Shown: positions 1-64,000, counted from the first letter of the stretch. The stretch is 64,000 bases of DNA from Halostagnicola sp. A-GB9-2 (GCF_030068615.1 NZ_JASJOC010000005.1:62001-126000); one strand, 5' to 3'. Numbers and translations are program-made. The notes: generated from the sequence alone by a model not told the origin.

Positions 1-1412
1 GGGCGATCACGGGCGCGAGTGCACTCGGCGGATCTGCGCTGGCGAACGATGACGGTAGCGAGACGGAACTCAGCGGCGGCGACAGTCGGTCGGGGGACGC
101 ACATAACGCGATCGTCGTTATCCCTGACGGGGCAGGCCAGGCCCACATCAGCGGTGCTCGATACCTGAAGGCGTGGCGGGAAGATCCGGAGGAGTTCCCA
201 CTGAACATTACGCCTGACGGAACGTCCCTCAACGTCGACCGCGCCGAGCAGATCGGAGGAATGAGCACCCAACCCGACGATCCGGATCAATTGATAACTG
301 ACTCCGCGGCGGCGGGGACGGCGATGGCGACGGGGACGAAGATCTATTCCGGTGCAATCAGCGGAATCGGAACGGAAGAAAACTTCACACCGGTGCGTAC
401 GATCCTGGAAGCAGCTCACGACGCAGGGATGGCCACCGGCTTGGTGACGACCACTGAGATCACCCATGCGACGCCTGCAAAGTTTGCCTCCCACGTCCCC
501 GATCGGGGGATGGGCGAAGAGATCGCTCGGCAGTACGTCGAGAACGCGACCGTTGACGTATTACTGGGTGGCGGAAAGCACCACTTCGATCCGGAAGAGC
601 GAGAAGACGGCGAGGACCTGATCGCCTGCGCTCAAGAGCAAGGCTACCAGTACGTCGAGACTGACGACGAACTCGACAGCGTCGACTCGAGAAAAGTCCT
701 CGGGTTGTTCGGGAGCGAAACTGACCGGTCGACTCACATGAGCTACTACGTTGACCGCGAGTATGTCGGGGATACGGACGAACCTGATCTCGTCGATATG
801 ACCGAGATGGCGATCGAGACGCTTTCGAAGTGCGACAACGGATTCTTTTTGATGATCGAATCCGGCCGGGTTGATCACCAGGGTCACGCCCACGACAACG
901 CGATCACTCACGAACAACTCGAGTGCGACGAGGTGTTCGGGACTGTTCTGGACTACGTCGAGGATCCTTCGACGCCGGAGACGTTTGCAATGCAGGTCGC
1001 CGACCACGAGACCGGCGGAATGTCACTCGGTGCGGACGCGTACGACATGGATTGGGAGGCGATCGACAATATTCGCGCGAGCCTCGAGTATCTCGACGAC
1101 GCGATGGACGACTATCAGGGTACTGACGAAGTCGCCGAACTCATCGAGAAACGCACCGGCCTCGAGCTCAGTTACGGCGAGTTGATGGATGCAACAGGCG
1201 GTCAGCTCACCGACGTGCTCAATGCTCGCACGCAAATGGGATGGTCTTCCGACTCGCATACGGCGGAGGAAGTTCCGGCCTACGCCCACGGACCGAACGC
1301 CGAATTCTTCGGTCGATACTTCGACAACACGGAGGTTTCAGTCGGGATCGCAGACGTACTCGGCCTCGAGTTCGAGCCCGGTCAAGAGATCGATTACGAG
1401 TACCAAGAATGA
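1..1412 (+). CDS. Secreted alkaline phosphatase, 5' partial
   Basis: The reading frame is open from base 3 to the stop, so the gene begins before the window. The ATG at 261 is internal. The first visible residues (AITGASALGGSALAND) look like the end of a Tat/Sec signal peptide, which implies export. The PhoA-type alkaline phosphatase fold is supported by the metal-binding IPDGAG motif near the start and by the nucleophile context TDSAAAGTAMATG, with the catalytic Ser at about base 303. Further metal-site motifs are THATPAKFASH, ESGRVDHQGHAHD, VADHETGG and the late SHTAEEVPAYAHGP. All metal-ligand regions are present, so it is probably active. It would hydrolyse phosphomonoesters outside the cell, in keeping with the phosphate genes further along the window. 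The exact substrate cannot be read from the sequence. Confidence 0.93.
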   Translation, partial: AITGASALGGSALANDDGSETELSGGDSRSGDAHNAIVVIPDGAGQAHISGARYLKAWREDPEEFPLNITPDGTSLNVDRAEQIGGMSTQPDDPDQLITDSAAAGTAMATGTKIYSGAISGIGTEENFTPVRTILEAAHDAGMATGLVTTTEITHATPAKFASHVPDRGMGEEIARQYVENATVDVLLGGGKHHFDPEEREDGEDLIACAQEQGYQYVETDDELDSVDSRKVLGLFGSETDRSTHMSYYVDREYVGDTDEPDLVDMTEMAIETLSKCDNGFFLMIESGRVDHQGHAHDNAITHEQLECDEVFGTVLDYVEDPSTPETFAMQVADHETGGMSLGADAYDMDWEAIDNIRASLEYLDDAMDDYQGTDEVAELIEKRTGLELSYGELMDATGGQLTDVLNARTQMGWSSDSHTAEEVPAYAHGPNAEFFGRYFDNTEVSVGIADVLGLEFEPGQEIDYEYQE

Positions 1413-1422
1413 TAGATCCTGA

Positions 1423-1572
1423 TTCGAATGCTTTGAGATCTCCCTGAAAGAAGCCGTGTACAACCTTTTTTCGTGGGTTCGGGACAATATTGATTGAGTC
1501 GTTAATGACCTCATGAACGAAATCGACCACCTCTTTGTTCCCTTAACAGCCGAGGGTCATGTACAAATCTGA
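1423..1572 (+). pseudogene. Short remnant of an unidentified protein C-terminus
   Basis: One frame reads FECFEISLKEAVYNLFSWV, then RDNID, an in-frame TGA, then VVNDLMNEIDHLFVPLTAEG and HVQI followed by a stop. The amphipathic, protein-like composition continuing on both sides of the stop suggests a decayed 3' gene end with no start codon. I do not recognise the family with certainty. Confidence 0.3.
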
Positions 1573-1851
1573 GTCACGGTCTCAAGAAATATATTTCATT
1601 GAATGAATAGCGTGGATGCTATGAAGTGCTTGATTTGGTAGACTCTCACGCTAAGATTGACGCAGAACGTGTTCAAATGATCCGTATTGAACTGCCCATG
1701 TGGTTTTATCAAGTCGTGAATTTGAATCACTGTTAGTTATTGAGAAATTATTAGGTGGAATAATTACCAATAATATTTCTTTCTCCCATATACTGTTGGA
1801 TCCAAAGACTTATTTAGTTTAAAACTCGAACATGAGTGAAGAAGAACCAAT
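1573..1851. other. AT-rich intergenic region with promoter for the glycosyltransferase
   Basis: Base composition falls sharply here compared with the alkaline phosphatase gene. A TATA-like stretch (acttatttagttt, about 1808-1820) lies some 30-40 bases before the ATG at 1852 and is the likely promoter. No ORF of note was seen. Confidence 0.4.
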
Positions 1852-3282
1852 ATGGGCAATGAGTCTGGAGTTATACGGCCAGCCGAATCGAATATAAATA
1901 ACCAATGGCCGTTTACCCTCAAACGGTATGTGATGGCTATTACATTAATTGGTATAGGGTTGGCGATACTATTCGCTCCAATACCGCATATTGGACAACC
2001 AATTTATATATTATATTCCTCTCCGCTATTCCTCCTATTGCTATTAGGATGGTATTTTGGACGAACAGGATTGGCAACATTAGCTCATTACAAACATCGG
2101 AAGAAAAGTAAGATTTCTATTGATGGAGATTTAGGTGATAGAGATGCTACACCGTCAGTATCATTTCTCACACCAGCATACAATGAGGCGAAAGACATTG
2201 GTAGTGTCGTTGAAGCTATCAGCAACTTAGACTACGATGGAGATATTGAGACAGTAGTAGTTGATGATGGTTCTGAAGATGGAACATGGTATGTTCTAAA
2301 GGCGCTAGAAGAGGTGTATCCTAATCTAAGGGTATTCACACAAGAGAATGGAGGATCTGCTTCAGCAAGGAATACCGCTCTCACAAAAGCAACGAATGAA
2401 ATTGTCATTAGCCTAGACGCAGATACAGTATTACACAGTAATTCACTGAAGGAAATTGCTCGACACTTCACATCAGATGAGATTGTTGCTGTTGGAGGAA
2501 ATGTCTCTGTAGAAAATAGAGATCACTGGTGGGCAAAGGCACAAATCTTCGACTATGCACTAGCAATGGAGATTGGACGAATGTTCCAAAGTCGATTAGG
2601 ATATGTCCTTTGTCTTAGTGGAGCATTCGGTGCATTTCGAAGAGAAACGTTGATAGAAGCAGGTGGGTGGACAGATCATTGGCTCTATTCAGACGACTTT
2701 GAAGTCTCTGTGCGTATGCATGAATATGGAAAGATTCGATATACTCCATCTGCTCAAGCAGATACCATCGTTCCAACAACATTCAAAGGTTGGTTTGATC
2801 AACGAAAAACATGGGCACAGAGAGGGATTTCAGTCATGCTTCTGCATCATAAAAAACAACTGAACTTTAAAGAAGGGATGATTGGAATCATTGGATTACC
2901 TCTTAGAGCATTGCTTACATCTTTGATTATTATTGAAGTGATACTTTTCCTACTTACAATAGCTATTGGTCCAGAACCATTCTTCCAATCAGTAGGGTGG
3001 GTATTGGCAGTTGGAATGTTCAGTATGACTGGCTTCTGTGCTATCGTTGTTGGTATCCTCTCTGTCCTCATAGTCAATGATCAACCGATTGATTACGGTG
3101 GATGGGTTATTGCATATCTCTTAATCTACCGACCTCTGCATGGGTTTGTACGTCTCTATGGATTTGGACAAGCCATTTGGTGGGAGATCAGTAGCTTTGG
3201 TGGATCACTTCGATCTAACCCAACTCACTATCTTCAGGAGAAGGTGCTCTCAAAGCAGAAGACTGTCGAAACTGCTGATTGA
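1852..3282 (+). CDS. Membrane glycosyltransferase, family 2
   Basis: Length 476 aa. There are two hydrophobic N-terminal segments (about residues 25-45 and 52-68), then a GT-A catalytic domain starting at SVSFLTPAYNEAKDIG. Visible motifs are VVDDGSEDG (nucleotide-sugar binding), SLDADTVL (DxD-type metal site), YSDDFEVSVRM (catalytic acid region) and RKTWAQRG, a loose version of the QxxRW signature of processive synthases. Three or more membrane helices follow at the C-terminus. It probably polymerises or transfers sugars at the membrane for extracellular polysaccharide. No partner genes are adjacent. Its AT-rich sequence and codons such as ATA and TTA differ from the neighbours, which suggests recent acquisition. 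The substrate is unknown. Confidence 0.88.
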   Translation: MGNESGVIRPAESNINNQWPFTLKRYVMAITLIGIGLAILFAPIPHIGQPIYILYSSPLFLLLLLGWYFGRTGLATLAHYKHRKKSKISIDGDLGDRDATPSVSFLTPAYNEAKDIGSVVEAISNLDYDGDIETVVVDDGSEDGTWYVLKALEEVYPNLRVFTQENGGSASARNTALTKATNEIVISLDADTVLHSNSLKEIARHFTSDEIVAVGGNVSVENRDHWWAKAQIFDYALAMEIGRMFQSRLGYVLCLSGAFGAFRRETLIEAGGWTDHWLYSDDFEVSVRMHEYGKIRYTPSAQADTIVPTTFKGWFDQRKTWAQRGISVMLLHHKKQLNFKEGMIGIIGLPLRALLTSLIIIEVILFLLTIAIGPEPFFQSVGWVLAVGMFSMTGFCAIVVGILSVLIVNDQPIDYGGWVIAYLLIYRPLHGFVRLYGFGQAIWWEISSFGGSLRSNPTHYLQEKVLSKQKTVETAD

Positions 3283-3303
3283 ATGATGTAGAATACATTA
3301 GAA

Positions 3304-4210
3304 TTAATTACCCATTTTAGGTATAGGGAGTTGATCAAGAGCGGTATCAATCGCTGTTGTGAGTTCAGAATGTGAGTCAAATACTGGTTGCTAAGCGCTG
3401 ATCAGAACTGTCTCCAGCACTCCCCGACCGGGTTTAGTTCAGGGGGATATGCTGGCAACCTCACGAAGGCGAGGTCGTCACGGGCCGCTAGATCCGTTAC
3501 GGCCGACGCCTGAAAGTACGGCGCTCAATCTAACACAACGATCAAGTCATCTTTGAATTCCCCAAATATTCTGAGAAGGGAATGTTCCGCGTGATCGGCG
3601 GTAACGTACTCTTCAAATCGAGAGAAAAAGTGATCACCGTCCTCGGAGATCGCGCCTAGCAGACACGTCCAGTCACGTGTCCGGATAATTCGACAGACGG
3701 CCGCGTTCCGCGAGGAAACCACATGGCACGCGACTCAGCTTGCACGGATTTCTTGGTTTGATCGGTACAGACTACTGTGGCGTCCATTTCCCGCCGCTTT
3801 TTTAAGCAACCGCCGACAACCCGGGATTGAGTACTCGACATTGTACATCTCGTCGAGATACTGCTGGACGAGCGCCGGCGCGTCAACGCCAACTTCTTCG
3901 GGAGATTTGTGGACCATTTCTTCGAACTCTTTTCACTTTTGTTCTGATATCTTTCGTTTTCTCCCAGGTTGATGCACATAAGCAACAGCCTGCTCAAGCG
4001 ACTCGTCAGTGTCGAGTCCTTGAGCCAGCTATAGATTGTCCGTCTTTGTACGTCGTACCACTCGGCTAGTTCAGTCTTCGTAAGACCGTTTTTGTATGCT
4101 ATTGCTGCCAATAGCCGTTGTGTTGGCTTTTTTCCTTCCACCTTGTCGAGGGCTGTTTGTAATTCCTCGACAGAGATTTCGTCGAGATGCTCCACTGCAT
4201 TCAACAACAA
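3304..4210 (-). pseudogene. Decayed IS630-type transposase
   Basis: The 5' part (from 4210) encodes a helix-turn-helix region with KNGLTKTELAEWYDVQRRTI and YSWLK, typical of the IS630 N-terminus. Matching pieces then continue in different frames: VHKSPEEVGVDAPALVQQYL, RREMDATVVCTDQTKKS (first catalytic Asp region), CLLGAISEDGDHFFSRFEEY, DDLIVVLD (second Asp), then after an in-frame stop LPAYPPELNPVGECW (Glu region), and finally ELTTAIDTALDQLPIP. At least three frame changes and two in-frame stops are visible, so it is inactive. The 3' end lies 22 bases past the glycosyltransferase stop. Confidence 0.82.
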
Positions 4211-4357
4211 TGACTGAGTAAAAAGTTCTAACGGCTATTATAGTGATTCAACACAACCTTCAACGATAGCAGAAATAAGGCGCCCCATCTATTCTCGCAC
4301 GGAGTACGATTGGCCCGTCCAACCTGATGTCAACTCATCGCGTATCGGCGCGATTTC

Positions 4358-4579
4358 TCACGGGTGTCCATATTGGTCCCGCCCAGACTCTTCTTGTTCT
4401 GGCCCCTGTTGGCGGATTTCGTACACTCGCTCACGCGGAATTCGCATGATTTCACCGCCGCGAGTGGACTCGCTCTTGAACCGCCAGACTCCGGATGTCG
4501 ATTCGTATTCTAACTTCTCGACCATTGTCGTCTCGGACCCCGAGGGTGTCTCGTATGTGATCGTTTTAGCGCTCATCAT
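4358..4579 (-). CDS. Small acidic hypothetical protein, 73 aa
   Basis: The ORF begins MMSAKTITYETPSGSETT, so the start may be 4579 or 4576. It has charge-rich, haloarchaeal-type composition with a short beta-rich pattern (VEKLEYESTSGVWRFKSE) and an acidic tail ending GRDQYGHP. There are no cysteines, membrane segments or recognised motifs. It stands alone next to the transposase remnant, which makes it either accessory DNA or a short conserved haloarchaeal protein. The function is unknown. Confidence 0.5.
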   Translation of the reverse strand: MMSAKTITYETPSGSETTMVEKLEYESTSGVWRFKSESTRGGEIMRIPRERVYEIRQQGPEQEESGRDQYGHP

Positions 4580-5202
4580 TATAGTCGTTGCTCAGCGGTA
4601 AAATAACGGTTTATAGTAGTGATACTGTGAGCAAAAGAGAAATATTGAGAAGCGACTAGGCGCCGCGAAGCAAGGACCGAACGATGGATGGTGTTCGAAT
4701 TTTGGCGGGATCCGTATTCATTTTACCGTCCGAGTCGTACGATCTAGTTGCTTGTTCGATGATGCCTCTCTTTCTCGTCTGTTTCTGAGATGTATTTTGT
4801 GTTCATAGTGTGAATCTATATATTTTGCAGTCATTATAAAATATGAACGGGGTTGGGATCGAACGAATGTCTTAACTCTAGCCGATTGAAGTCCTTCTAA
4901 CTATGTATGTAATATATCTATGTCAAACACAAAATTAGCATATTTGTTAATTAATTCAAATCTTCTAATGTCTCCTTCTAATATTAGATGCGTTATCTTC
5001 GGGATCTAATTCTACTTAGCTCGTAGTTGTGGAATTTTGAGAGGTCGATATAGTGTTGTTTAATATAAACAATTAGATTACGTTAGAAATAACTTATCTC
5101 GAGACTAGCACCCGTCCGACGGACCGAACAGTCGGGCTTCGTCTTCCCACGGCGTGGGAACTCTCGACGCGTGAAATATCCGTGCGGGACGACGTATCGA
5201 CC
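4580..5202. other. AT-rich gap without recognisable genes
   Basis: About 620 bases with no plausible coding sequence. Composition is strongly AT-rich, especially 4800-5090, and returns to typical coding GC only near 5100. It is consistent with the boundary of the acquired segment containing the glycosyltransferase and transposase remnant. Start-proximal sequence for the downstream ATPase lies at its end. Confidence 0.4.
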
Positions 5203-6522
5203 ATGGAAGCAACCCCTCCCCGACCGGACGACGAAGTCAGGCGGGCGGTTGTCGACGGCGTTCGAACCGTCCGAATCCCTGGCGGCGATCCGATCAGCGA
5301 GCAACTCCTCGAGGAAGTTATCGTCGAGGACGGAATCGTCACGTTCGTGGTGAACTTCGGCCGACTCGACCAACCCATGGCGAATCGGCTTACCGATCAG
5401 TTACGGGGTGTTGCCCTCGCGACGCCGGATGTCGAACACACTCGAGTCGAGGCGGTCGAGGCGGAGGCACCCGAAACCGGGTTGCCGGTCACGGGAGTCG
5501 AGTCGCTGATCGCTGTCGGAAGCGCGAAAGGCGGCGTCGGGAAGACGACGATTGCGGTCTCGCTCGCGCGAGCGCTCGATGCGGCAGGGCTAGACGTCGC
5601 CGTGTTCGACGCCAACGTCCACGCACCCGATGCGCCGGATCTGCTGGATACGGAAGGGCCCGTCCAGTCGACGCCTTCGGGAAGTCCGATGCCCGTACTG
5701 GCCGACGGGATCGAAGTTATGAGCGTCGAACTGATCGCCGAGGACGGACCGGTCGCCTGGCGCGGAGCCATGGTCCACGACGTCGTAACCGATCTGCTCG
5801 GCAACGCCGTTTGGGAGGGCCGAGACGTGTTGCTCGTCGATCTTCCACCCGGAATCGGCGAGGCCGTGACGACCCTCGTCCAGCAGGCCCCGCTTGACGG
5901 CGGATTGCTCGTCAGTACGCCCACCAGCGCGGGCGCTCGGTCGACGGAACGAACCGGTGCTCTGTTCGAGGCCTACGGCGTTCCGACGATCGGCGTCGCC
6001 CCGAATATGGTTGCGACCGAGGGCGAGGATCTCGAGTCTCCGTATGCGTGCGATAGTCGATCTCTCACGAACGAGATCGACTCCGTCGATCCGGTAAACG
6101 AATCACTCGAGCCAATTCCGTTCGATCCGGCACTTCGCGATCCGCTGACGATGGACGTCGTCGAGCCGTCGACGCCGGGGGAGGAGGCGATCGTCTCACT
6201 CGCAACGTGCGTACAGGAGTTTCTCTCGGGGTCGACCGGACCCGAGGTGCCCGAGGAGGCCGTCGATCTTCGCGGACTTCCACCGACGAGCGTCCGCCGG
6301 CAGGCGATCGCCGAATTCGGCGTCGCCGACGACTCGCCGGTCTCGATCGTGATGCGCGGAGATGCGGAAGAACTCTCCGAGGTGGTCGAACAGCGCCTCG
6401 AGTACGACGGGCGCTCACTCGCGCGAACGACGATCGACGACCTCGGCCGCGACGGGTGGCTACTTGAACTCAAGGCCGAAGCCGACGCATCGACTCCATC
6501 GACGTCGGAGCCGGCGGCGTAG
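5203..6522 (+). CDS. Mrp/ApbC-type P-loop ATPase (Fe-S carrier family)
   Basis: From the ATG at 5203 the protein is 439 aa. An in-frame GTG at 5182 would add 7 residues. Residues 1-90 resemble the MIP18/DUF59-like N-terminal domain of Mrp proteins. The ATPase core begins at VGSAKGGVGKTTIAVSLARA, the deviant Walker A of the Mrp/Nbp35/MinD class. Further motifs are VAVFDANVHAPDAPDLL and LLVDLPPGIGEA. The C-terminal 90 residues (from about VDLRGLPPTSVRRQ) form an extra domain with a DUF2249-like look. Mrp proteins carry or load Fe-S clusters. Sitting directly before a multi-cluster molybdoenzyme operon, this one plausibly helps assemble its Fe-S centres (inference). The canonical CxxC near the C-terminus of Mrp/Nbp35 is not evident. 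Confidence 0.85.
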   Translation: MEATPPRPDDEVRRAVVDGVRTVRIPGGDPISEQLLEEVIVEDGIVTFVVNFGRLDQPMANRLTDQLRGVALATPDVEHTRVEAVEAEAPETGLPVTGVESLIAVGSAKGGVGKTTIAVSLARALDAAGLDVAVFDANVHAPDAPDLLDTEGPVQSTPSGSPMPVLADGIEVMSVELIAEDGPVAWRGAMVHDVVTDLLGNAVWEGRDVLLVDLPPGIGEAVTTLVQQAPLDGGLLVSTPTSAGARSTERTGALFEAYGVPTIGVAPNMVATEGEDLESPYACDSRSLTNEIDSVDPVNESLEPIPFDPALRDPLTMDVVEPSTPGEEAIVSLATCVQEFLSGSTGPEVPEEAVDLRGLPPTSVRRQAIAEFGVADDSPVSIVMRGDAEELSEVVEQRLEYDGRSLARTTIDDLGRDGWLLELKAEADASTPSTSEPAA

Positions 6523-6771
6523 TCGTCCGAGGCGAGCGGTACTTGCGACAACGCTTCGGTGGATTTCTCCCTCGTATAAAGCACCGTTATTCGGTGGGTT
6601 TTGGCCGAGCAACCCCCAGAACGTGGGAAGAGCCGATTTTAGTTAACCAATAGGCCGCGGAGTTTTGCCTGTGATGGCATACGGACAATCCACGACCGAC
6701 CGGCACCGCCCGAAACGGCGGACGAGGGAATCGCCATCCGACTCCCCGCGCTCTGGATATGGGGTGGGACG
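6523..6771. promoter_or_regulatory. Intergenic region upstream of the molybdoenzyme operon
   Basis: About 250 bases without a gene. An AT-rich element (ttttagttaacc, about 6635-6647) is the most TATA-like sequence and would give a leader of about 100 bases. A second possibility is the ggatatgggg near 6755, close to the ATG. No clear operator was seen. Confidence 0.3.
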
Positions 6772-9700
6772 ATGAGCGAGTCGGACGATGGCCGAACGAG
6801 CGGATCGGATGCGGACGGCTTCGATCTGACGCGGCGAGAACTCGGTGCGGCCGCCGTGGGCGTCGCCGGGGCGTCCGGGTTAGGACTGCTCGGCCTTCGT
6901 CGACTCACGAGCGACACCGACGAAGAGGACGACGGTCCCATGAATCCATTCGAAGAGTACCCTAACCAGGGGTGGGAAGAGCACTACCGCGACGTGTGGG
7001 AACCCGACGACTCCTACATGCTCACGTGTACGCCCAACGACACCCACAACTGTTACCTCGAGGCGTCGATCAAGAACGGCGAGATCACTCGCCTCGGTCC
7101 CTCGATGAACTACGGCGAGGCGACCGATCTCGAGGGGAACGAGGCGACCCAGCGCTGGGATCCGCGGGTCTGTAACAAGGGGCTGGCGATGATCGAGCGC
7201 TTCTACAGCGAACGCCGAGTGAAAGACCCGATGGTCCGGGAAGGGTTCATGGAGTGGGTCGAAGACGGCTTCCCGCGGGACGACGACGGCTCCATGCCCG
7301 AAGCGTACGCCAACCGCGGCGAGGACGACTTCATCCGCGTCGACCACGAGGCGGCCTACGACCTCGCTGCGCGGACGTTCCTCGAACTCACCGAGTTCTA
7401 CAGCGGCGAGTCGGGGATGCAGTCCCTCCTCGAGCAAGAGTACGACGAGCGCGTCGTCGAACAGACTCAGGGCGCGGGTGTTCGTTCGATGAAGTTCCGG
7501 GGCGGGATGCCCCTACTCGGGGTCATCAAGCTCTGGGGGCAGTACCGCAACGCGAACTCGATGTCACTGTTGGACAACTACGTCCGTGACGTCGACGAAG
7601 ACGAGGCACTCGGCGCGGTCGGGCTCGACAACTACTCGTTTCACACCGACCTGCCGCCGGGCCACACGATGGTCACCGGCCAGCAGACGGTCGACTTCGA
7701 CCTCTCGAGCGTCGAGCAGGCCGACCACGTCGTCGTCGCCGGGCTCAACTTTTTGACGACGAAGATGGCCGACTGTCACTGGTTGACCGAGGCCCGACTG
7801 AAAGGGACGAAGGTTACGGGAATCTTCACCGACTACAACGCGACCGCCTCGAAGTGCGACGAACTGATTACCGTCAGACCCGCCACCGACTCGGCGCTGT
7901 TCCTCGGCGCGGCACGCGTGCTCATCGAGGAGGAACTGTACGACGAGGACTTCGTCCGTCGGTACACCGACCTCCCCCTGCTGGTCCGCATGGACACCAA
8001 CGAGATGCTTCGCGCGAGCGACGTCTTCGAGGGCTACGAGCCCGGGGAGTTGGAGAAGACCCGAACCGTCAACGGTGACGCTGGCCGGCCGGATGCCGGC
8101 TCGCTCAACCTCGACGAACAGATCATTACCAAGGACTTGCGCGGCGAGTGGGGCGACTTCGTCGTCCGCGACGAGGAAAGCGGCGAGTTCGAAGCGGTTA
8201 CTCGAGATGACATCGGCGACGACTTCGACACGCAGGCGTCGCTCGAGGGTAGTTTCGAGGTCGAGCTCGCGGACGGCGCGAATTCGTCGGATTCGCAAAC
8301 GGCCGGCGAAGCCGGCGATGGAGAGACCGTCGAAGTCCGGCCGGTGTTCGACCTGATCAGCGAGCACTTGCTCGAGACCTACGACCTCGAGTCGGCCGCC
8401 GATGTCGTCGGGACGGACCCCCAGGCCGTCGAAAACTTGGCCCACGACTTCGCGGATAACCGGGAAGAGACCCTCGTGCTGACCGGTATGGGGCCGAACC
8501 ACTACACCAACGCGGACCAGAAGGACCGCGCGGTCTTCCTGCTGGCGTCGCTGACGCGAAACGTCGGCTATCAGACCGGCAACGTCGGAAGCTACTCTGG
8601 CAACTACCGCTCGGCGTACTTCAACGGGCTTCCGAACTATTCCGACGAAGACCCGTTCGACATCGAACTCGATCCGGACGAGCCAGCAAGTGTCGACCAG
8701 CGTTACGACGAACAGTCGGCGCACTTCTATACGAACTTAGACGAGCCCCTCGAGGTCGACGGCGAGTACTTCCAGGGCGACTCGCACATGCACACGCCGA
8801 CGAAGTCGCTGTGGGTGTCAGGGTCGAATTCGATCCTCGGCAATGCGAAGGGTGCGTACAAAATTATCGAGAAGATGCTTCGCACCGGGAAGATCGAGGC
8901 CTTCTTCACCAACGAATGGTGGTGGACGATGACCTGCGAGTACTCCGATATCGTCTTCCCGGTCGATTCGTGGGCCGAACACCACGTCAACGACATCACC
9001 GCCTCGGTCACCAACCCGTTTATTACGACGATGCCCGAAACTGGGATCGATCGGATCTACAACACCCGAAACGACGCCCAACATTACAAGGGCGTCGCCG
9101 CGGAGCTTGCGGAAATAACTGACGACGACCGATTCAACGACTACTGGGAGTTCATCGACGAAGACGACTACCAGGCGAAACCGTACCTCCAGCGGATCAT
9201 CGACAACTCGAACACCGTCTCCGGCTACGATGTCGATGAGCTACTCGAGGACGCTGAAGAAGGGACGCCGGCAATCATCATGACACGGAGTTATCCCAAG
9301 CGAGTCGGCAACGAGCAGATACAGGATGACGACCCGTGGTACACGAAATCGGGTCGCCTCGAGTTCTTCCGCGAGGAGGAGGAGTTCGCCGAAGCGGGCG
9401 AGAACATCCCGCTTCATCGAGAACCGATGGACGCGACGCCGTACGAGCCGAACGTCATCGTCGACGACAGCGACAGCCCCGTGATTGACCCGGAGACGCC
9501 CGAAGACCGGGGCTGGGATAGCGAGGCGAAAGTCCAGAGCACGAACGACCGACAGGTTCGCAACGTGATCAAGTCCCCGAGCGAACTGGTCGACAGCACG
9601 CACCCGCTGACCGACCTCGACGAGGGCTATGATTACGTCTACATGACGCCGAAGTACCGCCACGGGACCCACACCTTCGCGAACGCGCTCCCGAATATTG

Positions 9701-10386
9701 CGGTCTGGTGGGGCAACTACGGTGACATGGGTCGAAGAACGGAGCGAGATAGCTTCGACGAGCGAAAGCCCTACATCGGTGAGGGCTACATCGAGATGAA
9801 CCCTGAGGACGCCCGTTCGGAAGACCTTCAGGACGGCGACTACGTCTGGGTCGACGCCGACCCCTCCGACCGCCCGTACGAGGGCTGGAAGGAGGGAGAC
9901 GAAGACGGCGAGTACGCCCGTGCGATGATGCGGATTCGGTACCAGCCGAGCCTCCCCCAGGGTGTGACCAGGAGCTGGATGAACGTCAACCAGACGTCGC
10001 ACAAGACCTACGAGGCACAGCAAGAGCGCGAGGACGGAATGGCCAAAGCCGAGGACACGAGCTACGTTTCGCTCTATCGGAGCGGTGGCCACCAGTCCGC
10101 GACGACGACCTGGCTCCGCCGGACGTGGTTGACGGATTCGATGCCGCGGAAGGATCTCGGCGGGATGAATCTGAACGTCGGCTTCGAGCCCGACGTCCAC
10201 GCGGCAAACGGCGCGCCGAAGGAAGCCTTCGTCAAGATCGACAAGGCCGAAGACGGCGGCGTGAACGACAACGGCGAGCCCGAAGGCGCGTGGGAACCCG
10301 TCGACCGCGGGATCCGACCGACCCAGGAAGACGATACGATGGAAGACTACCTGAGCGGCGGCTTTGCGAGCGAGTCCGACGACTAA
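6772..10386 (+). CDS. Tat-exported molybdopterin oxidoreductase, catalytic subunit (NarG/type II-like)
   Basis: Length 1204 aa, in the size range of NarG-type DMSO-reductase-family subunits. A twin-arginine signal (LTRRELGAAAVGVAGASG, residues about 20-40) predicts export of the folded enzyme. The N-terminal Fe-S site region reads TCTPNDTHNCYLEA, with a later Cys in RVCNKGLAMIERF. This resembles archaeal NarG-like proteins rather than the bacterial HxxxCxxxC form. Cofactor-binding stretches include FTDYNATASKCDELITVRPA, GSNSILGNAKGAYK and MTPKYRHGTHTFANA. It is followed 17 bases later by the Fe-S subunit and then a chaperone, the A-B-D order of type II enzymes (nitrate, selenate, chlorate, dimethylsulfide, ethylbenzene). 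The electron acceptor or donor cannot be decided from the sequence. Nitrate or another oxyanion reductase is possible. Confidence 0.9.
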   Translation: MSESDDGRTSGSDADGFDLTRRELGAAAVGVAGASGLGLLGLRRLTSDTDEEDDGPMNPFEEYPNQGWEEHYRDVWEPDDSYMLTCTPNDTHNCYLEASIKNGEITRLGPSMNYGEATDLEGNEATQRWDPRVCNKGLAMIERFYSERRVKDPMVREGFMEWVEDGFPRDDDGSMPEAYANRGEDDFIRVDHEAAYDLAARTFLELTEFYSGESGMQSLLEQEYDERVVEQTQGAGVRSMKFRGGMPLLGVIKLWGQYRNANSMSLLDNYVRDVDEDEALGAVGLDNYSFHTDLPPGHTMVTGQQTVDFDLSSVEQADHVVVAGLNFLTTKMADCHWLTEARLKGTKVTGIFTDYNATASKCDELITVRPATDSALFLGAARVLIEEELYDEDFVRRYTDLPLLVRMDTNEMLRASDVFEGYEPGELEKTRTVNGDAGRPDAGSLNLDEQIITKDLRGEWGDFVVRDEESGEFEAVTRDDIGDDFDTQASLEGSFEVELADGANSSDSQTAGEAGDGETVEVRPVFDLISEHLLETYDLESAADVVGTDPQAVENLAHDFADNREETLVLTGMGPNHYTNADQKDRAVFLLASLTRNVGYQTGNVGSYSGNYRSAYFNGLPNYSDEDPFDIELDPDEPASVDQRYDEQSAHFYTNLDEPLEVDGEYFQGDSHMHTPTKSLWVSGSNSILGNAKGAYKIIEKMLRTGKIEAFFTNEWWWTMTCEYSDIVFPVDSWAEHHVNDITASVTNPFITTMPETGIDRIYNTRNDAQHYKGVAAELAEITDDDRFNDYWEFIDEDDYQAKPYLQRIIDNSNTVSGYDVDELLEDAEEGTPAIIMTRSYPKRVGNEQIQDDDPWYTKSGRLEFFREEEEFAEAGENIPLHREPMDATPYEPNVIVDDSDSPVIDPETPEDRGWDSEAKVQSTNDRQVRNVIKSPSELVDSTHPLTDLDEGYDYVYMTPKYRHGTHTFANALPNIAVWWGNYGDMGRRTERDSFDERKPYIGEGYIEMNPEDARSEDLQDGDYVWVDADPSDRPYEGWKEGDEDGEYARAMMRIRYQPSLPQGVTRSWMNVNQTSHKTYEAQQEREDGMAKAEDTSYVSLYRSGGHQSATTTWLRRTWLTDSMPRKDLGGMNLNVGFEPDVHAANGAPKEAFVKIDKAEDGGVNDNGEPEGAWEPVDRGIRPTQEDDTMEDYLSGGFASESDD

Positions 10387-10403
10387 CATCGAGGTGAATA
10401 CAA

Positions 10404-11603
10404 ATGGCGCAAGTCTACAATTGGCAGATCGGACGAGAAATGGAATTCCCGTACGCCGAGTCCCGACCGGATCGACAGTGGGGCGCGGTGTTCGATATCA
10501 ACAAGTGCATCGCGTGCCAGACGTGTACGATGTCGTGTAAGACGACCTGGACCCACGGCGAGGGCCAGGAGCACATGTTCTGGAACAACGTCGAGACGAA
10601 GCCCTACGGCGGTCACCCTATCGGCTGGGACAAGGAGATTTTGGATCAGCTCGGAACCCAGAACTGGGGTTCTGACGGCGTCTACGAGGGTGATACGATC
10701 TTCGAGGCCAACGACGTCGACTGGGACGACATGCTGATCGACGACGAGATCGCCAACCGACACGGCGAAGACATCGTCGGCTACCGTCCCGACGACGAAG
10801 ACTGGGCTCACCCGAATCTTGGCGAGGACGAACCCGCCGGTGAATCGTTCGAGTCGGACACGCACATCCCCGAAGACGAGCAGACCCACCCGATGTGGTT
10901 CTTCTACCTGCCTCGAGTGTGTAACCACTGTTCGTTCGCGGCGTGTGCCGGCGGGTGTCCGGTTCAGGCCGTCTACAAGCGAACCGAGGACGGGATCGTT
11001 CTCATCGACGAAGATAGTTGTCAGGCGGTCCAGGAGTGCGTCCGTGCCTGTCCCTACGGCAAGTCCGTGTTCAATCCCGCCGAAAGCAGATCCCAGAAGT
11101 GCGTCGGTTGCTACCCGAAAATCGAACAGGGGATGGTTCCGCAGTGTTTCGAAAACTGCCTCGGAAAGATCCGACAACACGGCTGGGTCAACCCGCCAGA
11201 GGAAGCCGATCCGGATAATCCGGTCGACTTCATGGTCCACGAGGCTGAGGTCGCCCTGCCGTTGTATCCGCAGTTAGGTCTCGAGCCGAACGTCTACTAC
11301 GTTCCGCCAACCAACGTCCCCACCGACTACCTCTTTCAGATGTTCGGGCCGGGCGTCGAGGAAGCCAAAGAGACCTACAGGGCGGCCCGCCGGGGCGACG
11401 AGGAACACCGCAAGCTACGCGGCCTCCTTCACCTGATGGGATCGACCGAGTGGCGCATCGAGCAGTTCGAGGTCACCGGCGACGAGGCGATCGGCTACGA
11501 CGAGAGCGGCTCGACCGTCGCTCGCGTCCCGATGGAGGAACCGACCTACGAGCGCGACCGATACGACGAAGATAACGACGTCTACCGCCTCGACGTCACG
11601 TAA
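10404..11603 (+). CDS. Four-cluster Fe-S subunit of the molybdoenzyme (NarH/DdhB-like)
   Basis: Length 399 aa. It contains four cysteine groups in NarH order: CIACQTCTMSC (about residues 33-43), CNHCSFAACAGGCP, CQAVQECVRACPYGK and CVGCYPKIEQGMVPQC with FENC. In the third group a Val sits where the second Cys would be (CQAV), the position occupied by Trp in NarH, so one centre is probably a [3Fe-4S] cluster. It would pass electrons between the molybdenum subunit and a membrane or soluble partner. It has no signal of its own and is probably co-exported with the Tat-bearing catalytic subunit. It belongs to the same operon as the genes on either side. Confidence 0.92.
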   Translation: MAQVYNWQIGREMEFPYAESRPDRQWGAVFDINKCIACQTCTMSCKTTWTHGEGQEHMFWNNVETKPYGGHPIGWDKEILDQLGTQNWGSDGVYEGDTIFEANDVDWDDMLIDDEIANRHGEDIVGYRPDDEDWAHPNLGEDEPAGESFESDTHIPEDEQTHPMWFFYLPRVCNHCSFAACAGGCPVQAVYKRTEDGIVLIDEDSCQAVQECVRACPYGKSVFNPAESRSQKCVGCYPKIEQGMVPQCFENCLGKIRQHGWVNPPEEADPDNPVDFMVHEAEVALPLYPQLGLEPNVYYVPPTNVPTDYLFQMFGPGVEEAKETYRAARRGDEEHRKLRGLLHLMGSTEWRIEQFEVTGDEAIGYDESGSTVARVPMEEPTYERDRYDEDNDVYRLDVT

Positions 11604-11625
11604 CCGTCTTGTAATATTGATCACG

Positions 11626-12468
11626 ATGACTCCAAATACACACGTCCACCGCGCACGATTGTACAAGCTCGCCTCGTTGGCGTTCGACCGGCCGGACGAT
11701 GACCTCGAGGATGCGCTGGTTTCCGGCGAGTTCGCCAATCAGCTAGTCGAATCGGCCGCGGCGCTTGCGGACGACCAACTTTGCGATCACGCGGAGGCGG
11801 TCGTCGAGGCAGCACCGACCGATCCAGATCGCGTCGACGAGCGCTACTCCGACTGGGCGACACTGTTCGGCTTCGAAAAGGGCGGCGAAATACAGCAGTA
11901 TCAGATCGAGTACGCCCCCGGAACCCTCGTGACCAGCACCGACACGCTGGCGGATATTTCGGGATTTTACAAGGCGTTCGGACTTTCGCTCGAGCCGGAC
12001 AAGCGCGAGCGGTCGGATCACCTCTGTCTCCAACTCGAGTTCCTCTCGCACCTGTCTCTGCAAACGGCCGCTCTCGAGCTCGATGGAGATGAAACCGGCC
12101 TCGAAATCGTTGCAGACGCCCAAGGTGCGTTTCTCGAGGATCACCTCGGTCGCTGGATTTCTCGGTTTAGCGAAACGATGCGAGAAGACAGCGGGGTCGA
12201 GTTCTATCGAACCCTCGCCGAACTGATCGAACGACTCGTGGAACTCGACACCGAGCGGTTCGACGTCGAGCCGGACGTCTTCGCTGAAACCCCGCCGTCG
12301 CCGCTCGAGGATTTCACCGACGAGGACGGGACCGATTTCCGCTGTGGGACCTGCGGTTCGACGCCGTCGCCGGCGACAGACACGGAGGCCGGTCAAGGAC
12401 ATGCGGAGCCCGGCCAACAGCACCCGGAGCCGCAGCCGCCGCGAGGCGATCGGACGGGCCCGTACTGA
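11626..12468 (+). CDS. TorD/NarJ-type molybdoenzyme chaperone
   Basis: The ATG at 11626 gives 280 aa. An upstream TTG at 11617 is less likely. The helical, acidic core contains YSDWATLFGFEKGGEIQQYQ, YAPGTLVTSTD, ADISGFYKAFGLS and RSDHLCLQLEFLSHL, the pattern of TorD/DmsD/NarJ family chaperones. These bind the Tat signal and apo-catalytic subunit until cofactor insertion. The tail has a CGTC pair and a Gly/Pro/Glu/His-rich low-complexity end. It lies 22 bases after the Fe-S subunit, so it is the third gene of the operon. No cytochrome b-type gamma subunit follows. Confidence 0.85.
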   Translation: MTPNTHVHRARLYKLASLAFDRPDDDLEDALVSGEFANQLVESAAALADDQLCDHAEAVVEAAPTDPDRVDERYSDWATLFGFEKGGEIQQYQIEYAPGTLVTSTDTLADISGFYKAFGLSLEPDKRERSDHLCLQLEFLSHLSLQTAALELDGDETGLEIVADAQGAFLEDHLGRWISRFSETMREDSGVEFYRTLAELIERLVELDTERFDVEPDVFAETPPSPLEDFTDEDGTDFRCGTCGSTPSPATDTEAGQGHAEPGQQHPEPQPPRGDRTGPY

Positions 12469-12880
12469 TGTGTCGGTGAACCGTTTTACAGATTGTTGGG
12501 GCAATTCACAGCCGTCAATGAGCGCCGTTCGGTAGAGATCTGGTTGTCGTACCCGTTCGATACGGCTCTCGGTTATTCCCTCTTTCAGTAACGACGCACC
12601 AGTCATTATCGCAGTAATTATTACCCAACGTATGACCGTCTACGACGGAACGTCAATCTCTATTCTGTCGTACGAGTAGCCGTCTGAACGCTTCGGGAGA
12701 TAATTTGCTCGAGAAGTAGCCGGTGGCGACGAAAGCGGAGGAAGTGCAACGAGAACCCGACCCGAACCTCCTCCTCGAGAATCCACAAAACGTCGGATTA
12801 CGCTGAGTACGAGAACCACTTCGGAGACCGACTTGCGTGCCGATTGCGTCTCAGTTCAAGTCCGGCGAACGGTCCAATAC
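12469..12880. other. Gap after the molybdoenzyme operon
   Basis: About 410 bases with no convincing gene. On the minus strand an ATG at 12606 opens a frame that runs antisense into the chaperone gene (MTGASLLKEGITESRIERVR), but most of it is shadow. AT-rich patches (taattattaccc, about 12615) could be a promoter. No terminator hairpin was clear. Confidence 0.3.
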
Positions 12881-13210
12881 TCAGGACGGCAACGGACACA
12901 GACTCGCCGTGAAGATTACCGTCTCGTCGGTTTCGTTTCGCGCGCCGTGTTCTGCGCCGCGCGCGTGCTTGACGACGCCCGGTGCCGCAATTTCCTCGGT
13001 CTCTCCGTCCCGGATAACGGTTACGGTCCCCTCGAGCACGTGAAAGACGTTCGTGCTGTCGGGGTGTTCGTGTGGCTCGAGTGTCGCGCCGGGACCGAGC
13101 GCGAACGCTTTTACGAGCACGTCGTCGGTCACGACCAGTTCTGCGGTTTCGATCGCTTCCTCCTCCGGTTCGAGCGCTGCTGTCGCGTCCGCGTAGCTGT
13201 CGAGTGCCAT
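12881..13210 (-). CDS. Cupin-fold small protein
   Basis: Length 109 aa. Cupin motif 1 is visible as PGATLEPHEHPDSTNVFHVLEG and motif 2 as APGVVKHARGAEHGARN. The two HxH-type groups plus a Glu/His could bind a metal, as in small RmlC-like single-domain cupins. Such proteins may be enzymes or small-molecule sensors, and the substrate cannot be inferred. It is transcribed toward the molybdoenzyme operon as a single gene. Confidence 0.85.
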   Translation of the reverse strand: MALDSYADATAALEPEEEAIETAELVVTDDVLVKAFALGPGATLEPHEHPDSTNVFHVLEGTVTVIRDGETEEIAAPGVVKHARGAEHGARNETDETVIFTASLCPLPS

Positions 13211-13337
13211 AGTGTTCGTACCGTTCGACGAGAAGGGTCCCGTCCACTATGAGCGTACTGGTCGCGGTACCGTCGTTTCCGAACCGACACCACGCGGCTC
13301 TCGTACCATGCGTCCGTTCCGAGCGCGCGATGACAAC

Positions 13338-13343
13338 TATAAA
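13338..13343 (+). promoter_or_regulatory. TATA box for the flavin-binding protein
   Basis: TATAAA at 13338-13343 lies 35 bases before the ATG at 13378, the spacing expected for an archaeal promoter with a very short leader. This supports the downstream ATG over the longer reading frame that begins at 13249. Confidence 0.55.
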
Positions 13344-13377
13344 GAGCGTGTTCGCCCTTGCTCAATCCACTGAAACG

Positions 13378-13830
13378 ATGGTAATCGACCAGGAGACCGA
13401 AATGACCGAGGCGGAAATCGACGGCTTTCTCGGTCACCACGAGACGGGGGTGTTATCGCTCGCTCGAACCGATGATCCCTACGCGATCCCGATTTCGTAC
13501 GGGTACGACGACGAGGAGCGGGTATTCTACATGCGGTTGGTATCGACGCCAGAAAGCGAGAAACGGGCCTTCCTCGAGTCCTCGCCGTCGGCGCGGCTCG
13601 TCGTCTACGCCGAGCGGGACTCGACGTACCGGAGCATCATCGCGACGGGCGCACTCGAGAGCATTCCGCCGTCGGAGCTGTCGCCCGAACAGATCGCACA
13701 GTACGGCGACGCGAAACGACCACTGTTCGAAATCTGGGCGCAGGGAAAACAGGACCTCGATATCGACCTCTATCGCCTCGAGCCGGAGTCGCTGAACGGG
13801 AGACAGACGGAAATCGATCGAGCGGAGTAG
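13378..13830 (+). CDS. Pyridoxamine 5'-phosphate oxidase-like FMN-binding protein
   Basis: Length 150 aa from the ATG at 13378. The split beta-barrel pattern is visible: FLGHHETGVLSLARTDDPYA, IPISYGYDDEERVFYM, SPSARLVVYAERDSTYRSI and TGALESI. This matches the small haloarchaeal PNPOx-like family that binds FMN or F420. A redox or detoxification role is likely but the substrate is unknown. The frame is open further upstream to 13249, but the TATA box falls inside that extension. Confidence 0.85.
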   Translation: MVIDQETEMTEAEIDGFLGHHETGVLSLARTDDPYAIPISYGYDDEERVFYMRLVSTPESEKRAFLESSPSARLVVYAERDSTYRSIIATGALESIPPSELSPEQIAQYGDAKRPLFEIWAQGKQDLDIDLYRLEPESLNGRQTEIDRAE

Positions 13831-13857
13831 GGCGGACAGCTGTGCTGTCGAAATCGC

Positions 13858-14007
13858 TCAATTCGTCCGTTGCTCGGCGGCAAAATCCGCGGCCGTTACG
13901 TCGGCACTGCAAACCGGACACCCGTGTGTCAGCGTCGCATCTCGCATCGACTCGTTGACCTCGATCGTTTGTTCACACTCCGGACAGGTAAATTCGTATC
14001 TGCTCAT
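13858..14007 (-). CDS. Zinc-ribbon microprotein, 49 aa
   Basis: The short ORF reads MSRYEFTCPECEQTIEVNES, then MRDATLTHGCPVCSADVTAADFAAEQ before a stop. Two CPxC pairs (CPEC and CPVC), 20 residues apart, form a zinc ribbon typical of haloarchaeal micro-zinc-finger proteins. It is small enough to be missed by length-filtered gene callers. It is convergent with the flavin-binding protein gene, with 27 bases between the stops. The role may be nucleic-acid or protein binding, which the sequence does not show. Confidence 0.8.
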   Translation of the reverse strand: MSRYEFTCPECEQTIEVNESMRDATLTHGCPVCSADVTAADFAAEQRTN

Positions 14008-14145
14008 GGGAGAGGGTGTACTCGTCTGTATTCTCGGTCGTCTACATTTATAGCTCCGCGTCCATTACATATAGGGTTCCGGTTTACTGCCGATCGCCTG
14101 TAGTTGCCACAACGTTCTTTATTCATGACTCACCGTTAGGCGGAA

Positions 14146-14811
14146 TCACCCGTCCTCGTACTTGAGGATCGCATCGAGCAGTTTCGTCTGTGCGGCCGCG
14201 AGATGTTCGGTGAAGGTTGTCCCGGTAATCTCGAGTTCGTCGGCGACCTCGCCGGCGTTTGCCCGTTTCGGATGTTCGAAATAGCCCATTCGGTGGGCCG
14301 TCTCGAGGACCTCCAGTTGTCTAGTAGTGAGCGTGCTTCGGTCAACGAAGACGAGATTCTGCTCGGTGCGATCCTGTTGTGACTGGAGCAGTCGCTGGAC
14401 GTCGAGGTTTGAGTAGCGGTTCTGTAGATCACCGATAATCGCCTGTAATCCTTCCATGTCCGGTGCGTGGAAGGTCAAAAACAGCGACGACTCCTGCGTT
14501 CGAACGTCGATAACGGGTGAATCGTGCGTTTCGATACACTCGCACGGACACCCGCGTCCGAGGTCGCGTTCGAACCGGTACACTTCGCTCGAGCCGTACG
14601 AAAAGATCGGCGACGGTTCGACGTCAGTATCGAACTCGTCAGGATATTTGTCGGCTTCGAGCATGAATTCCTCGGCAACACGCTCGGGCGCGTCCGGGTT
14701 GGTACTCTTCGAGACTGATTGGACGTTCCCGCCCGCCACTTTCGACGCCTGTGTGACGACGCAGTCGACCGGGTCGTCGAGTCTCACCTCCGCGCGGATC
14801 CCCGAAGCCAT
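14146..14811 (-). CDS. HTH_10 (bacterio-opsin activator-type) regulator, DmsR-like
   Basis: From the ATG at 14811 the protein is 221 aa. A GTG at 14820 is the alternative start. The C-terminal 60 residues are the HTH_10 domain: TTRQLEVLETAHRMGYFEHP, then ANAGEVADELEITGTTFTEH. The N-terminal part (MASGIRAEVRLDDPVDCVVT) and the central ECIETHDSPVIDVRTQ region resemble DmsR-type regulators found beside haloarchaeal DMSO/TMAO reductases. A cluster of cysteines (RGCPCEC) could sense redox state or a ligand. Its position 1.7 kb beyond the molybdoenzyme operon fits control of that operon. It is paralogous to the gene at 16047-16712. Confidence 0.85.
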   Translation of the reverse strand: MASGIRAEVRLDDPVDCVVTQASKVAGGNVQSVSKSTNPDAPERVAEEFMLEADKYPDEFDTDVEPSPIFSYGSSEVYRFERDLGRGCPCECIETHDSPVIDVRTQESSLFLTFHAPDMEGLQAIIGDLQNRYSNLDVQRLLQSQQDRTEQNLVFVDRSTLTTRQLEVLETAHRMGYFEHPKRANAGEVADELEITGTTFTEHLAAAQTKLLDAILKYEDG

Positions 14812-14904
14812 TTGCTTCACTTCGGATTCGGGCCTACCTAAACCCTGTGTCCGGAAGTGACCGTCATATTCGTCAAAGAGCAGAGGCGCCCGGGGCTATT
14901 CCCC

Positions 14905-14935
14905 TCCCCATATAAAGAACCCTATATTTATGGGG
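14905..14935 (+). promoter_or_regulatory. Promoter region between the divergent regulators
   Basis: The sequence ccccatataaagaaccctatatttatgggg holds TATAAAG and TATATTTA elements and has partly self-complementary ends (CCCCATA near 14908 against TATGGGG near 14934). It lies between the divergent genes that start at 14811 (minus) and 14978 (plus), so it could serve both and could be an operator. Confidence 0.45.
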
Positions 14936-14977
14936 ATTCAATTGGTGACCGCTGGGCCGGTACTAGTAGTCAAGACA

Positions 14978-15415
14978 ATGGCCGCGACAAACTCCACGAC
15001 GAACCAACGATGCCCAGCAACCGATGATTCTGCCGATGCAGAGACGGTACTTGGTGTCCTGAACGACACCGCCTGTCGAGCCATCCTCGAGGCTACGACC
15101 GAGGACACACTGACCGCAACGGAGCTTTCCGAGCAGTGTGCGATTCCGATGTCGACGGCCTACCGAAAAGTCGAAGAGCTGGCTGGGGCCGGTCTCCTCG
15201 AGGAACGGGTTCGGATCAACACCTCGGCAAAACACGCGACGGAGTACCGCAGATGTTTCGACGAGGTACTCGTTTCAGTTGACGGCGGCGACCTCGAAAT
15301 CGAGATGACGAACGATGACACCGAAAACGAGGCCGGACGTGCTTCGCATTCGCCGATCGGGAAAACTGAGGCCGAATCCGATTCCAGCTTTCCGTACGCG
15401 GTTGCTGACGACTGA
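14978..15415 (+). CDS. Winged-helix transcriptional regulator
   Basis: The ATG at 14978 gives 145 aa. The in-frame ATG at 14930 lies inside the promoter. The winged helix spans about residues 20-95: VLGVLNDTACRAILEATTED, LTATELSEQCAIPMSTAYRK and VEELAGAGLLEERVRINTS. This is the ArsR/HTH_20-like type widespread in haloarchaea. The tail is acidic and disordered. It lies between two HTH_10 regulators near the molybdoenzyme genes, which suggests part of the same regulatory group (inference). The effector is unknown. Confidence 0.82.
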   Translation: MAATNSTTNQRCPATDDSADAETVLGVLNDTACRAILEATTEDTLTATELSEQCAIPMSTAYRKVEELAGAGLLEERVRINTSAKHATEYRRCFDEVLVSVDGGDLEIEMTNDDTENEAGRASHSPIGKTEAESDSSFPYAVADD

Positions 15416-15527
15416 AGTCGATACAGTCGGTACGCAGTTGTGTTTGAACCCGACAGGAAACGAGAACGACTCTTTCTGGGAACGTACGATCGTATTTCCG
15501 CGAAGACGCGAGCGATTTCTTCGAAGA

Positions 15528-15782
15528 CTATGACCGCTCTCCCTCGAATCCCCAGGAAATGTGCGCCCAGAGGCGTTCGTAGCCGTAGTACGTCCCGGTT
15601 TTCAACAGGTTCGTAGCGATACCGATGTTAATCGAATCGGTTACGCTTCCCGTGACGACGAACGCAACCGAAATCGTGACGACTATCATCAACAGCCGGT
15701 AGGAAATCGTTTTGACGAGCGTGCGTGAGTGTGCCTGGAACGCGGATCTGGAAACGAGGGCAGTGTACAGTGTCGATCGCAT
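15528..15782 (-). CDS. DUF2061 small membrane protein
   Basis: Length 84 aa. The family pattern is clear: RTLVKTISYRLLMIVVTISV, AFVVTGSVTDSINIG and a C-terminal YGYERLWAHISWGF. Two membrane helices are expected at about residues 28-48 and 50-65. DUF2061 proteins are small inner-membrane proteins of undefined function. The neighbours give no further clue. Confidence 0.85.
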   Translation of the reverse strand: MRSTLYTALVSRSAFQAHSRTLVKTISYRLLMIVVTISVAFVVTGSVTDSINIGIATNLLKTGTYYGYERLWAHISWGFEGERS

Positions 15783-15992
15783 CGGGTTTCACCTCCTCTC
15801 GACCGCTCGAGTTATAGCCACTCGAGACACGTCTTTCTGGAGCTGTCGGTCGTCGATCTGAGATCCGATGTATCGACCCGGAAATCGATTGCGACCGATG
15901 CTCCAATACCGTCGGCTGCGAACGTCGACCCTCATTCTTTGTCACCTGTCCGTAATTGTATGAACGGGAATTGCTAGCGATCATCGTTACTT

Positions 15993-16022
15993 CTCACGGT
16001 TCGGGAATTTTCGAACCGTGAG
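15993..16022. terminator. Perfect 11-bp inverted repeat, probable terminator or operator
   Basis: CTCACGGTTCG (15993-16003) and CGAACCGTGAG (16012-16022) are perfectly complementary around the 8-base loop GGAATTTT. It lies 24 bases past the stop of the minus-strand regulator gene (16047), so a transcript-end hairpin is the simplest reading. Confidence 0.6.
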
Positions 16023-16046
16023 GACCGTTTCACACGACAGACTGAA

Positions 16047-16712
16047 TCACCCGATCTGCGACTCGAGAAGACGTTCGAGCACCTTCGTCTGTGCAGTTGC
16101 GAGGTGTTCGGTTACCGTCGATCGCGAGATGTCGAGAGCGGATGCGACCTCGCTGGCGTTCGCACCTTTCGGGTAGTCGAAGTATCCCATCTCGAAAGCC
16201 GTCTCAAGCACGTCCCGTTGCCGGTCGGTGAGTTGCGCTCGATCGACGAGGACGGGATCGGCGGCGGATTCGTCACCGACCTGAACGAGCTCGTGGAGGC
16301 GAACGCCGTCGAACCGGTCGCGAAGTCGGTGGATAATTGCCGACATCGAATCGACGTCGATTGCTCGGATAGTGAGAAACAACGCTCCGTCCACCGCCCG
16401 AATCGAAGAGACGGGCGTTCCGTCTTCTTCGATCACTTCGCAGGGACACGGGTCGTCGAATCCGCGAGCAAATCGATACGTTTCCGTCCGTTCGGTCTCC
16501 GAAACCGTCGTCATCTCGAGGCTATTGTCCTCGGCATCAAATCCGGTCGACTCCTCGGCGTCGATCGTAAACTCCTCGACTGCGGACGTGTCGGGAGTTG
16601 GGTTCGACGAGCGGGCGACAGAGTCGACCGTCGTCTCGGCTTCGTCGGAGACTCGAGCGATCGGACACCTTGGAGCATCCTCGAGTACGATGGTCGCACT
16701 AAGGCCGGACAT
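16047..16712 (-). CDS. HTH_10 regulator, second DmsR-like paralog
   Basis: The ATG at 16712 gives 221 aa, the same length as the paralog at 14146-14811. The longer frame to 16772 adds an unlikely basic N-terminus. The HTH_10 domain reads LTDRQRDVLETAFEMGYFDY, then ANASEVASALDISRSTVTEH. The N-terminus MSGLSATIVLEDAPRCPIAR and a DDPCPCEVIEEDGTPVSSI segment align with the paralog, including the PCPCE cysteines. It probably regulates anaerobic respiration or another redox response. The two copies likely arose by duplication and then diverged. Confidence 0.85.
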   Translation of the reverse strand: MSGLSATIVLEDAPRCPIARVSDEAETTVDSVARSSNPTPDTSAVEEFTIDAEESTGFDAEDNSLEMTTVSETERTETYRFARGFDDPCPCEVIEEDGTPVSSIRAVDGALFLTIRAIDVDSMSAIIHRLRDRFDGVRLHELVQVGDESAADPVLVDRAQLTDRQRDVLETAFEMGYFDYPKGANASEVASALDISRSTVTEHLATAQTKVLERLLESQIG

Positions 16713-16808
16713 AGTATACCATCGTCTCGACGACTGGATAACAACTGCATAGAATTCCCATCCGGTGAACATTCGATCACCCGCTACGCCAGCCGCTCTC
16801 GGCCGTTC

Positions 16809-18116
16809 TCACCGGGTCTCGTCTACGTCTTCGTGGAGGAACTCCTTGGCGTCCTCGCCCGCGTAGGTCCCGACGACCTGTCCGTCGCCTTCGAGATAGT
16901 ACTGGTAGGTGGTGATCCCCTCGAGGCCGACCGGTCCTCTGGCGTGGATCTTGCCCGTGCTGATGCCGACCTCGGCACCGAGCCCGAACCGGAACCCGTC
17001 GGCGAACCGGGTCGAGGCGTTGTGGAAGACGCTCGCCGAATCGAGGCTTCGCATGAACTCGCTTGCCCGATCCGTATCTTCGGTGATAATCGATTCCGTG
17101 TGTTTCGAGCCGTAGGTCGTGATGTGCCCGATGGCGTCATCGAGCGAGTCGACGAGTTTGATCGAGAGGATCAGGTCGCCGTACTCGGTCGCCCAGTCCT
17201 CGGCCGTCGCCGATTCCACGTCAATGATTTCCTGTGTCGCCTCGTCGCCGCGTAGTTCGACGCCCGCTTCGGCGTACTCCGCTGCGATCTCTGGAAGGAA
17301 CGCTTCGGCGACGTCCTCGTGGACCAGCAGGGTTTCGACTGCGTTACAGACCGCAGGGTACTGTACCTTGGCGTCGTAGGCGACGTCGACCGCCATCGAC
17401 CGATCAGCGTCGCGATCGACGTAGACGTGACAGATTCCCTCCGTGTGGCCGAGAACGGGAATGCTCGTGTTGTCCTGAATGTAGCTCACGAACTCCGAAC
17501 TCCCCCGCGGCATGAGGAGGTCGATAGAGTCGTCCATCTCGAGAATCGCGTCGACGTCAGCCCGGGCTTCGATCTGCTGTGCCCAGCCGGTCGGCATCTC
17601 GGCCGTTGCGTCTCGAATAATGTCGAAGAGCACGCGATTCGACTCGCTGGCTTCGCTTCCGCCTTTCAGGATCACGGCGTTGCCGGATTTCATGCTGAGT
17701 GCGGCGATCTGGACGAGCGCGTCCGGTCGGGATTCGAAGATCGTCCCGATAACGCCGATCGGAACGGTCCGCTTGTACAACTCGAGATCCTCGTCGAGTT
17801 TCCGTGCCGTCTGGGTCTTGCCGAGCGGATCGTCCTGCTCGGCGACGCTTCGGACCATCTCCGTGATGCTCTCGAGTTTCGATGGCGAGAGTTTCAGTCG
17901 GTCGACGAGCGCCTGACTGTACTCCCCGTCCTCAAGGAGCTTCTCGCCCTCGCGAACGTCCACTTCGTTGGCCTCGAGGATTTCATCATGTCGCTCGTCG
18001 ATCGCGTCGGCAATCGAACGAAGCGCCGCCGAGCGCTCGTCGTCCGACCGTTTTGCGAGTTCGAGGGCCGCCGTCTGTGCCTCTCCGACTTTGGTTTCGG
18101 CAGTTTTCTCAGTCAT
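16809..18116 (-). CDS. proA: Gamma-glutamyl phosphate reductase
   Basis: Length 435 aa, normal for ProA. It reduces gamma-glutamyl phosphate to glutamate semialdehyde with NADPH in proline synthesis. Visible motifs are [50 protein letters not shown], the catalytic Cys in [14 protein letters not shown], and late [18 protein letters not shown]. The start overlaps the proB stop by 8 bases, so it is the last gene of a proC-proB-proA operon. Confidence 0.96.
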
Positions 18117-18942
18117 CGTTCACACCGTTTGTTGGGACGAATATGGTCCCTACCGGCTTGCCGGCATCGATTTTCTCGAGGATGTTTTCCTCCGTCGATT
18201 CGGCGATGATGGCGGGGACCCCGTGTTCGCTCACCGACCGGGCGCCGGACACCTTCGTCTGGATGCCGCCGAAGGTCGACGACGCGCTTTCGTCGATGAG
18301 TTGCTCCACTTCGTCGTAGTTTTCTCCGACCGCTTCGATCCGCTCTGCGTCCGGGTTTCGCTTCGGATTCTCGGCGTAAACGCCGCCGACGTCGGTCAGC
18401 GTGACCAAGAGGTCGACGTTGGTTCCGAGGGCGATCGACGAGGAGAGCATATCGTTGTCGCCGATCCGAATCTCCTCCGTCGTGACGGCGTCGTTCTCGT
18501 TGATTATCGGGACGATCCCCCACTCCAGCAACGTTTCGATCGTGTTCGTAAAGTTCGTGAACCGGTCCGGATTCTCGAGGTCGCTTTGCGTGATCAGAAT
18601 CTGGGCGATCTTCCGGTCGTACCGTTCGAAGCTTTCGGTGTACCGACGCATGAGGTGTGACTGGCCGACCGTCGAGAGCGCCTGGGATTTCTCGACCGTC
18701 TCGCTCGAGAAATCGATGCGCCCCTTTCCGGCCCCGATCGCGCCCGAAGAAACCAGTAACACGTCCGTGTCGCTCTCGTGGAGGTCGTGGATGTCGTCGA
18801 CGAGCTTGTCTAATTTCTCGTCGTCGAGTTTGGACTGGTCGTCCGTCAACGAGTTCGTTCCTGCCTTGACCACGACCCGGTCAGCGTCGGCGGCGAGCTT
18901 TCGGGCGGTTTCGACTTCGTTCAGTTCGACTGTATTATTCAT
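18109..18942 (-). CDS. proB: Glutamate 5-kinase, short form without PUA domain
   Basis: From the ATG at 18942 the protein is 277 aa. A TTG at 18948 is also in frame. The amino-acid kinase fold is shown by [37 protein letters not shown] and [14 protein letters not shown]. At this length it lacks the C-terminal PUA domain of the 367-residue E. coli enzyme, as is common in archaea. It makes gamma-glutamyl phosphate for ProA. It overlaps the 3' end of proC by 8 bases and the 5' end of proA, implying coupled translation. Confidence 0.95.
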
Positions 18943-19711
18943 TGGCAAATTCTTGTGCTAACTCCGCGGATCGGTCTTCGGCGGCGGTTACCGCGTCTTC
19001 GACCGTTTCTTCGACAGTACTGTCCCTGAGCACTTTCATGCCTTCGATCGTCGTTCCTTGCGGTGAGCAGACGGCGTCGATAAGTTCGTCGGTGCTTCGA
19101 TCGGACCGAAGAACCGTCTCTGCGGCACCTTTGAACGTCTGTGCGGCCAGGGCTTCCGCGTCGGACGGCTCGAGCCCGCTCGAAACGCCGGCCTGTTTCA
19201 TCGCGTTGAGCAAGTAAAACACGAACGCGGGTCCGCTGCCGTTGACCGCGGTCGCGATATCCATCTGCGCTTCCTCGACCTCGACGAACGTGCCGACGTC
19301 GTCGAGTACCGACTTGACGTCGTCGCTGATCTCCGAACCCGCAACGGCGGCCGCCATGTTGCCCGATTCAGCGGCGAGGTTCGGCATCAACCGAACGACG
19401 GCCGCGTCGGTTCGTTGCTCGAGAAAGTCGGTCGAGACGCCCGCTGCGATCGAGACGAGTGTCTGTTCGGAAGAGAGATCGAGGTCCTCGAGAACCGCTC
19501 CGACGATATCCGGTTTGACGACGACGAAAACCAGATCGGATTCGGTTGCCGTCTCGAGGTCGGTCGTGGTGTTCTCACAGTAGCGTTCGACCTGCTCGAG
19601 CACTTCCGGATCGACATCACACGCTGTCACAGTGTGGGTTCCGGTTCTCGCGAGCCCCTGTATCAGGGCGGATCCCATGTTCCCGCACCCGATGACGCTG
19701 GCATGTACCAT
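18935..19711 (-). CDS. proC: Pyrroline-5-carboxylate reductase
   Basis: Length 258 aa. The dinucleotide-binding start is [20 protein letters not shown]. Substrate-domain motifs are [20 protein letters not shown] and [17 protein letters not shown], the classic ProC signature region. It catalyses the last step of proline synthesis with NAD(P)H. It is first in the proCBA operon. A single operon for the whole pathway is compact and supports normal proline prototrophy. Confidence 0.96.
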
Positions 19712-19868
19712 TCTACCTCCATCTTCGTGGTGAGGGGACCATAGCCACTTTGATTTGGACTCGATCGAAGCCCGCCGATTCGAGTTCCGTGGTAGGCCAG
19801 TTTACGAACGATCAAGCACTATTCACTAACTAATCAGTTAATATGGTCAGAATAGTGCCACGAGCATC

Positions 19869-20112
19869 GTGAACGACCTCACGCTGACGGAAAAAGTCAG
19901 CCTCGTTCATGGGGAGATGGACACGGCGGGGACGGCGACAGAATTCGTCTCGGGCGTCGAACGCGTCGACGCGCTACCGGTTCGACTGACCGACGGTCCG
20001 CTCGGGGTCCCGGACGGACGAACCGGCGACGGGGTTTTTGGCACCGCTCGCGCTCGCCTCGACGTTCGACCCCGAACTTGCCAAGCGATTCGGACGGGCG
20101 CTCGATCGATAG
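19869..20112 (+). pseudogene. 5' stub of a GH3 beta-glucosidase-type gene
   Basis: From a GTG at 19869 the sequence reads MNDLTLTEKVSLVHGEMDTA, then GVERVDALPVRLTDGPLGVP, the N-terminus of glycoside hydrolase family 3. After GRTGDG the match continues in another frame as LAPLALASTFDPELAKRFGR and ends at a TAG (20110). The remaining 600 or so residues of the enzyme are absent. It is a truncated, frameshifted relic. Confidence 0.7.
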
Positions 20113-20226
20113 CGAACCATCGCGATACGAACGCCGTCGGAGCGGCTCCGAACCCGAGCGACGCGGTTCGCGACCGCCAAAATCACTCGAGGCTTTATCG
20201 GCGCGCTCCGCGAGTCCCAGCCTACC

Positions 20227-20787
20227 GTGTCAGCGCTTCCACAGTGGATCGAAGACAGATTGGCTCGAGCGCCCGCCATCCATCCCTCCCAGCGTCGCCT
20301 GATCGAAGTGCTCATCGAAAGCGATCGGCCCGTTCTCTCGGTCGAACAGCTCCGAGAACGGACGGATCCCGATGCGACCGAGTCGGCGGTTCGAAACCGA
20401 CTCGAGGATCTCGAGGAGCTCGGAGTTTTCGGAGCCGAGTCGTACGCCGATTCGGTTACAGTGTATTATATCGACGAGCCCGATTCGGGCTCGAGTGACC
20501 CGTCATCAGCGTGCTGTCCGTCGACGGCGGCTAATCCCCTCGACGGGCTCTCCGCGAGGGATTTCTTCGCGTTTCGAGAGCCCGATGCGATCCGCACGCT
20601 CGTTCTCGCCGGCTATCAGCTCAGTCTCGTGCTCTTGACGGCAGGTATCGTCCTGTCCGTACTCGGAGTCGACGGCGTCGTCGACACCGGGAACGACCTC
20701 GGGACCGCGGCGGTGTCTCTGTTCGCGCTGTGTCTCCTGATTCACGCCACCGAACGGATCGTTCGGCGACGGAGATCCGGTCGATAA
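20227..20787 (+). CDS. Winged-helix protein with two C-terminal membrane helices, copy 1
   Basis: Length 186 aa from a GTG at 20227. Residues 1-85 form a winged helix (LPQWIEDRLARAPAIHPSQR, ESAVRNRLEDLEELGVFGAE). After a variable linker with a CC pair, ARDFFAFREPDAIRTLVLAG leads into two membrane helices (about residues 122-142 and 155-172). It has a basic end, RRRRSGR. A DNA-binding domain tethered to the membrane suggests a membrane-bound regulator. The paralog directly downstream has the same architecture. No known ligand domain was recognised. Confidence 0.75.
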   Translation: MSALPQWIEDRLARAPAIHPSQRRLIEVLIESDRPVLSVEQLRERTDPDATESAVRNRLEDLEELGVFGAESYADSVTVYYIDEPDSGSSDPSSACCPSTAANPLDGLSARDFFAFREPDAIRTLVLAGYQLSLVLLTAGIVLSVLGVDGVVDTGNDLGTAAVSLFALCLLIHATERIVRRRRSGR

Positions 20788-20978
20788 CCTTCGATACGGT
20801 GATCCGGTGATTCGCCCGTCTGTTCGCTTGCCGGCGTGGCTCGAGTTGGGACCGGCGGATATTGCTCGAGTCGAAACCGTTCACGACCGGTTTTTCGGGC
20901 ACCTAACGGCGTTTGGCGACCGCAAAATCGACACGGGGGTTTACACTGTCACTGATCTAATCTCCTGTCACTGATACG

Positions 20979-21581
20979 ATGAAGCGCCTCCCGCCGTGGA
21001 TCGAGGATCGTCTCGAATCCAATCTCAACATGAAGCTCACACAGCGCCACGTCGTCGAGACGATGGTCGACGCGGAGCGGCCGTTCTTTTCGGCCGAGCA
21101 GATTCGCGCCCGCGTCCGTCCCGACGTGAGCAAAGAGACGGTCCGGAACCGGTTGAACGAACTCCGGGAAATCGACGTTATCGCCGCGGAAACGTATCCG
21201 GAGTCGATCACGCTCTATTACGTCAACCATCAAGAGTCGAACTGGCCACTCTCTCCGGAAGGGAAAGAAGCCCTCTCGTACGACTCGCCGCTCGAGACGC
21301 TCTCGTTCGGCGATTTCGTCCGCCTTCGGAACCCTGCCGGCATCAGAACGCTCGTGCTCGCGGGCTTTCAGTTGAGTCTCGTGTTGCTCGCTCTCGGCAC
21401 GCTCACTGCAGCATTACCCTTCGAACCGATCGTCCAGGCCGACGAGGGGTATCTGTCCGCTGCCCTGAATTTGTTCGCCGTCTGTGTCGTGCTCCTGTTT
21501 GGAGAACGCCTCGTGCGCACGTTCCGGAACGACAACCCCGCGAACCGCGTGGCCACCGCAAGCGAGTACGTATCGAAGTAA
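20979..21581 (+). CDS. Winged-helix protein with two C-terminal membrane helices, copy 2
   Basis: Length 200 aa. It shares the layout of copy 1: LPPWIEDRLESNLNMKLTQR, ETVRNRLNELREIDVIAAET, GDFVRLRNPAGIRTLVLAGF and two membrane helices, with the motif RTLVLAG(Y/F)QLSLVLL common to both. The two upstream regions also match (gcgaccgc-caaaatc at about 20170 and gcgaccgcaaaatc at about 20918), so the duplication seems to include promoter DNA. It is followed 21 bases later by the membrane protein at 21603, probably co-transcribed. Confidence 0.78.
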   Translation: MKRLPPWIEDRLESNLNMKLTQRHVVETMVDAERPFFSAEQIRARVRPDVSKETVRNRLNELREIDVIAAETYPESITLYYVNHQESNWPLSPEGKEALSYDSPLETLSFGDFVRLRNPAGIRTLVLAGFQLSLVLLALGTLTAALPFEPIVQADEGYLSAALNLFAVCVVLLFGERLVRTFRNDNPANRVATASEYVSK

Positions 21582-21602
21582 CTGATCCACCTACTATCAC
21601 CA

Positions 21603-22481
21603 ATGTCAAACGAAATGGAAACCGACGTGTCGACCGAACCGAATACCGAACCCGGGCCGGACCTGCTCACCGAGCGAACGCTCGGTGGAATCTTCGTCCA
21701 TTTCATCGGTCTCGCGACGTGGTTCGTCGGAACGGGTGTCCTCTATCTCGTCTCCGAGCGTGAGTTTACGCGAACGAACGCCCGGAACGCGACGAATTGG
21801 CAACTTCTCTTCGTTACCGTCTTCTTCGGCAGTATCGCCTTCTGGGCCGTCCCGTTCGTCTACGACGCCGTCTTTCCGGACCCGCTCGTTTTCGACGCGT
21901 TGATTTTCGCGTCGATCGTCGCAATCATGATTACTTCGATCGTGACGTTCGTCATCTTCCTACTGAATATCATCTTTTCGCTGTTCGCAGTAGGGAAGGC
22001 GATCTTCGGCACCGCGTGGGAGTATCCGCTCGCGCCCGACGTCGTCGGCTGGGTTCGCTCGAGGCAATCTGGGTCGACGAACTGGTGGCGATTCGTCGCA
22101 GTGTATGCCTTGACAGTGCCGCTGGTGTTGGCGTACTTTGCCTGGCTGCTAACCAACGGCACTGAACCGACCCCAGTGTTTTTTGCCGGGTTCTTCTTGC
22201 TCGTCTTCGCGATGATCGCGTCGGCCTTCGGCTTGGCGGCGCTCTTTCGTGACGCCCGGGCGCTCGAGTCGGCGGACGCGACGTGGCAACCGAACTGGAT
22301 TCCGTACGTCGTCGTCCCGATCGGGGCCAGTGCGGTGACGTATGTCCTCGCGAGAGTCGCCCTCCACTCGGAGAACCCCTCGGGGGACGCGATTTACGGG
22401 TTCATGTTCACGCTCTGGATCGCGGCCGTCGGCTACCTGTTCAAGCGGTACAGGCGTCTCGGTTCTCGAGAATTTAAATAG
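21603..22481 (+). CDS. Polytopic membrane protein with DUF4870-like N-terminal half
   Basis: Length 292 aa. The N-terminal half has LGGIFVHFIGLATWFVGTGV, LVSEREFTRTNARNATNWQL and ALFAVGKAIFGTAWEYPL-like segments, the pattern of DUF4870/Tic20-like small membrane proteins. The C-terminal half adds about four more helices, giving seven or eight in all. No catalytic motif was seen. Because of spacing it probably works with the membrane-tethered winged-helix protein upstream. Confidence 0.75.
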   Translation: MSNEMETDVSTEPNTEPGPDLLTERTLGGIFVHFIGLATWFVGTGVLYLVSEREFTRTNARNATNWQLLFVTVFFGSIAFWAVPFVYDAVFPDPLVFDALIFASIVAIMITSIVTFVIFLLNIIFSLFAVGKAIFGTAWEYPLAPDVVGWVRSRQSGSTNWWRFVAVYALTVPLVLAYFAWLLTNGTEPTPVFFAGFFLLVFAMIASAFGLAALFRDARALESADATWQPNWIPYVVVPIGASAVTYVLARVALHSENPSGDAIYGFMFTLWIAAVGYLFKRYRRLGSREFK

Positions 22482-23332
22482 CGTTCGATCACGACATAAC
22501 GTTCGAATCAATTACTCGCCTTTTCGACTCATCTCGAGGAAACTGATTGGTCGATCGAAGATTCGACCGCCGGTGAAAGCGCGTGAACCGTCTCGGGGTC
22601 AAGTGGTTCGAGGCGCAAAACGTCTCGTCATCGATCGAGACCTTCGGTCTCGCGGAGTCTGGCGGGACGAAGTTCGCTGACCTTTCGGGAGCGCAGCTCC
22701 CGCTTAGCTTCGCTCAGTCACGGTACTCAAAAAATTCCGTACAATCCCGCGGCGAACCCGGCCTGCTCCACCTGTAGAATTCGTGCTCGATTTCGTCGTC
22801 ATCGTCCGTCCCTGAGCGGCCGGCGTCCGGGCGAACCGAGTCGGGCCGCTTGTCGTCCGGAGCCACTTCTCAGTACGGTGACGGCCTCGTGTCGCAAGGG
22901 ACGTAGTCAGACTGACACCTCCCGTGGTAACTCAAATGGACGGGCTGGTCGACGACCGGAGCGGATTGAGGAGAGTTGTCCGAACACGTTGGGACGCTTC
23001 CATACAGCTGGACTGTAGGAAAAGGCGTTGGTGAATCGACAGACAGTGATAGGTTGGTTGGTTCTAGTAGGCTGTGACGGAGTCCAATGGCTCCGCAATC
23101 GTGGATTCGACTAGGATTGTGGGTAAATCGTCCCAGAGTAGCACCTCAAGTCACCCGATTTCCCAAAAAGTCGATGTCTTCTAGTGATTCACCAGAGCCG
23201 TTGATTTGGAACGGCGGATGGGGCCGCCGTCCCGTTTCCGGTACCGGAATCTCGAGTACACTCAGCGGAACTCCCCAAATACGTAATTCGCCAGCCTATG
23301 CTTTTCACCCGTTGAAACTGACTCTCTGGTTG
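22482..23332. other. Long gap with hairpin and possible gene remnants
   Basis: About 850 bases without a convincing intact gene. A hairpin CGGGAG (22686-22691) and CTCCCG (22697-22702) with a 5-base loop is visible. On the minus strand 22907-23098 has a protein-like frame (RFTNAFSYSPAVWKRPNVFG) that I could not assign. A frame open upstream of the hydrolase start (from 23087) shows no conserved content. Confidence 0.35.
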
Positions 23333-24667
23333 ATGACGCGTATCGCTCTCGTCGTACTCGACACGCTACGAAAAGATGCGTTCGATCAGCATTTTTCGTG
23401 GTTGCCCGGTCGGCGTTTCGAACAGGCGTGGTCGACCGCGAAGTGGACGATGCCCGCCCACGCCTCGCTGTTTACGGGAACGTACGCGAGCGAAGCGGGC
23501 GCAAACGCCAACTCGGAAGGGTTGGATCGACCCGAACCGGTACTCGCTGAACTCCTCTCCCGTGCTGAATACACGCCTCGGGCATTCAGCGCGAATCTCA
23601 TGGTTTCGCCGGTTTTCGGGTTCGATCGCGGATTTGACTCGTTCGAGGGGACGTGGCGCGTTAATGTCAATAGCAAAGGTATAACGGGGTGGCGAGAACT
23701 CTTCCAGAACAGTCATTCCGGTGCAAAGAAGTACGCGACGATAGCAAAAGGGATGACGGCCGGCTGGTATCGAATCCTCCCTTCGATCAAAACCGGACTC
23801 GCACAGCGCTTGACTGACCGGTACGTGAGAACTCTCTTTGAACAGCCTCACCGAGATGACGGAGCGGCGCCACTGCTAAGATCCCTCCAACAGAACCGAT
23901 ACGCCGACGCGGATTTTCTTTTCGTGAATTTGATGGAGGCGCACGCACCGTACGATCCCCCGGAATCGTATCGAACGACCGAAGACGCATCGTATGACGA
24001 GGTTGCCGCGACGCTGACCGACGACGAGCCGGACGGGCGATTGGTTCGCGGTGCGTACAACGATTCGGTCCGGTATCTCGCCGATCAGTACGAACGAATT
24101 TTCGCGGAACTACAGCGGCGTTTCGATTACGTCATCACGCTCAGTGACCACGGTGAACTCTTCGGCGAGCACGGGAGCTGGCGTCACTTACACGGTGTGT
24201 ACCCGGAGTTGACCCGGATCCCGATCGTGATCTCTGGTGAGGGATTATCCGGGGCATGCTCGAAGACGGTAAGTCTCCTCGATGTCCATCGGACGATCCT
24301 CGACCTGCTCAATGTCGAGGCTGTCTCCCGTGGACAAAATCTGCTCGGCACGATCGACGATCGATTTTATCTCGTCGAGTACGAAGGGCTCCGAGCCGCT
24401 CGCCTCGAGAAGATGCGCGATCGGTACCCCGACGAGTTGGTCAGGTCGTACGACCGACCACTGAACGGTCTCGCGGGACCAAACGAGTATTACGGCTATC
24501 AAACGCTCGAGGGGTGGGAAGAGCGGGGATCTTCGACTGCGGAAAATCCACCGCTCCTTCTGCGGGAACTGGCCGCTTCGATCACACGCAGGGACGAAGA
24601 CCGGCAGTCCAGCGTACCCGTCTCGGAGGACGTACGAGCGAGATTAGAGGATCTCGGCTACGCGTGA
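23333..24667 (+). CDS. Sulfatase/alkaline-phosphatase superfamily hydrolase
   Basis: From the ATG at 23333 the protein is 444 aa and starts directly with the metal-site strand IALVVLDTLRKDAF. The frame extends upstream to 23087 but that part looks non-coding. The nucleophile region reads KWTMPAHASLFTGTY, with Thr at the position of the Cys/Ser of true sulfatases. The second metal site is VITLSDHGELFGEHGSWRH. A Thr nucleophile is typical of LtaS/OpgB-type phosphotransferases, so a phosphodiesterase or phosphotransferase role acting on surface polymers is as likely as sulfate ester hydrolysis. No signal peptide is visible, so it may be cytoplasmic. Confidence 0.8.
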   Translation: MTRIALVVLDTLRKDAFDQHFSWLPGRRFEQAWSTAKWTMPAHASLFTGTYASEAGANANSEGLDRPEPVLAELLSRAEYTPRAFSANLMVSPVFGFDRGFDSFEGTWRVNVNSKGITGWRELFQNSHSGAKKYATIAKGMTAGWYRILPSIKTGLAQRLTDRYVRTLFEQPHRDDGAAPLLRSLQQNRYADADFLFVNLMEAHAPYDPPESYRTTEDASYDEVAATLTDDEPDGRLVRGAYNDSVRYLADQYERIFAELQRRFDYVITLSDHGELFGEHGSWRHLHGVYPELTRIPIVISGEGLSGACSKTVSLLDVHRTILDLLNVEAVSRGQNLLGTIDDRFYLVEYEGLRAARLEKMRDRYPDELVRSYDRPLNGLAGPNEYYGYQTLEGWEERGSSTAENPPLLLRELAASITRRDEDRQSSVPVSEDVRARLEDLGYA

Positions 24668-25164
24668 TCGGCAGATGTATCAAACAGTTAATATGCTCGA
24701 CGGATCCACTCCGCCGAAACCCTCGAGTGTCGGACTCGTCGAGGGGCCGGAAACAGGTGCGGACGTCGGATCGTTCGTACTCTCGTTGCGATCACGTCCA
24801 CGGAATCGATGAGATTTCGAGATGCGGCAGTGGATCCCGACGCTCGAACGACGACTCACCGGGTTTCTCGAGCAGAAATGGTGAGCGAGAATTTTGCTTT
24901 AACCGCCCTATTGGTGGCCTTAAATGCCAAAATCCACTCCAAATCTCTTGGAATTGGCTTCATCGGTGTCGTTGCAATCTGGTTGCTCGAGTTCGAGCCG
25001 ATACTATTTGATATACCGTTATAACATTTATACATGGTGGGTCCCCCGTGTTGGAGGCCTGAAACGCACAATATCCAATGATTCGGCGTCCAGCACATCT
25101 ACTGTACTAAAGAACACTTTAGTGCAGTAGATTTAGGTGGGTCGATACTGTACCCGACACACGA
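24668..25164. other. Gap upstream of the recombinase gene
   Basis: About 500 bases without a recognisable gene. Composition becomes AT-rich from 24890 to 25130. The main structure is the palindrome at 25097-25132, listed separately. Possible TATA elements lie at about 25010-25035 (gatataccgttataacattt). Confidence 0.4.
25097..25132. promoter_or_regulatory. 36-bp palindrome before the recombinase gene
   Basis: The arms at 25097-25112 (ATCTACTGTACTAAAG) and 25117-25132 (CTTTAGTGCAGTAGAT) are complementary at 15 of 16 positions around the loop AACA. It ends 32 bases before the ATG at 25165. It could be an operator over the promoter, a recombinase binding or cleavage site, or an RNA hairpin. Confidence 0.6.
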
Positions 25165-26286
25165 ATGTCGCCATCAGCTGAGAACGACGCTCCCGCGGGA
25201 AAAACGAGGGTTGAGGACGCCCTCGAGCGCTATCTGACCAGCCTCTCTGCGGGCGGATCGCGAAACACCCTCGAGTGGGTGCTCCAACGCGGCGAGGAGT
25301 CCTTTCGATCGTATCTCGAGGAAAACGGCATCGAACACGTCGACGAAATCGATACCGCGTGCTGTCGCGACTGGGGGATGGAACTTCGCACCCGGACCGC
25401 TCAGGACGAAATTGCCGCCTCGACCGCCCATAACTACTACATGTACACGCGCGCGTTCCTCTCGTTTTGCGTTCGGGATCAGCTTCTCGAGACGAATCCC
25501 GCCGCGACCGACGCCGCTCGAGAATTTTTACCGGAGGATACGGGAAAGCGCGATCGCCAGTTCTGGGATGAAGACACTCGAGAGGCGCTTCTGTCGTTCG
25601 TTCACGCCAGAGTAGACCGCGCGTACGACGACGATAAGATCGATCTCGAGCGCGCCTACCGGGACCGCGCGTTCGTCATCTTGCTCGCACTCGCCGGCCT
25701 CCGAGGTGCGGAGGCGTTTGCCGACCCCCACGACGACCAACGGAACGGACTCACATGGGAGGACGTCGAACTGGACGACGAGCGCGGACGTGTGACCGTA
25801 CTCGGGAAATCCCGCCAGTACGAACGGGTTGGTCTACCAGCGCGCGCGAAAGATGCACTCGAACGGCACCGGGCCATCCTCGAGCCGCCATCGGACGAGT
25901 GGCCCGTGTTTCCAACGGGTCATTACCCCTCGAAACGACGGGCCCTCGAGGCCGAGTATTCTTCGGATCGAGTGGAGACGATGCTCGAGGACCGCTCGAC
26001 CGACGAGGCGCTCCGAGAGTTCGAGGTTCCGCCGCCGTCTCTCTCGAAAAACGGAGCTCGGAGCGTGATGAAGCGCCTTTGTGCGGAAGCAAATCTCGAG
26101 ATCGACGGCGAGTACCTAAAGCCCCACGGCGGACGGCGCGGCCTCGGTCACGAACTGTACGCGAGCGGCAACTCGGAACTCGCACAGTCAGCACTGCGAC
26201 ACAAATCAATCGAGACGACCCACGAAGCTTACAGTGATATTCAGCCCGAAGACGTTGCAGAGCAGATCGACGACGTGATGGACTAG
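25165..26286 (+). CDS. Tyrosine recombinase (XerC/D- or integrase-like)
   Basis: Length 373 aa. An N-terminal SAM-like core-binding domain (about residues 15-110) is followed by the catalytic domain. The catalytic set is visible: Arg in LALAGLRGAEAF, Lys region in VTVLGKSRQYERVGLP, HxxR in LKPHGGRRGLGHELY, His in ALRHKSIETTHEAYSD and Tyr in the same segment. All key residues are present, so it is probably active. No adjacent tRNA or phage genes were seen. It may therefore be a chromosomal Xer-like or resident recombinase rather than a phage integrase. The palindrome just upstream is a possible target or operator. Confidence 0.87.
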   Translation: MSPSAENDAPAGKTRVEDALERYLTSLSAGGSRNTLEWVLQRGEESFRSYLEENGIEHVDEIDTACCRDWGMELRTRTAQDEIAASTAHNYYMYTRAFLSFCVRDQLLETNPAATDAAREFLPEDTGKRDRQFWDEDTREALLSFVHARVDRAYDDDKIDLERAYRDRAFVILLALAGLRGAEAFADPHDDQRNGLTWEDVELDDERGRVTVLGKSRQYERVGLPARAKDALERHRAILEPPSDEWPVFPTGHYPSKRRALEAEYSSDRVETMLEDRSTDEALREFEVPPPSLSKNGARSVMKRLCAEANLEIDGEYLKPHGGRRGLGHELYASGNSELAQSALRHKSIETTHEAYSDIQPEDVAEQIDDVMD

Positions 26287-26370
26287 CGCTCGAGGGCTCT
26301 CGATCGGTAACCGAACTCTGGATTACGATCGACGCTATTTACCCTGCTAAGTCTGACTGAATGGGATGGG

Positions 26371-26380
26371 TTTACATAAT
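26371..26380 (+). promoter_or_regulatory. TATA box for the small acidic gene at 26400
   Basis: TTTACATAAT lies 20-29 bases before the ATG at 26400, the spacing for a leaderless archaeal transcript. It also argues against using the earlier in-frame ATG at 26361. Confidence 0.55.
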
Positions 26381-26399
26381 TTCAATACAAAGTGAACCC

Positions 26400-26723
26400 A
26401 TGGTGCTCGAAATCGACCTCGAAGACGCTGCACAGAAACAGGACGATCTCCCGGCGGCCGACGACGTCTACGATACGGACGACGAGATTCCGCTCGCTGA
26501 GATCTTCGACGACGCGTTCGTTCAGGCGCGATCCGAGTTCGACTCGTTCGACGAACTGGTCGCGGCTAGCCCGAGTGACGCCGAAACTGGTGACGAACTC
26601 GAGGCGGTGGGTCACGGCGAGTGGGACGAGTTCGTCGCGGAGACGACCGATTTCGAGGATGGTGAAGAACTCGTGATGGAAGCTCGAGATCACTGGGTCG
26701 CCAAACGACTCGATCTCGCCTAA
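26400..26723 (+). CDS. Acidic hypothetical protein, 107 aa
   Basis: The start at 26400 is chosen because the TATA box at 26371 lies within the longer frame. The protein is very acidic (DDLPAADDVYDTDDEIPLAE; EFVAETTDFEDGEELV) and has a Trp-containing C-terminus, ARDHWVAKRLDLA. It has no cysteines, signal or membrane helix. It looks like a conserved haloarchaeal protein of unknown function. It is transcribed alone and is convergent with the FAD monooxygenase gene. Confidence 0.65.
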   Translation: MVLEIDLEDAAQKQDDLPAADDVYDTDDEIPLAEIFDDAFVQARSEFDSFDELVAASPSDAETGDELEAVGHGEWDEFVAETTDFEDGEELVMEARDHWVAKRLDLA

Positions 26724-26791
26724 CTCAGGTTTATTTTCGCACGGTTCGATTTTTCTGCCGATAGCTGTCGAGACGAAGAAACGATTGTGAG

Positions 26792-28021
26792 TTAGTAGTT
26801 GCCGGTCGAGACAATCGGCGGCGATCCGTGCGGTCCGTACGGGGCGTCGTCGAGCCACTCGCCCGCCTCTTCGAAGGTATCCGCGAGTGAGGCGGCCGCC
26901 TCCTTTCGCAGGATTGTCGCCGGATTCTCTCCCTGCAGATACTCGAGAGCCTGTCCCGCGGCCTCGAGATTGTACTCCGCTGCTTTCTCGCGGCGCGCCG
27001 CGTACAATTCGATTTCGTCGCGGGCGACCGCGTCCGTCCGTGCGCCCAGAGCGACTGCAATTGCCGATGCCGCTTCGTCGGCGTCGGCAACTCCGGAGTT
27101 CATCCCCCGTGCGCCGAAGGGAGCCAGCAGGTGGGCGGCTTCGCCGGCTAGCAACACGCGTCGATGCTCGTCGACGAAGGTGTCCGCCATTACCTGGAGG
27201 AAGTAATACGTCGAGACCCACTTGAGGTTGTCCACGTACTCCTCGCCCATGACGTCGCGGATGAACTCCTGCATTCGCTCGTCGCTTTTGAGTTCCTCGG
27301 GGTCGTCGTCGCCGAGACACTGAATGTCGAGACGCCAGCCGCCGGTGAACGGAACGAGCAACACGTTCCGTCCGTCGGTTTCCGGCGCATCGTAGTGGAA
27401 CATCCGCTCGAGTTCTTCCCCGTGTCCGCCTTCTTCTTCGATGTCGGCGATGAGGAACGCGTTCTCGGATTGATCGCCTTCGAAGTTCGCGCCGATCTCG
27501 TTGCGAACTTCCGATCCACCGCCGTCGGCACCGATGAGATACTCGGCCTCCCACTCGGCACCGTCGCCCGTTTCGACGTGAACACCGTCGGGCGAGGTGT
27601 CGACGGTGACAACTTCCGAATCCCAGTGGATTTCGATGCCGATGTCCTCGAGGGCGTCGTGCATGTACGCTTCGGTGACGACCTGTGGGACACTGGTAAA
27701 GTGCGGGATGTCTCCGCTTCCGCCCGGCGAGTCGTAGGTTCGGTTGAACACTTCTTTGCCGCGATACAGCGTGCGTCGGGTCGGCCAGACCAGACCCTCG
27801 TCGACCAGATCGGTTCCGAGACCCGGGTGGATGCGCTCGAGCGTGCGAAGGGTCGAACCGTGAACGTAGATCGCGCGACTCCCGTCTCTGTCCCGGTCTT
27901 CCGATTCTGCCTCGAGGATAGCGGTGTCGATTCCGCGGGCGTGTAGCGCCAGCGCTGCGGTCATCCCGACCGGACCAGCCCCGGCAATCAGCACCGGATT
28001 AGTGTTCTCGTTGGTACTCAT
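26792..28021 (-). CDS. FAD-dependent monooxygenase (phenol hydroxylase/UbiH-like)
   Basis: From the ATG at 28021 the protein is 409 aa. The longer frame to 28054 adds 11 residues. The FAD-binding Rossmann motif is PVLIAGAGPVGMTAALALHA. The second FAD/NADPH motif YLIGADGGGSEVRNEIGANF has the DG fingerprint, and the third reads RVLLAGEAAHLLAPFGARGM followed by NSGVADADE. This matches the group A flavoprotein hydroxylases (PF01494), which hydroxylate aromatic or polyketide-like substrates with NAD(P)H and oxygen. No aromatic pathway genes are adjacent, so the substrate is unknown. Confidence 0.88.
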   Translation of the reverse strand: MSTNENTNPVLIAGAGPVGMTAALALHARGIDTAILEAESEDRDRDGSRAIYVHGSTLRTLERIHPGLGTDLVDEGLVWPTRRTLYRGKEVFNRTYDSPGGSGDIPHFTSVPQVVTEAYMHDALEDIGIEIHWDSEVVTVDTSPDGVHVETGDGAEWEAEYLIGADGGGSEVRNEIGANFEGDQSENAFLIADIEEEGGHGEELERMFHYDAPETDGRNVLLVPFTGGWRLDIQCLGDDDPEELKSDERMQEFIRDVMGEEYVDNLKWVSTYYFLQVMADTFVDEHRRVLLAGEAAHLLAPFGARGMNSGVADADEAASAIAVALGARTDAVARDEIELYAARREKAAEYNLEAAGQALEYLQGENPATILRKEAAASLADTFEEAGEWLDDAPYGPHGSPPIVSTGNY

Positions 28022-28558
28022 AGTTGTATTACTATGTAATCTAAATTCCTCCATAATGTTTACGGTAGCCGATTCTATTGCTACGCTTTGTTTTTCTAAA
28101 CGATATCAGAAAGAAATGAAATTGTTGGATGGGGTTAAAAAGGGTGTCGGATGAGTTACTAGTGAGCTCGTTTCCGAACCGGATCACATGCGCCCGGCTC
28201 TCATCGACCAGTTTGCCGGGGCTAGTTCACGCACGCTGGTATATCTATCGACACCGCCATGTCCGCTGTTACTGACTGATGCGAAGGGGAGAACGAGCAT
28301 CCGACCACCGGAAGAGGATCTCTTTTATAGACATGTTAAGTCCCGTTTTCGGGCGTCCACAGCCTTTTCTTTGACATGTTTCTCACCGGCTCGCCGATCT
28401 CGAGGCAGCCGATCGACGGAGTGCTCGTCGACTGTTATAGTAGTGATAATAAATGGGTTAGCAAAATTGCATTATTCTGTGATGCGATTAGCATGTACAC
28501 GACGATTGCAGACTATCAGTCTGGTTCGTTCGACCGGCTGGAGTGGGGGTGGGGATAA
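28022..28558. other. Gap between divergent genes, no gene recognised
   Basis: About 540 bases between the minus-strand monooxygenase and the plus-strand AsnB-like gene. Open frames here lack conserved features. AT-rich stretches at 28050-28140 and 28420-28490 can hold the two promoters. The string ttatagtagtgata at about 28435 recurs near 4611, so it may be an IS-end relic. Confidence 0.35.
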
Positions 28559-30520
28559 ATGAGTCACACTCACGGGGTGATCCGTGCAGACGGTTCGTTG
28601 ACGGTCTCGACGCTCGAGGAGTGGGTTGAGTCCGATGACGGGGTCCAGTATACGACCGACAACGTGGCCATTGAGTCGGATCCACACAACTGCCAGTTCG
28701 CGAGTCGGCCTGCTAGGGGGAAAACCAATGCGGTTCGGTGCTGGGTGATCGGCGACGTATACGGGTACGATACGACTTCGGACGATCGCTCCGGCGAGTA
28801 CCAACCACGTCCTCCTGATACCAACGCGGCGCAGTTTTGCGTTTCATTATACGAACGGTACGGATTGGACTTCGTCAGCCGTCTCAACGGCAATTTCACG
28901 CTTCTGGTTTACGACCGGCAAAGTCAGGAGATCTCGATGTGTACCGATCGGTTCGGAACGGTCCCGATCTACCGAACCGAGACGGATGATGGCGCGATCG
29001 TGTTCGCGACGAACATCCAGCTTCTGCCGTCTCACCCGGCGGTTGAGACCTCCTTCCATACCGGGTACCTGCACGAATATCTCGCCTTTCGACGAACGTT
29101 TGGCGTCAAAACGCCGCTTGAAGGTATCGAGAAGCTCGAGCCGGGGTCGATTACGACGATTTCGCTGGTCGATGGGAGCCGGACGGCCGAACAGTACTGG
29201 CGTCCGCGGTACCAGCCGCGAGATGAGCCCTTCGAGTGGTTCGTCGAAGAGTTCACGGACCGATTCCAGACGATTGTAGACGAGTGGACGCGTGACGGCC
29301 ACGAGTACGGCGTGTTGCTTTCGGGCGGGAGCGATTCTCGCCTCGTTCTGTCCACTCTCGAGGATGCGACAGCCTTTCACATGAACGATTGGAAGAATCG
29401 TGAAGCTCGTATCGCTGAGCGAGTCGCCACGGAGGCAGATGCGGACTTCGAACTTCTCGAGCGGGGGCCACAATACCGGATTGGTGCGCTCGAACGCAAC
29501 CGGTGGGCGAGTTCGTTCAACGGGTGGTTTACGCAGCCGTATACCGGCGGGTTCGAAGATCAGATTACGAATCGGGTCGACGGCCTTTTATCGGGACTGT
29601 ACGGTGATTCGCTTTTCGGGGGATACAGTATTCCGTCTCCGTCGGTTTCACTCGGCCCGCTCGGGTCGATGACGATCCCGTTCGAGCGATCTATTCAAAC
29701 CGTTGATGAGTATGTCGACCTCCTGGTTGAGGACGCCCACGACGGCTTCGATATGCAGACGGACCTCCGTACGGTGCTTAACGCAAACATCTCCCGAGAG
29801 GGAGACCGGATCGTCCATCACGGCGTCACCTACGAGTCGCTCGACGAACTCGTCTACTACGGCGACTGCTACCCGTTATCGAACGACGACGACATGCGCT
29901 TTCGAACGGCACTTCGTCAACTGTTGCCCTACCGGTCGCCGTTTCTCGACAATCGGTTGCTCGAGCTTTCCCTGTCGATGCCGATCCGGTACCGCCTTCG
30001 GCGGAATCTGGTCGGCCAGGCAGTCGATCGACTCGCGCCCGATCTGGCGTTGATTCCACACGCGAGTACCGGTGTTGGACTTGCGAGGCCGTTCACGCTC
30101 GAATACGTGAGTAGCCATCTACACGAATTTTGGGACAAACACGTACGGACCCAGAAGCCACCAGAACCGTACCTGACCGATGGGCCCTGGTTGGATGATG
30201 CTGAACTGCTTCGGTCGTTCGGGTTTGCAAACGACGTCCTCGACGAACAGGAACCCCTCGCCGATGCACTGCCAGGTCCCGACGTGGATTCGATCCGCGA
30301 GGTCTATCGAGATCACCACCACGGTTCGAACAACGTGGTCGAATTATACACGCTATTGACGGTTCTAACGATGCCAGTAACAGAACACGTACTCAGTACC
30401 GAGGCGAACACAGCACTGACCGAGACGAGCACGGAACAGATCGTGACGAACGCAGAGCAGAGCGAGACGACCGCAACACCGACTCTGGCTCTCGAAAACG
30501 AGGTGATCGACGTTGTCTGA
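28559..30520 (+). CDS. Asparagine-synthetase-like protein lacking the glutaminase Cys
   Basis: Length 653 aa. Residues 1-210 correspond to the Ntn glutaminase domain (LNGNFTLLVYDRQSQEISMC, DRFGTVPIY). The mature Cys2 nucleophile is missing: the protein starts MSHTHG. The synthetase domain from about 225 retains the PP-loop GVLLSGGSDSR (residues 251-261) and the LYGDSLFGGY motif. So it can probably adenylate a carboxylate but would use ammonia or an amine instead of glutamine. Similar proteins close amide or lactam bonds in natural products or act near surface glycans. The next gene, an ATP-grasp ligase, overlaps it by 8 bases, which suggests the two form one pathway. The C-terminal 60 residues are a Thr/Glu-rich tail. 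Confidence 0.85.
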   Translation: MSHTHGVIRADGSLTVSTLEEWVESDDGVQYTTDNVAIESDPHNCQFASRPARGKTNAVRCWVIGDVYGYDTTSDDRSGEYQPRPPDTNAAQFCVSLYERYGLDFVSRLNGNFTLLVYDRQSQEISMCTDRFGTVPIYRTETDDGAIVFATNIQLLPSHPAVETSFHTGYLHEYLAFRRTFGVKTPLEGIEKLEPGSITTISLVDGSRTAEQYWRPRYQPRDEPFEWFVEEFTDRFQTIVDEWTRDGHEYGVLLSGGSDSRLVLSTLEDATAFHMNDWKNREARIAERVATEADADFELLERGPQYRIGALERNRWASSFNGWFTQPYTGGFEDQITNRVDGLLSGLYGDSLFGGYSIPSPSVSLGPLGSMTIPFERSIQTVDEYVDLLVEDAHDGFDMQTDLRTVLNANISREGDRIVHHGVTYESLDELVYYGDCYPLSNDDDMRFRTALRQLLPYRSPFLDNRLLELSLSMPIRYRLRRNLVGQAVDRLAPDLALIPHASTGVGLARPFTLEYVSSHLHEFWDKHVRTQKPPEPYLTDGPWLDDAELLRSFGFANDVLDEQEPLADALPGPDVDSIREVYRDHHHGSNNVVELYTLLTVLTMPVTEHVLSTEANTALTETSTEQIVTNAEQSETTATPTLALENEVIDVV

Positions 30521-31715
30521 CGTCCGTGATTCGGTCGTCATTACCGCTTCGAGGTATCCCCACGGCTACGCGTCGGTCCGTTCGCTCGCCGATCGGGACG
30601 TTCGGACGATAGTCGCAGTTGACAATCCCGGCCTTAGCGTCACCACCTCTCGCTTTTGCGACGAGTCGGTGCTTATTCCGCCGCCGAGCAATCTCCCGGC
30701 GTACAAGGACGCGTTGTTGGGTCTCGCCGCCCGGCAGGACGTTCGAACGATCGTTCCACACCGGCCCCACGATACGTACCTGCTCTCGAAGTACGCCGCA
30801 GAGTTCGAGCGACACATCGACGTCGTCGTTCCCCAACTCGAGACGCTGAAATCCGTCCACGATCGCAAGCGCCTCGCGGACGCCGCAGAACGCGCAGACG
30901 TGGCAATTCCGGAGACGAAACTGCTCGGCGACGTCGAGGACTGGAGTGGCGAACAGATCGTCAAGTCCCGGTACAACGTCCTCACCGACGAGTATCTCGA
31001 GGACTTCAAACTCGAGGATTCGAAAATCGCCAAATCCGTCGAACACGTTTCGGCCGGCGAAACGCCGGATACGGCCGCACTCACCGATGACATGTCCCAC
31101 GAACCAATCGTTCAGGAGTACATCGAGGGGAGCGACGAGTACGTCTTCGGCGCACTCTACGATCATGGGGAGGCCCTCGGAACTTTCCAGCACCGCCAGA
31201 TCCGCGGCGATTCCTACACCGGTAGCGGCGGCGTTTACCGCGAGTCGGTCGACATTCAGGCGCTCGAGGAGGCCGGTCGAGCGATCCTCGACGAACTCGA
31301 GTGGCACGGCCTCGCCTGCATCGAGTACATCGAAGACGCCGAGACGGGGGAGTTCAGTATCGTCGAGATCAACCCTCGAATGTGGCAATCGCTCGCGTGT
31401 GCGACGCGAGCGGGCGCCGACTTCCCCTATTGGTACGTGCTTCAGGTTGGAAATCGTCAGGACCTGATCGATCCTGACTACGAAACCGGCGTCGGAACGC
31501 ATTATCTGTTCGGAGAACTGGAGCACCTCGTGAGCGTCGTCCGGGAGGACTCGCCGTTCGTCGAGCGACCGTCCTTGCCTAGGCGGACGGCTGAAATCTC
31601 GCGTTCGTGTCTCGCAACTTCGAACTTCGACTATCTCCATCTGGACGATCCGCGACCGATCGTTCGGCAGATACAAACTGAACTCGAAGGGGCGGTAAGA
31701 AAGCGGCTTAGCTGA
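30513..31715 (+). CDS. ATP-grasp carboxylate-amine ligase
   Basis: Length 400 aa from a TTG at 30513 that overlaps the stop of the upstream gene. The N-terminal Rossmann-like domain starts DSVVITASRYPHGYASVRSL. The ATP-grasp core has KSVHDRKRLADAAERADVAI, QEYIEGSDEYVFGALYDHGE and the metal-binding FSIVEINPRMWQSL. These ligases join a carboxylate to an amine, thiol or imine through an acyl phosphate. No standard purine, pyrimidine or amino-acid synthesis version fits. Tight overlap with the AsnB-like gene suggests two successive amide-forming steps on an unknown small molecule, peptide or glycan. Confidence 0.85.
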   Translation: MSDVRDSVVITASRYPHGYASVRSLADRDVRTIVAVDNPGLSVTTSRFCDESVLIPPPSNLPAYKDALLGLAARQDVRTIVPHRPHDTYLLSKYAAEFERHIDVVVPQLETLKSVHDRKRLADAAERADVAIPETKLLGDVEDWSGEQIVKSRYNVLTDEYLEDFKLEDSKIAKSVEHVSAGETPDTAALTDDMSHEPIVQEYIEGSDEYVFGALYDHGEALGTFQHRQIRGDSYTGSGGVYRESVDIQALEEAGRAILDELEWHGLACIEYIEDAETGEFSIVEINPRMWQSLACATRAGADFPYWYVLQVGNRQDLIDPDYETGVGTHYLFGELEHLVSVVREDSPFVERPSLPRRTAEISRSCLATSNFDYLHLDDPRPIVRQIQTELEGAVRKRLS

Positions 31716-31749
31716 GAGCGGTTAATTCGGATCGGTTATCCGGTGGTTG

Positions 31750-32580
31750 TTACCGTTCGGCTGGCACGGCTTCGGACGGGGAATCGTCGTCACTCTCGTC
31801 GTATTCGACGATGGTATCGCCGTCGATGAACTTTTTCGTCCGTTCCTTTTCGGGGTTCTGGAAGAACGTTTGAACGTCGTTTTCCTCGATTACTTCGCCG
31901 AGGTAGAGGAACACGACGTCGTCAGCGATGCGTTGTGCTTGTTCCATGCTGTGTGTGACCATGATAATCGTGTACTCCTCCTTGAGGTCGACGAGCGTCT
32001 CCTCGACGGATTCGGCCGAAATCGGATCCAGCGCAGACGTGACCTCGTCACACAGGAGAACGTCGGGTTCGACGGCCAACGAACGGGCGAGACAGAGCCG
32101 TTGTATCTGGCCGGTAGATAGTTCTGCACCGGGTGTTTCGAGTCGATCCTCGACTTCGTCCCAGAGGTTTACCTTTTGCAGGTAGGACTCGACGAGGGCG
32201 TCGAGCTCGTTCTTCGAATCGTACTCGCCGTGGAGTTTCACCCCGTAGGCGACGTTTTCGTAGATCGATAGCGGCAACGCCGTCGGCGTCTGCGGGACGT
32301 AACCGATCCGTTTTCGAAGCTTTGGAACTGGTTCATCGGTGTTGTAGACCGATTGATCCCCCAGATGGACGTCACCGGAGATTTCGACGTTGGGTTGTAT
32401 CTCGTGGAGTCGGTTCAGCGACTTTAGCAACGTCGATTTCCCGCAGCCGGAGGGGCCGATTATGGCCGACAGCTGATTTGCGGAAAAATCGATACTGACG
32501 CCTTTCAGCGCCTCTACTTCGCGGTCTCCGACGTACGTTACGGAGAGATCTTTCGTGGTGAGTGCAGTGTTCGTTGTCAT
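31750..32580 (-). CDS. pstB: Phosphate ABC transporter ATPase, system 1
   Basis: Length 276 aa. Walker A is [20 protein letters not shown], the signature is LSTGQIQRLCLARSLA (a T in place of the usual G of LSGGQ), and Walker B is VLLCDEVTSALD. The switch His is MVTHSMEQAQRIADD. PstB hydrolyses ATP to drive phosphate uptake. The ATG overlaps the pstA stop (ATGA), and it is the last gene of a four-gene pstS-C-A-B operon without phoU. Confidence 0.93.
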   Translation of the reverse strand: MTTNTALTTKDLSVTYVGDREVEALKGVSIDFSANQLSAIIGPSGCGKSTLLKSLNRLHEIQPNVEISGDVHLGDQSVYNTDEPVPKLRKRIGYVPQTPTALPLSIYENVAYGVKLHGEYDSKNELDALVESYLQKVNLWDEVEDRLETPGAELSTGQIQRLCLARSLAVEPDVLLCDEVTSALDPISAESVEETLVDLKEEYTIIMVTHSMEQAQRIADDVVFLYLGEVIEENDVQTFFQNPEKERTKKFIDGDTIVEYDESDDDSPSEAVPAER

Positions 32581-33437
32581 GAGTGACGACCTCCTGGTGC
32601 GTACCGGGCGTATCGCCCGGCCAGTAGTTTCGAGACGAGTATCAGCCCCAGTACGGCGATGATCAGGATGAACGATGCCGCGTAGGCGTGAGAACGGACC
32701 TCGGCGTTGAACGACATCGCCTGATCGAAGATGAGTACGGGGAGCGTCGTCGCCCCGTCGAAGGGACCCGCCGGCATATTGGTACTTCGGCCGGCGGTGA
32801 AAAGGACCGTGGCGGCGTCGCCGATTCCGCGGGCAAAGCCCATGACGATCCCGGCGATGACTCCCGGAAGCGCCGCACGTGCGGTCATCAGGGCAGTCTC
32901 GAACCGTGTCGCCCCGAGTCCGTACGTGGCTTCCTTTACGGAGTCCGGTGCGGATCGCAACGCTTCGTCCGTGTAGCGGGTCATAATCGGGTACTGGAAG
33001 ATCGCGATTGCGACGATTCCGAAGAACATCGACGTCCGGGCACCGATCGCGATGATCACTGTCAGGACGAAGACACCGTAGACGATCGGCGGCGTCCCCC
33101 AGAGTACGTTCAGGAACATGTTTACGGTGTCCGAAAACCGCTCACTCGAGTAATCGCTCTGGAGATAGATCGCCGTCGAAACGGCGAGCACTGCCGAGAT
33201 GATCGTCGCGGGTCCGACGATGAAGATACTCCCGAGAACAGCGTGGAGGAATCCGCCGTCGCCCTCGAGCATGTATCGGGAACCCGGCGGCGTGATGACG
33301 ATTGTCGGATCCATGAGGAAAACGCGTCCCCCTCTGTAGATCGTCACGCTGATCACGAGCACCATCACGGCGACGACGAGGGCGGCCGCACCGCGTGCGA
33401 GCAAGCCAAAGAGTCGTTGTTCGGTGTATCGATCCAT
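32577..33437 (-). CDS. pstA: Phosphate ABC transporter permease PstA, system 1
   Basis: From the ATG at 33437 the protein is 286 aa. Six membrane segments and the permease coupling loop TYGLGATRFETALMTARAAL with LPGVIAGIVMGFARGIGDAA are visible, typical of PstA. The ATG overlaps the pstC stop by one base (taATG), a coupled start. It pairs with PstC to form the membrane channel. Confidence 0.93.
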   Translation of the reverse strand: MDRYTEQRLFGLLARGAAALVVAVMVLVISVTIYRGGRVFLMDPTIVITPPGSRYMLEGDGGFLHAVLGSIFIVGPATIISAVLAVSTAIYLQSDYSSERFSDTVNMFLNVLWGTPPIVYGVFVLTVIIAIGARTSMFFGIVAIAIFQYPIMTRYTDEALRSAPDSVKEATYGLGATRFETALMTARAALPGVIAGIVMGFARGIGDAATVLFTAGRSTNMPAGPFDGATTLPVLIFDQAMSFNAEVRSHAYAASFILIIAVLGLILVSKLLAGRYARYAPGGRHS

Positions 33438-34366
33438 TAGAACTGCCACCTCTGTTGAAGTCGCTGCCGGAGAATCATTGCGCTGAAGTTAAACAGCCAC
33501 ACGACGACGATGAGCATCAGTCCGACGAAGATTAGCGCGGATTGGGTGAGCGGCAGCGACATTAGCTCGCCGAAATCGTTGACGATCAGCGTCGGGAGCG
33601 TTTGTCCCGTCGCAAACGGTGAGCTCGGTAAGTGGGTCTGGCCGCCGATGAGCATCGCCGGGACGATAGTCGCGCCGAAAACGCGACCGAATCCCAGCAG
33701 TACGGCCGAAAAGATGCCGGGACCTGCGGCTCGTAACAGGACGATTCTGATCGTCTCCCACTTCGTCGCACCGACGCCGAGGGACGACTCGCGGAGTTCG
33801 TCCGGAAGCGCCTCGAGGGATTCGACGGACAACGAGATCATAAACGGCGTGACGACGATCGCCATCACGAGACTGACGGTGAAGATACCGAGCCCGGTCG
33901 CGCTCGAGCCGACCGCCGGCGCGAGATAGTCTCCGACGAACGGGACGACGACGATCAGTGCGACCAGACCGAAGATGACACTCGGGATCGCGGCGAGGAC
34001 GTCGATGAACGACGAAACGAGCGTCTTCGTTCTCCCCTCCGCGTATTCGGCGATGTAGATCGCTGCGAGAATCGCGATCGGCGTTCCCATAATCATCGTG
34101 AGCGCGGTCACGTATACTGTGCCTACGATGGCCGGTAAGAAGCCGAACTGGTTCTGTGCGGGATCCCAATTCGAGGACGTGAGCATCTGTACCAGCGAGT
34201 ACTCCGAAAGTAACGGGAGCGACTGGTAGAGCAACGCCAGAACGATCAGGGCAAACAGTACGATAGCGAAGTAGCCAGCCCCCTGAAGCCAGTACCCACT
34301 CACTCGTTCTGTGAGTAGGCGCCGACCGAGACGGTTTTGACTTCCTGAGTCCGTCGAACCCCCCAT
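33437..34366 (-). CDS. pstC: Phosphate ABC transporter permease PstC, system 1
   Basis: Length 309 aa with a short cytoplasmic N-terminus and six hydrophobic segments. The coupling loop reads SSLGVGATKWETIRIVLLRA and then LLGFGRVFGATI. The AIYIAEYAEGRTKTLVSSFI and PSVIFGLVAL segments are characteristic of PstC. It lies 8 bases after pstS. This locus is complete and appears intact, unlike the second system. Confidence 0.93.
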   Translation of the reverse strand: MGGSTDSGSQNRLGRRLLTERVSGYWLQGAGYFAIVLFALIVLALLYQSLPLLSEYSLVQMLTSSNWDPAQNQFGFLPAIVGTVYVTALTMIMGTPIAILAAIYIAEYAEGRTKTLVSSFIDVLAAIPSVIFGLVALIVVVPFVGDYLAPAVGSSATGLGIFTVSLVMAIVVTPFMISLSVESLEALPDELRESSLGVGATKWETIRIVLLRAAGPGIFSAVLLGFGRVFGATIVPAMLIGGQTHLPSSPFATGQTLPTLIVNDFGELMSLPLTQSALIFVGLMLIVVVWLFNFSAMILRQRLQQRWQF

Positions 34367-34374
34367 CGGTTAGG

Positions 34375-35352
34375 TTATGGCCCCTCGTTTAGGTCGTCCT
34401 GTGCTTCCTCGAGTCGCTCCTCTTCGAGCGGGACGTAGCCGTTGTCTCGGACGTACTGTTGACCTTCCGTAAGAACCCACTCGACGAAGTCGTGAGAGTC
34501 CTCGCCGAACTCACCGTTCGACGCGAGGAACATTTCCCGCGCCGGAGGTGCCGGATACGTTCCCGCTTCGACGGCGGCGAGGAATTCGTCGCGCGTCTCG
34601 TAGAAGTCCTCCTCTTCGGAGAGCCCTTCGCCATCGAGATCGAGCGGTACTGGACGGATGTCGCCCTCGAGTTCACCGGTATCGAGGTCGTAGACGTAGT
34701 TGATATTGTTCAGCGAGATTGCGTTCTCGTTGCCGGCGATGGCCTCGGCGACCGGCTGGTCACCGTTGTGGTTTCCGTCCGAGAGACTCTCGAGTTCGTT
34801 CTCGGTGTAGGCATCGTCTTCGCCGCCGAGGAAGTCGCCCCACTGTTTGTACGCGGCGGATGCATCCGACCGTCCGTAGACGGTAATTTCCTCGTCGACG
34901 TCGGCGTCGACGACCTCGCCCCAGTTCGTTACCTCCTTCGTGAAGATATCCTCGAGATCCTCACGAGTGAGACCGTTTTCCTGAAGCTCGTCGATGACCG
35001 GGTTGTCGGCGTTGACGGTGCCGACGACGGTGTCGATGAGCATCGGAACGGCGAACAGGCCGTCCTCGATTTCCTCCGGTTCAGGCTCGCGGCCCATCAT
35101 GGCGATGTCGACTTGATCGTTGGTGACGTCCGAGACGCCGACACCAGTTCCGCCCCCCGAAATATCGAACGAGGTCTCCGTTTCGTTTTCGTAGATATCT
35201 GCCCACACTTCGACCATCGGAAGCGGTCCGACCCCACCCGAGATCCGAACCGTATCGCTTGCGCCGAGGAAAGACGTACAACCGGCGAGTGAAATCGCTG
35301 AACTGACACCTACGAGTTGCAACGCAGACCGACGTGAATAGGTACGTTCCAT
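34375..35352 (-). CDS. pstS: Phosphate-binding lipoprotein PstS, system 1
   Basis: Length 325 aa. The N-terminus has a twin-arginine signal with lipobox (YSRRSALQLVGVSSAISLAG followed by Cys), so the protein is membrane-anchored outside the cell. The phosphate-binding pattern appears as ISGGVGPLPMVEVWADIYE, FDISGGGTGVGVSDV and YGRSDASAAYKQW. This PstS is only distantly similar to the one at 58716, so the two systems may differ in affinity or regulation. Repeats upstream (35487-35534) may be its control region. Confidence 0.9.
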   Translation of the reverse strand: MERTYSRRSALQLVGVSSAISLAGCTSFLGASDTVRISGGVGPLPMVEVWADIYENETETSFDISGGGTGVGVSDVTNDQVDIAMMGREPEPEEIEDGLFAVPMLIDTVVGTVNADNPVIDELQENGLTREDLEDIFTKEVTNWGEVVDADVDEEITVYGRSDASAAYKQWGDFLGGEDDAYTENELESLSDGNHNGDQPVAEAIAGNENAISLNNINYVYDLDTGELEGDIRPVPLDLDGEGLSEEEDFYETRDEFLAAVEAGTYPAPPAREMFLASNGEFGEDSHDFVEWVLTEGQQYVRDNGYVPLEEERLEEAQDDLNEGP

Positions 35353-35818
35353 TAGTAACTCCCCTAGTAACTAGCTCCTTGTATTCCCTCGGCACCCAGC
35401 AATTCTTTGGGACATACCCCGGAACCAGCAAAAATCTCCAGCCGTGTGTGTTAAAAACAGGCAAAACCGGCCTCACATCGATAAAACCCAGAATACACCT
35501 GTATAGGTCGTTGAAGCCCAGAATTAACAGGTGTCTTGATATTCTATTCGTCCTCGAAAATCTTTCTTTGTTCAAGTGTTGGTCGAGTAGTGGTCCTAAT
35601 AATCGAGAAATCGAGTCCCCTCGCGCATCAGTGCACCTTCAGGACCGACATTGCAAATATTGCGTCTACCTTCGACAGCGAAATATCTTCCGTACGTCGT
35701 CGGCGAAACGATTTTTGGATGTCGACCGCGAACCCGCTCTCGTGTACTCGGCTCCGGCCGCGCTTGTCGTTCGATAACGGCACTTCGACCGGTCGGCAGG
35801 ACCGAACCGAGCGGCCCC
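35353..35818. promoter_or_regulatory. Control region of the first pst operon
   Basis: About 470 bases with no gene. Direct repeat CCCAGAAT occurs at 35487-35494 and 35517-35524, exactly 30 bases apart. An inverted repeat ACACCTGT (35495-35502) and ACAGGTGT (35527-35534) interleaves with it. A direct repeat TAGTAACT lies close to the ATG, at about 35353-35372. Minus-strand TATA candidates lie near 35450 (ttttaac) and 35482. Confidence 0.45.
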
Positions 35819-36802
35819 TCACAAGAGTATTAGTAGTACTGCTAGCGAGAGGGAGCTACTGACGATTAATGCCAGAAAAACGACGAGGGCAGGCGTCATA
35901 CCGGTGCTTCGAAGGTGGTTGAGCTGTATCTCGGTCCCGAGTCCCACGAACGCGAGCACGAACAACCAATTGTACGCGTTTTCGATCGAACGCTGTTGAC
36001 CCTGAGAGAATATGCCTGCACTGGCGACGAGGACGAGCACGAGGAATCCGAGAACGAATTTCGGGAACTCGTCCCACAGCGTGCGGACGGAGATGTTTCG
36101 GTTCGTTCCCGAACCCGCATAGTACGTTGCGTAGCCGAGCACTACGAAACCGATCAAGGCATTTCTCGAGAGTTTCGTCATCGTCGCCCATTGTCCAGCA
36201 GCCTCCGAATGGGCGAATCCAACCGCAACGACGGGTCCGGTCGAGAACATACTCACGCCGGCCCAGATTCCGAAGATCGTTCCCGATAGTTCGAGTAGTT
36301 CGCCGATGATCGGGTAGACGACGATAGTGAACGCGTCGAACAGTAACACTGTCGCCGCAGCGTACGCGATTTGGTCTTCTCGAGCGTCAATCGAACCGGC
36401 AACTGCGACCACGGCAGAGACGCCACAGATACTCGCTCCCGCCGCGAGTAACGAACCGAGCCGAGTCGCGAGCCCGAAAACGTTTCGCGAGAGCACTTCG
36501 ACGACCAGAATCGTGCTCGTCGTCACGAGAGCGACGACGAGGATAATCGTCGCCCCTACTTCGAGGATTGTGTCGAGCGTCAATGACGCTCCCATAAGGA
36601 CGATACCTGCTCCGAGCCAAAGTTTGTGAGTGGCGATTCCTGGCCCGAGACGATCGGGGATACCGATACTATTCGCCAGGACGAATCCGATTCCGATTGC
36701 GACCAATAGGTGATTGAATCCCGCAACGAGTTCGAGACTCCGTGCGAGTACGGCACCCACGCAGAGAAACCCGATCCCCGGAATCACCCGATAGGTGTCC
36801 AT
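35819..36802 (-). CDS. YeiH-family transporter (putative sulfate/anion exporter)
   Basis: Length 327 aa with about ten hydrophobic segments. Family features (Cons_hypoth698/YeiH) are IGIGFVLANSIGIPDRLGPG, LLAAGASICGVSAVVAVAGS and IWAGVSMFSTGPVVAVGFAH. YeiH-type proteins are putative sulfate or sulfonate-linked anion exporters. No substrate proof is visible. A 45-residue membrane microprotein is encoded just upstream, with its stop 4 bases before this ATG. Confidence 0.87.
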   Translation of the reverse strand: MDTYRVIPGIGFLCVGAVLARSLELVAGFNHLLVAIGIGFVLANSIGIPDRLGPGIATHKLWLGAGIVLMGASLTLDTILEVGATIILVVALVTTSTILVVEVLSRNVFGLATRLGSLLAAGASICGVSAVVAVAGSIDAREDQIAYAAATVLLFDAFTIVVYPIIGELLELSGTIFGIWAGVSMFSTGPVVAVGFAHSEAAGQWATMTKLSRNALIGFVVLGYATYYAGSGTNRNISVRTLWDEFPKFVLGFLVLVLVASAGIFSQGQQRSIENAYNWLFVLAFVGLGTEIQLNHLRSTGMTPALVVFLALIVSSSLSLAVLLILL

Positions 36803-36806
36803 TTAT

Positions 36807-36944
36807 TTACCAGGGAATCCGTATTTCGAGCGTTACGGTGAGCGCGACGATCAGTGCTCCGACAGTGACGCTTTGCCAGTCGCGCTCGAGCCTCGACCAG
36901 TACGCCCGCGCGGCCACAACAAGTCCTCGGTGGTCGATCGTCAT
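36807..36944 (-). CDS. Single-helix membrane microprotein upstream of the YeiH gene
   Basis: The 45-aa ORF starts MTIDHRGLVVAARAYWSRLE and continues to a hydrophobic helix (VTVGALIVALTVTLEIRIPW) and a TAA. The stop is 4 bases before the transporter ATG, the normal spacing of coupled genes, and the coding bias matches the neighbours. It may be a small subunit or stabiliser of the transporter (inference). Confidence 0.6.
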   Translation of the reverse strand: MTIDHRGLVVAARAYWSRLERDWQSVTVGALIVALTVTLEIRIPW

Positions 36945-37165
36945 TCGTTCGCGTTTGAACGAGCGCCGTACTTAACCCTTGCCGATTTCGTCAGTTATAG
37001 GAGAAAATATCTCCTGTATCTGTGACATTGAATTTCAGCCTTCAGTTGGCAAACCGCTTACTTTCAGTGAAAACCTGATCTCCATAAAAGATTCCAACAA
37101 CCAATAAATTAGTATATTGAACTGTATTGAAAACGTACTTGTATGATTACTATCCAATCTCACTC
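36945..37165. promoter_or_regulatory. Divergent promoter region
   Basis: This AT-rich segment separates the YeiH operon (minus) from the lipoprotein gene (plus). TATA-like sequence ttagtatattgaactg lies at about 37108-37124, some 45-55 bases before the ATG at 37166. The other strand has AT-rich sequence at about 36985-37010. Confidence 0.35.
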
Positions 37166-39157
37166 ATGCCGAACACTCCCCGCCGCACCCTCCTCGGTGG
37201 CATCGGCTCGACTCTCGCCGTGGCCGCCGCAGGGTGTCTTTCAGCCTTCGAAGACGGAGACGAAGATGACGACGGAGACGATACGACCAGTGATATCCTC
37301 GAGTACCTCCCCACGGCCGCCGGTGACGAGTCGATGTTGCTTACCGTCACCGATATCGAGGCCCAGGAAACCGTCGACACGGCGATGAGTACGTCGACGG
37401 TCTACTACGGAGGCGTTCTCGACGAAGATGCCTCGCCGACGAAATCGGCGTCGGTCGCGAACCTCAAGCAGGACGACCCAGAAGTCATCACCGTCTTTTC
37501 GGGTGATCCATCAGTCAACGACGATGTCACTGACGTCCTCGAAGGGCAAGAAACGACAGACGGGATCGAGTACGAACTCGCCGACCCGCACCCGGACGCC
37601 GAAGATATCGTCGTCGGCGTTTCCGGCGAGACGGTCATCGCCGCCGAGTCGGTCTCGCTCCTCGAGGACGCCTTCGAGTCGGCGACCGAAGACTCCGGTT
37701 CGTTCCTCGAGGAGTATTCGACCGTCGGGGACGCGTTCGAAACGTTCTCCCGCGCCGATACCCTCCGGGTTTTCGTCGGAATGGACGACGACGGCTCCGG
37801 TTCGAATATTGACCCCGACGACGTTCGATTTACGGCGATGGCATCGACGGTGATCGACGAGTACACGATCGAAGAGCAGGTCGGGATCGAATTTGTCGAC
37901 GAGTCCGTGATCACCGACGAGGTCCGCGAAGAACTCGAAGCCGATTTCGGAACCGGTCCTCGATCCTCCGAAATCGAGGAGGACGGCCCGCTCGTGACGG
38001 CGACCTGGACGCGAGACCTCGAGGCCGAACAGGAGGCACGCGATCACGTGAGTCCGAGCGTTTCGCCAGCCGTCGAAGTTGATCCCAACGACGACTTCCT
38101 CGAACTCGAGGTCACACGGGGCGATCCGACGCCGCTCGAGGAGCTGACGCTCGAACTGAACGACGAGGAGTACGACGAGACGATCTGGGCTGACGGAAAG
38201 GACGAGATAGAAGCGGGCGACACGCTCTCCATCGAGATGGACGACGTCGAACCGAACCAACAGCTCCGAATCCGACACGATCACCCCAACGGCAGTTCGT
38301 CTATGGGAACGACGATCCTCAATCACTTCAGGTTCGACTTCGAGTACGATCGCGAAACGGAGACGGTGACGGTCGCCTACGTCGATGACCGAGAATTCCC
38401 GCTCGACGGGGATTACGTTTCTCTCTCGATCGTCGACGAGACGTACCACGGCGGCGGAACCGCCGGCCAGGAACCGACCGTTTTCGAGTCCCTTCAGCCG
38501 TGGGAGGGCGCGGAACTGAGCGTCGGTGACGAGGCGACGATCGACGGTGCCGAAATCGATTCGCGCGTTCTCGTCGGCTGGAAGGGCGACGAACCCCAGG
38601 ATTCAATCGCAAATCACATCGTTAGTCCGCCGGGGAGCGCACAGTTCGAGTACGACTACGACGCGGACACCCTCGATATCGAACTCGGGCTAGACGGCTG
38701 CGAGCCAGCTGACGCCTACGAACTCCGGGTCGACGACCAACCCGCCGCCGTGCAGTGGACCGACGAGTACGAAACGGTCGACGATGGCGCGTCGATCATC
38801 CTCGAGGGTATCGATGTCGGTTCCACGGCGACGGTCGTCTGGGTCGAGGACGATGTCGATATCGGTTGGACGACCGCGCGCCCGCATATATCCCTCGCGC
38901 TCGAGGGTAACGGCGACGAACTCGAACTCACCCACGACGGCGGCCCGTCGCTACCGGCGACTGATCTCACGGCGACGATTCGTGCTGGTGCTGAGACCGA
39001 AGACGTCGATTTCGAAACCCTGCTCGATGGCGAGTTCGCCGACGGAGATACCGCCACGTTCGACGCCCCGTCCGTCGAAACCATCGTAGATGTCAGACTC
39101 GAGTATCACGACGAGTACAGAGTGGGGTCGGCGTGGCTCAGCGCGGACGAACTGTAA
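37166..39157 (+). CDS. Large secreted lipoprotein of unknown function
   Basis: From the ATG at 37166 the protein is 663 aa. A twin-arginine signal with lipobox (TPRRTLLGGIGSTLAVAAAG followed by Cys) begins immediately. The frame open to 37127 adds an odd N-terminus. The mature protein is very acidic, with a DDDGDD linker, an N-terminal domain of about 270 residues and a C-terminal half of several beta-rich modules with similar strands (ELTLELNDEEYDETIWADGK; ELTHDGGPSLPATDLTATIR). The repeated modules look like Ig-like extracellular domains. The downstream genes are convergent (phosphonate ABC), so no operon partner is indicated. The function is unknown. Confidence 0.75.
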   Translation: MPNTPRRTLLGGIGSTLAVAAAGCLSAFEDGDEDDDGDDTTSDILEYLPTAAGDESMLLTVTDIEAQETVDTAMSTSTVYYGGVLDEDASPTKSASVANLKQDDPEVITVFSGDPSVNDDVTDVLEGQETTDGIEYELADPHPDAEDIVVGVSGETVIAAESVSLLEDAFESATEDSGSFLEEYSTVGDAFETFSRADTLRVFVGMDDDGSGSNIDPDDVRFTAMASTVIDEYTIEEQVGIEFVDESVITDEVREELEADFGTGPRSSEIEEDGPLVTATWTRDLEAEQEARDHVSPSVSPAVEVDPNDDFLELEVTRGDPTPLEELTLELNDEEYDETIWADGKDEIEAGDTLSIEMDDVEPNQQLRIRHDHPNGSSSMGTTILNHFRFDFEYDRETETVTVAYVDDREFPLDGDYVSLSIVDETYHGGGTAGQEPTVFESLQPWEGAELSVGDEATIDGAEIDSRVLVGWKGDEPQDSIANHIVSPPGSAQFEYDYDADTLDIELGLDGCEPADAYELRVDDQPAAVQWTDEYETVDDGASIILEGIDVGSTATVVWVEDDVDIGWTTARPHISLALEGNGDELELTHDGGPSLPATDLTATIRAGAETEDVDFETLLDGEFADGDTATFDAPSVETIVDVRLEYHDEYRVGSAWLSADEL

Positions 39158-39269
39158 CTTTTCTGGCGCGCTCTAAACAGCTCGGAGCGTATTTCGAAAG
39201 CAGATGGGGAGGGAGGTCTGCTTTCCGGCTCCGTCTTCGACTGTTGTAGCCCTGTTTGTCCCTCCGATG

Positions 39270-40067
39270 CTACCGAGTTTTCCCTCGAAGATACGCGGAG
39301 ACACCTTCGCTCACGAGTACGACCCCGAGCATCGCAATCAGGATGGTCAACACGTTCGACCACTGGAAGAAGTCGATCGACGCATCGAGTGAGGCGCCGA
39401 TACCGCCGGCACCCACGAACCCGATGATGGTTGCTTCGCGGACGTTGATATCCCAGCGGTAGGTCGCGACGCTAACGAACGTCGGCTTTACCTGCGGCAC
39501 GATTCCGTAGACGACGACATCGAACGGGGAGCCGCCCACCGCGCGGATCGCCGCTACCTGTCCGGGGTCGATCTCTTCGATTCCCTCGGCGAGCAACTTT
39601 GAGACGAACCCGATCGATCGAAATGCGACCGCGAGAACGCCGGCCAACGCACCGGTTCCGAAGATGATGATGAAAAACAGCGCCCAGATGATAACGTTGA
39701 CCGATCGCGTACCGACGATGAGGAACTTCCCGATCGCGTAGGTGATCGCGTTCGGCGTCGTGTTTTCAGCACCGAGATAGGCGATCGGGAGCGAAAGGAA
39801 GATGGCGAGTCCAGTTCCGAGGATCGCGATGTTCATCGTCTCGACGAGCGGGGGAACGATCTCGACGGCGTAGGACGGGTTTGGCGGATACATCCGCCCC
39901 AGTAGATCTCGTAGATTTCTCGCGGCGTTCGCGACGAACGTGTACCGCACATGGAGCGCCCGCCACGCGAGAACGGCGACGACCGCCGCGACGAGGACTC
40001 CCAGCATTCGAAGAATCTTCGTTTTTCGATCGTACTTGGTCCAGGACGTTCGCGGTTCGACCGCCAT
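39270..40067 (-). CDS. phnE: Phosphonate ABC transporter permease, second copy
   Basis: From the ATG at 40067 the protein is 265 aa. The PhnE pattern is seen in RNLRDLLGRMYPPNPSYAVE, LFFIIIFGTGALAGVLAVAF and the coupling loop GIEEIDPGQVAAIRAVGGSP. It closes with YRWDINVREATIIGFVGAGG. The start overlaps the stop of the first phnE by one base (TGATG). Two different phnE genes imply a heterodimeric channel. Confidence 0.93.
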   Translation of the reverse strand: MAVEPRTSWTKYDRKTKILRMLGVLVAAVVAVLAWRALHVRYTFVANAARNLRDLLGRMYPPNPSYAVEIVPPLVETMNIAILGTGLAIFLSLPIAYLGAENTTPNAITYAIGKFLIVGTRSVNVIIWALFFIIIFGTGALAGVLAVAFRSIGFVSKLLAEGIEEIDPGQVAAIRAVGGSPFDVVVYGIVPQVKPTFVSVATYRWDINVREATIIGFVGAGGIGASLDASIDFFQWSNVLTILIAMLGVVLVSEGVSAYLRGKTR

Positions 40068-40906
40068 CACTGGAGCCTCCGTCGAATAATTGCACTCGCC
40101 AGCTCGCCGGCTAAGACCACGGCGATGATCGAGAGCACGATCGCGAGGGTGAAGTCGTACTCGTAGCGATCGAAGGAGTTGAGCAAGGTCACTCCGATGC
40201 CTCCAGCGCCGACGATTCCGACGATGGTACTGGCGCGAATGTTAATGTCCCATCGATAGATTGCAAGTCCCACCATTCGCGGAACCACCTGCGGGGCGAC
40301 GCCGTAGACGAGAACCTGTAGTCGACTCCCGCCGACGGCTCGAATCGCGTCGGCCTGTCCGTTGTCGATATCCTCTAACTCTTCGGCGAGGAGCTTGGCG
40401 TAGAATCCGGGCGTTGCAAACACGAGGGCGATAACCCCCGCGAGTGGGCCGAGACCGACGGTGACGACGGCGACGATGGCCAGCACCAGTTCGTGAAGCG
40501 AACGAGAAATCGAAACGATCGCCCGTCCGACGTAGTAGACCGGTCGAGGTGCGAGATTTTCGGCCGCCATCACGGCGATCGGAACGCTGATCGCAACGCC
40601 GAGGATGGTCGCGACTATCGACATCGCGACGCTCTCTATCATCCCGTCCCAAATTCGTCGGCGGGCTTCAGGAGTGAAATCCGGCGGGAACATCGTCGCC
40701 AGCAGTCCCTGTGCGGCTTCCGCCCCGCTGAGTACGCGGGCGGGCGACGGTCGTAGCTCCCACGCGCTCCAGAGGACGAACAGGAGGAGAGCCCCGTACA
40801 CGATGTACTTCGTCTGTTTGTTGTAGAAAACGGTCGGCCGAATCCAGGAGTCCGACGACTCCTCGGCGGGCAGTGGATCGCTCCCGCTCGAGTCGGCCCT
40901 ACTCAT
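40067..40906 (-). CDS. phnE: Phosphonate ABC transporter permease, first copy
   Basis: From the ATG at 40906 the protein is 279 aa. A GTG at 40915 is possible. After a charged N-terminus it has about six helices, the PhnE motif ELEDIDNGQADAIRAVGGSR and the final YRWDINIRASTIVGIVGAGG. It is similar to the second copy throughout, so the pair arose by duplication. It forms the membrane part of the phosphonate importer with PhnC and PhnD. Confidence 0.93.
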   Translation of the reverse strand: MSRADSSGSDPLPAEESSDSWIRPTVFYNKQTKYIVYGALLLFVLWSAWELRPSPARVLSGAEAAQGLLATMFPPDFTPEARRRIWDGMIESVAMSIVATILGVAISVPIAVMAAENLAPRPVYYVGRAIVSISRSLHELVLAIVAVVTVGLGPLAGVIALVFATPGFYAKLLAEELEDIDNGQADAIRAVGGSRLQVLVYGVAPQVVPRMVGLAIYRWDINIRASTIVGIVGAGGIGVTLLNSFDRYEYDFTLAIVLSIIAVVLAGELASAIIRRRLQ

Positions 40907-40944
40907 GTCGCTCACCGATTGTGACGTCCCGTTGGCGTCGCATC

Positions 40945-41754
40945 TTAGAACGATCCCTCCGGTTCGATTTCGACCGACTCCGTCGAGGTGGTTCGCTCGC
41001 CGGCTTTCGCTCGCGGCTCGCCACCTCGGTAGATCGTGTCTCGAGCGCCGTCGTCGAGTTCGCCTGGTGGGCCGTCGAAGACGATTCGGCCGTCGGTGAG
41101 GCCGACGACGCGATCAGTGTGCTCGAGAGCGAGGTCGACCTCGTGAATGTTGATGACGACCGGAATCTCCTCCTCCCGGGCGATTTCGGTTAGCAGTTCC
41201 ATGACCGCGGCCGACGTTTCGGGATCCAGCGAACTCGTCGGTTCGTCGACAAGCAGGATCTTGGGCCGCTGGAGGACGGCGCGTGCGATGCCGACCCGCT
41301 GTCGTTGGCCGCCCGAGAGTTCGTCGACTCGTTTGTCCTCGACGTCCTCGAGTCCGACTCGATCGAGAATTTCGTAGGCTTTGCTGATGTCCTCCGCATC
41401 GAATTTTCGACGAAACGCCTTCCAGTTGCTCATATAGCCGAGACGGCCGGAAAGCACGTTTTCCATGACGGTGAGCCGTTCGATCAGGTTGAACTCCTGA
41501 AAGATCATTCCCATCTCCCGTCGACTTCGTCGCAGGTCCCGCTTCGATAACGAGGTGATCTTGGTATCGTCGAGGACGATCGATCCGTCGGTCGGTTCCG
41601 TAAGGCGGTTTATACAACTAATAAGGGTACTTTTCCCCGCGCCGCTCGGGCCGATGACCGAGACGACTTCGTCGCCCGATACCCTCATCGAAACCCCCTT
41701 CAGCGCCTCGTCGCCCGTCGGATAGACTTTTCGTAGATCTGTGATCGTGAGCAT
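40945..41754 (-). CDS. phnC: Phosphonate ABC transporter ATPase
   Basis: Length 269 aa. Walker A is [19 protein letters not shown], the signature is [18 protein letters not shown], Walker B is [14 protein letters not shown] and the switch His is [14 protein letters not shown]. The [20 protein letters not shown] stretch is diagnostic of PhnC. It lies in the order phnD-phnC-phnE-phnE. No C-P lyase genes are in this window, so the imported phosphonate must be processed by genes elsewhere. Confidence 0.94.
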
Positions 41755-41810
41755 AGTGTGTTCGTTGATAATCGCCGTCTTTTGTGAGAGCCGATCGCAG
41801 ACGCCCGTTC

Positions 41811-42959
41811 TTAGATGTCGCTCGGATCGGTCAGGTCGACGCCGTTCGCCTCGTGTGTCACAATAATGTCGTGCCAGTGGGTCGCGTAATCGATCTCTGT
41901 GAACTGGCCGCGACCGTCGAACTCTTCTGCGAGTTCGGTATCGGAGTAATCGTATTCGAGGAACGCCCGTTCGATGCCCTCCTGAACGTCCGACGGGAGG
42001 TTGTAGAGATACGAGAATCCGGTGGTGACGATCGGTTCGCTCTGCCAGACGACTTTGATGTGCTCGGGGTCGACGTCGCCCCGATCGGCGACTCGAGTCA
42101 CACAGTAACTACAGACCGGCGCGACCTCGTGATCTTGATTGTAAATCGAGAGGACGAGGTTTTCGTGGCTCCCGATGTGTTCGACATCGTAATCCTCGCC
42201 GGGCTCGACGCCGAACTGGTCGTCGAACATTGCTCGAGGCATGAGGTTGCCGGAGTTCGAGGACTGGTCGCCGTGTGCGCCGTCGCGGCCGGCGAAGTCC
42301 TCCACGGAGTCGATGTCGGTATTGTTCATGTGGGTGATCGCCCACAGGAAGTAGCCAGCGTCGTCTTCGGAGACCTGGATGCCGAACGGAACCGCGCCCG
42401 CGAGGTTGACCGCAAACGGGAGCGGACCGGTCGAAAAGCCGCCGATGTGGAGCTGTTCGCTCCGCATCGCTTCGACCTGTGCCGCGTAACTTTCGACCAT
42501 ATTGGTCTCGACGTCTCGACCGGTCTCCTCCTCGATGTTTTCCATGATCGGGTCGAAAACACCCTCGTACTGGGCCGGGTCCTCCGTCGGCGTCATCGCG
42601 AACAGGAGCGTATCCGGGTCGATAATTTCGCTGTCGTCTGTGGGCGGGCTTCGAACGGGGTCGCCGTAGACGGGTTCGTCGCGTTCCTCGAACGCCTCGA
42701 TATCCTCGACCGATCCGTTATCGTAGTCCATCAGCGTGGACATCCGCTGCGGGAATTCCGGACTCTCCGGATCCCAGTCCGGGAAGTCCTCGTCTGCATC
42801 GTCCGGAATGTCGTCGTCCGTATCGCTCAAACACCCCGCCAATGCTCCCGTCACCGCCCCACCGGCACCTGCTAAGAGCGTTCGCCGACAGACCCGACAG
42901 CAGGAAGTCTTCCGCTTTGCACCATCTGCGTCGCCGTCCGTTCCGAATTCGTCGGACAT
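41811..42959 (-). CDS. phnD: Phosphonate-binding lipoprotein
   Basis: From the ATG at 42959 the protein is 382 aa. The N-terminus is cysteine-rich (TSCCRVCRR) and then has a Tat-type lipobox ([19 protein letters not shown]). The binding domain carries PhnD features: [40 protein letters not shown]-like sequence, [20 protein letters not shown] and [20 protein letters not shown]. It captures phosphonate or a related organophosphorus compound outside the cell. Its promoter region is the AT-rich stretch at 42990-43010. Confidence 0.92.
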
Positions 42960-42996
42960 CGTCGGTTGATCCAACCGAGAGAACGGGTAAAAGCCG

Positions 42997-43040
42997 TTAT
43001 AATATCAATATGGTAAGTAAATGAGCGATATATAGCGCTC
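42997..43040 (-). promoter_or_regulatory. phnD promoter and adjacent near-palindrome
   Basis: TTATAATA (plus-strand reading, 42997-43004) gives a minus-strand TATTATAA box about 40 bases before the phnD ATG. An 18-base near-palindrome, GAGCGATATATAGCGCTC (43023-43040), lies just upstream and has only one mismatched pair. It is a candidate regulator site. Confidence 0.5.
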
Positions 43041-43097
43041 AGTTCGGATACGTATTCGTCCGGTAGGGGGTGTCCCGTTAGGCTTCGATCCTCGAGC

Positions 43098-43325
43098 TTA
43101 CCGCATGTTTTCGAGGGCGACGAACGCCTGTCGGTCAGCGGTGAGCCACGTGGTGAGTCGTTCGCTTTCGGAGCACTCCCGAGGCGTAACCGTACACCGA
43201 TCGGGCTGGTTCTCGTATCGAACGACGATCGCATCGAGGTCGATCGACTTCGTCGAGTACTGCGTGGCCCGTTCCAATCGTTGCCGAACACCGTCAGTGC
43301 CGTATCCGCTCGAGGACCCGTTCAT
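43098..43325 (-). CDS. Small haloarchaeal protein (DUF7511-like)
   Basis: From the ATG at 43325 the protein is 75 aa. Its core reads AIVVRYENQPDRCTVTPREC, followed by SESERLTTWLTADRQAFVAL. This pattern of a PR-C/D-S-E-E-R segment and WLTA near the C-terminus fits a widespread haloarchaeal small-protein family (my recollection of DUF7511, not checked). It sits between the divergent phn and second ABC operons. The function is unknown. Confidence 0.65.
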   Translation of the reverse strand: MNGSSSGYGTDGVRQRLERATQYSTKSIDLDAIVVRYENQPDRCTVTPRECSESERLTTWLTADRQAFVALENMR

Positions 43326-43489
43326 GGTTTTTGACCTCCAGTAGGTTCGAAGACGCTCGAGCGACACATAGCCGCTTCTAGTTGCCCTATTGAGAGGTAT
43401 GGATCGGAGGTGACCCGAACGTATCGATCGTCGGTACTGCAGGATAGCTCTCAATAGTGTTCCGTACACCACTTTCACGTCCGTATACC

Positions 43490-43497
43490 TATTATAA
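43490..43497 (+). promoter_or_regulatory. TATA box of the PhnS-type ABC operon
   Basis: TATTATAA at 43490-43497 lies about 32-39 bases before the chosen ATG at 43529. The same eight bases occur in the minus-strand phnD and second pstS promoters, so the three may share regulation. Confidence 0.5.
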
Positions 43498-43528
43498 ATG
43501 AACTAATGTGCGGTGCGAGCAGGTCTCG

Positions 43529-44686
43529 ATGATGCGACAACGGCTAAAACGCACGACACGCTCGAGACGACAGGTGCTCGTCGGTGGGAGTACGGTTGCT
43601 GGAACGGCGCTCGCGGGCTGTCTCAGCGGCGACGATAGTGCCGCCGATGGCACGGATTACGAGGTTGGGTTTGGCGATTCGGAGACGACGGTCAACAGCG
43701 GTACGCTTCCGGACACGCTGTACGTCTACTGCGTCCAGACGGGCTGGTCCGGGTGGGACGATATCATGGAGGCGTTCGAAGACGAGTACGGCGTTTCGCT
43801 CAACGACGACCAGCGATCTTCGGGCGAGGCGCTAACGCACATGCGATCGAACGCACAAAATCCGAGCCACGGGGCGTTCAACGGCGGCTACTCTTTCGCG
43901 CTCGAGGCCTGGGAAGACGGCTTTCTCGCGGAGTACAAACCCCAACACTGGGACGAGGTCCCCGAGGAGTTCAAGACCGACGACGGGCACGTGACGACGA
44001 CTCGGGAGATGACGACGGCGGTGACCTACCGCACGGACGTCTACGAAGAGCGAGGGCTCGACGAACCCGAGACCTGGGAGGACCTAAAACACCCCGATCT
44101 CGCGCAGGATCTTGCATTTACGCCTCCTCATACCGCAAACGGGCTGAACGCCGCGCTGTCGGTCAACGAGGCCTACGGGGGCTCGCTCGAGGACGTGGAC
44201 CCGGTTCTCGACTACCACGAAGAGATCGAATCCCACGGTGCGGACTTCCGGCGAAACATCGACGGCGACTTCACGTCGGGGGAGATTTCGACCGTCGTCG
44301 AGACCGACTATTCGGGGTTGAACCTCAAGTATAACGTAGGCGAGTTAGACGAGGAACACGTCGACGTCGCGCTCTTGACCGGACCCGACGGCGGGCCCGG
44401 CGTCTCGGCGATGCCCTACGGGTTCGGGCTGATCGAAGGCGGCGATAGCACCGAGGCAACGAAGCTGTTCATGGACTACTGTCTCTCCGACGAGGGACAG
44501 CAGCGCTTTTACGACGCGTACGTCCGTCCCGTGCGCGCGGGCGACCTCGAGGAGCCCGACGGCTTCCCCGAGGACTCGCGCTACGAGCAGACGCAGTTCC
44601 GTCTCGACCAGCAGGAACTCCTCGAGCGCCAGGAAGAGTTGATGGACGAGATCACCGAGCGAACGCCGCTTCCTGGTGCGGCGTAA
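43529..44686 (+). CDS. ABC importer substrate-binding lipoprotein (PhnS/iron-type)
   Basis: Length 385 aa from the ATG at 43529. Other in-frame starts are 43532 and 43508, and the TATA box makes the downstream pair more likely. A Tat lipobox signal (SRRQVLVGGSTVAGTALAGC) is followed by an extracellular solute-binding family 1 protein. Motifs are LYVYCVQTGWSGWDDIMEAF, TYRTDVYEERGLDEPETWED and VSAMPYGFGLIEGGDSTEAT. The family includes binders of iron(III), polyamines, thiamine and 2-aminoethylphosphonate. The position next to phnD and pst favours an organophosphorus ligand, but this is not proved by sequence. Confidence 0.82.
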   Translation: MMRQRLKRTTRSRRQVLVGGSTVAGTALAGCLSGDDSAADGTDYEVGFGDSETTVNSGTLPDTLYVYCVQTGWSGWDDIMEAFEDEYGVSLNDDQRSSGEALTHMRSNAQNPSHGAFNGGYSFALEAWEDGFLAEYKPQHWDEVPEEFKTDDGHVTTTREMTTAVTYRTDVYEERGLDEPETWEDLKHPDLAQDLAFTPPHTANGLNAALSVNEAYGGSLEDVDPVLDYHEEIESHGADFRRNIDGDFTSGEISTVVETDYSGLNLKYNVGELDEEHVDVALLTGPDGGPGVSAMPYGFGLIEGGDSTEATKLFMDYCLSDEGQQRFYDAYVRPVRAGDLEEPDGFPEDSRYEQTQFRLDQQELLERQEELMDEITERTPLPGAA

Positions 44687-44707
44687 CCGACCGTATTCAC
44701 CGTCGTC

Positions 44708-45628
44708 ATGTCGATTACAACGACTGCGACTCGCTACCGCGAGATCGCAACCGAATTCGCATCGGTTCTCGCGTCGCCGTCGACGGAACGCGAACGAGAA
44801 CAACGCCGGATCGCGGTCATGTGCCTGCCGTTTTTCGTGCTGGGAACGTTCGCCGCGTTCGTTCCTCTGGTCGTGATGGCGCGAATGAGCGTGTCGGCGG
44901 ACCCGTTCGAAAACGCGGGTTACAGCCTCGAGGCCTGGCGGACGCTCGCGACCGATTCGACGTACCTGACCGTCGCCTGGAACACCTTGTGGTTCGCGGC
45001 GCTGACGACGATCGTCAGCGTGGCCCTCGGCGTCGCTATCTCCCACGCGCTCGAGAAGTACTCGTTGCCGTTCGAGAACGTCCTCGTCGCGGTGCTTTCG
45101 TTTCCCATCGCGCTCCCGGGGATCGTCGTCGCGTTTCTGATCGTCACGCTGCTCGGCCGACAGGGGCTCGTGACGAACCTCGCGGCGGTTTTCACCGGCC
45201 AAAGCGCCATCGATCTGGCGACCGCGACTACCGTGACCGGACTGTTCATCGGCTACGTCTACTCGCTGGTCCCGCGTTCGACGATGGTTCTCCGGGGCAC
45301 GTACGCCGAGATCAACACCGACGCCGAGGAAGCTGCTCGAGCGCTCGGCGCGGGTTCGATAGAGACGTTCTGCCACGTGACGTTGCCCCAGATCAGACCG
45401 GGGGTCGTCGCGGCGATCATCCTGACGTTTCGATCCGCGCTCGCCATCTTCGGAACGGTGCTGGTGTTGGGTGGCCTCACGGTCGCGACGGTTCGGATCA
45501 ACTACGAGATTTCGGTCGGCTTCGACAGCCAGCTCGCGGGGGCAATCGGCGTCGTCTACTTTCTGTTCATCTTGACGTTCACCTTCGCGAGTTTACGGTT
45601 CGTCGAGACGAGCGTGGTGGAACTATGA
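44708..45628 (+). CDS. ABC importer permease 1 (PhnU/iron-type)
   Basis: Length 306 aa with about six membrane helices. The permease signature reads RGTYAEINTDAEEAARALGA, then GSIETFCHVTLPQIRPGVVA. The ALGVAISHALEKYSLPFENV and VLSFPIALPGIVVAFL stretches fit PhnU/CysT-like subunits. It overlaps permease 2 by ATGA (45625), so translation is coupled. It follows the binding protein by 21 bases. Confidence 0.9.
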   Translation: MSITTTATRYREIATEFASVLASPSTEREREQRRIAVMCLPFFVLGTFAAFVPLVVMARMSVSADPFENAGYSLEAWRTLATDSTYLTVAWNTLWFAALTTIVSVALGVAISHALEKYSLPFENVLVAVLSFPIALPGIVVAFLIVTLLGRQGLVTNLAAVFTGQSAIDLATATTVTGLFIGYVYSLVPRSTMVLRGTYAEINTDAEEAARALGAGSIETFCHVTLPQIRPGVVAAIILTFRSALAIFGTVLVLGGLTVATVRINYEISVGFDSQLAGAIGVVYFLFILTFTFASLRFVETSVVEL

Positions 45629-46467
45629 CGAGGTGGCAACGGATGATCCGGCGATTCGACCCCGTCGGTCGGCGGCTCGTTACGGCGGTCGTCTACGCGT
45701 TTCTCGCCTTCCTGACGATCCCGATCGTCTACACGTTCGTCGCCTCGTTCGCGTCTTCGGCCGACGGTGTTCTCCCGAGCGGATTCGCGACGCTCGAGAA
45801 CTGGCGCGTCGTCATGGGCTACGCGGATTACGGCGTCCAGACGACCGTCGGTCGATCGCTGCTTTTCAGCGCCGGGATCGCGACGGGCGGAACGGTAGTG
45901 AATCTCCTCGTCGGCGTTCCGATCGCGTACGCGCTGACCCGATACGAGTTCTTCGCCCGCGACTGGCTCAACGCGCTCGCGATCCTGCCGCTCGTCCCCG
46001 GGATCGTCCTGGGTATCGCGTTCCTTCGAGCCTACCCCGAAAACGCGAGTACGTCGTTCGGGCTCGTCGTCGGCTACGCACTGTTGAAGTCGCCGTACAT
46101 GGTTCTCACCGTCCAGAGCTCGTTCCAGTCGATGGACCTCCGACGGATCGAAGAGAGCGCGCGGTCGCTCGGCGCGTCCTGGCCGCGAACGTTCCTGACC
46201 GTGATCCTCCCGAACGCGAAAAACGGAATCGTCGCAGGGTCAATCATCACGTGGACGCTCGCCGCCGCCGAGTTCAACTTCACGTACATGGTATACTCGC
46301 AGGGTCCGCGCCCGTTCTCGCTGTTTTTGTTCGAGAACATCAACAACGCGCCGTTCTTGCAGTCCGCCGCGGCGATTTCGATCTACTTTCTCATCGTCGT
46401 GAGCGCCATCGTCGTGTTGCAGTTCCTCGGAAATCGCGGCTTTACCACCACTACGACCAACCCATGA
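45625..46467 (+). CDS. ABC importer permease 2 (PhnV/iron-type)
   Basis: The ATG at 45625 overlaps the preceding stop, giving 280 aa. Six helices are visible with the coupling loop RRIEESARSLGASWPRTFLT and the GIVAGSIITWTLAAAEFNFT segment. It is the partner of permease 1. Its stop overlaps the start of the small ORF at 46464 by ATGA. Confidence 0.9.
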   Translation: MTRWQRMIRRFDPVGRRLVTAVVYAFLAFLTIPIVYTFVASFASSADGVLPSGFATLENWRVVMGYADYGVQTTVGRSLLFSAGIATGGTVVNLLVGVPIAYALTRYEFFARDWLNALAILPLVPGIVLGIAFLRAYPENASTSFGLVVGYALLKSPYMVLTVQSSFQSMDLRRIEESARSLGASWPRTFLTVILPNAKNGIVAGSIITWTLAAAEFNFTYMVYSQGPRPFSLFLFENINNAPFLQSAAAISIYFLIVVSAIVVLQFLGNRGFTTTTTNP

Positions 46468-46703
46468 CCGACCGAACTAAGACGAATTCGATCGACGGCT
46501 CGAGAACCGAAACCGGAAGCGAACGGAAGAGTGGAAACGACCGAGAGATCAACGGTAGCGGAAAGGTCGATTCCACTCAATCCGATTCCGGCCGATCTGA
46601 TACGGTCCAAACCGATACCGGCCGAACGCTCCCCTTGACACTGGAAAACCCCGAGCGCGACGAAACGACCTCCTCGCCGTGGGCGGTGATTTTCTATGGC
46701 TGA
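46464..46703 (+). CDS. Coupled small ORF between permease and ATPase, 79 aa
   Basis: It starts MTDRTKTNSIDGSRTETGSE at an ATGA overlap with the permease stop and ends SSPWAVIFYG, where its last codons overlap the ATPase start by 8 bases. The N-terminal 50 residues are polar and disordered (Ser/Thr/Asp/Arg). The C-terminal 25 (TLPLTLENPERDETTSSPWA) look ordered. Overlap on both sides makes translation likely. No family was recognised. Confidence 0.55.
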   Translation: MTDRTKTNSIDGSRTETGSERKSGNDREINGSGKVDSTQSDSGRSDTVQTDTGRTLPLTLENPERDETTSSPWAVIFYG

Positions 46704-47715
46704 AGTCTGCCTCGAGGGGCTGACGAAGCGATTCGATACCGAACTCGCCGTCGACGGAATCGACCTCGCGATTCGAGACGGCGAAGTGCTCGGCGTGGTC
46801 GGCCCCTCTGGCTGTGGCAAGACGACGACGCTTCGGACCCTGGCCGGCTTCGAGACGCCGACCGAAGGACGGGTGCTGATCGACGACGAGGACGTCACGC
46901 ACGTTCCGCCCGAACGCCGAAACGTCGGCCTCGTCTTCCAGTCCTACGCGCTGTTCGACAACATGACCGTCCTCGAGAACGTCGCGTTCGGCCCGAAGAT
47001 GCAAGGAATTGGGAAGACCGAGCGTCGGGATCGGGCGCGAGAACTGCTTTCGATGCTCGATATCGACGCGTTAGCGGACCGTGCGCCAGAGACGCTCTCC
47101 GGCGGGCAACAACAGCGCGTCGGGTTGGCACGCGCGCTGGCGATCGAACCGGACGTTCTGTTGTTAGACGAACCGATGACCGGCCTCGACGCGTCGCTCA
47201 AGGAACGCCTCCGGACCGAGCTGAGCGGCTTGCTCGAGGAACTCGAGGTCACCGCATTGTACGTCACACACGATCAGGAGGAAGCGATGGTCATGTGCGA
47301 CCGGATCGCCGTTCTGAACGACGGTTCGCTCGAGCAGGTCGGCCGGCCGACGGAAATCTACGAACGGCCGGCGAATCGATTCGTCGCCGATTTCGTCGGC
47401 ACCTCGAACGTCCTTCCCGCGACCGTCGAGAACGGTCGACTCGACCTGGGATTCGCGACGTTCGAGTCCAACGGATTTTCCGAGACGACGGACGGCACGG
47501 CCGTCGTTCGTCCGGACGATCTGACCCTCGGAGCGGGACCGATCGAAGCGATCGTTCGAGATCGGTTTTATCTCGGCAACGGCGTGCGTATTCGCGCCGA
47601 ACTTCCCGACGGAGAGTCCGTGATCGTCGGTCTCGATCGAACCGCACGCGAGGTCACCGTTGGGGATCCAATCTCGCTCGATCTCGAGGTGGATCGGATC
47701 CACGTCCTCGAGTGA
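46696..47715 (+). CDS. ABC importer ATPase (FbpC/PotA/PhnT-type)
   Basis: Length 339 aa. Walker A is VVGPSGCGKTTTLRTLAGFE, the signature is [20 protein letters not shown], Walker B is LLLDEPMTGLDASL and the switch His is YVTHDQEEAMVMCDRIAV. A C-terminal TOBE domain starts at about residue 235 (VGTSNVLPATVENGRL). TOBE-bearing ATPases of this kind energise iron, polyamine or 2-aminoethylphosphonate import. It is the last gene of the operon and is followed by hairpins. Confidence 0.92.
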   Translation: MAEVCLEGLTKRFDTELAVDGIDLAIRDGEVLGVVGPSGCGKTTTLRTLAGFETPTEGRVLIDDEDVTHVPPERRNVGLVFQSYALFDNMTVLENVAFGPKMQGIGKTERRDRARELLSMLDIDALADRAPETLSGGQQQRVGLARALAIEPDVLLLDEPMTGLDASLKERLRTELSGLLEELEVTALYVTHDQEEAMVMCDRIAVLNDGSLEQVGRPTEIYERPANRFVADFVGTSNVLPATVENGRLDLGFATFESNGFSETTDGTAVVRPDDLTLGAGPIEAIVRDRFYLGNGVRIRAELPDGESVIVGLDRTAREVTVGDPISLDLEVDRIHVLE

Positions 47716-47745
47716 CACTCGAGAAGGCGCGCGAGCACGCCTTCT
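47707..47745. terminator. Two adjacent hairpins at the end of the ABC operon
   Basis: CTCGAGTG (47707-47714) pairs with CACTCGAG (47716-47723) across the stop codon. AGAAGGCG (47722-47729) pairs with CGCCTTCT (47738-47745). Alternating hairpins at an operon end suggest transcription termination or mRNA 3'-end protection. Confidence 0.5.
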
Positions 47746-47884
47746 GCTCACCCTTTGACAGCTCGAAGTACTGTCCCGGTCGGTCCTATTCTGTATTCCC
47801 CCCGCTTGGTCTGGAACTAATGGACGTATCGTGACGGGACAGTCGATAGCCACATTTATGATTGAGCATATATTCATATGAACT

Positions 47885-48307
47885 ATGATCCAGCCGATTA
47901 CCGATCGATCGAGCCAGATCGAGCGATTGAGTAGTACCAGCGTGCGGCAAAGAGAGAAATCAACGCACTTTGGTGCATTGGGCAACCGAACCGGGAACTC
48001 TGACCTCGTCTTTCTCGAGGGAGTACTCCCAGGGACTGACGCTAGTACATTGAACGATCTTTCAATCGAAGAGCAGACTTCGAACTGCTTTGAGAAACTC
48101 GAGGCGGTCCTCGCCGCACGGGGACTGGAGTTGAGCGATGTGCTGAAACTGACCGTTCACTTGACTGATCCAGCGAACCGGGATGCGGTTGACGACGTGT
48201 ATAGCGACCGGTTCGATGGCGAGTATCCACCCCGGACGACGATTGGCGTTTGTTCGCTTCCGGCCGATGCGTCCGTGCAGTTTGACGTCATCGCCGCGGA
48301 GGAATAA
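47885..48307 (+). CDS. RidA (YjgF) family protein
   Basis: Length 140 aa. RidA features are LGNRTGNSDLVFLEGVLPGT, LEAVLAARGLELSDVLKLTV and the ending PPRTTIGVCSLPADASVQFD, with the conserved Arg that binds the carboxylate and an acidic residue at the C-terminus. RidA hydrolyses reactive enamine/imine intermediates such as 2-aminoacrylate. It ends two bases before the arsenite-transporter gene, so the two are probably co-transcribed. A TATA element (catatattcatatg, about 47866-47880) precedes it. Confidence 0.87.
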   Translation: MIQPITDRSSQIERLSSTSVRQREKSTHFGALGNRTGNSDLVFLEGVLPGTDASTLNDLSIEEQTSNCFEKLEAVLAARGLELSDVLKLTVHLTDPANRDAVDDVYSDRFDGEYPPRTTIGVCSLPADASVQFDVIAAEE

Positions 48308-48309
48308 CG

Positions 48310-49485
48310 ATGAGCGAGCACGAGCACGGACCAGACTGCGGCTGTCCGGACTGCGGTGATCCGCGGTCGATGGACGTTCTCGACAAGTATCTCACCGTCT
48401 GGATTTTCCTTGCGATGGGGATCGGGGTCGGTATCGGGGTTGTCGCCCCCGGTGTGGTTGAGCCGATTCAGGACTACTACCTCGTCGAAATCGGGTTGAT
48501 TGCGATGATGTACCCGCCGCTGGCGAAGGTCAACTACGGACGGTTACCGCGGGTATTCAGCGCGTGGCGGGTCCTTAGCCTCAGTCTCATTCAGAACTGG
48601 CTCATCGGGCCGACGCTGATGTTCATTCTGGCGGTAGTCTTCTTCAGCGGGCTCGTCCCGCCGTTCCCGGCTCATCCCGAGTATTTCCTCGGCCTGATCT
48701 TCATCGGTATGGCACGCTGTATCGCGATGGTGCTGGTCTGGAACGACCTCGCCGACGGCTCGAGCGAGTACGCGGCCGGACTGGTCGCATTTAACAGCGT
48801 CTTTCAGATCCTTACCTACGGGGTGTATATCTGGTTTTTCGCACTGTTCCTGCCGCCGCTTTTGGGGATGGATGCCCTGGTCGCGGGTATCGGCACGTTC
48901 GACATCACGATCGAGCAGGTATTCTGGGCGATCGCGATTTTCCTCGGCATTCCGTTTGCGGGGGGTATTCTCACCCGCTTCGGTGGCGTCCGATCCAAAG
49001 GGACGGAGTGGTACGACGAGCAGTTCGTTCCGATGATCAGTCCTGTGACGCTCCTCTCGCTGTTGTTTACGGTGATCGTGATGTTCGCCACGCAGGGTGA
49101 CGCCATCATCGCTCAGCCGACCGACGTGCTGTGGATCGCGGTCCCGCTGACGGTCTACTTCGTCATCATGTTCCTCGTGAGCTTCGCGATGGGGCGGGGA
49201 ATCGGGGCGGACTACTCGACGACGACCGCGATCGGGTTTACCGCCGCCTCGAACAACTTCGAACTCGCCATCGCCGTTGCGGTCGCCGTCTTCGGCGTTG
49301 GCTCCGGCGTTGCGTTCGCGACCGTCGTCGGGCCGCTGATCGAGGTCCCGGTCCTGCTGGCGCTCGTCAACGTTGCTATCTATTTCCAGCACAAATTCGA
49401 CTGGGCTGGGTACGAAACCGGCCGACTCGAGACCACGAAATCCACAGACGAGGACCTGACCCCTTCAAAGGCAAACGACGACTAA
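48310..49485 (+). CDS. acr3: ACR3-type arsenite efflux transporter with Cys/His-rich N-terminus
   Basis: Length 391 aa with ten hydrophobic segments. The ACR3 hallmark FIGMARCIAMVLVWNDLADG holds the conserved Cys that binds arsenite, followed by GLVAFNSVFQILTYGVY. It pumps As(III) out with the membrane potential. The N-terminus MSEHEHGPDCGCPDCGDP adds a metal-binding-like HxH/CxC/CxxC segment not needed for the basic fold. It shares an operon with RidA. Near two Pst systems, which also take up arsenate, an efflux pump makes sense. Confidence 0.92.
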   Translation: MSEHEHGPDCGCPDCGDPRSMDVLDKYLTVWIFLAMGIGVGIGVVAPGVVEPIQDYYLVEIGLIAMMYPPLAKVNYGRLPRVFSAWRVLSLSLIQNWLIGPTLMFILAVVFFSGLVPPFPAHPEYFLGLIFIGMARCIAMVLVWNDLADGSSEYAAGLVAFNSVFQILTYGVYIWFFALFLPPLLGMDALVAGIGTFDITIEQVFWAIAIFLGIPFAGGILTRFGGVRSKGTEWYDEQFVPMISPVTLLSLLFTVIVMFATQGDAIIAQPTDVLWIAVPLTVYFVIMFLVSFAMGRGIGADYSTTTAIGFTAASNNFELAIAVAVAVFGVGSGVAFATVVGPLIEVPVLLALVNVAIYFQHKFDWAGYETGRLETTKSTDEDLTPSKANDD

Positions 49486-49660
49486 CCACCTATGCCGATC
49501 ATCATACCGCTGGTCCCGACCGACGGGAACGGTCCAACAGCGTTGCAAGTATGAGAACTAAGGACGCCATCGTAGTCGCCTGTTCTGCACTACGATCTAT
49601 GATCTCGATCGAATCCGGATCAAACCGTCAATCGATACTTTGCGGAACGATCGCCACACC

Positions 49661-49912
49661 ATGACCGAACTCGGTTACAAGCTCATCTGTGAGGAACACG
49701 GCCCGAACGATCTCGTCGAGTACGCGACGCTTGCCGATCAATCGGCGTTCGATTACGCCGTGATCTTCGATCACTTCCATCCCTGGGCGTCGACACAGGG
49801 CGAGAGCCCGCTCGTCTGGAACGTGATCGTCGCGATTTGTTCGGACCGATACAGCTACGAAAGTCCCAAAAAAGCACACACCAACCCGCGAGTTTCCTCT
49901 GTGGGCCGGTAG
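49661..49912 (+). pseudogene. N-terminal fragment of an F420-dependent LLM-class oxidoreductase
   Basis: From an ATG at 49661 it reads MTELGYKLICEEHGPNDLVE and FDHFHPWASTQGESPLVWNV, the start of luciferase-like F420-dependent oxidoreductases. After VIVAICSDRY the match is lost and the frame ends at 49912. The full family length is about 320 residues, so this is a truncated relic. Confidence 0.65.
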
Positions 49913-49957
49913 CCGAACCTCGACTGAGGACTCCTCCTTTTTAACGTGGCGAGAACG

Positions 49958-50254
49958 TCAAGACTCGGGATCGACGTGCTGTCGGAGTAACGCGCTCGTG
50001 ATCGTACTCTTTCGGTGGCTACTCAGCAGGTGTTCGTAGACGTCCGTTCGAGTTTCGTCGTCGAACGCACAAACCGGGCAGGAGTATTCGGACTGGCCTT
50101 CTTGACGGGATTTCGATCCGGTATTCGGGCCCGGCGAACTCGCTCGGCCGGACGTGCGTCGGCGCGGGCGGCCGTGATTTTCAGATCGGACGCGAGAGCG
50201 GTTCTCCGGAGCAGTGGTTCGGACGGACGCGTGATCGGACGTGTTGGGGGTCAT
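49958..50254 (-). CDS. Small zinc-finger-type protein, 98 aa
   Basis: The ATG at 50254 (MTPNTSDHASVRTTAPENRS) gives 98 aa. The longer frame to 50335 is also possible. The C-terminal module SCPVCAFDDETRTDVYEHLL, followed by SSHRK, has a CxxC pair and two His residues spaced like a C2H2 finger. The N-terminal half is basic and disordered (RRRTSGR). It might bind nucleic acid. No neighbour points to a function. Confidence 0.6.
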   Translation of the reverse strand: MTPNTSDHASVRTTAPENRSRVRSENHGRPRRRTSGRASSPGPNTGSKSRQEGQSEYSCPVCAFDDETRTDVYEHLLSSHRKSTITSALLRQHVDPES

Positions 50255-50541
50255 CTGGTAGAGACCACCACGACCCGCCACAAGGTCCTTTCTAGGAGTC
50301 GTGTACGGCGGTGTATAGGGATCCGTACCGCTCAATACTGTTCGGTCTGTCTCCGCTCAAATCAGTGTTCGGCCCTCGGCTATGATAGCGCTATACCGAA
50401 TGATAGACGTAATATAAATGATGTTTTAGCTCGCCGTCATACCGGCAGTATGGCTCGACGATTTCGCGACCGTAGCGTCGAATCGACCCGGCGGACGCGA
50501 TACCCCGACCGGAACCACCCGTCCCGACGGAGAGCGTGGCA

Positions 50542-51528
50542 ATGACGGGGCCAACCGATGCCCTCGCCGATGTCGGCGACCGCGTCCTATTCGCCAGACT
50601 CGAGCGGCCGAAAACGGCAGATCTCACACGAATCGCGATCGTGGGAGATCCACACGTCGCGACCCGGTCTCGGGGAACCCATCGGGTCTTTCATCGCACC
50701 GAACAGCGGCTCCGGGCGGTGATCGACGACGTCAACCAGCGCGACGTGGATCTGGTGGTCGTTCCCGGTGATCTCACGAAAGACGGCGAGCCCTGGAATT
50801 ACGACCGGGTCGACGCCCTGTTGGACGAACTCGTTGCGCCGTTTCTCGCGACCCCGGGAAACCACGACCTTCGAACTCGGGGGGACGAACACGATTGCCC
50901 GTCCGCGGCGGCGTTCGCGGATCGGTACGCGTCGGGATCGTTGCCGGTCCGTCACCGACTCGGCGAGATCGAACTCTTCGTGGTGAACAGTTCGGCGGGG
51001 TCGGACGGACCGTACGCCGACACCCACCGCGGATGCGTCTCCGAACGACAACTCGAGTGGCTCGGTGCGGAGCTCGCGGGTGCAACGACACCAGTGGTCG
51101 TCTCGCATCACAATCCGTTTCCTATCGTGAGCGAGCCGCTCTGTACCGTTGGTCCGTGGGAAACCTTTACGATTCGCGACCGACATCGGCTCCACTCGGT
51201 CCTCGAGAACCACAGCGTTTCGCTGGTCGTCGCCGGTCATCACCACTTGCCGTCGCTGGTCAAACGCGGTGGGATTCGCCAGCTCATCGCGCCCGCTACC
51301 GCATCGTATCCGCAAGCGTACTGTTTGCTCGAGGTCGACGAGACTGGAACGAACGTCTGGTTGGTCTCTCACGCGAGCGAGTCCGGCCGCGACGAAGCTT
51401 ACGAGTTAGCGGCGGACGGACCGGCGTTCCGGCGGTCGCTTCTCGGCATCACGGAGAGCATGCTCGACGACCTTCCGGTTCTGTACGAACCGCCCCGCGT
51501 CGACGGCGAACCACTGATCGGAGAATAG
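50542..51528 (+). CDS. Calcineurin-like metallophosphoesterase
   Basis: The ATG at 50542 gives 328 aa. A GTG at 50536 is possible. All metal-site motifs are present: IAIVGDPHVA (D-x-H), VVVPGDLTKDG (GD), LATPGNHDLR (GNHD), VVVSHHNP (H) and LVVAGHHHLP (GHxH). The family hydrolyses phosphomono- or diesters, often nucleotides such as cAMP or UDP-sugar. It ends close to and convergent with the polyphosphate kinase gene, so a role in phosphate metabolism is likely. The substrate is undetermined. Confidence 0.9.
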   Translation: MTGPTDALADVGDRVLFARLERPKTADLTRIAIVGDPHVATRSRGTHRVFHRTEQRLRAVIDDVNQRDVDLVVVPGDLTKDGEPWNYDRVDALLDELVAPFLATPGNHDLRTRGDEHDCPSAAAFADRYASGSLPVRHRLGEIELFVVNSSAGSDGPYADTHRGCVSERQLEWLGAELAGATTPVVVSHHNPFPIVSEPLCTVGPWETFTIRDRHRLHSVLENHSVSLVVAGHHHLPSLVKRGGIRQLIAPATASYPQAYCLLEVDETGTNVWLVSHASESGRDEAYELAADGPAFRRSLLGITESMLDDLPVLYEPPRVDGEPLIGE

Positions 51529-51570
51529 CCGGTGCCGAATCGACGCGGACCGTGACGACACCGGGACGTC

Positions 51571-53817
51571 TCAGATACCCGGATTTTCGTTTCGAGCGGC
51601 CCGCATGAAGGTCTCGTGAGCATCGTGGGTCGAGTCGTCGCCCGACGCACGAACGCGTTCGTACGTTCCGTCCGGCTGCATCACCCACCTGTTTCGAGTA
51701 TCGTTCAGCACCGTTTCGAGCACCCCCTCGAGCGAAGATTGGAGGCGCGGATCGTCGATCGGCACGACCGCTTCGACGCGGCTGTCGAGATTTCGGGTCA
51801 TCCAGTCGGCGGACCCGATGAAGTACCGCTCGTCACCGCCGGATCGGAAGTAAAACACTCGGGAATGCTCGAGAAAGCGTCCGACGACGCTGTGAACGTC
51901 AACCGTCTCGCTGACATCCTCAAGACCTGGCCGAAGCCGACAAATGTCACGGACGATCAGATCAATATCGACCCCGGCCATCGACGCCCGGTAGAGTTCT
52001 CGGATGAGATCCTGGTCCTCTAATCGATTCATTTTGGCGACGATGCGGGCTTCGTTACCGTTCAGCGCCTCCTGCGTTTCTGCCCGGATAAGGGTTCGAA
52101 ACCGTTCGCGCATGTTTCCGGGAGCGACGAGCAACTTCCGGTACGTTCGCGGTCTCGAGTGGCCGGTGAAGTAGTTGAACAGTTTCACCAAATCATGTCC
52201 GATGTCTCGATCGGCGGTAAAGAGTCCGAGATCCTCGTAGTGCTTGGCGGTTTCGGAGTGATAGTTCCCGGTTCCGATGTGCGAGTAGAGTCGGACTCCG
52301 TCCGGTTCCTCGCGAACCACGAGCGATGTCTTCGTGTGGGTCTTGTAGCCGATCGTTCCGTATGCGACGTGAATCCCCTCTTCTTCGAGTTTCTTCGCCC
52401 ACTCGAGGTTGTTTTCTTCGTCGAACCTGGCTTTGAGTTCGACCATCACTGCGACCTGCTTTCCGTTTCGCGCGGCTTCGAGGAGACTTTCGATCACCCG
52501 CGAATCACTCGCCGTCCGATATATCGCCGCCTTGATCGCGAGCACGTCCGGATCGTTTGCTGCGTACTCGAGGAACCGTTGAACGGTCCCTTCGAACGAG
52601 TGGTACGGATGGTGTACGAGCACGTCTTCTTCCTGAATGATGTCGAAGACGTTCCGTCCATCCGCTCGATCGCTCAACCGCGGGTGCGGCTGTGGGTTCC
52701 ATTCGGGAACCGAGAGATCGTCCCGTTCGATCGCCGTTAGTTCTTCGAAATCCCGATAATCGAGCGGCCCGTTCAGCCGAAAGACCTCTCGGTCGTCGAG
52801 TTCGAGTTCGTGAGCAAGAATCTCGAGAACCGCATCCGGCGCATCCCGTTCGATTTCGAGTCGGACGGCGGTGGCAAACCGCCGTTCCTCGAGGACCTCC
52901 TCGATCATTTCGATCAGATCTTCGGCCACCTCCTCGTTTCGGCCGACTTCGGCGTTTCGCGTGACGCGAAAGAGCGTCGTGTCGATCACGTCAACGTCCG
53001 GAAAGAGAAGATCGAGGTTCGCTCGAACCACGTCCTCGAGCAGGACGTACCGATCGTCGGATCCGTTCCCGATTTGAACGAACCTGACCTGATTTCGGGG
53101 AATTTTCACCCGTGAAAACGTCGGTTCGCCGTTGGACTCTTCCGCAGTGAGAACGGCCAGCGAGAGACTTTGGTTAGAAATAAACGGAAACGGATGTGCT
53201 GGGTCGAACGTGAGTGGAGTCAGTGTAGGAAGCACCGAACTCTCGAAATATTCGCGGAGTCGTCCGCATTCACGGTCGGTTAGATCGTCGTATTCGAGGA
53301 GCTGTATTCCTTCGTCCGAAAGCGCGGGGCGGATCTCCTCTCGGTAACAGCGACACTGTCGATCGAACAGCGATCCGATCGTTTCGAGAACTGCCTCCCA
53401 CTGCTCTTGCGGTGTCCGACCGTCTGCGGTTTCGTCGGAGACGCCGGCTGCGATCTGCTGTTTCAGTCCGCCGACACGCTTGCGAAAGAATTCGTCCATA
53501 TTCCTCGTGAAAATCGAGAGAAATTTCACTCGCTCCAGGAGCGGATTTCCGTCGTCGCACGCCTCGGCGAGTACCCGACGTTGAAAGCCGAGTTCGCTCA
53601 GTTCTCGATTAAGGTAGTACGTTGATCTCGAAAGGTCGATCTCTGAGTCACCGTTCGAGTCGCTCGAACGCGGTAGTCTCGTCTCCTTCCCGGCGGTGAG
53701 ATTCCCGTCCAAAGCCTCCAGTGTCGATCGAAACTCGAGATCCGGGAAGTCGTCGATAACAGGCGTTTCGCCGGTCGATTCGTCGTCCTCCGTGTCTGCT
53801 GTTTTCTGGTTATCCAT
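51571..53817 (-). CDS. ppk: Polyphosphate kinase
   Basis: Length 748 aa, normal for Ppk1. It makes or breaks polyphosphate with ATP. Family motifs are STYYLNRELSELGFQRRVLA, PLLERVKFLSIFTRNMDEFF, the catalytic His region YKTHTKTSLVVREEPDGVRL and YSHIGTGNYHSETAKHYEDL. The C-terminal phospholipase-D-like half closes with YFRSGGDERYFIGSADWMTR. Its start overlaps the phosphatase gene upstream by 8 bases, so the two form an operon. It probably stores phosphate taken up by the nearby Pst systems. Confidence 0.95.
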   Translation of the reverse strand: MDNQKTADTEDDESTGETPVIDDFPDLEFRSTLEALDGNLTAGKETRLPRSSDSNGDSEIDLSRSTYYLNRELSELGFQRRVLAEACDDGNPLLERVKFLSIFTRNMDEFFRKRVGGLKQQIAAGVSDETADGRTPQEQWEAVLETIGSLFDRQCRCYREEIRPALSDEGIQLLEYDDLTDRECGRLREYFESSVLPTLTPLTFDPAHPFPFISNQSLSLAVLTAEESNGEPTFSRVKIPRNQVRFVQIGNGSDDRYVLLEDVVRANLDLLFPDVDVIDTTLFRVTRNAEVGRNEEVAEDLIEMIEEVLEERRFATAVRLEIERDAPDAVLEILAHELELDDREVFRLNGPLDYRDFEELTAIERDDLSVPEWNPQPHPRLSDRADGRNVFDIIQEEDVLVHHPYHSFEGTVQRFLEYAANDPDVLAIKAAIYRTASDSRVIESLLEAARNGKQVAVMVELKARFDEENNLEWAKKLEEEGIHVAYGTIGYKTHTKTSLVVREEPDGVRLYSHIGTGNYHSETAKHYEDLGLFTADRDIGHDLVKLFNYFTGHSRPRTYRKLLVAPGNMRERFRTLIRAETQEALNGNEARIVAKMNRLEDQDLIRELYRASMAGVDIDLIVRDICRLRPGLEDVSETVDVHSVVGRFLEHSRVFYFRSGGDERYFIGSADWMTRNLDSRVEAVVPIDDPRLQSSLEGVLETVLNDTRNRWVMQPDGTYERVRASGDDSTHDAHETFMRAARNENPGI

Positions 53818-54523
53818 TGTGGTTCACTCCCAACCGATCGTCCGTAGCAACGATTTTGTCGTCGGATCGGTCGACATGGCCGTTCGAATCGACGCTCACG
53901 AACCGCTGACGACTGATATCGTAGGCTGTGAGAGTGCCACCGTAAACGCAACCGGTATCGAGACCCACCGCCCATTCGGACTCGAAGGGCCGATCGAGAA
54001 CCGTGTGTCCAAAAAACACCCGCGGTGGGCCGTTGTAATCGCCGAACCAGAACGGCCCGTCGTACCCGTCCCCGTCGGGCGCCCGCATAGTCTGGACGTC
54101 TGCAACTGAATGTTCGGCTATTGTTCGGCCCGGGTCGAGGCCGCCGTGAACGACGAGACCGCCGTCCCAGCGTATCGCGACCGGGAACGATTCCATAATC
54201 TCGTACGCCGTCGATCCGAAACCCGGAAGGGATGCGTCTCCGTCGATAAGCTTCTGTTCGTTGTTTCCACGGACGGAGAGTAACTGTGGCGACTCGTGGA
54301 TTCGGTCGACGACTGCTCTACTTTCCGGCCCCTTCCGAACCAAATCTCCAACGAAAAGCACAAGATCTTCGTTGGTGATCTCGAGGGTCGAAAGTAACGT
54401 CTCGAGCGCATCGAGACAGCCGTGGACATCGCCGACGACGTACACATCGTCGTGTTTTTCGATCACGATTTCACGGTGGTCGAACGGTATCGCGGTATCG
54501 AAGGACCCGTCAGTGCGTATCAC
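53810..54523 (-). CDS. PPP-family metallophosphatase
   Basis: Length 237 aa from a GTG at 54523. PPP motifs are YVVGDVHGCLDALE (GDxHG), LFVGDLVRKGPESR (GDxVxxG), SVRGNNEQKL (GNxE, with Asn in place of the usual His), VVHGGLDPG (HGG) and FFGHTVLDRP (GHT). The family includes PrpE/ApaH-type dinucleoside tetraphosphatases and Ser/Thr phosphatases. The Asn in GNNE may alter catalysis. It overlaps ppk and is probably co-translated, so a role in polyphosphate or nucleotide-phosphate turnover is likely. Confidence 0.87.
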   Translation of the reverse strand: MIRTDGSFDTAIPFDHREIVIEKHDDVYVVGDVHGCLDALETLLSTLEITNEDLVLFVGDLVRKGPESRAVVDRIHESPQLLSVRGNNEQKLIDGDASLPGFGSTAYEIMESFPVAIRWDGGLVVHGGLDPGRTIAEHSVADVQTMRAPDGDGYDGPFWFGDYNGPPRVFFGHTVLDRPFESEWAVGLDTGCVYGGTLTAYDISRQRFVSVDSNGHVDRSDDKIVATDDRLGVNHNG

Positions 54524-54804
54524 GTATTGTTCGTCTGTTCGTTCGGTAAATCAATGATAAACAGTTTATATGTTCTCGACGTATCGCTATGTAGATCGCT
54601 ATAGGTGCTTTTGATTGGAGCGTTCGGTTATCGATTCGACGCTGAGAATGTCCTGGATCTGATAGCTCTACGCACTTATTCGAGGCCGATGTCGTCGCGT
54701 ACGTACCGGTATTGCCGGGACAGTCGGGAAATCCAACTGTTCGAACCTGACCGACGGAGCTATCGACGGAACGCTTATTTGAAAGAACGCACAAGTTTTC
54801 GTCC

Positions 54805-55194
54805 GTGTCAGAAACAGCCGATCGGCTTCGTCGCTATCTCGAGGACGAACTCGGCGAATGCCGAAACGAGGAACTGCAGGAACGGCTCGCGGAACTCGAC
54901 GATCTCGAGGATATGGTCGATGCGGACGTCGTTTCGGAGGACGTTCGAACGCTGTCGGCGCTCGGAAACGAGACGAGGTATCGACTCGTTCGGTTGCTCG
55001 TCGAGGCAGACGACGAGTTGTGTGTCTGTGAGATTACCCCACTCGTCGACGTAAGCGACAGTGCCGTAAGCCACGCACTTTCAAACCTTGTGGCTGCCGA
55101 CCTGGTGACGAAGCGAAAAGACGGACGGTGGCGAAAGTATCGAGCGACGAGCCGAGCGAACGCTCTTCTTACCGTCCTCGACGGTTCGCGGTAA
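54805..55194 (+). CDS. ArsR-type metal-responsive regulator
   Basis: Length 129 aa from a GTG at 54805. A coiled N-terminal segment (YLEDELGECRNEELQERLAE) precedes the ArsR winged helix: RTLSALGNETRYRLVRLLVE, the metal-box ELCVCEITPLVDVSDSAVSH and ALSNLVAADLVTKRKDGRW. The CVC in the metal box is the As(III)/Sb(III)-binding motif of classical ArsR. It probably represses arsenic-defence genes. It is divergent from the phosphatase gene and convergent with phoU. Confidence 0.88.
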   Translation: MSETADRLRRYLEDELGECRNEELQERLAELDDLEDMVDADVVSEDVRTLSALGNETRYRLVRLLVEADDELCVCEITPLVDVSDSAVSHALSNLVAADLVTKRKDGRWRKYRATSRANALLTVLDGSR

Positions 55195-55272
55195 TTCTGG
55201 TTCGGCTCGCGATTTCGGCGTGTACCGGTTGCGATGCGGCTTCATCCAGTTGAGGGCTTTGGCCGCGCTCGT

Positions 55273-55932
55273 TCAGTATATCAACTCGTCGTCGTTTTCG
55301 ACCATGTACAGCGTCCGTGCGGCGATATTCACGGCGTGATCACCTACCCGCTCGAGATCGCGAACGGTCAGTAACATTCGGGAAACGTCGTCGAGGTTCG
55401 CCTGGCTTCCCGCCTCCGTCTCGAGCAGATCCTGAACGACGACTTCGCTGGCACGTTCACAGAGCGCATCGATTTCGTCGTCTGCCCCGGCAATTTCTCC
55501 CGTCGCCGCGGCGTCGTCGGTCGCGTACGCCGCCATCGCCGCTTCGACCATCTCGACGGTTTCGCCGCCGATATACGCGATGTCGATATCCGGATACCGG
55601 TCTCGTTCGGCCCGTTTCGTATACTCGCCCAGATTGACGGCGAGGTCGCCGATCCGCTCGAGGTCCGTGATGATCTTGAACGACGCGGCGATGAACCGGA
55701 GATCTCCCGCCACCGGTTGCTGGAGCGCGAGCAGGTCGATGCAGTCTTGTTCGAGCTCGAGATACAGGTCGTTGATCTCGTGGTCGCTCGTGATTATCTC
55801 CTCGGCGAGTTGCTCGTCTTTGCGCTCGAGTGCCTCGAGTGCTCGTCGTAGCCGTTCGCAGACGATGTTGCTCATCTCGAGGACGTCTTCTCGGAGCTGC
55901 TCGAGTTGTCGCTGATAGTCGTTTCGTGACAT
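55273..55932 (-). CDS. phoU: PhoU phosphate-uptake regulator
   Basis: Length 219 aa. It has two PhoU helical-bundle repeats with the duplicated metal-cluster motif: FIAASFKIITDLERIGDLAV in the first half and MLLTVRDLERVGDHAVNIAA in the second. PhoU restrains the Pst transporter at high phosphate and links uptake to signalling. It lies 18 bases past the second pstB as the last gene of the pstSCAB-phoU operon. Confidence 0.95.
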   Translation of the reverse strand: MSRNDYQRQLEQLREDVLEMSNIVCERLRRALEALERKDEQLAEEIITSDHEINDLYLELEQDCIDLLALQQPVAGDLRFIAASFKIITDLERIGDLAVNLGEYTKRAERDRYPDIDIAYIGGETVEMVEAAMAAYATDDAAATGEIAGADDEIDALCERASEVVVQDLLETEAGSQANLDDVSRMLLTVRDLERVGDHAVNIAARTLYMVENDDELIY

Positions 55933-55950
55933 GATTGTATCCGGTTACGA

Positions 55951-56810
55951 TCAGCCGAACTTGCCGGTGATGTAATCCTCAACGCGGTCGTGCTCTGGAT
56001 TCTCGAAAATCTTCGTCGTATCGTCGAACTCGACGAGGTTTCCCCCAGTCAGGAAGACGGCGGTCTTGTCCGAAATTCGCGCCGCCTGTTGCATGTTGTG
56101 GGTGACGATAACGACGGTGTACTCCTCGGCGAGGTCGGCAATGAGATCCTCGACTTTCGAGGTCGCAACTGGATCCAGCGCCGAGGCCGGTTCGTCCATC
56201 AAGAGGACTTCCGGGTCGGGTGCGATCGCTCGGGCGATACAGAGTCGTTGCTGTTGCCCGCCCGAGAGGTCGAGCCCACTCGAGTCGAGTTGATCCTTCA
56301 CTTCGTCCCAGAGCGCTGCGCCGCGAAGTGCCCGTTCGACTTCTTCGTCAAGGTCGATTTCGTCGTCGATTCCCTGAACCCGAAGCCCGTAGGAGACGTT
56401 GTCGTAGATCGATTTTGGGAACGGGTTTGGCTTCTGGAACACCATTCCGATCTTCCGTCGCAATGCGACGGGATCGACATCCTCGTCGTAGACGTTCTTG
56501 CCGTGGAAAGACAGGTCGCCGTCGATGCGACAGGCGTCGATCTGATCGTTCATTCGGTTGATCGATCGCAAGAACGTCGACTTCCCGCAGCCTGACGGAC
56601 CGATTATCGCCGTTACACGGTTTTCCGGAATCTCGATATCGATGTTGTCGAGCGCCTGTCCTCGCCGTAGTAGACATCGAGGTCATCTGCGGTTATGACG
56701 GGCTTCTCGAGACGTCTATCTCGGTCGGTCTCGGACGGCTGGATATCCGTCGTAATGAGCGTACTATCCTCCGACTCCGTTGACGCGTCTTGTTTCTGGT
56801 CTATGGACAT
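55951..56810 (-). pseudogene. pstB: Phosphate ABC transporter ATPase, system 2, with a frameshift
   Basis: The ATG at 56810 (MSIDQKQDASTESEDSTLIT) starts one frame that reaches [10 protein letters not shown]. The PstB sequence then continues in another frame as [20 protein letters not shown] and [17 protein letters not shown] and on to a normal C-terminus ending at 55951. One C seems missing at about 56657-56659 (GAGGACAGG instead of GAGGACCAGG). Walker [28 protein letters not shown] and the switch HNMQQAAR are intact. It is either a true frameshift or an assembly error. A downstream start at 56571 would lack Walker A. Confidence 0.75.
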
Positions 56811-56811
56811 G

Positions 56812-57711
56812 TTATACCTCCGTCTCGTATCTGTTCCGCACGTAGATCGCAATCCCGTTCATTACGAACATGAACGCGAGTAACACGACGATTCCGACGG
56901 CCGCGAGGTGGATGAAGTGCTGACTCGGTTCATTTGCCCAGTTGTAGATCTGCGTCGGCATCGCACTGAAGCGATCGAACGGGCCGAACGGGACTCGGTT
57001 GACGAAAATCGCTCCTACCATGATCAGCGGAGCCGTTTCGCCGATGGCGCGTGCGAGTGCCAGAATCGTCCCGGTCATGATACCGGGTATCGCGGCTGGA
57101 AGCACGACTCGGCGAATAGTCTGCCACTCCGTCGCCCCCGTCGCGTACGACCCGTTCCTGAGGCCGTCGGGAACTGCCCGCAGGGCTTCCTGTGTGGAGA
57201 CGATGATGATCGGCATTACGAGCAACGCGAGCGCAATCGCACCAGCGACCAGGATCGGACCCATGCCGATTCCGTTGACGAACGCGGCCAACGCCAGTAG
57301 CCCGTAGACGATCGACGGGACGCCGGCGAGGTTCGCCAGATTGGCCTCGATCAGTCGCGTGGTGCGGTTATTCGGTGCGTACTCCTCGAGATAGATCGCC
57401 GATCCGACGCCGACGAAAAACGACAGTATCGCGGTCAGGACCATCAGGAAGATCGATGCAACAATAGCGCCTCTGAACCCGGAGAGTTCTTCGCGACGGG
57501 AGCCATCTCGCGTGAAAAACTCGCCGAGGCTAATATTGTACTCGGTTATCCCGACATAGAAGTCGGTAGCAACGTCGAGTAACAGTAGCGCCAACATGAC
57601 GACGCCAAACATCGACGCTGCGAAGATGAGGCCGAGAAAGATTCGGTTCTTTCGATGTTCCCATCCCAGATCGATGTCGGTGAACAGGGCGTCGTCGGTC
57701 TCGGCGCTCAT
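56812..57711 (-). CDS. pstA: Phosphate ABC transporter permease PstA, system 2
   Basis: From the ATG at 57711 the protein is 299 aa, with ATGA overlap with pstC. Six helices are visible, with the loop GSYATGATEWQTIRRVVLPA and ARAIGETAPLIMVGAIFV, specific for phosphate permeases. It ends one base before the pstB ATG. Confidence 0.94.
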   Translation of the reverse strand: MSAETDDALFTDIDLGWEHRKNRIFLGLIFAASMFGVVMLALLLLDVATDFYVGITEYNISLGEFFTRDGSRREELSGFRGAIVASIFLMVLTAILSFFVGVGSAIYLEEYAPNNRTTRLIEANLANLAGVPSIVYGLLALAAFVNGIGMGPILVAGAIALALLVMPIIIVSTQEALRAVPDGLRNGSYATGATEWQTIRRVVLPAAIPGIMTGTILALARAIGETAPLIMVGAIFVNRVPFGPFDRFSAMPTQIYNWANEPSQHFIHLAAVGIVVLLAFMFVMNGIAIYVRNRYETEV

Positions 57712-58700
57712 CGGTACTCCTCCTGGAATCTCCGTTTGAACCAATCGTTGAGCAAATTCATCGTGAGCGTCATAACGAACAACAGGACTCCAACGGCGAA
57801 CAGGCTCTGGTACTCGACAGTTCCGACCGCCGAAGTGCCGCGGGCCATCTGAACCATGTATGCCGTCATCGTCATGATTTCGTCGAACGGGTTGGCGGTG
57901 ATGTTCGCGGTGTAGCCCGCGGCAAGCGAGACCGCCATCGTCTCGCCGATCGCTCGCGAGACGGCGAGGATGTACGAGGCGAACACGCCCGAGATCGACG
58001 CCGGTAGCACGATCTTCGTCGATACATCGTACTTCGTCGCACCGAGTGCGTACGCGCCGTTTCGGAGGTCGTCCGGAACCGCCGACATGGCGTCTTCGCT
58101 GATCGAGGAGACCATCGGAATCGTCATGATGCCGACGACGAGCATCCCCGAAAGCAAACTGTATCGGCCGACGTTAATACCGAACAGTGCGTCCGCGATC
58201 GGCCCGATAATAACTGGGTTAACGAACGCGATCGCGAAGTAACCGTAGACGATCGTCGGAATTCCGGCCAAGATTTCTAGCGTCGGCTTGAGCTTCGCTC
58301 GGACACCGTCGGAGGCATACTCCGAGAGGTAAATCGCGGTCGCCGTCCCGATCGGGATCGAGACGAACGCTGCACCGACCGTGACTGCGACCGTCCCAAA
58401 AACGATCGGGGCCACGCCGTGAGCCGGCGTTGCGTGGTCGGGTGCCCACCGCGTCCCAGTGAAGAACTCGGTGAATGTCACCGCCTGCTCACCGGTTGCA
58501 CCCATTAACATCTCCGTCAGTTTGGCACCGAAGAAGTAACTGGCGGCGTTATCGATCAACACGAAAAAAATCGCGAGTGTCGTGAGGACCGTGATGATGG
58601 TACACCCGAACAGGGCTCGTCGGACTCGCCGATTGGTCGTTTGATCGGCCTGTGCGCCGCCGCCGGTAATTCCCGGTCCGGAGTTGGTTTGAGTGCTCAT
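57708..58700 (-). CDS. pstC: Phosphate ABC transporter permease PstC, system 2
   Basis: Length 330 aa. The PstC pattern is clear: GTATAIYLSEYASDGVRAKL, ILAGIPTIVYGYFAIAFVNP, GAYALGATKYDVSTKIVLPA and SRAIGETMAVSLAAGYTANI. It lies 15 bases after pstS in the order S-C-A-B-phoU. It forms the channel with PstA. Confidence 0.95.
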   Translation of the reverse strand: MSTQTNSGPGITGGGAQADQTTNRRVRRALFGCTIITVLTTLAIFFVLIDNAASYFFGAKLTEMLMGATGEQAVTFTEFFTGTRWAPDHATPAHGVAPIVFGTVAVTVGAAFVSIPIGTATAIYLSEYASDGVRAKLKPTLEILAGIPTIVYGYFAIAFVNPVIIGPIADALFGINVGRYSLLSGMLVVGIMTIPMVSSISEDAMSAVPDDLRNGAYALGATKYDVSTKIVLPASISGVFASYILAVSRAIGETMAVSLAAGYTANITANPFDEIMTMTAYMVQMARGTSAVGTVEYQSLFAVGVLLFVMTLTMNLLNDWFKRRFQEEYR

Positions 58701-58715
58701 CGTATGCTACCGCTA

Positions 58716-59759
58716 TCAGTCACGCTGAACGGTCAAGTCGTCCGGAGATGCCCCAACCTGATCGAGCCAGTCGTCGATCTTGTCGTGGTTCTCCTCGGTG
58801 ACTTCATCGGGGGCCGCATAGAAGTCCTCGTCGCGGGCGAACTCCTGTGCACCGTTGACGTAGAACCGGACAAAGGAACCGATAAGATCGGTCTTTTCCT
58901 CGAGCGTAGCGAGGTTCACGTACGCAAACAGCGGTCGTGCGAGTGGCGAGTAGAGCCCTTCCTCGATATTATCTTGGTCCGGCAAATAAAATTCCCCGTC
59001 CTCGTCGCTCTCTACGGGAACGGCCTCGATTGGCTGGTCGTCCTCGATGTCCCGAAGGTACCCCAGACCGCCCCAACCGAAGCCGTGGAGGTTGTCCGCG
59101 ACGGCACCCATAATTTCGTTTGTCTGGCTGGTCGCGGAGTAGTCATCGCGGATGTCTCCCATTTCGCCGTTGATCGCCTCGGTGAAATAATCGAACGTTC
59201 CAGACGCGCTGTCGCGGGCGTGTAACTGCATCTCTTCGTCGGGCCACTCGTCCCGGACGTCACTCCACCGGGTGACTTCCTCGGTCGCTTCGAACTCCCA
59301 GATCAACTGGAGTTCCTCGAGTGTGATGTTGTCGACCCAGTCGTTTTCGGAATTTTTCACGACCGAAAGACCGTCGAGACCGACCTCGAGGAAGCCGTAA
59401 TCGATGTTGTTCTCGCTACAGAGATCGACCTCGTCTCCCGTGATTTCTCGACTCGCGCTCTGGACTCCGGAATTGCCTCGACAGAACTCCTGGAAGCCGG
59501 CCCCGGTCCCTTCCGGCGCGACATCGACGAGGACATCGGGGTACTCGTTTTCGAAGTTCTCTCCGGCCCAGGAGGTAATCGGGGCGACGGTATTCGACCC
59601 GGAGGCGTCGATCGTTCCCGACGGACCGTCACCGCTTCCGCCACTAAGTACGTCACCACAACCAGCGACACTGACAGCTCCCGTTAGCGCACCGATCGTC
59701 AGGAAGTTTCGCCTCGATACCCCACTGAAACTGGATCGTCCGGACTTGTTGTCCGTCAT
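58716..59759 (-). CDS. pstS: Phosphate-binding lipoprotein PstS, system 2
   Basis: From the ATG at 59759 the protein is 347 aa. A GTG at 59762 is also in frame. A Tat lipobox signal (SRRNFLTIGALTGAVSVAGC) anchors it. Phosphate-binding motifs are IDASGSNTVAPITSWAGENF, EGTGAGFQEFCRGNSGVQSA and HARDSASGTFDYFTEAINGE, a form close to classical archaeal/bacterial PstS. Compared with system 1 it is nearer to the typical high-affinity protein. The promoter is covered by the palindrome at 59783-59809. Confidence 0.94.
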   Translation of the reverse strand: MTDNKSGRSSFSGVSRRNFLTIGALTGAVSVAGCGDVLSGGSGDGPSGTIDASGSNTVAPITSWAGENFENEYPDVLVDVAPEGTGAGFQEFCRGNSGVQSASREITGDEVDLCSENNIDYGFLEVGLDGLSVVKNSENDWVDNITLEELQLIWEFEATEEVTRWSDVRDEWPDEEMQLHARDSASGTFDYFTEAINGEMGDIRDDYSATSQTNEIMGAVADNLHGFGWGGLGYLRDIEDDQPIEAVPVESDEDGEFYLPDQDNIEEGLYSPLARPLFAYVNLATLEEKTDLIGSFVRFYVNGAQEFARDEDFYAAPDEVTEENHDKIDDWLDQVGASPDDLTVQRD

Positions 59760-59782
59760 CACCTAAGTGATTTTGTGGACTG

Positions 59783-59809
59783 TATATAGCTGGTTATAAT
59801 AGCTATATA
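59783..59809 (-). promoter_or_regulatory. Palindromic operator over the second pstS promoter
   Basis: TATATAGCT (59783-59791) and AGCTATATA (59801-59809) are a perfect 9-bp inverted repeat with a 9-base centre that contains TTATAATA, the minus-strand TATA box. It lies 24 bases upstream of the pstS ATG. A symmetric site over the core promoter suggests a dimeric regulator. Confidence 0.6.
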
Positions 59810-59918
59810 TCCATTTCTGTACTTCAATAGTCGGCTATGTAGTCGACAATAGATAGCAGAATATCCGGCTCTGTTAAAAATCTTGAGGAGGTATATGTTT
59901 GGCCAGTAGTGTAACCGA

Positions 59919-60000
59919 ATGCAAGCTCTCCCGAAGTTGCGATTGTTCCAATTCGTCGAGGAGGTATTTCAGTTAGCGCAACGTGCTGTGGGTAGTGGCA
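59919..60000 (+). pseudogene. N-terminal fragment of an IS5-family transposase
   Basis: The ATG at 59919 begins MQALPKLRLFQFVEEVFQLA followed by QRAV, which matches the start of haloarchaeal IS5-family transposases. The similarity then stops and no DDE region follows. It is a relic that marks the left end of the inverted-repeat element. Confidence 0.6.
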
Positions 60001-60116
60001 GATCCGTGTCGTTGATCAATCCTCTTCCAATTGATCGACAGCGAGGAGATCGTGGTTACAATGAATACCCTCGTCGATCGCATCTATCCCGAAAATCCCC
60101 TCCGAAGACCACTTGA

Positions 60117-60278
60117 ACTCACGCTGATTCCCTTCTTATCGACGTACAACACAGCCATCTCCCGAAACTGGAGGAGGTAAATTTGATCGAGTACGACCCG
60201 CGTACGAAAACGATCCGGTATACCCCGAACGAGCGCGTCGAGAAGGTGCTCCAATTCGTCACCGAAGACCTGGAATAG
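60117..60278 (+). pseudogene. C-terminal fragment of a DUF7344-like protein
   Basis: This frame, open after a TGA at 60114, reads DVQHSHLPKLEEVNLIEYDP, then RTKTIRYTPNERVEKVLQFV, ending at 60278. The HLPKLEE-(x)-LIEYD-(x)-T(I/V)RY pattern is the winged-helix end of haloarchaeal DUF7344-type proteins. No start or N-terminal half is present. It is a relic preceding the TrmB gene. Confidence 0.5.
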
Positions 60279-60329
60279 GGAACTCGAAACGGCGGGGTTC
60301 TTTCTGTCCTCGGCAGGTCAATAGATACC

Positions 60330-61121
60330 ATGGTGAGTTTCGAGGAGGAGCAGGCCGAAGTCGAGGCGCTGGACCGGTTGCAAGACCTTGGGCTGTCCCA
60401 GTACGAGGCTCAAACACTGATCAATCTCTTTCGGCTTGGGACGGGAACCGCACAGGACATTACGCAAATCGGCGGTGTCCCTCGGACTCGCGTGTACGAA
60501 TCGGCGGAGCGACTCCACGAGTTGGGATTCATCGACATCCAGCACACGACGCCGCGAAAGTTCATCGTGATCTCCGAGGAGACGATCATCCGACTACTCA
60601 GCGTCAAACGCGAGAACACGATTACCGAACTTGCGGAGTGTCTGGGGGAAATCGGCCCCTCCCAGCCACAACGCGAACAGTTCGGCGTCTGGACGGTCAC
60701 TGGACGGGAGGCAGTGTCATCCCGCATTGATGAGTTCATCGCCGACGCCGACGAACAGATCGTCTACATGACTATCGACAAATTGCTTACCAACGACCAC
60801 ATCGACAGGCTTCAGGCTGCCACAGAACGTGGTGTCGAGATCCACTTGGCGGGGATTTCCGACGAAGTTCAGGAACGTATTCAGGACGCGATACCGGAAG
60901 CTGAACTGTTCGAAACCCTCTGGGAGTGGGAGGAGACACCCGCTGGAAGCCTGCTGATCACGGACGAAGAGACGGCGCTCGTGAGCGCGCTCGTGGACGA
61001 TTTCTCCACTACCGAAGAGATCGAGGAGACGGCGATCTGGGGTGCCGGCGAGCGAAACAGTCTCGTCGTCGTCCTGCGATCGATTTTCACTTGGCGACTC
61101 AACGGAAATCAGCCGTCGTAA
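60330..61121 (+). CDS. TrmB-family transcriptional regulator
   Basis: Length 263 aa. The N-terminal winged helix reads LQDLGLSQYEAQTLINLFRL, then QIGGVPRTRVYESAERLHEL and GFIDIQHTTPRKFIVIS. The C-terminal domain (VTGREAVSSRIDEFIADADE to the end) has the phospholipase-D-like fold of TrmB regulators that sense ligands. It sits in the IR-bounded cassette just before a HalOD1 protein gene. The effector and targets are unknown. Its placement suggests self-contained regulatory cargo. Confidence 0.88.
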   Translation: MVSFEEEQAEVEALDRLQDLGLSQYEAQTLINLFRLGTGTAQDITQIGGVPRTRVYESAERLHELGFIDIQHTTPRKFIVISEETIIRLLSVKRENTITELAECLGEIGPSQPQREQFGVWTVTGREAVSSRIDEFIADADEQIVYMTIDKLLTNDHIDRLQAATERGVEIHLAGISDEVQERIQDAIPEAELFETLWEWEETPAGSLLITDEETALVSALVDDFSTTEEIEETAIWGAGERNSLVVVLRSIFTWRLNGNQPS

Positions 61122-61186
61122 GGCTATCCAATTGTTCACTCAGAAAATCACACTACACTCTTGATTCTCGATGCCGTGCGAAGAGT

Positions 61187-61486
61187 ATGATCGAAGAACG
61201 AGAAGGTGCCGATCGATCTACCGATGCACACGAACCATTATTCCGCCGAACGTACGATTGGTCAGCTACAGTGGCAAGTATGGCCACACTCACCGCCCTC
61301 GGAACACTCGAAGAGGTCGATCCGGTGGAACTTTCAGATGTTCTCGGTACCACACTGTACGACCACGTCGATCCCGAAGCGCTAGACACGCTTGTTGTTG
61401 GCGAAGAACGCGTCAACCCGTCGTTCCTGATTGACGATTATCGGGTGCGGATCGACGGTGAGGAGTTGACAATTACTCGCCAGTGA
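61187..61486 (+). CDS. HalOD1 output-domain protein, 99 aa
   Basis: The ATG at 61187 gives MIEEREGADRSTDAHEPLFR. The longer frame from 60926 is antisense-like noise over the TrmB gene. The core RRTYDWSATVASMATLTALG, then TLYDHVDPEALDTLV and IDDYRVRIDGEELTI match the HalOD1 fold, a haloarchaeal output domain thought to end signalling chains. It follows the TrmB gene by 65 bases. Confidence 0.8.
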   Translation: MIEEREGADRSTDAHEPLFRRTYDWSATVASMATLTALGTLEEVDPVELSDVLGTTLYDHVDPEALDTLVVGEERVNPSFLIDDYRVRIDGEELTITRQ

Positions 61487-61594
61487 GGTTGTTTACGATC
61501 TCCTCGCAATCAGTTCGCATGTGTACTGACCGATGTCCGATCGCATTTTGCAGATCATTTTGGAATGGTAATTACAGAGGAAGGTGTTACCGCT

Positions 61595-61735
61595 TGCACC
61601 CGCGAGCGAACGCAGTGAGCGAGCGGGCCGAGGAATCCCTCGAAGCCGCGCCAACGGCGCGGATGAGGGGGTGACGACGTGCTTTTCATCGAAGTTTTGC
61701 CGAGGGCCAGCAAAGCTGGCCCGCAGAGCAAAAGT
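61595..61735. other. Multi-hairpin non-coding segment, candidate structured RNA
   Basis: Four stems follow one another: CCCGC/GCGGG (61599-61603 and 61623-61627), GAGG/CCTC (61630-61641), CCGCGCC/GGCGCGG with loop AAC (61646-61662), and GGGCCAGC/GCTGGCCC with loop AAA (61704-61722). The last is enclosed by TTTTGC (61695-61700) and GCAAAA (61728-61733). No protein frame fits. The strand is unknown. It lies at the right end of the inverted-repeat cassette. Confidence 0.45.
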
Positions 61736-61959
61736 TCGGTATGCACGTGTAGTGACCAGCAGTTCCAGCATAATAAGTGTCAAAAAAGATTATTTTAACA
61801 GAGCCGAAATCACACTATCGGATCATCGGACGGGAAGAACTCGATCTCGCTGTCTCCGTAGGGACGGACACTGTGACTTCCGCCTTCCGTTATCTCACGA
61901 CTCGAACCTCTTGGCGAGCGCTTTCCCCTTCCTTGAGGTCTTGACGGCAACCCGATCAA

Positions 61960-62883
61960 TTAGGCAGATATCCGTTCGAAAGGGACATCGCCGTCCAGTA
62001 TCCGAACAACGCGGAGCAATCGCTGGATCCTCGTTCGAACGGGATCGTATCGCTTCGTCAGGATAACGGTCCCCGCGGCGTGTCTGCCGACCGCTTCGGA
62101 AACCGTCCCGACAAGCGCCCGCTGGATGAGTCCGCCCCTCGAGGCCCCGAGTACGGTGATATCGTGTTTTGTCGTGCTGTCGGTAATCGCCCCGGAAACG
62201 TCAGCGTTCTCGATGATTTTCGTATTCACGGACCGGCTGTTTCCCATCCAGTCCGCTGTTTCGGCGAGGAACACTTCGGCCTCCTCGACCGTTAGCTCGG
62301 GATCGTCCGGGTCGAGCACGTGCAACAGACTGATCGATGCGTCGTTTCGTCGGGCGATCGAGTCGGCAGTTTCCGCGGCTAGCTCGTCGTGTGGCCCGCC
62401 TGCAACCGGAACCAGAATCGAGTCAACCGTCGGCGGTGTCGGCGTTTTGATGCGCTTGACGAGAACGTCACATTCGGCGTTTTTCAGCACTTTGTCGAGG
62501 TGGTTACCCAGAACGATATTCTCCCGTGGTGGCCTCCCTCGCCAGCCGAGGAGGACTACGTCGACATCGTACGCTTCGGCGGCACCGACGATTCCGGTGG
62601 CGACCCCGCGGGCGATACGAATACGGTGGTCGACGGGAATCCCGTTCGACTCGACGCGTTTTGCCGCCGCTTCGAGCAGAGCTTCGTCTTCGTCCGCGAG
62701 CAGGTACCGACGCCCGTCCTCGAGCGATAGTTGCGAGGGAACGTCGAGAACGTAAACGAGGAGGACTCGATACGATCGATCGGCCGCGATATCGATCGCC
62801 GTGTCGAGTTGCCGATCGGCCGTTTCTCGGTTCGCTATCGGCACCAGTATCGTTCCGTCACCGTCTGAAGGGGTGTTGGACAT
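61960..62883 (-). CDS. Tandem universal stress protein (two Usp domains)
   Basis: Length 307 aa. Domain 1 (residues about 10-145) begins TILVPIANRETADRQLDTAI and ends with VVLLGWRGRPPRENIVLGNH. Domain 2 (about 153-280) has DSILVPVAGGPHDELAAETA, LLHVLDPDDPE and ITVLGASRGGLIQRALVGTV with a G-x2-G-x9-G(S/T)-like ATP loop in degenerate form. Usp proteins respond to stress and may bind ATP. Both loops look partly degenerate. It is transcribed alone. Confidence 0.88.
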   Translation of the reverse strand: MSNTPSDGDGTILVPIANRETADRQLDTAIDIAADRSYRVLLVYVLDVPSQLSLEDGRRYLLADEDEALLEAAAKRVESNGIPVDHRIRIARGVATGIVGAAEAYDVDVVLLGWRGRPPRENIVLGNHLDKVLKNAECDVLVKRIKTPTPPTVDSILVPVAGGPHDELAAETADSIARRNDASISLLHVLDPDDPELTVEEAEVFLAETADWMGNSRSVNTKIIENADVSGAITDSTTKHDITVLGASRGGLIQRALVGTVSEAVGRHAAGTVILTKRYDPVRTRIQRLLRVVRILDGDVPFERISA

Positions 62884-62968
62884 GTGACACTCACTATTGA
62901 CGTGCGCTACCGCTATTATTCCCCCCTCGAGAAGAGACGGAAACTATCGATTGAACTCTCCGTTGAAT

Positions 62969-63921
62969 TCACTTGAGTGCGGGCAGCACGTTCTCTCCGA
63001 ACGTTTCGAGGAACGCTTCCTGATTCGTGTTGATGTTGTGATTAAAAAAATTCTCCACGAAGAGATCGATATCGGCTTCGAGCCACTCTTGGTGATCATC
63101 GAGATCGCCGGAGACGCGAACGTTCGCATCGACCTGTTTTTCGCCGACAGTCTCGCTCAGTTCATCGAAATCCTGGGCCGTCCGAAGCTCTTGGGTGACC
63201 CTCCTGGGAACGTAATTGGTCCGCCACTGTTCGTAGGCTCCCTCGAGCGCCGCATCGTCGTCGGCGTCGTAGGAGTGCTGGGCCTTGTGGTACACCGGCT
63301 TGTCCGGAGCTTTTTCCAGGAAGGCGTCGACCGATTGGCGTCGTCCCCGTGGTCGGGCGTCGCGATCGTGATCATCCCGTCGGCTCACTCGCCGAGCCAC
63401 GCCGCGGTCTCTTCGGAGAGCGCAGCGCCGATCAGGGGCGGCGTTTCGGGCTGGGAGTACAACGTCGCCTGTTCGACGTCGACGCGACCGTGGTGGGTGA
63501 CCACCTCGCCGTCCCAGAGGCGGCACATGATTTCGGCGCACTCCTCGAGCCGAGCGTTTCGTTCGTCCTTGACGGGCCAAGTCAGTTCCCGTGATGCCCT
63601 CGTTGAGTAGCTGACCGCTGCCGACGGCGAGCCAGAACCGTTCCGGATACATCTCGCGCAGGGTGGCCGCTCCCTGTGCGACGATAGTCGGGCGATACCG
63701 ATAGTCGGGCGTGTTGACGGTCTCGAAGGACATCGAGGTCGCTTCCATCGCCGATCCGAGCTAGGACCAGACGAACTCGGATTTCCCCTGTTGCTCGCTC
63801 CAGGGGTAAAAGTGATCCGACGCGAGCGGATGGTCGAAGTCCTGTGCTTTGGCAAGTTGGACGTACTCGAGGAGATTGCTCGGAGAGAACTGCTCGTGGG
63901 ACGCGTGATAGCCAGTTCAGT
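62969..63921 (-). pseudogene. Decayed F420-dependent LLM-class oxidoreductase
   Basis: Reading from about 63921: YHASHEQFSPSNLLEYVQLA and DFDHPLASDHFYPWSEQQGK, then an in-frame TAG at a Trp position. It continues MSFETVNTPDYRYRPTIVAQ and FWLAVGSGQLLNEGITG, then shifts frame to NARLEECAEIMCRLWDGEVV, has a TGA after TAAWLGE, and shifts again to VDAFLEKAPDKPVYHKAQHS up to ENVLPALK at 62969. At least two nonsense codons and two frameshifts show that it is dead. The family uses coenzyme F420 (luciferase-like TIM barrel). Confidence 0.78.
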
Positions 63922-64000
63922 CAGGACCGAACCACTGCCGACGCAGTTCGGGCGTTCGCTGGCACTATCGATTCCGTTTCGCCCCGACTCGGATACAAGT

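Follow-up and report, generated by a model that had tools for sequence, protein, structure and literature searches.

What do two haloarchaeal genes produce together when one of them encodes an asparagine synthetase homolog without the glutaminase cysteine and the other, which overlaps it, encodes an ATP-grasp ligase? This question is raised by positions 28559 to 31715 of the 64,000-nucleotide stretch of Halostagnicola sp. A-GB9-2 DNA that was analyzed here and that will be called the window. The pair comprises the following features:

28559..30520, plus strand: AsnB-like amide ligase (named AsnB1 from now on), 653 amino acids, without Cys2; ATG start, matched by Pfam Asn_synthase and GATase_7
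28739..29026, plus strand: degenerate class II glutaminase-like (Ntn) domain of AsnB1, residues 61-156, identified by the GATase_7 match
29321..29341, plus strand: PP-loop SGGSDSR of AsnB1, residues 255-261, ATP-pyrophosphatase motif, intact
29591..29608, plus strand: SGLYGD motif of AsnB1, residues 345-350, identified by alignment and motif tally
30500..30508, plus strand: Shine-Dalgarno sequence GAGGTGATC within the last AsnB1 codons, 4 nt 5' of the ligase TTG
30513..30520, plus strand: 8-base overlap TTGTCTGA, from the start codon TTG to the stop codon TGA, shared by both open reading frames
30513..31715, plus strand: ATP-grasp carboxylate-amine ligase, 400 amino acids; TTG start
30963..31373, plus strand: span of the ATP-grasp catalytic residues K151, K174, E202, E285 and N287, conserved to at least 90% in the ligase alignment

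The arrangement of the two genes was compared among the orthologous loci. The stretch GAGGTGATC corresponds to the consensus Shine-Dalgarno sequence and is a near-perfect complement of the 3' end of archaeal 16S rRNA; an SD-like stretch was found at the equivalent site in most orthologs of the pair. Of the 17 pair loci 13 share an overlap of 8 bases and three, all from Haloterrigena, have one of 11 bases; one draft genome (L068) contains an ambiguous base at this site. The start codon of the orthologous ligases is either TTG or ATG. Given this recurrence, the overlap does not reflect chance. AsnB1 and the ligase form a conserved unit that is translationally coupled, not fused. An earlier interpretation of this DNA (the sequence-only reading) had described the genes as translationally fused by an 8-base overlap, which is right for the overlap and wrong for the fusion.

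On the opposite strand a Pst-type phosphate ABC operon (31750-35352) begins 34 bases 3' of the pair. This adjacency is not kept with the pair in other genomes, and the operon looks unrelated to it. A second, separate Pst-like phosphate uptake gene set is located at 55273-59762, a gene for a phosphonate-type binding protein at 41811-42974 and a polyphosphate kinase gene at 51571-53817. According to these assignments, which come from domain matches and otherwise from gene position, the window contains a phosphate-handling region. Furthermore, a molybdopterin oxidoreductase and a 4Fe-4S subunit are encoded at 6772-11603 and resemble a respiratory reductase pair.

The N-terminus of AsnB1 reads MSHTHGV and Cys2 is missing. 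An in-frame TAA immediately 5' of the ATG rules out a longer N-terminus, so that no upstream start can supply the cysteine. Residue 2 is Ser, Arg, Met, Asn, Gly or Glu in the orthologs; being this variable across the pair clade, it is not a disguised nucleophile. None of 67 distinct AsnB1 homologs starts with MCG, and 32 of them start with MVG, in which Val takes the place of the Cys of the canonical MCG. Because MCG is absent from all 67, it is the whole haloarchaeal group, and not this gene alone, that gave up the glutaminase nucleophile. The GATase_7 match begins at profile position 26 with the first 25 positions absent, and the Cys was missing in every homolog examined.

The Pfam domain Asn_synthase (PF00733) was detected on residues 232-484 of AsnB1 with 50.4 bits (cut-off 21). 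In the alignment of AsnB1 homologs S255, G257, D259, S260 and R261 of the PP-loop are invariant, as is D350 of the SGLYGD motif. AsnB1 retains the SGGxDS PP-loop of asparagine synthetases and the Asp that follows it. The description of this protein as an AsnB homolog with a PP-loop and without the glutaminase Cys, already given by the sequence-only reading, is confirmed by SGGSDSR, by the N-terminal residues and by the TAA in front of the ATG. The roles of Glu348 in AsnB and Tyr348 in beta-lactam synthetase are established. According to a loop alignment that is short, this position is occupied by Leu347 in AsnB1, with Tyr348 adjoining it. Since Leu347 replaces the catalytic Glu or Tyr of the known AsnB-fold ligases, the exact chemistry of AsnB1 is uncertain. 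A predicted model of AsnB1 (pLDDT 64, pTM 0.66) superposed over residues 1-511 on TsnB9, beta-lactam synthetase and AsnB with Z-scores of 24-25 (against 1ct9: Z 24, rmsd 3.5, 378 residues aligned). The Pfam score above the cut-off and the predicted fold together place AsnB1 in the AsnB-fold superfamily.

The ligase contains the complete residue set of the ATP-grasp superfamily, that is, two ATP-binding Lys, the adenine-side Glu and the metal Glu/Asn. Its match to Pfam ATPgrasp_Ter was weak (29.1 bits, exactly at the cut-off) and its predicted model was poor (pLDDT 38.9), too poor to point to a substrate. The Haloterrigena orthologs are annotated as 'carboxylate--amine ligase'. Orthologs of the ligase are 70-80% identical, those of AsnB1 58-71%. 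No curated family model of NCBIfam covers either protein above its cut-off. The proposal of two ATP-dependent amide-forming enzymes in one unit was borne out by a conserved and coupled pair outside the curated family models.

The same-strand adjacent pair was found in 17 of 125 Natrialbaceae genomes, namely the window genome and 16 others. Seven of the nine genomes of the Natronococcus group carry it, and the other genera are Natronolimnohabitans, Natronorubrum, Haloterrigena and Saliphagus. Named hosts include Natronococcus jeotgali, Natronococcus amylolyticus, Natronococcus pandeyae and Natronorubrum bangense. The distance matrices of AsnB1 and the ligase correlate with r = 0.91 (0 of 5000 permutations as high), which shows joint inheritance of both genes. 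Thus, the co-occurrence for which the sequence-only reading had advised a search was found, with the pair kept together in 17 genomes. The third partner that the same reading had suggested, a small ORF or another gene, did not emerge: no conserved small ORF or precursor was detected in the 1.2 kb flanks on either side of the pair across genera, and no conserved third gene or tailoring partner was present among the pair loci. Its statement that neither a precursor nor a transporter is adjacent consequently holds for the precursor and fails for the transporter, given the Pst operon 34 bases away.

The genes flanking the pair vary between genus groups, and the neighbourhoods are unrelated. Homology of the 1.2 kb flanks was observed only among closely related genera, where it is due to unrelated housekeeping neighbours, and the flanks in the window match none of the others. 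Orthologs of the pair reside on the Haloterrigena plasmids pHTS220 and, in Haloterrigena turkmenica, pHTUR02, and an integrase-family recombinase is encoded at 25165-26286 of the window, approximately 2.3 kb upstream of the pair; together these make mobility of the locus possible. No relative of the pair was detected in viral contigs. The search for a link to defence gave no PADLOC match and a single PHROG match of unknown function.

Homologs of AsnB1 are distributed patchily and occur in 65 of 391 genomes of the class at E ≤ 1e-40. In the same 391 genomes all ligases with at least 62% identity, among the matches listed, adjoin an AsnB homolog: twelve on the same strand within the family and three in convergent orientation in other families. 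A fourth convergent case is located on a Haladaptatus plasmid. In the ligase tree the 18 AsnB-linked ligases (14 same-strand, 4 convergent) form one clade with a support of 100/100, and 0 of 28 unlinked paralogs fall inside it; this tree omits L149 (Halalkalicoccus jeotgali), a partial ligase match covering 46% of the query. When the AsnB homologs were placed in a tree, three of the four convergent partners fell on another branch, and the fourth (L145) has a long branch and an unsure placement. Judged from these trees, at least two AsnB lineages have supplied partners to the ligase clade, and the association arose or persisted more than once. The presence of AsnB partners from at least two lineages favours a functional bond over a shared positional accident.

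Relatives of both proteins were traced to surface-polysaccharide loci. Ligase-less relatives of AsnB1 adjoin genes for glycosyltransferases, sulfatases, epimerases, flippases and nucleotide-sugar enzymes. Some Natronococcus genomes contain a ligase-less second copy of AsnB1 that is nested in the pair clade and 64-66% identical (69% for one, G088), and three of the four loci seen lie beside polysaccharide genes. At four further loci (L148:13851-16542, L156:6314-8949, L157 and L159) the gene that follows a ligase-less AsnB1 homolog overlaps it by 4 bases and encodes a protein of the type I phosphodiesterase family. In at least two of these a FemAB/GNAT-like protein comes next, which constitutes an alternative partner set. 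Many ligase paralogs with 46-56% identity are likewise encoded in glycan clusters together with FemAB/GNAT-like proteins and flippases; the ligase family also includes single-copy paralogs in non-glycan settings. A plasmid-borne glycan locus of Haloferax mediterranei contains both a related ligase and an asparagine-synthase-related gene.

A second, very divergent AsnB-like protein (MNKELFGVFG..., SAGYDSR), termed ASN2, was found in the window genome:

L006:628-2322 = G000:C12:351501-353192, minus strand: ASN2, AsnB-like

Encoded by 84 of 125 genomes, ASN2 is near-core in the family; at nine loci elsewhere in haloarchaea it follows directly 3' of AsnB1 in tandem. Its surface-polysaccharide cluster, kept in the ten genomes examined, encodes GT2, GT4, DUF354 and DUF1616 proteins, a polysaccharide deacetylase and a flippase; a nucleotide-sugar dehydrogenase is added in the window genome and a sugar-transfer ATP-grasp protein in some genomes. 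All 17 pair genomes possess ASN2, compared with 67 of the 108 others (Fisher p = 0.0013, phylogeny not corrected). Because all 17 same-strand pair loci stand outside any glycan cluster, the link of the pair to glycans is one of homology and association only. A surface-glycan or asparagine pathway formed by the homologs had been named beforehand as an outcome that would speak against a new pathway. Glycan-cluster homologs do exist for both proteins, but a biochemically worked-out surface-polysaccharide pathway for these genes was not found in the open-access literature. A sulfatase family gene is located upstream of the pair in the window (23087-24667). Elsewhere, related sulfatase genes lie immediately upstream of AsnB homologs, but their identity is only 25-29%, and the gene is absent near other pair loci; it was rejected as a part of the unit.

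We propose, with about an even chance of being right, that the pair is an accessory two-enzyme module for amide formation (carboxylate amidation) on an acidic glycan or glycoconjugate of the haloarchaeal surface. The ligase would activate a carboxylate, probably that of an amino acid, as acyl-phosphate and join it to an amine. AsnB1 would convert a second carboxylate, for instance on a uronic acid or on the newly attached amino acid, into an acyl-AMP and condense it with an amine or with free ammonia that does not come from glutamine. Amidated and less acidic surface sugars would be the product. We infer the order of the steps, the substrates and the requirement for both enzymes to modify the same molecule. 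An extended version appears improbable to us: glutaminase-less AsnBs of two lineages would each have joined the same ligase clade, and an archaeal wall polymer, possibly the polyglutamine glycoconjugate in the case of Natronococcus, would first receive an amino acid by ligation and then be amidated with ammonia or an amine.

The sequence-only reading had favoured a small-molecule or peptide-tailoring pathway. With no conserved small ORF, no lasso leader peptidase and no conserved tailoring partner, such a pathway is possible and less favoured than decoration of a surface glycan. As a soluble product one may think of a compatible solute, that is, a dipeptide amide resembling N-acetylglutaminylglutamine amide (NAGGN), or of a halophile-specific metabolite, the ligase forming the peptide bond and AsnB1 amidating the end. 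The hosts inhabit extremely saline environments, the pair forms a solitary operon of the sort expected for a small metabolite, the NAGGN amidotransferase TIGR03104 is the highest-scoring NCBIfam model for AsnB1, and the two-step logic is the same as that of Ngg/AsnO (PMC8070244). However, the TIGR03104 score of 107.3 bits is far below the cut-off (570), AsnB1 lacks the glutaminase Cys while AsnO depends on glutamine, and the closest relatives of both genes are encoded in glycan clusters. Moreover, a search at E ≤ 0.01 gave no match between the ligase and the Ngg model, and no GNAT match was obtained in its 400 amino acids. A soluble product is therefore unlikely in our view. It is very improbable that the pair tailors a peptide or protein in a RiPP-like or lasso-like manner with a precursor encoded elsewhere. 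Lasso and macrolactam cyclases share the AsnB fold, and AsnB1 matched the models NF033535 (lasso cyclase) and NF033561 weakly. The former match scored 57.7 bits where the cut-off is 525, the transglutaminase-like lasso leader peptidase PF13471 had no match in the whole genome, and the 1.2 kb flanks lack a conserved small ORF across genera.

The cell wall polymer of Natronococcus occultus is a glycosylated polyglutamine (PMC4243693), and the pair could make or amidate this gamma-linked glutaminylglycan. Its presence in most genomes of the group with the named Natronococcus species fits this explanation, as does the absence of CapC, a part of poly-gamma-glutamate synthase, from all Natronococcus-group genomes despite the polymer in N. 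occultus. Nevertheless, Natronorubrum, Haloterrigena, Natronolimnohabitans, Saliphagus and the genus of the window, for which we know of no polymer of the glutaminylglycan type, carry the pair as well, and two Natronococcus-group genomes lack it. In addition, the occurrence of the pair is not associated with that of CapC (p = 1.0), and a chain-building polymerase is not expected to be so sporadic, which leaves this explanation highly doubtful. Extremely unlikely is ordinary asparagine metabolism, with AsnB1 as ammonia-dependent asparagine synthetase and the ligase as an unrelated passenger. The AsnB fold and the intact PP-loop would suit it, but AsnB1 scored 104.3 bits with TIGR01536 (glutamine-dependent asparagine synthetase; cut-off 267), the position of E348 is Leu, the distribution is patchy, and the ligase clade never occurs apart from an AsnB homolog.

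In the sampled genomes, AsnB-type genes that lack Cys2 are widespread, yet their annotation says no more than 'asparagine synthase-related', and metabolic models are misled by it. Most of the surface chemistry of haloarchaea has yet to be assigned, and the pair offers a compact two-gene target for finding the amidated substrate and the nitrogen source. Its value as a target lies in the conserved overlap, the single ligase clade and the swapped AsnB partners.

Among known systems, beta-lactam and carbapenam synthetases (1jgt, 1q15) share with AsnB1 the AsnB fold, a nucleophile-less glutaminase-like domain and the PP-loop (Z 22-24). The known enzymes of this type catalyze intramolecular lactam closure in bacterial secondary metabolism. 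Identity with beta-lactam synthetase was rejected for AsnB1 on the residue test, given Leu347 at the position of the catalytic Tyr348 in the short loop alignment. The 'asparagine synthase-related' genes of haloarchaeal polysaccharide clusters include the relatives of AsnB1 itself; the pair differs from them in its location outside such clusters and its tie to a dedicated ATP-grasp clade. NAGGN is synthesized in two steps by Ngg with AsnO (PMC8070244), likewise an operonic combination of an AsnB-type enzyme and a peptide-bond ligase. There, AsnO draws its nitrogen from glutamine and Ngg also N-acetylates, in contrast to a pair without Cys2 and without a GNAT part. In Lactococcus the ATP-grasp D-aspartate ligase AslA adds the amino acid of the peptidoglycan cross-bridge and AsnH amidates it (PMC4155827). 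Again an ATP-grasp ligase is combined with an AsnB-type enzyme, and in AslA/AsnH the two work one after the other on the same envelope precursor. The acceptor of that system is bacterial peptidoglycan, and to our knowledge archaea have no murein or peptidoglycan; furthermore, the archaeal genes form one overlapping operon, and their AsnB-type enzyme lacks the glutaminase Cys. The best reading of these likenesses is that the pair would be analogous to AslA/AsnH and to Ngg/AsnO and a member of neither.
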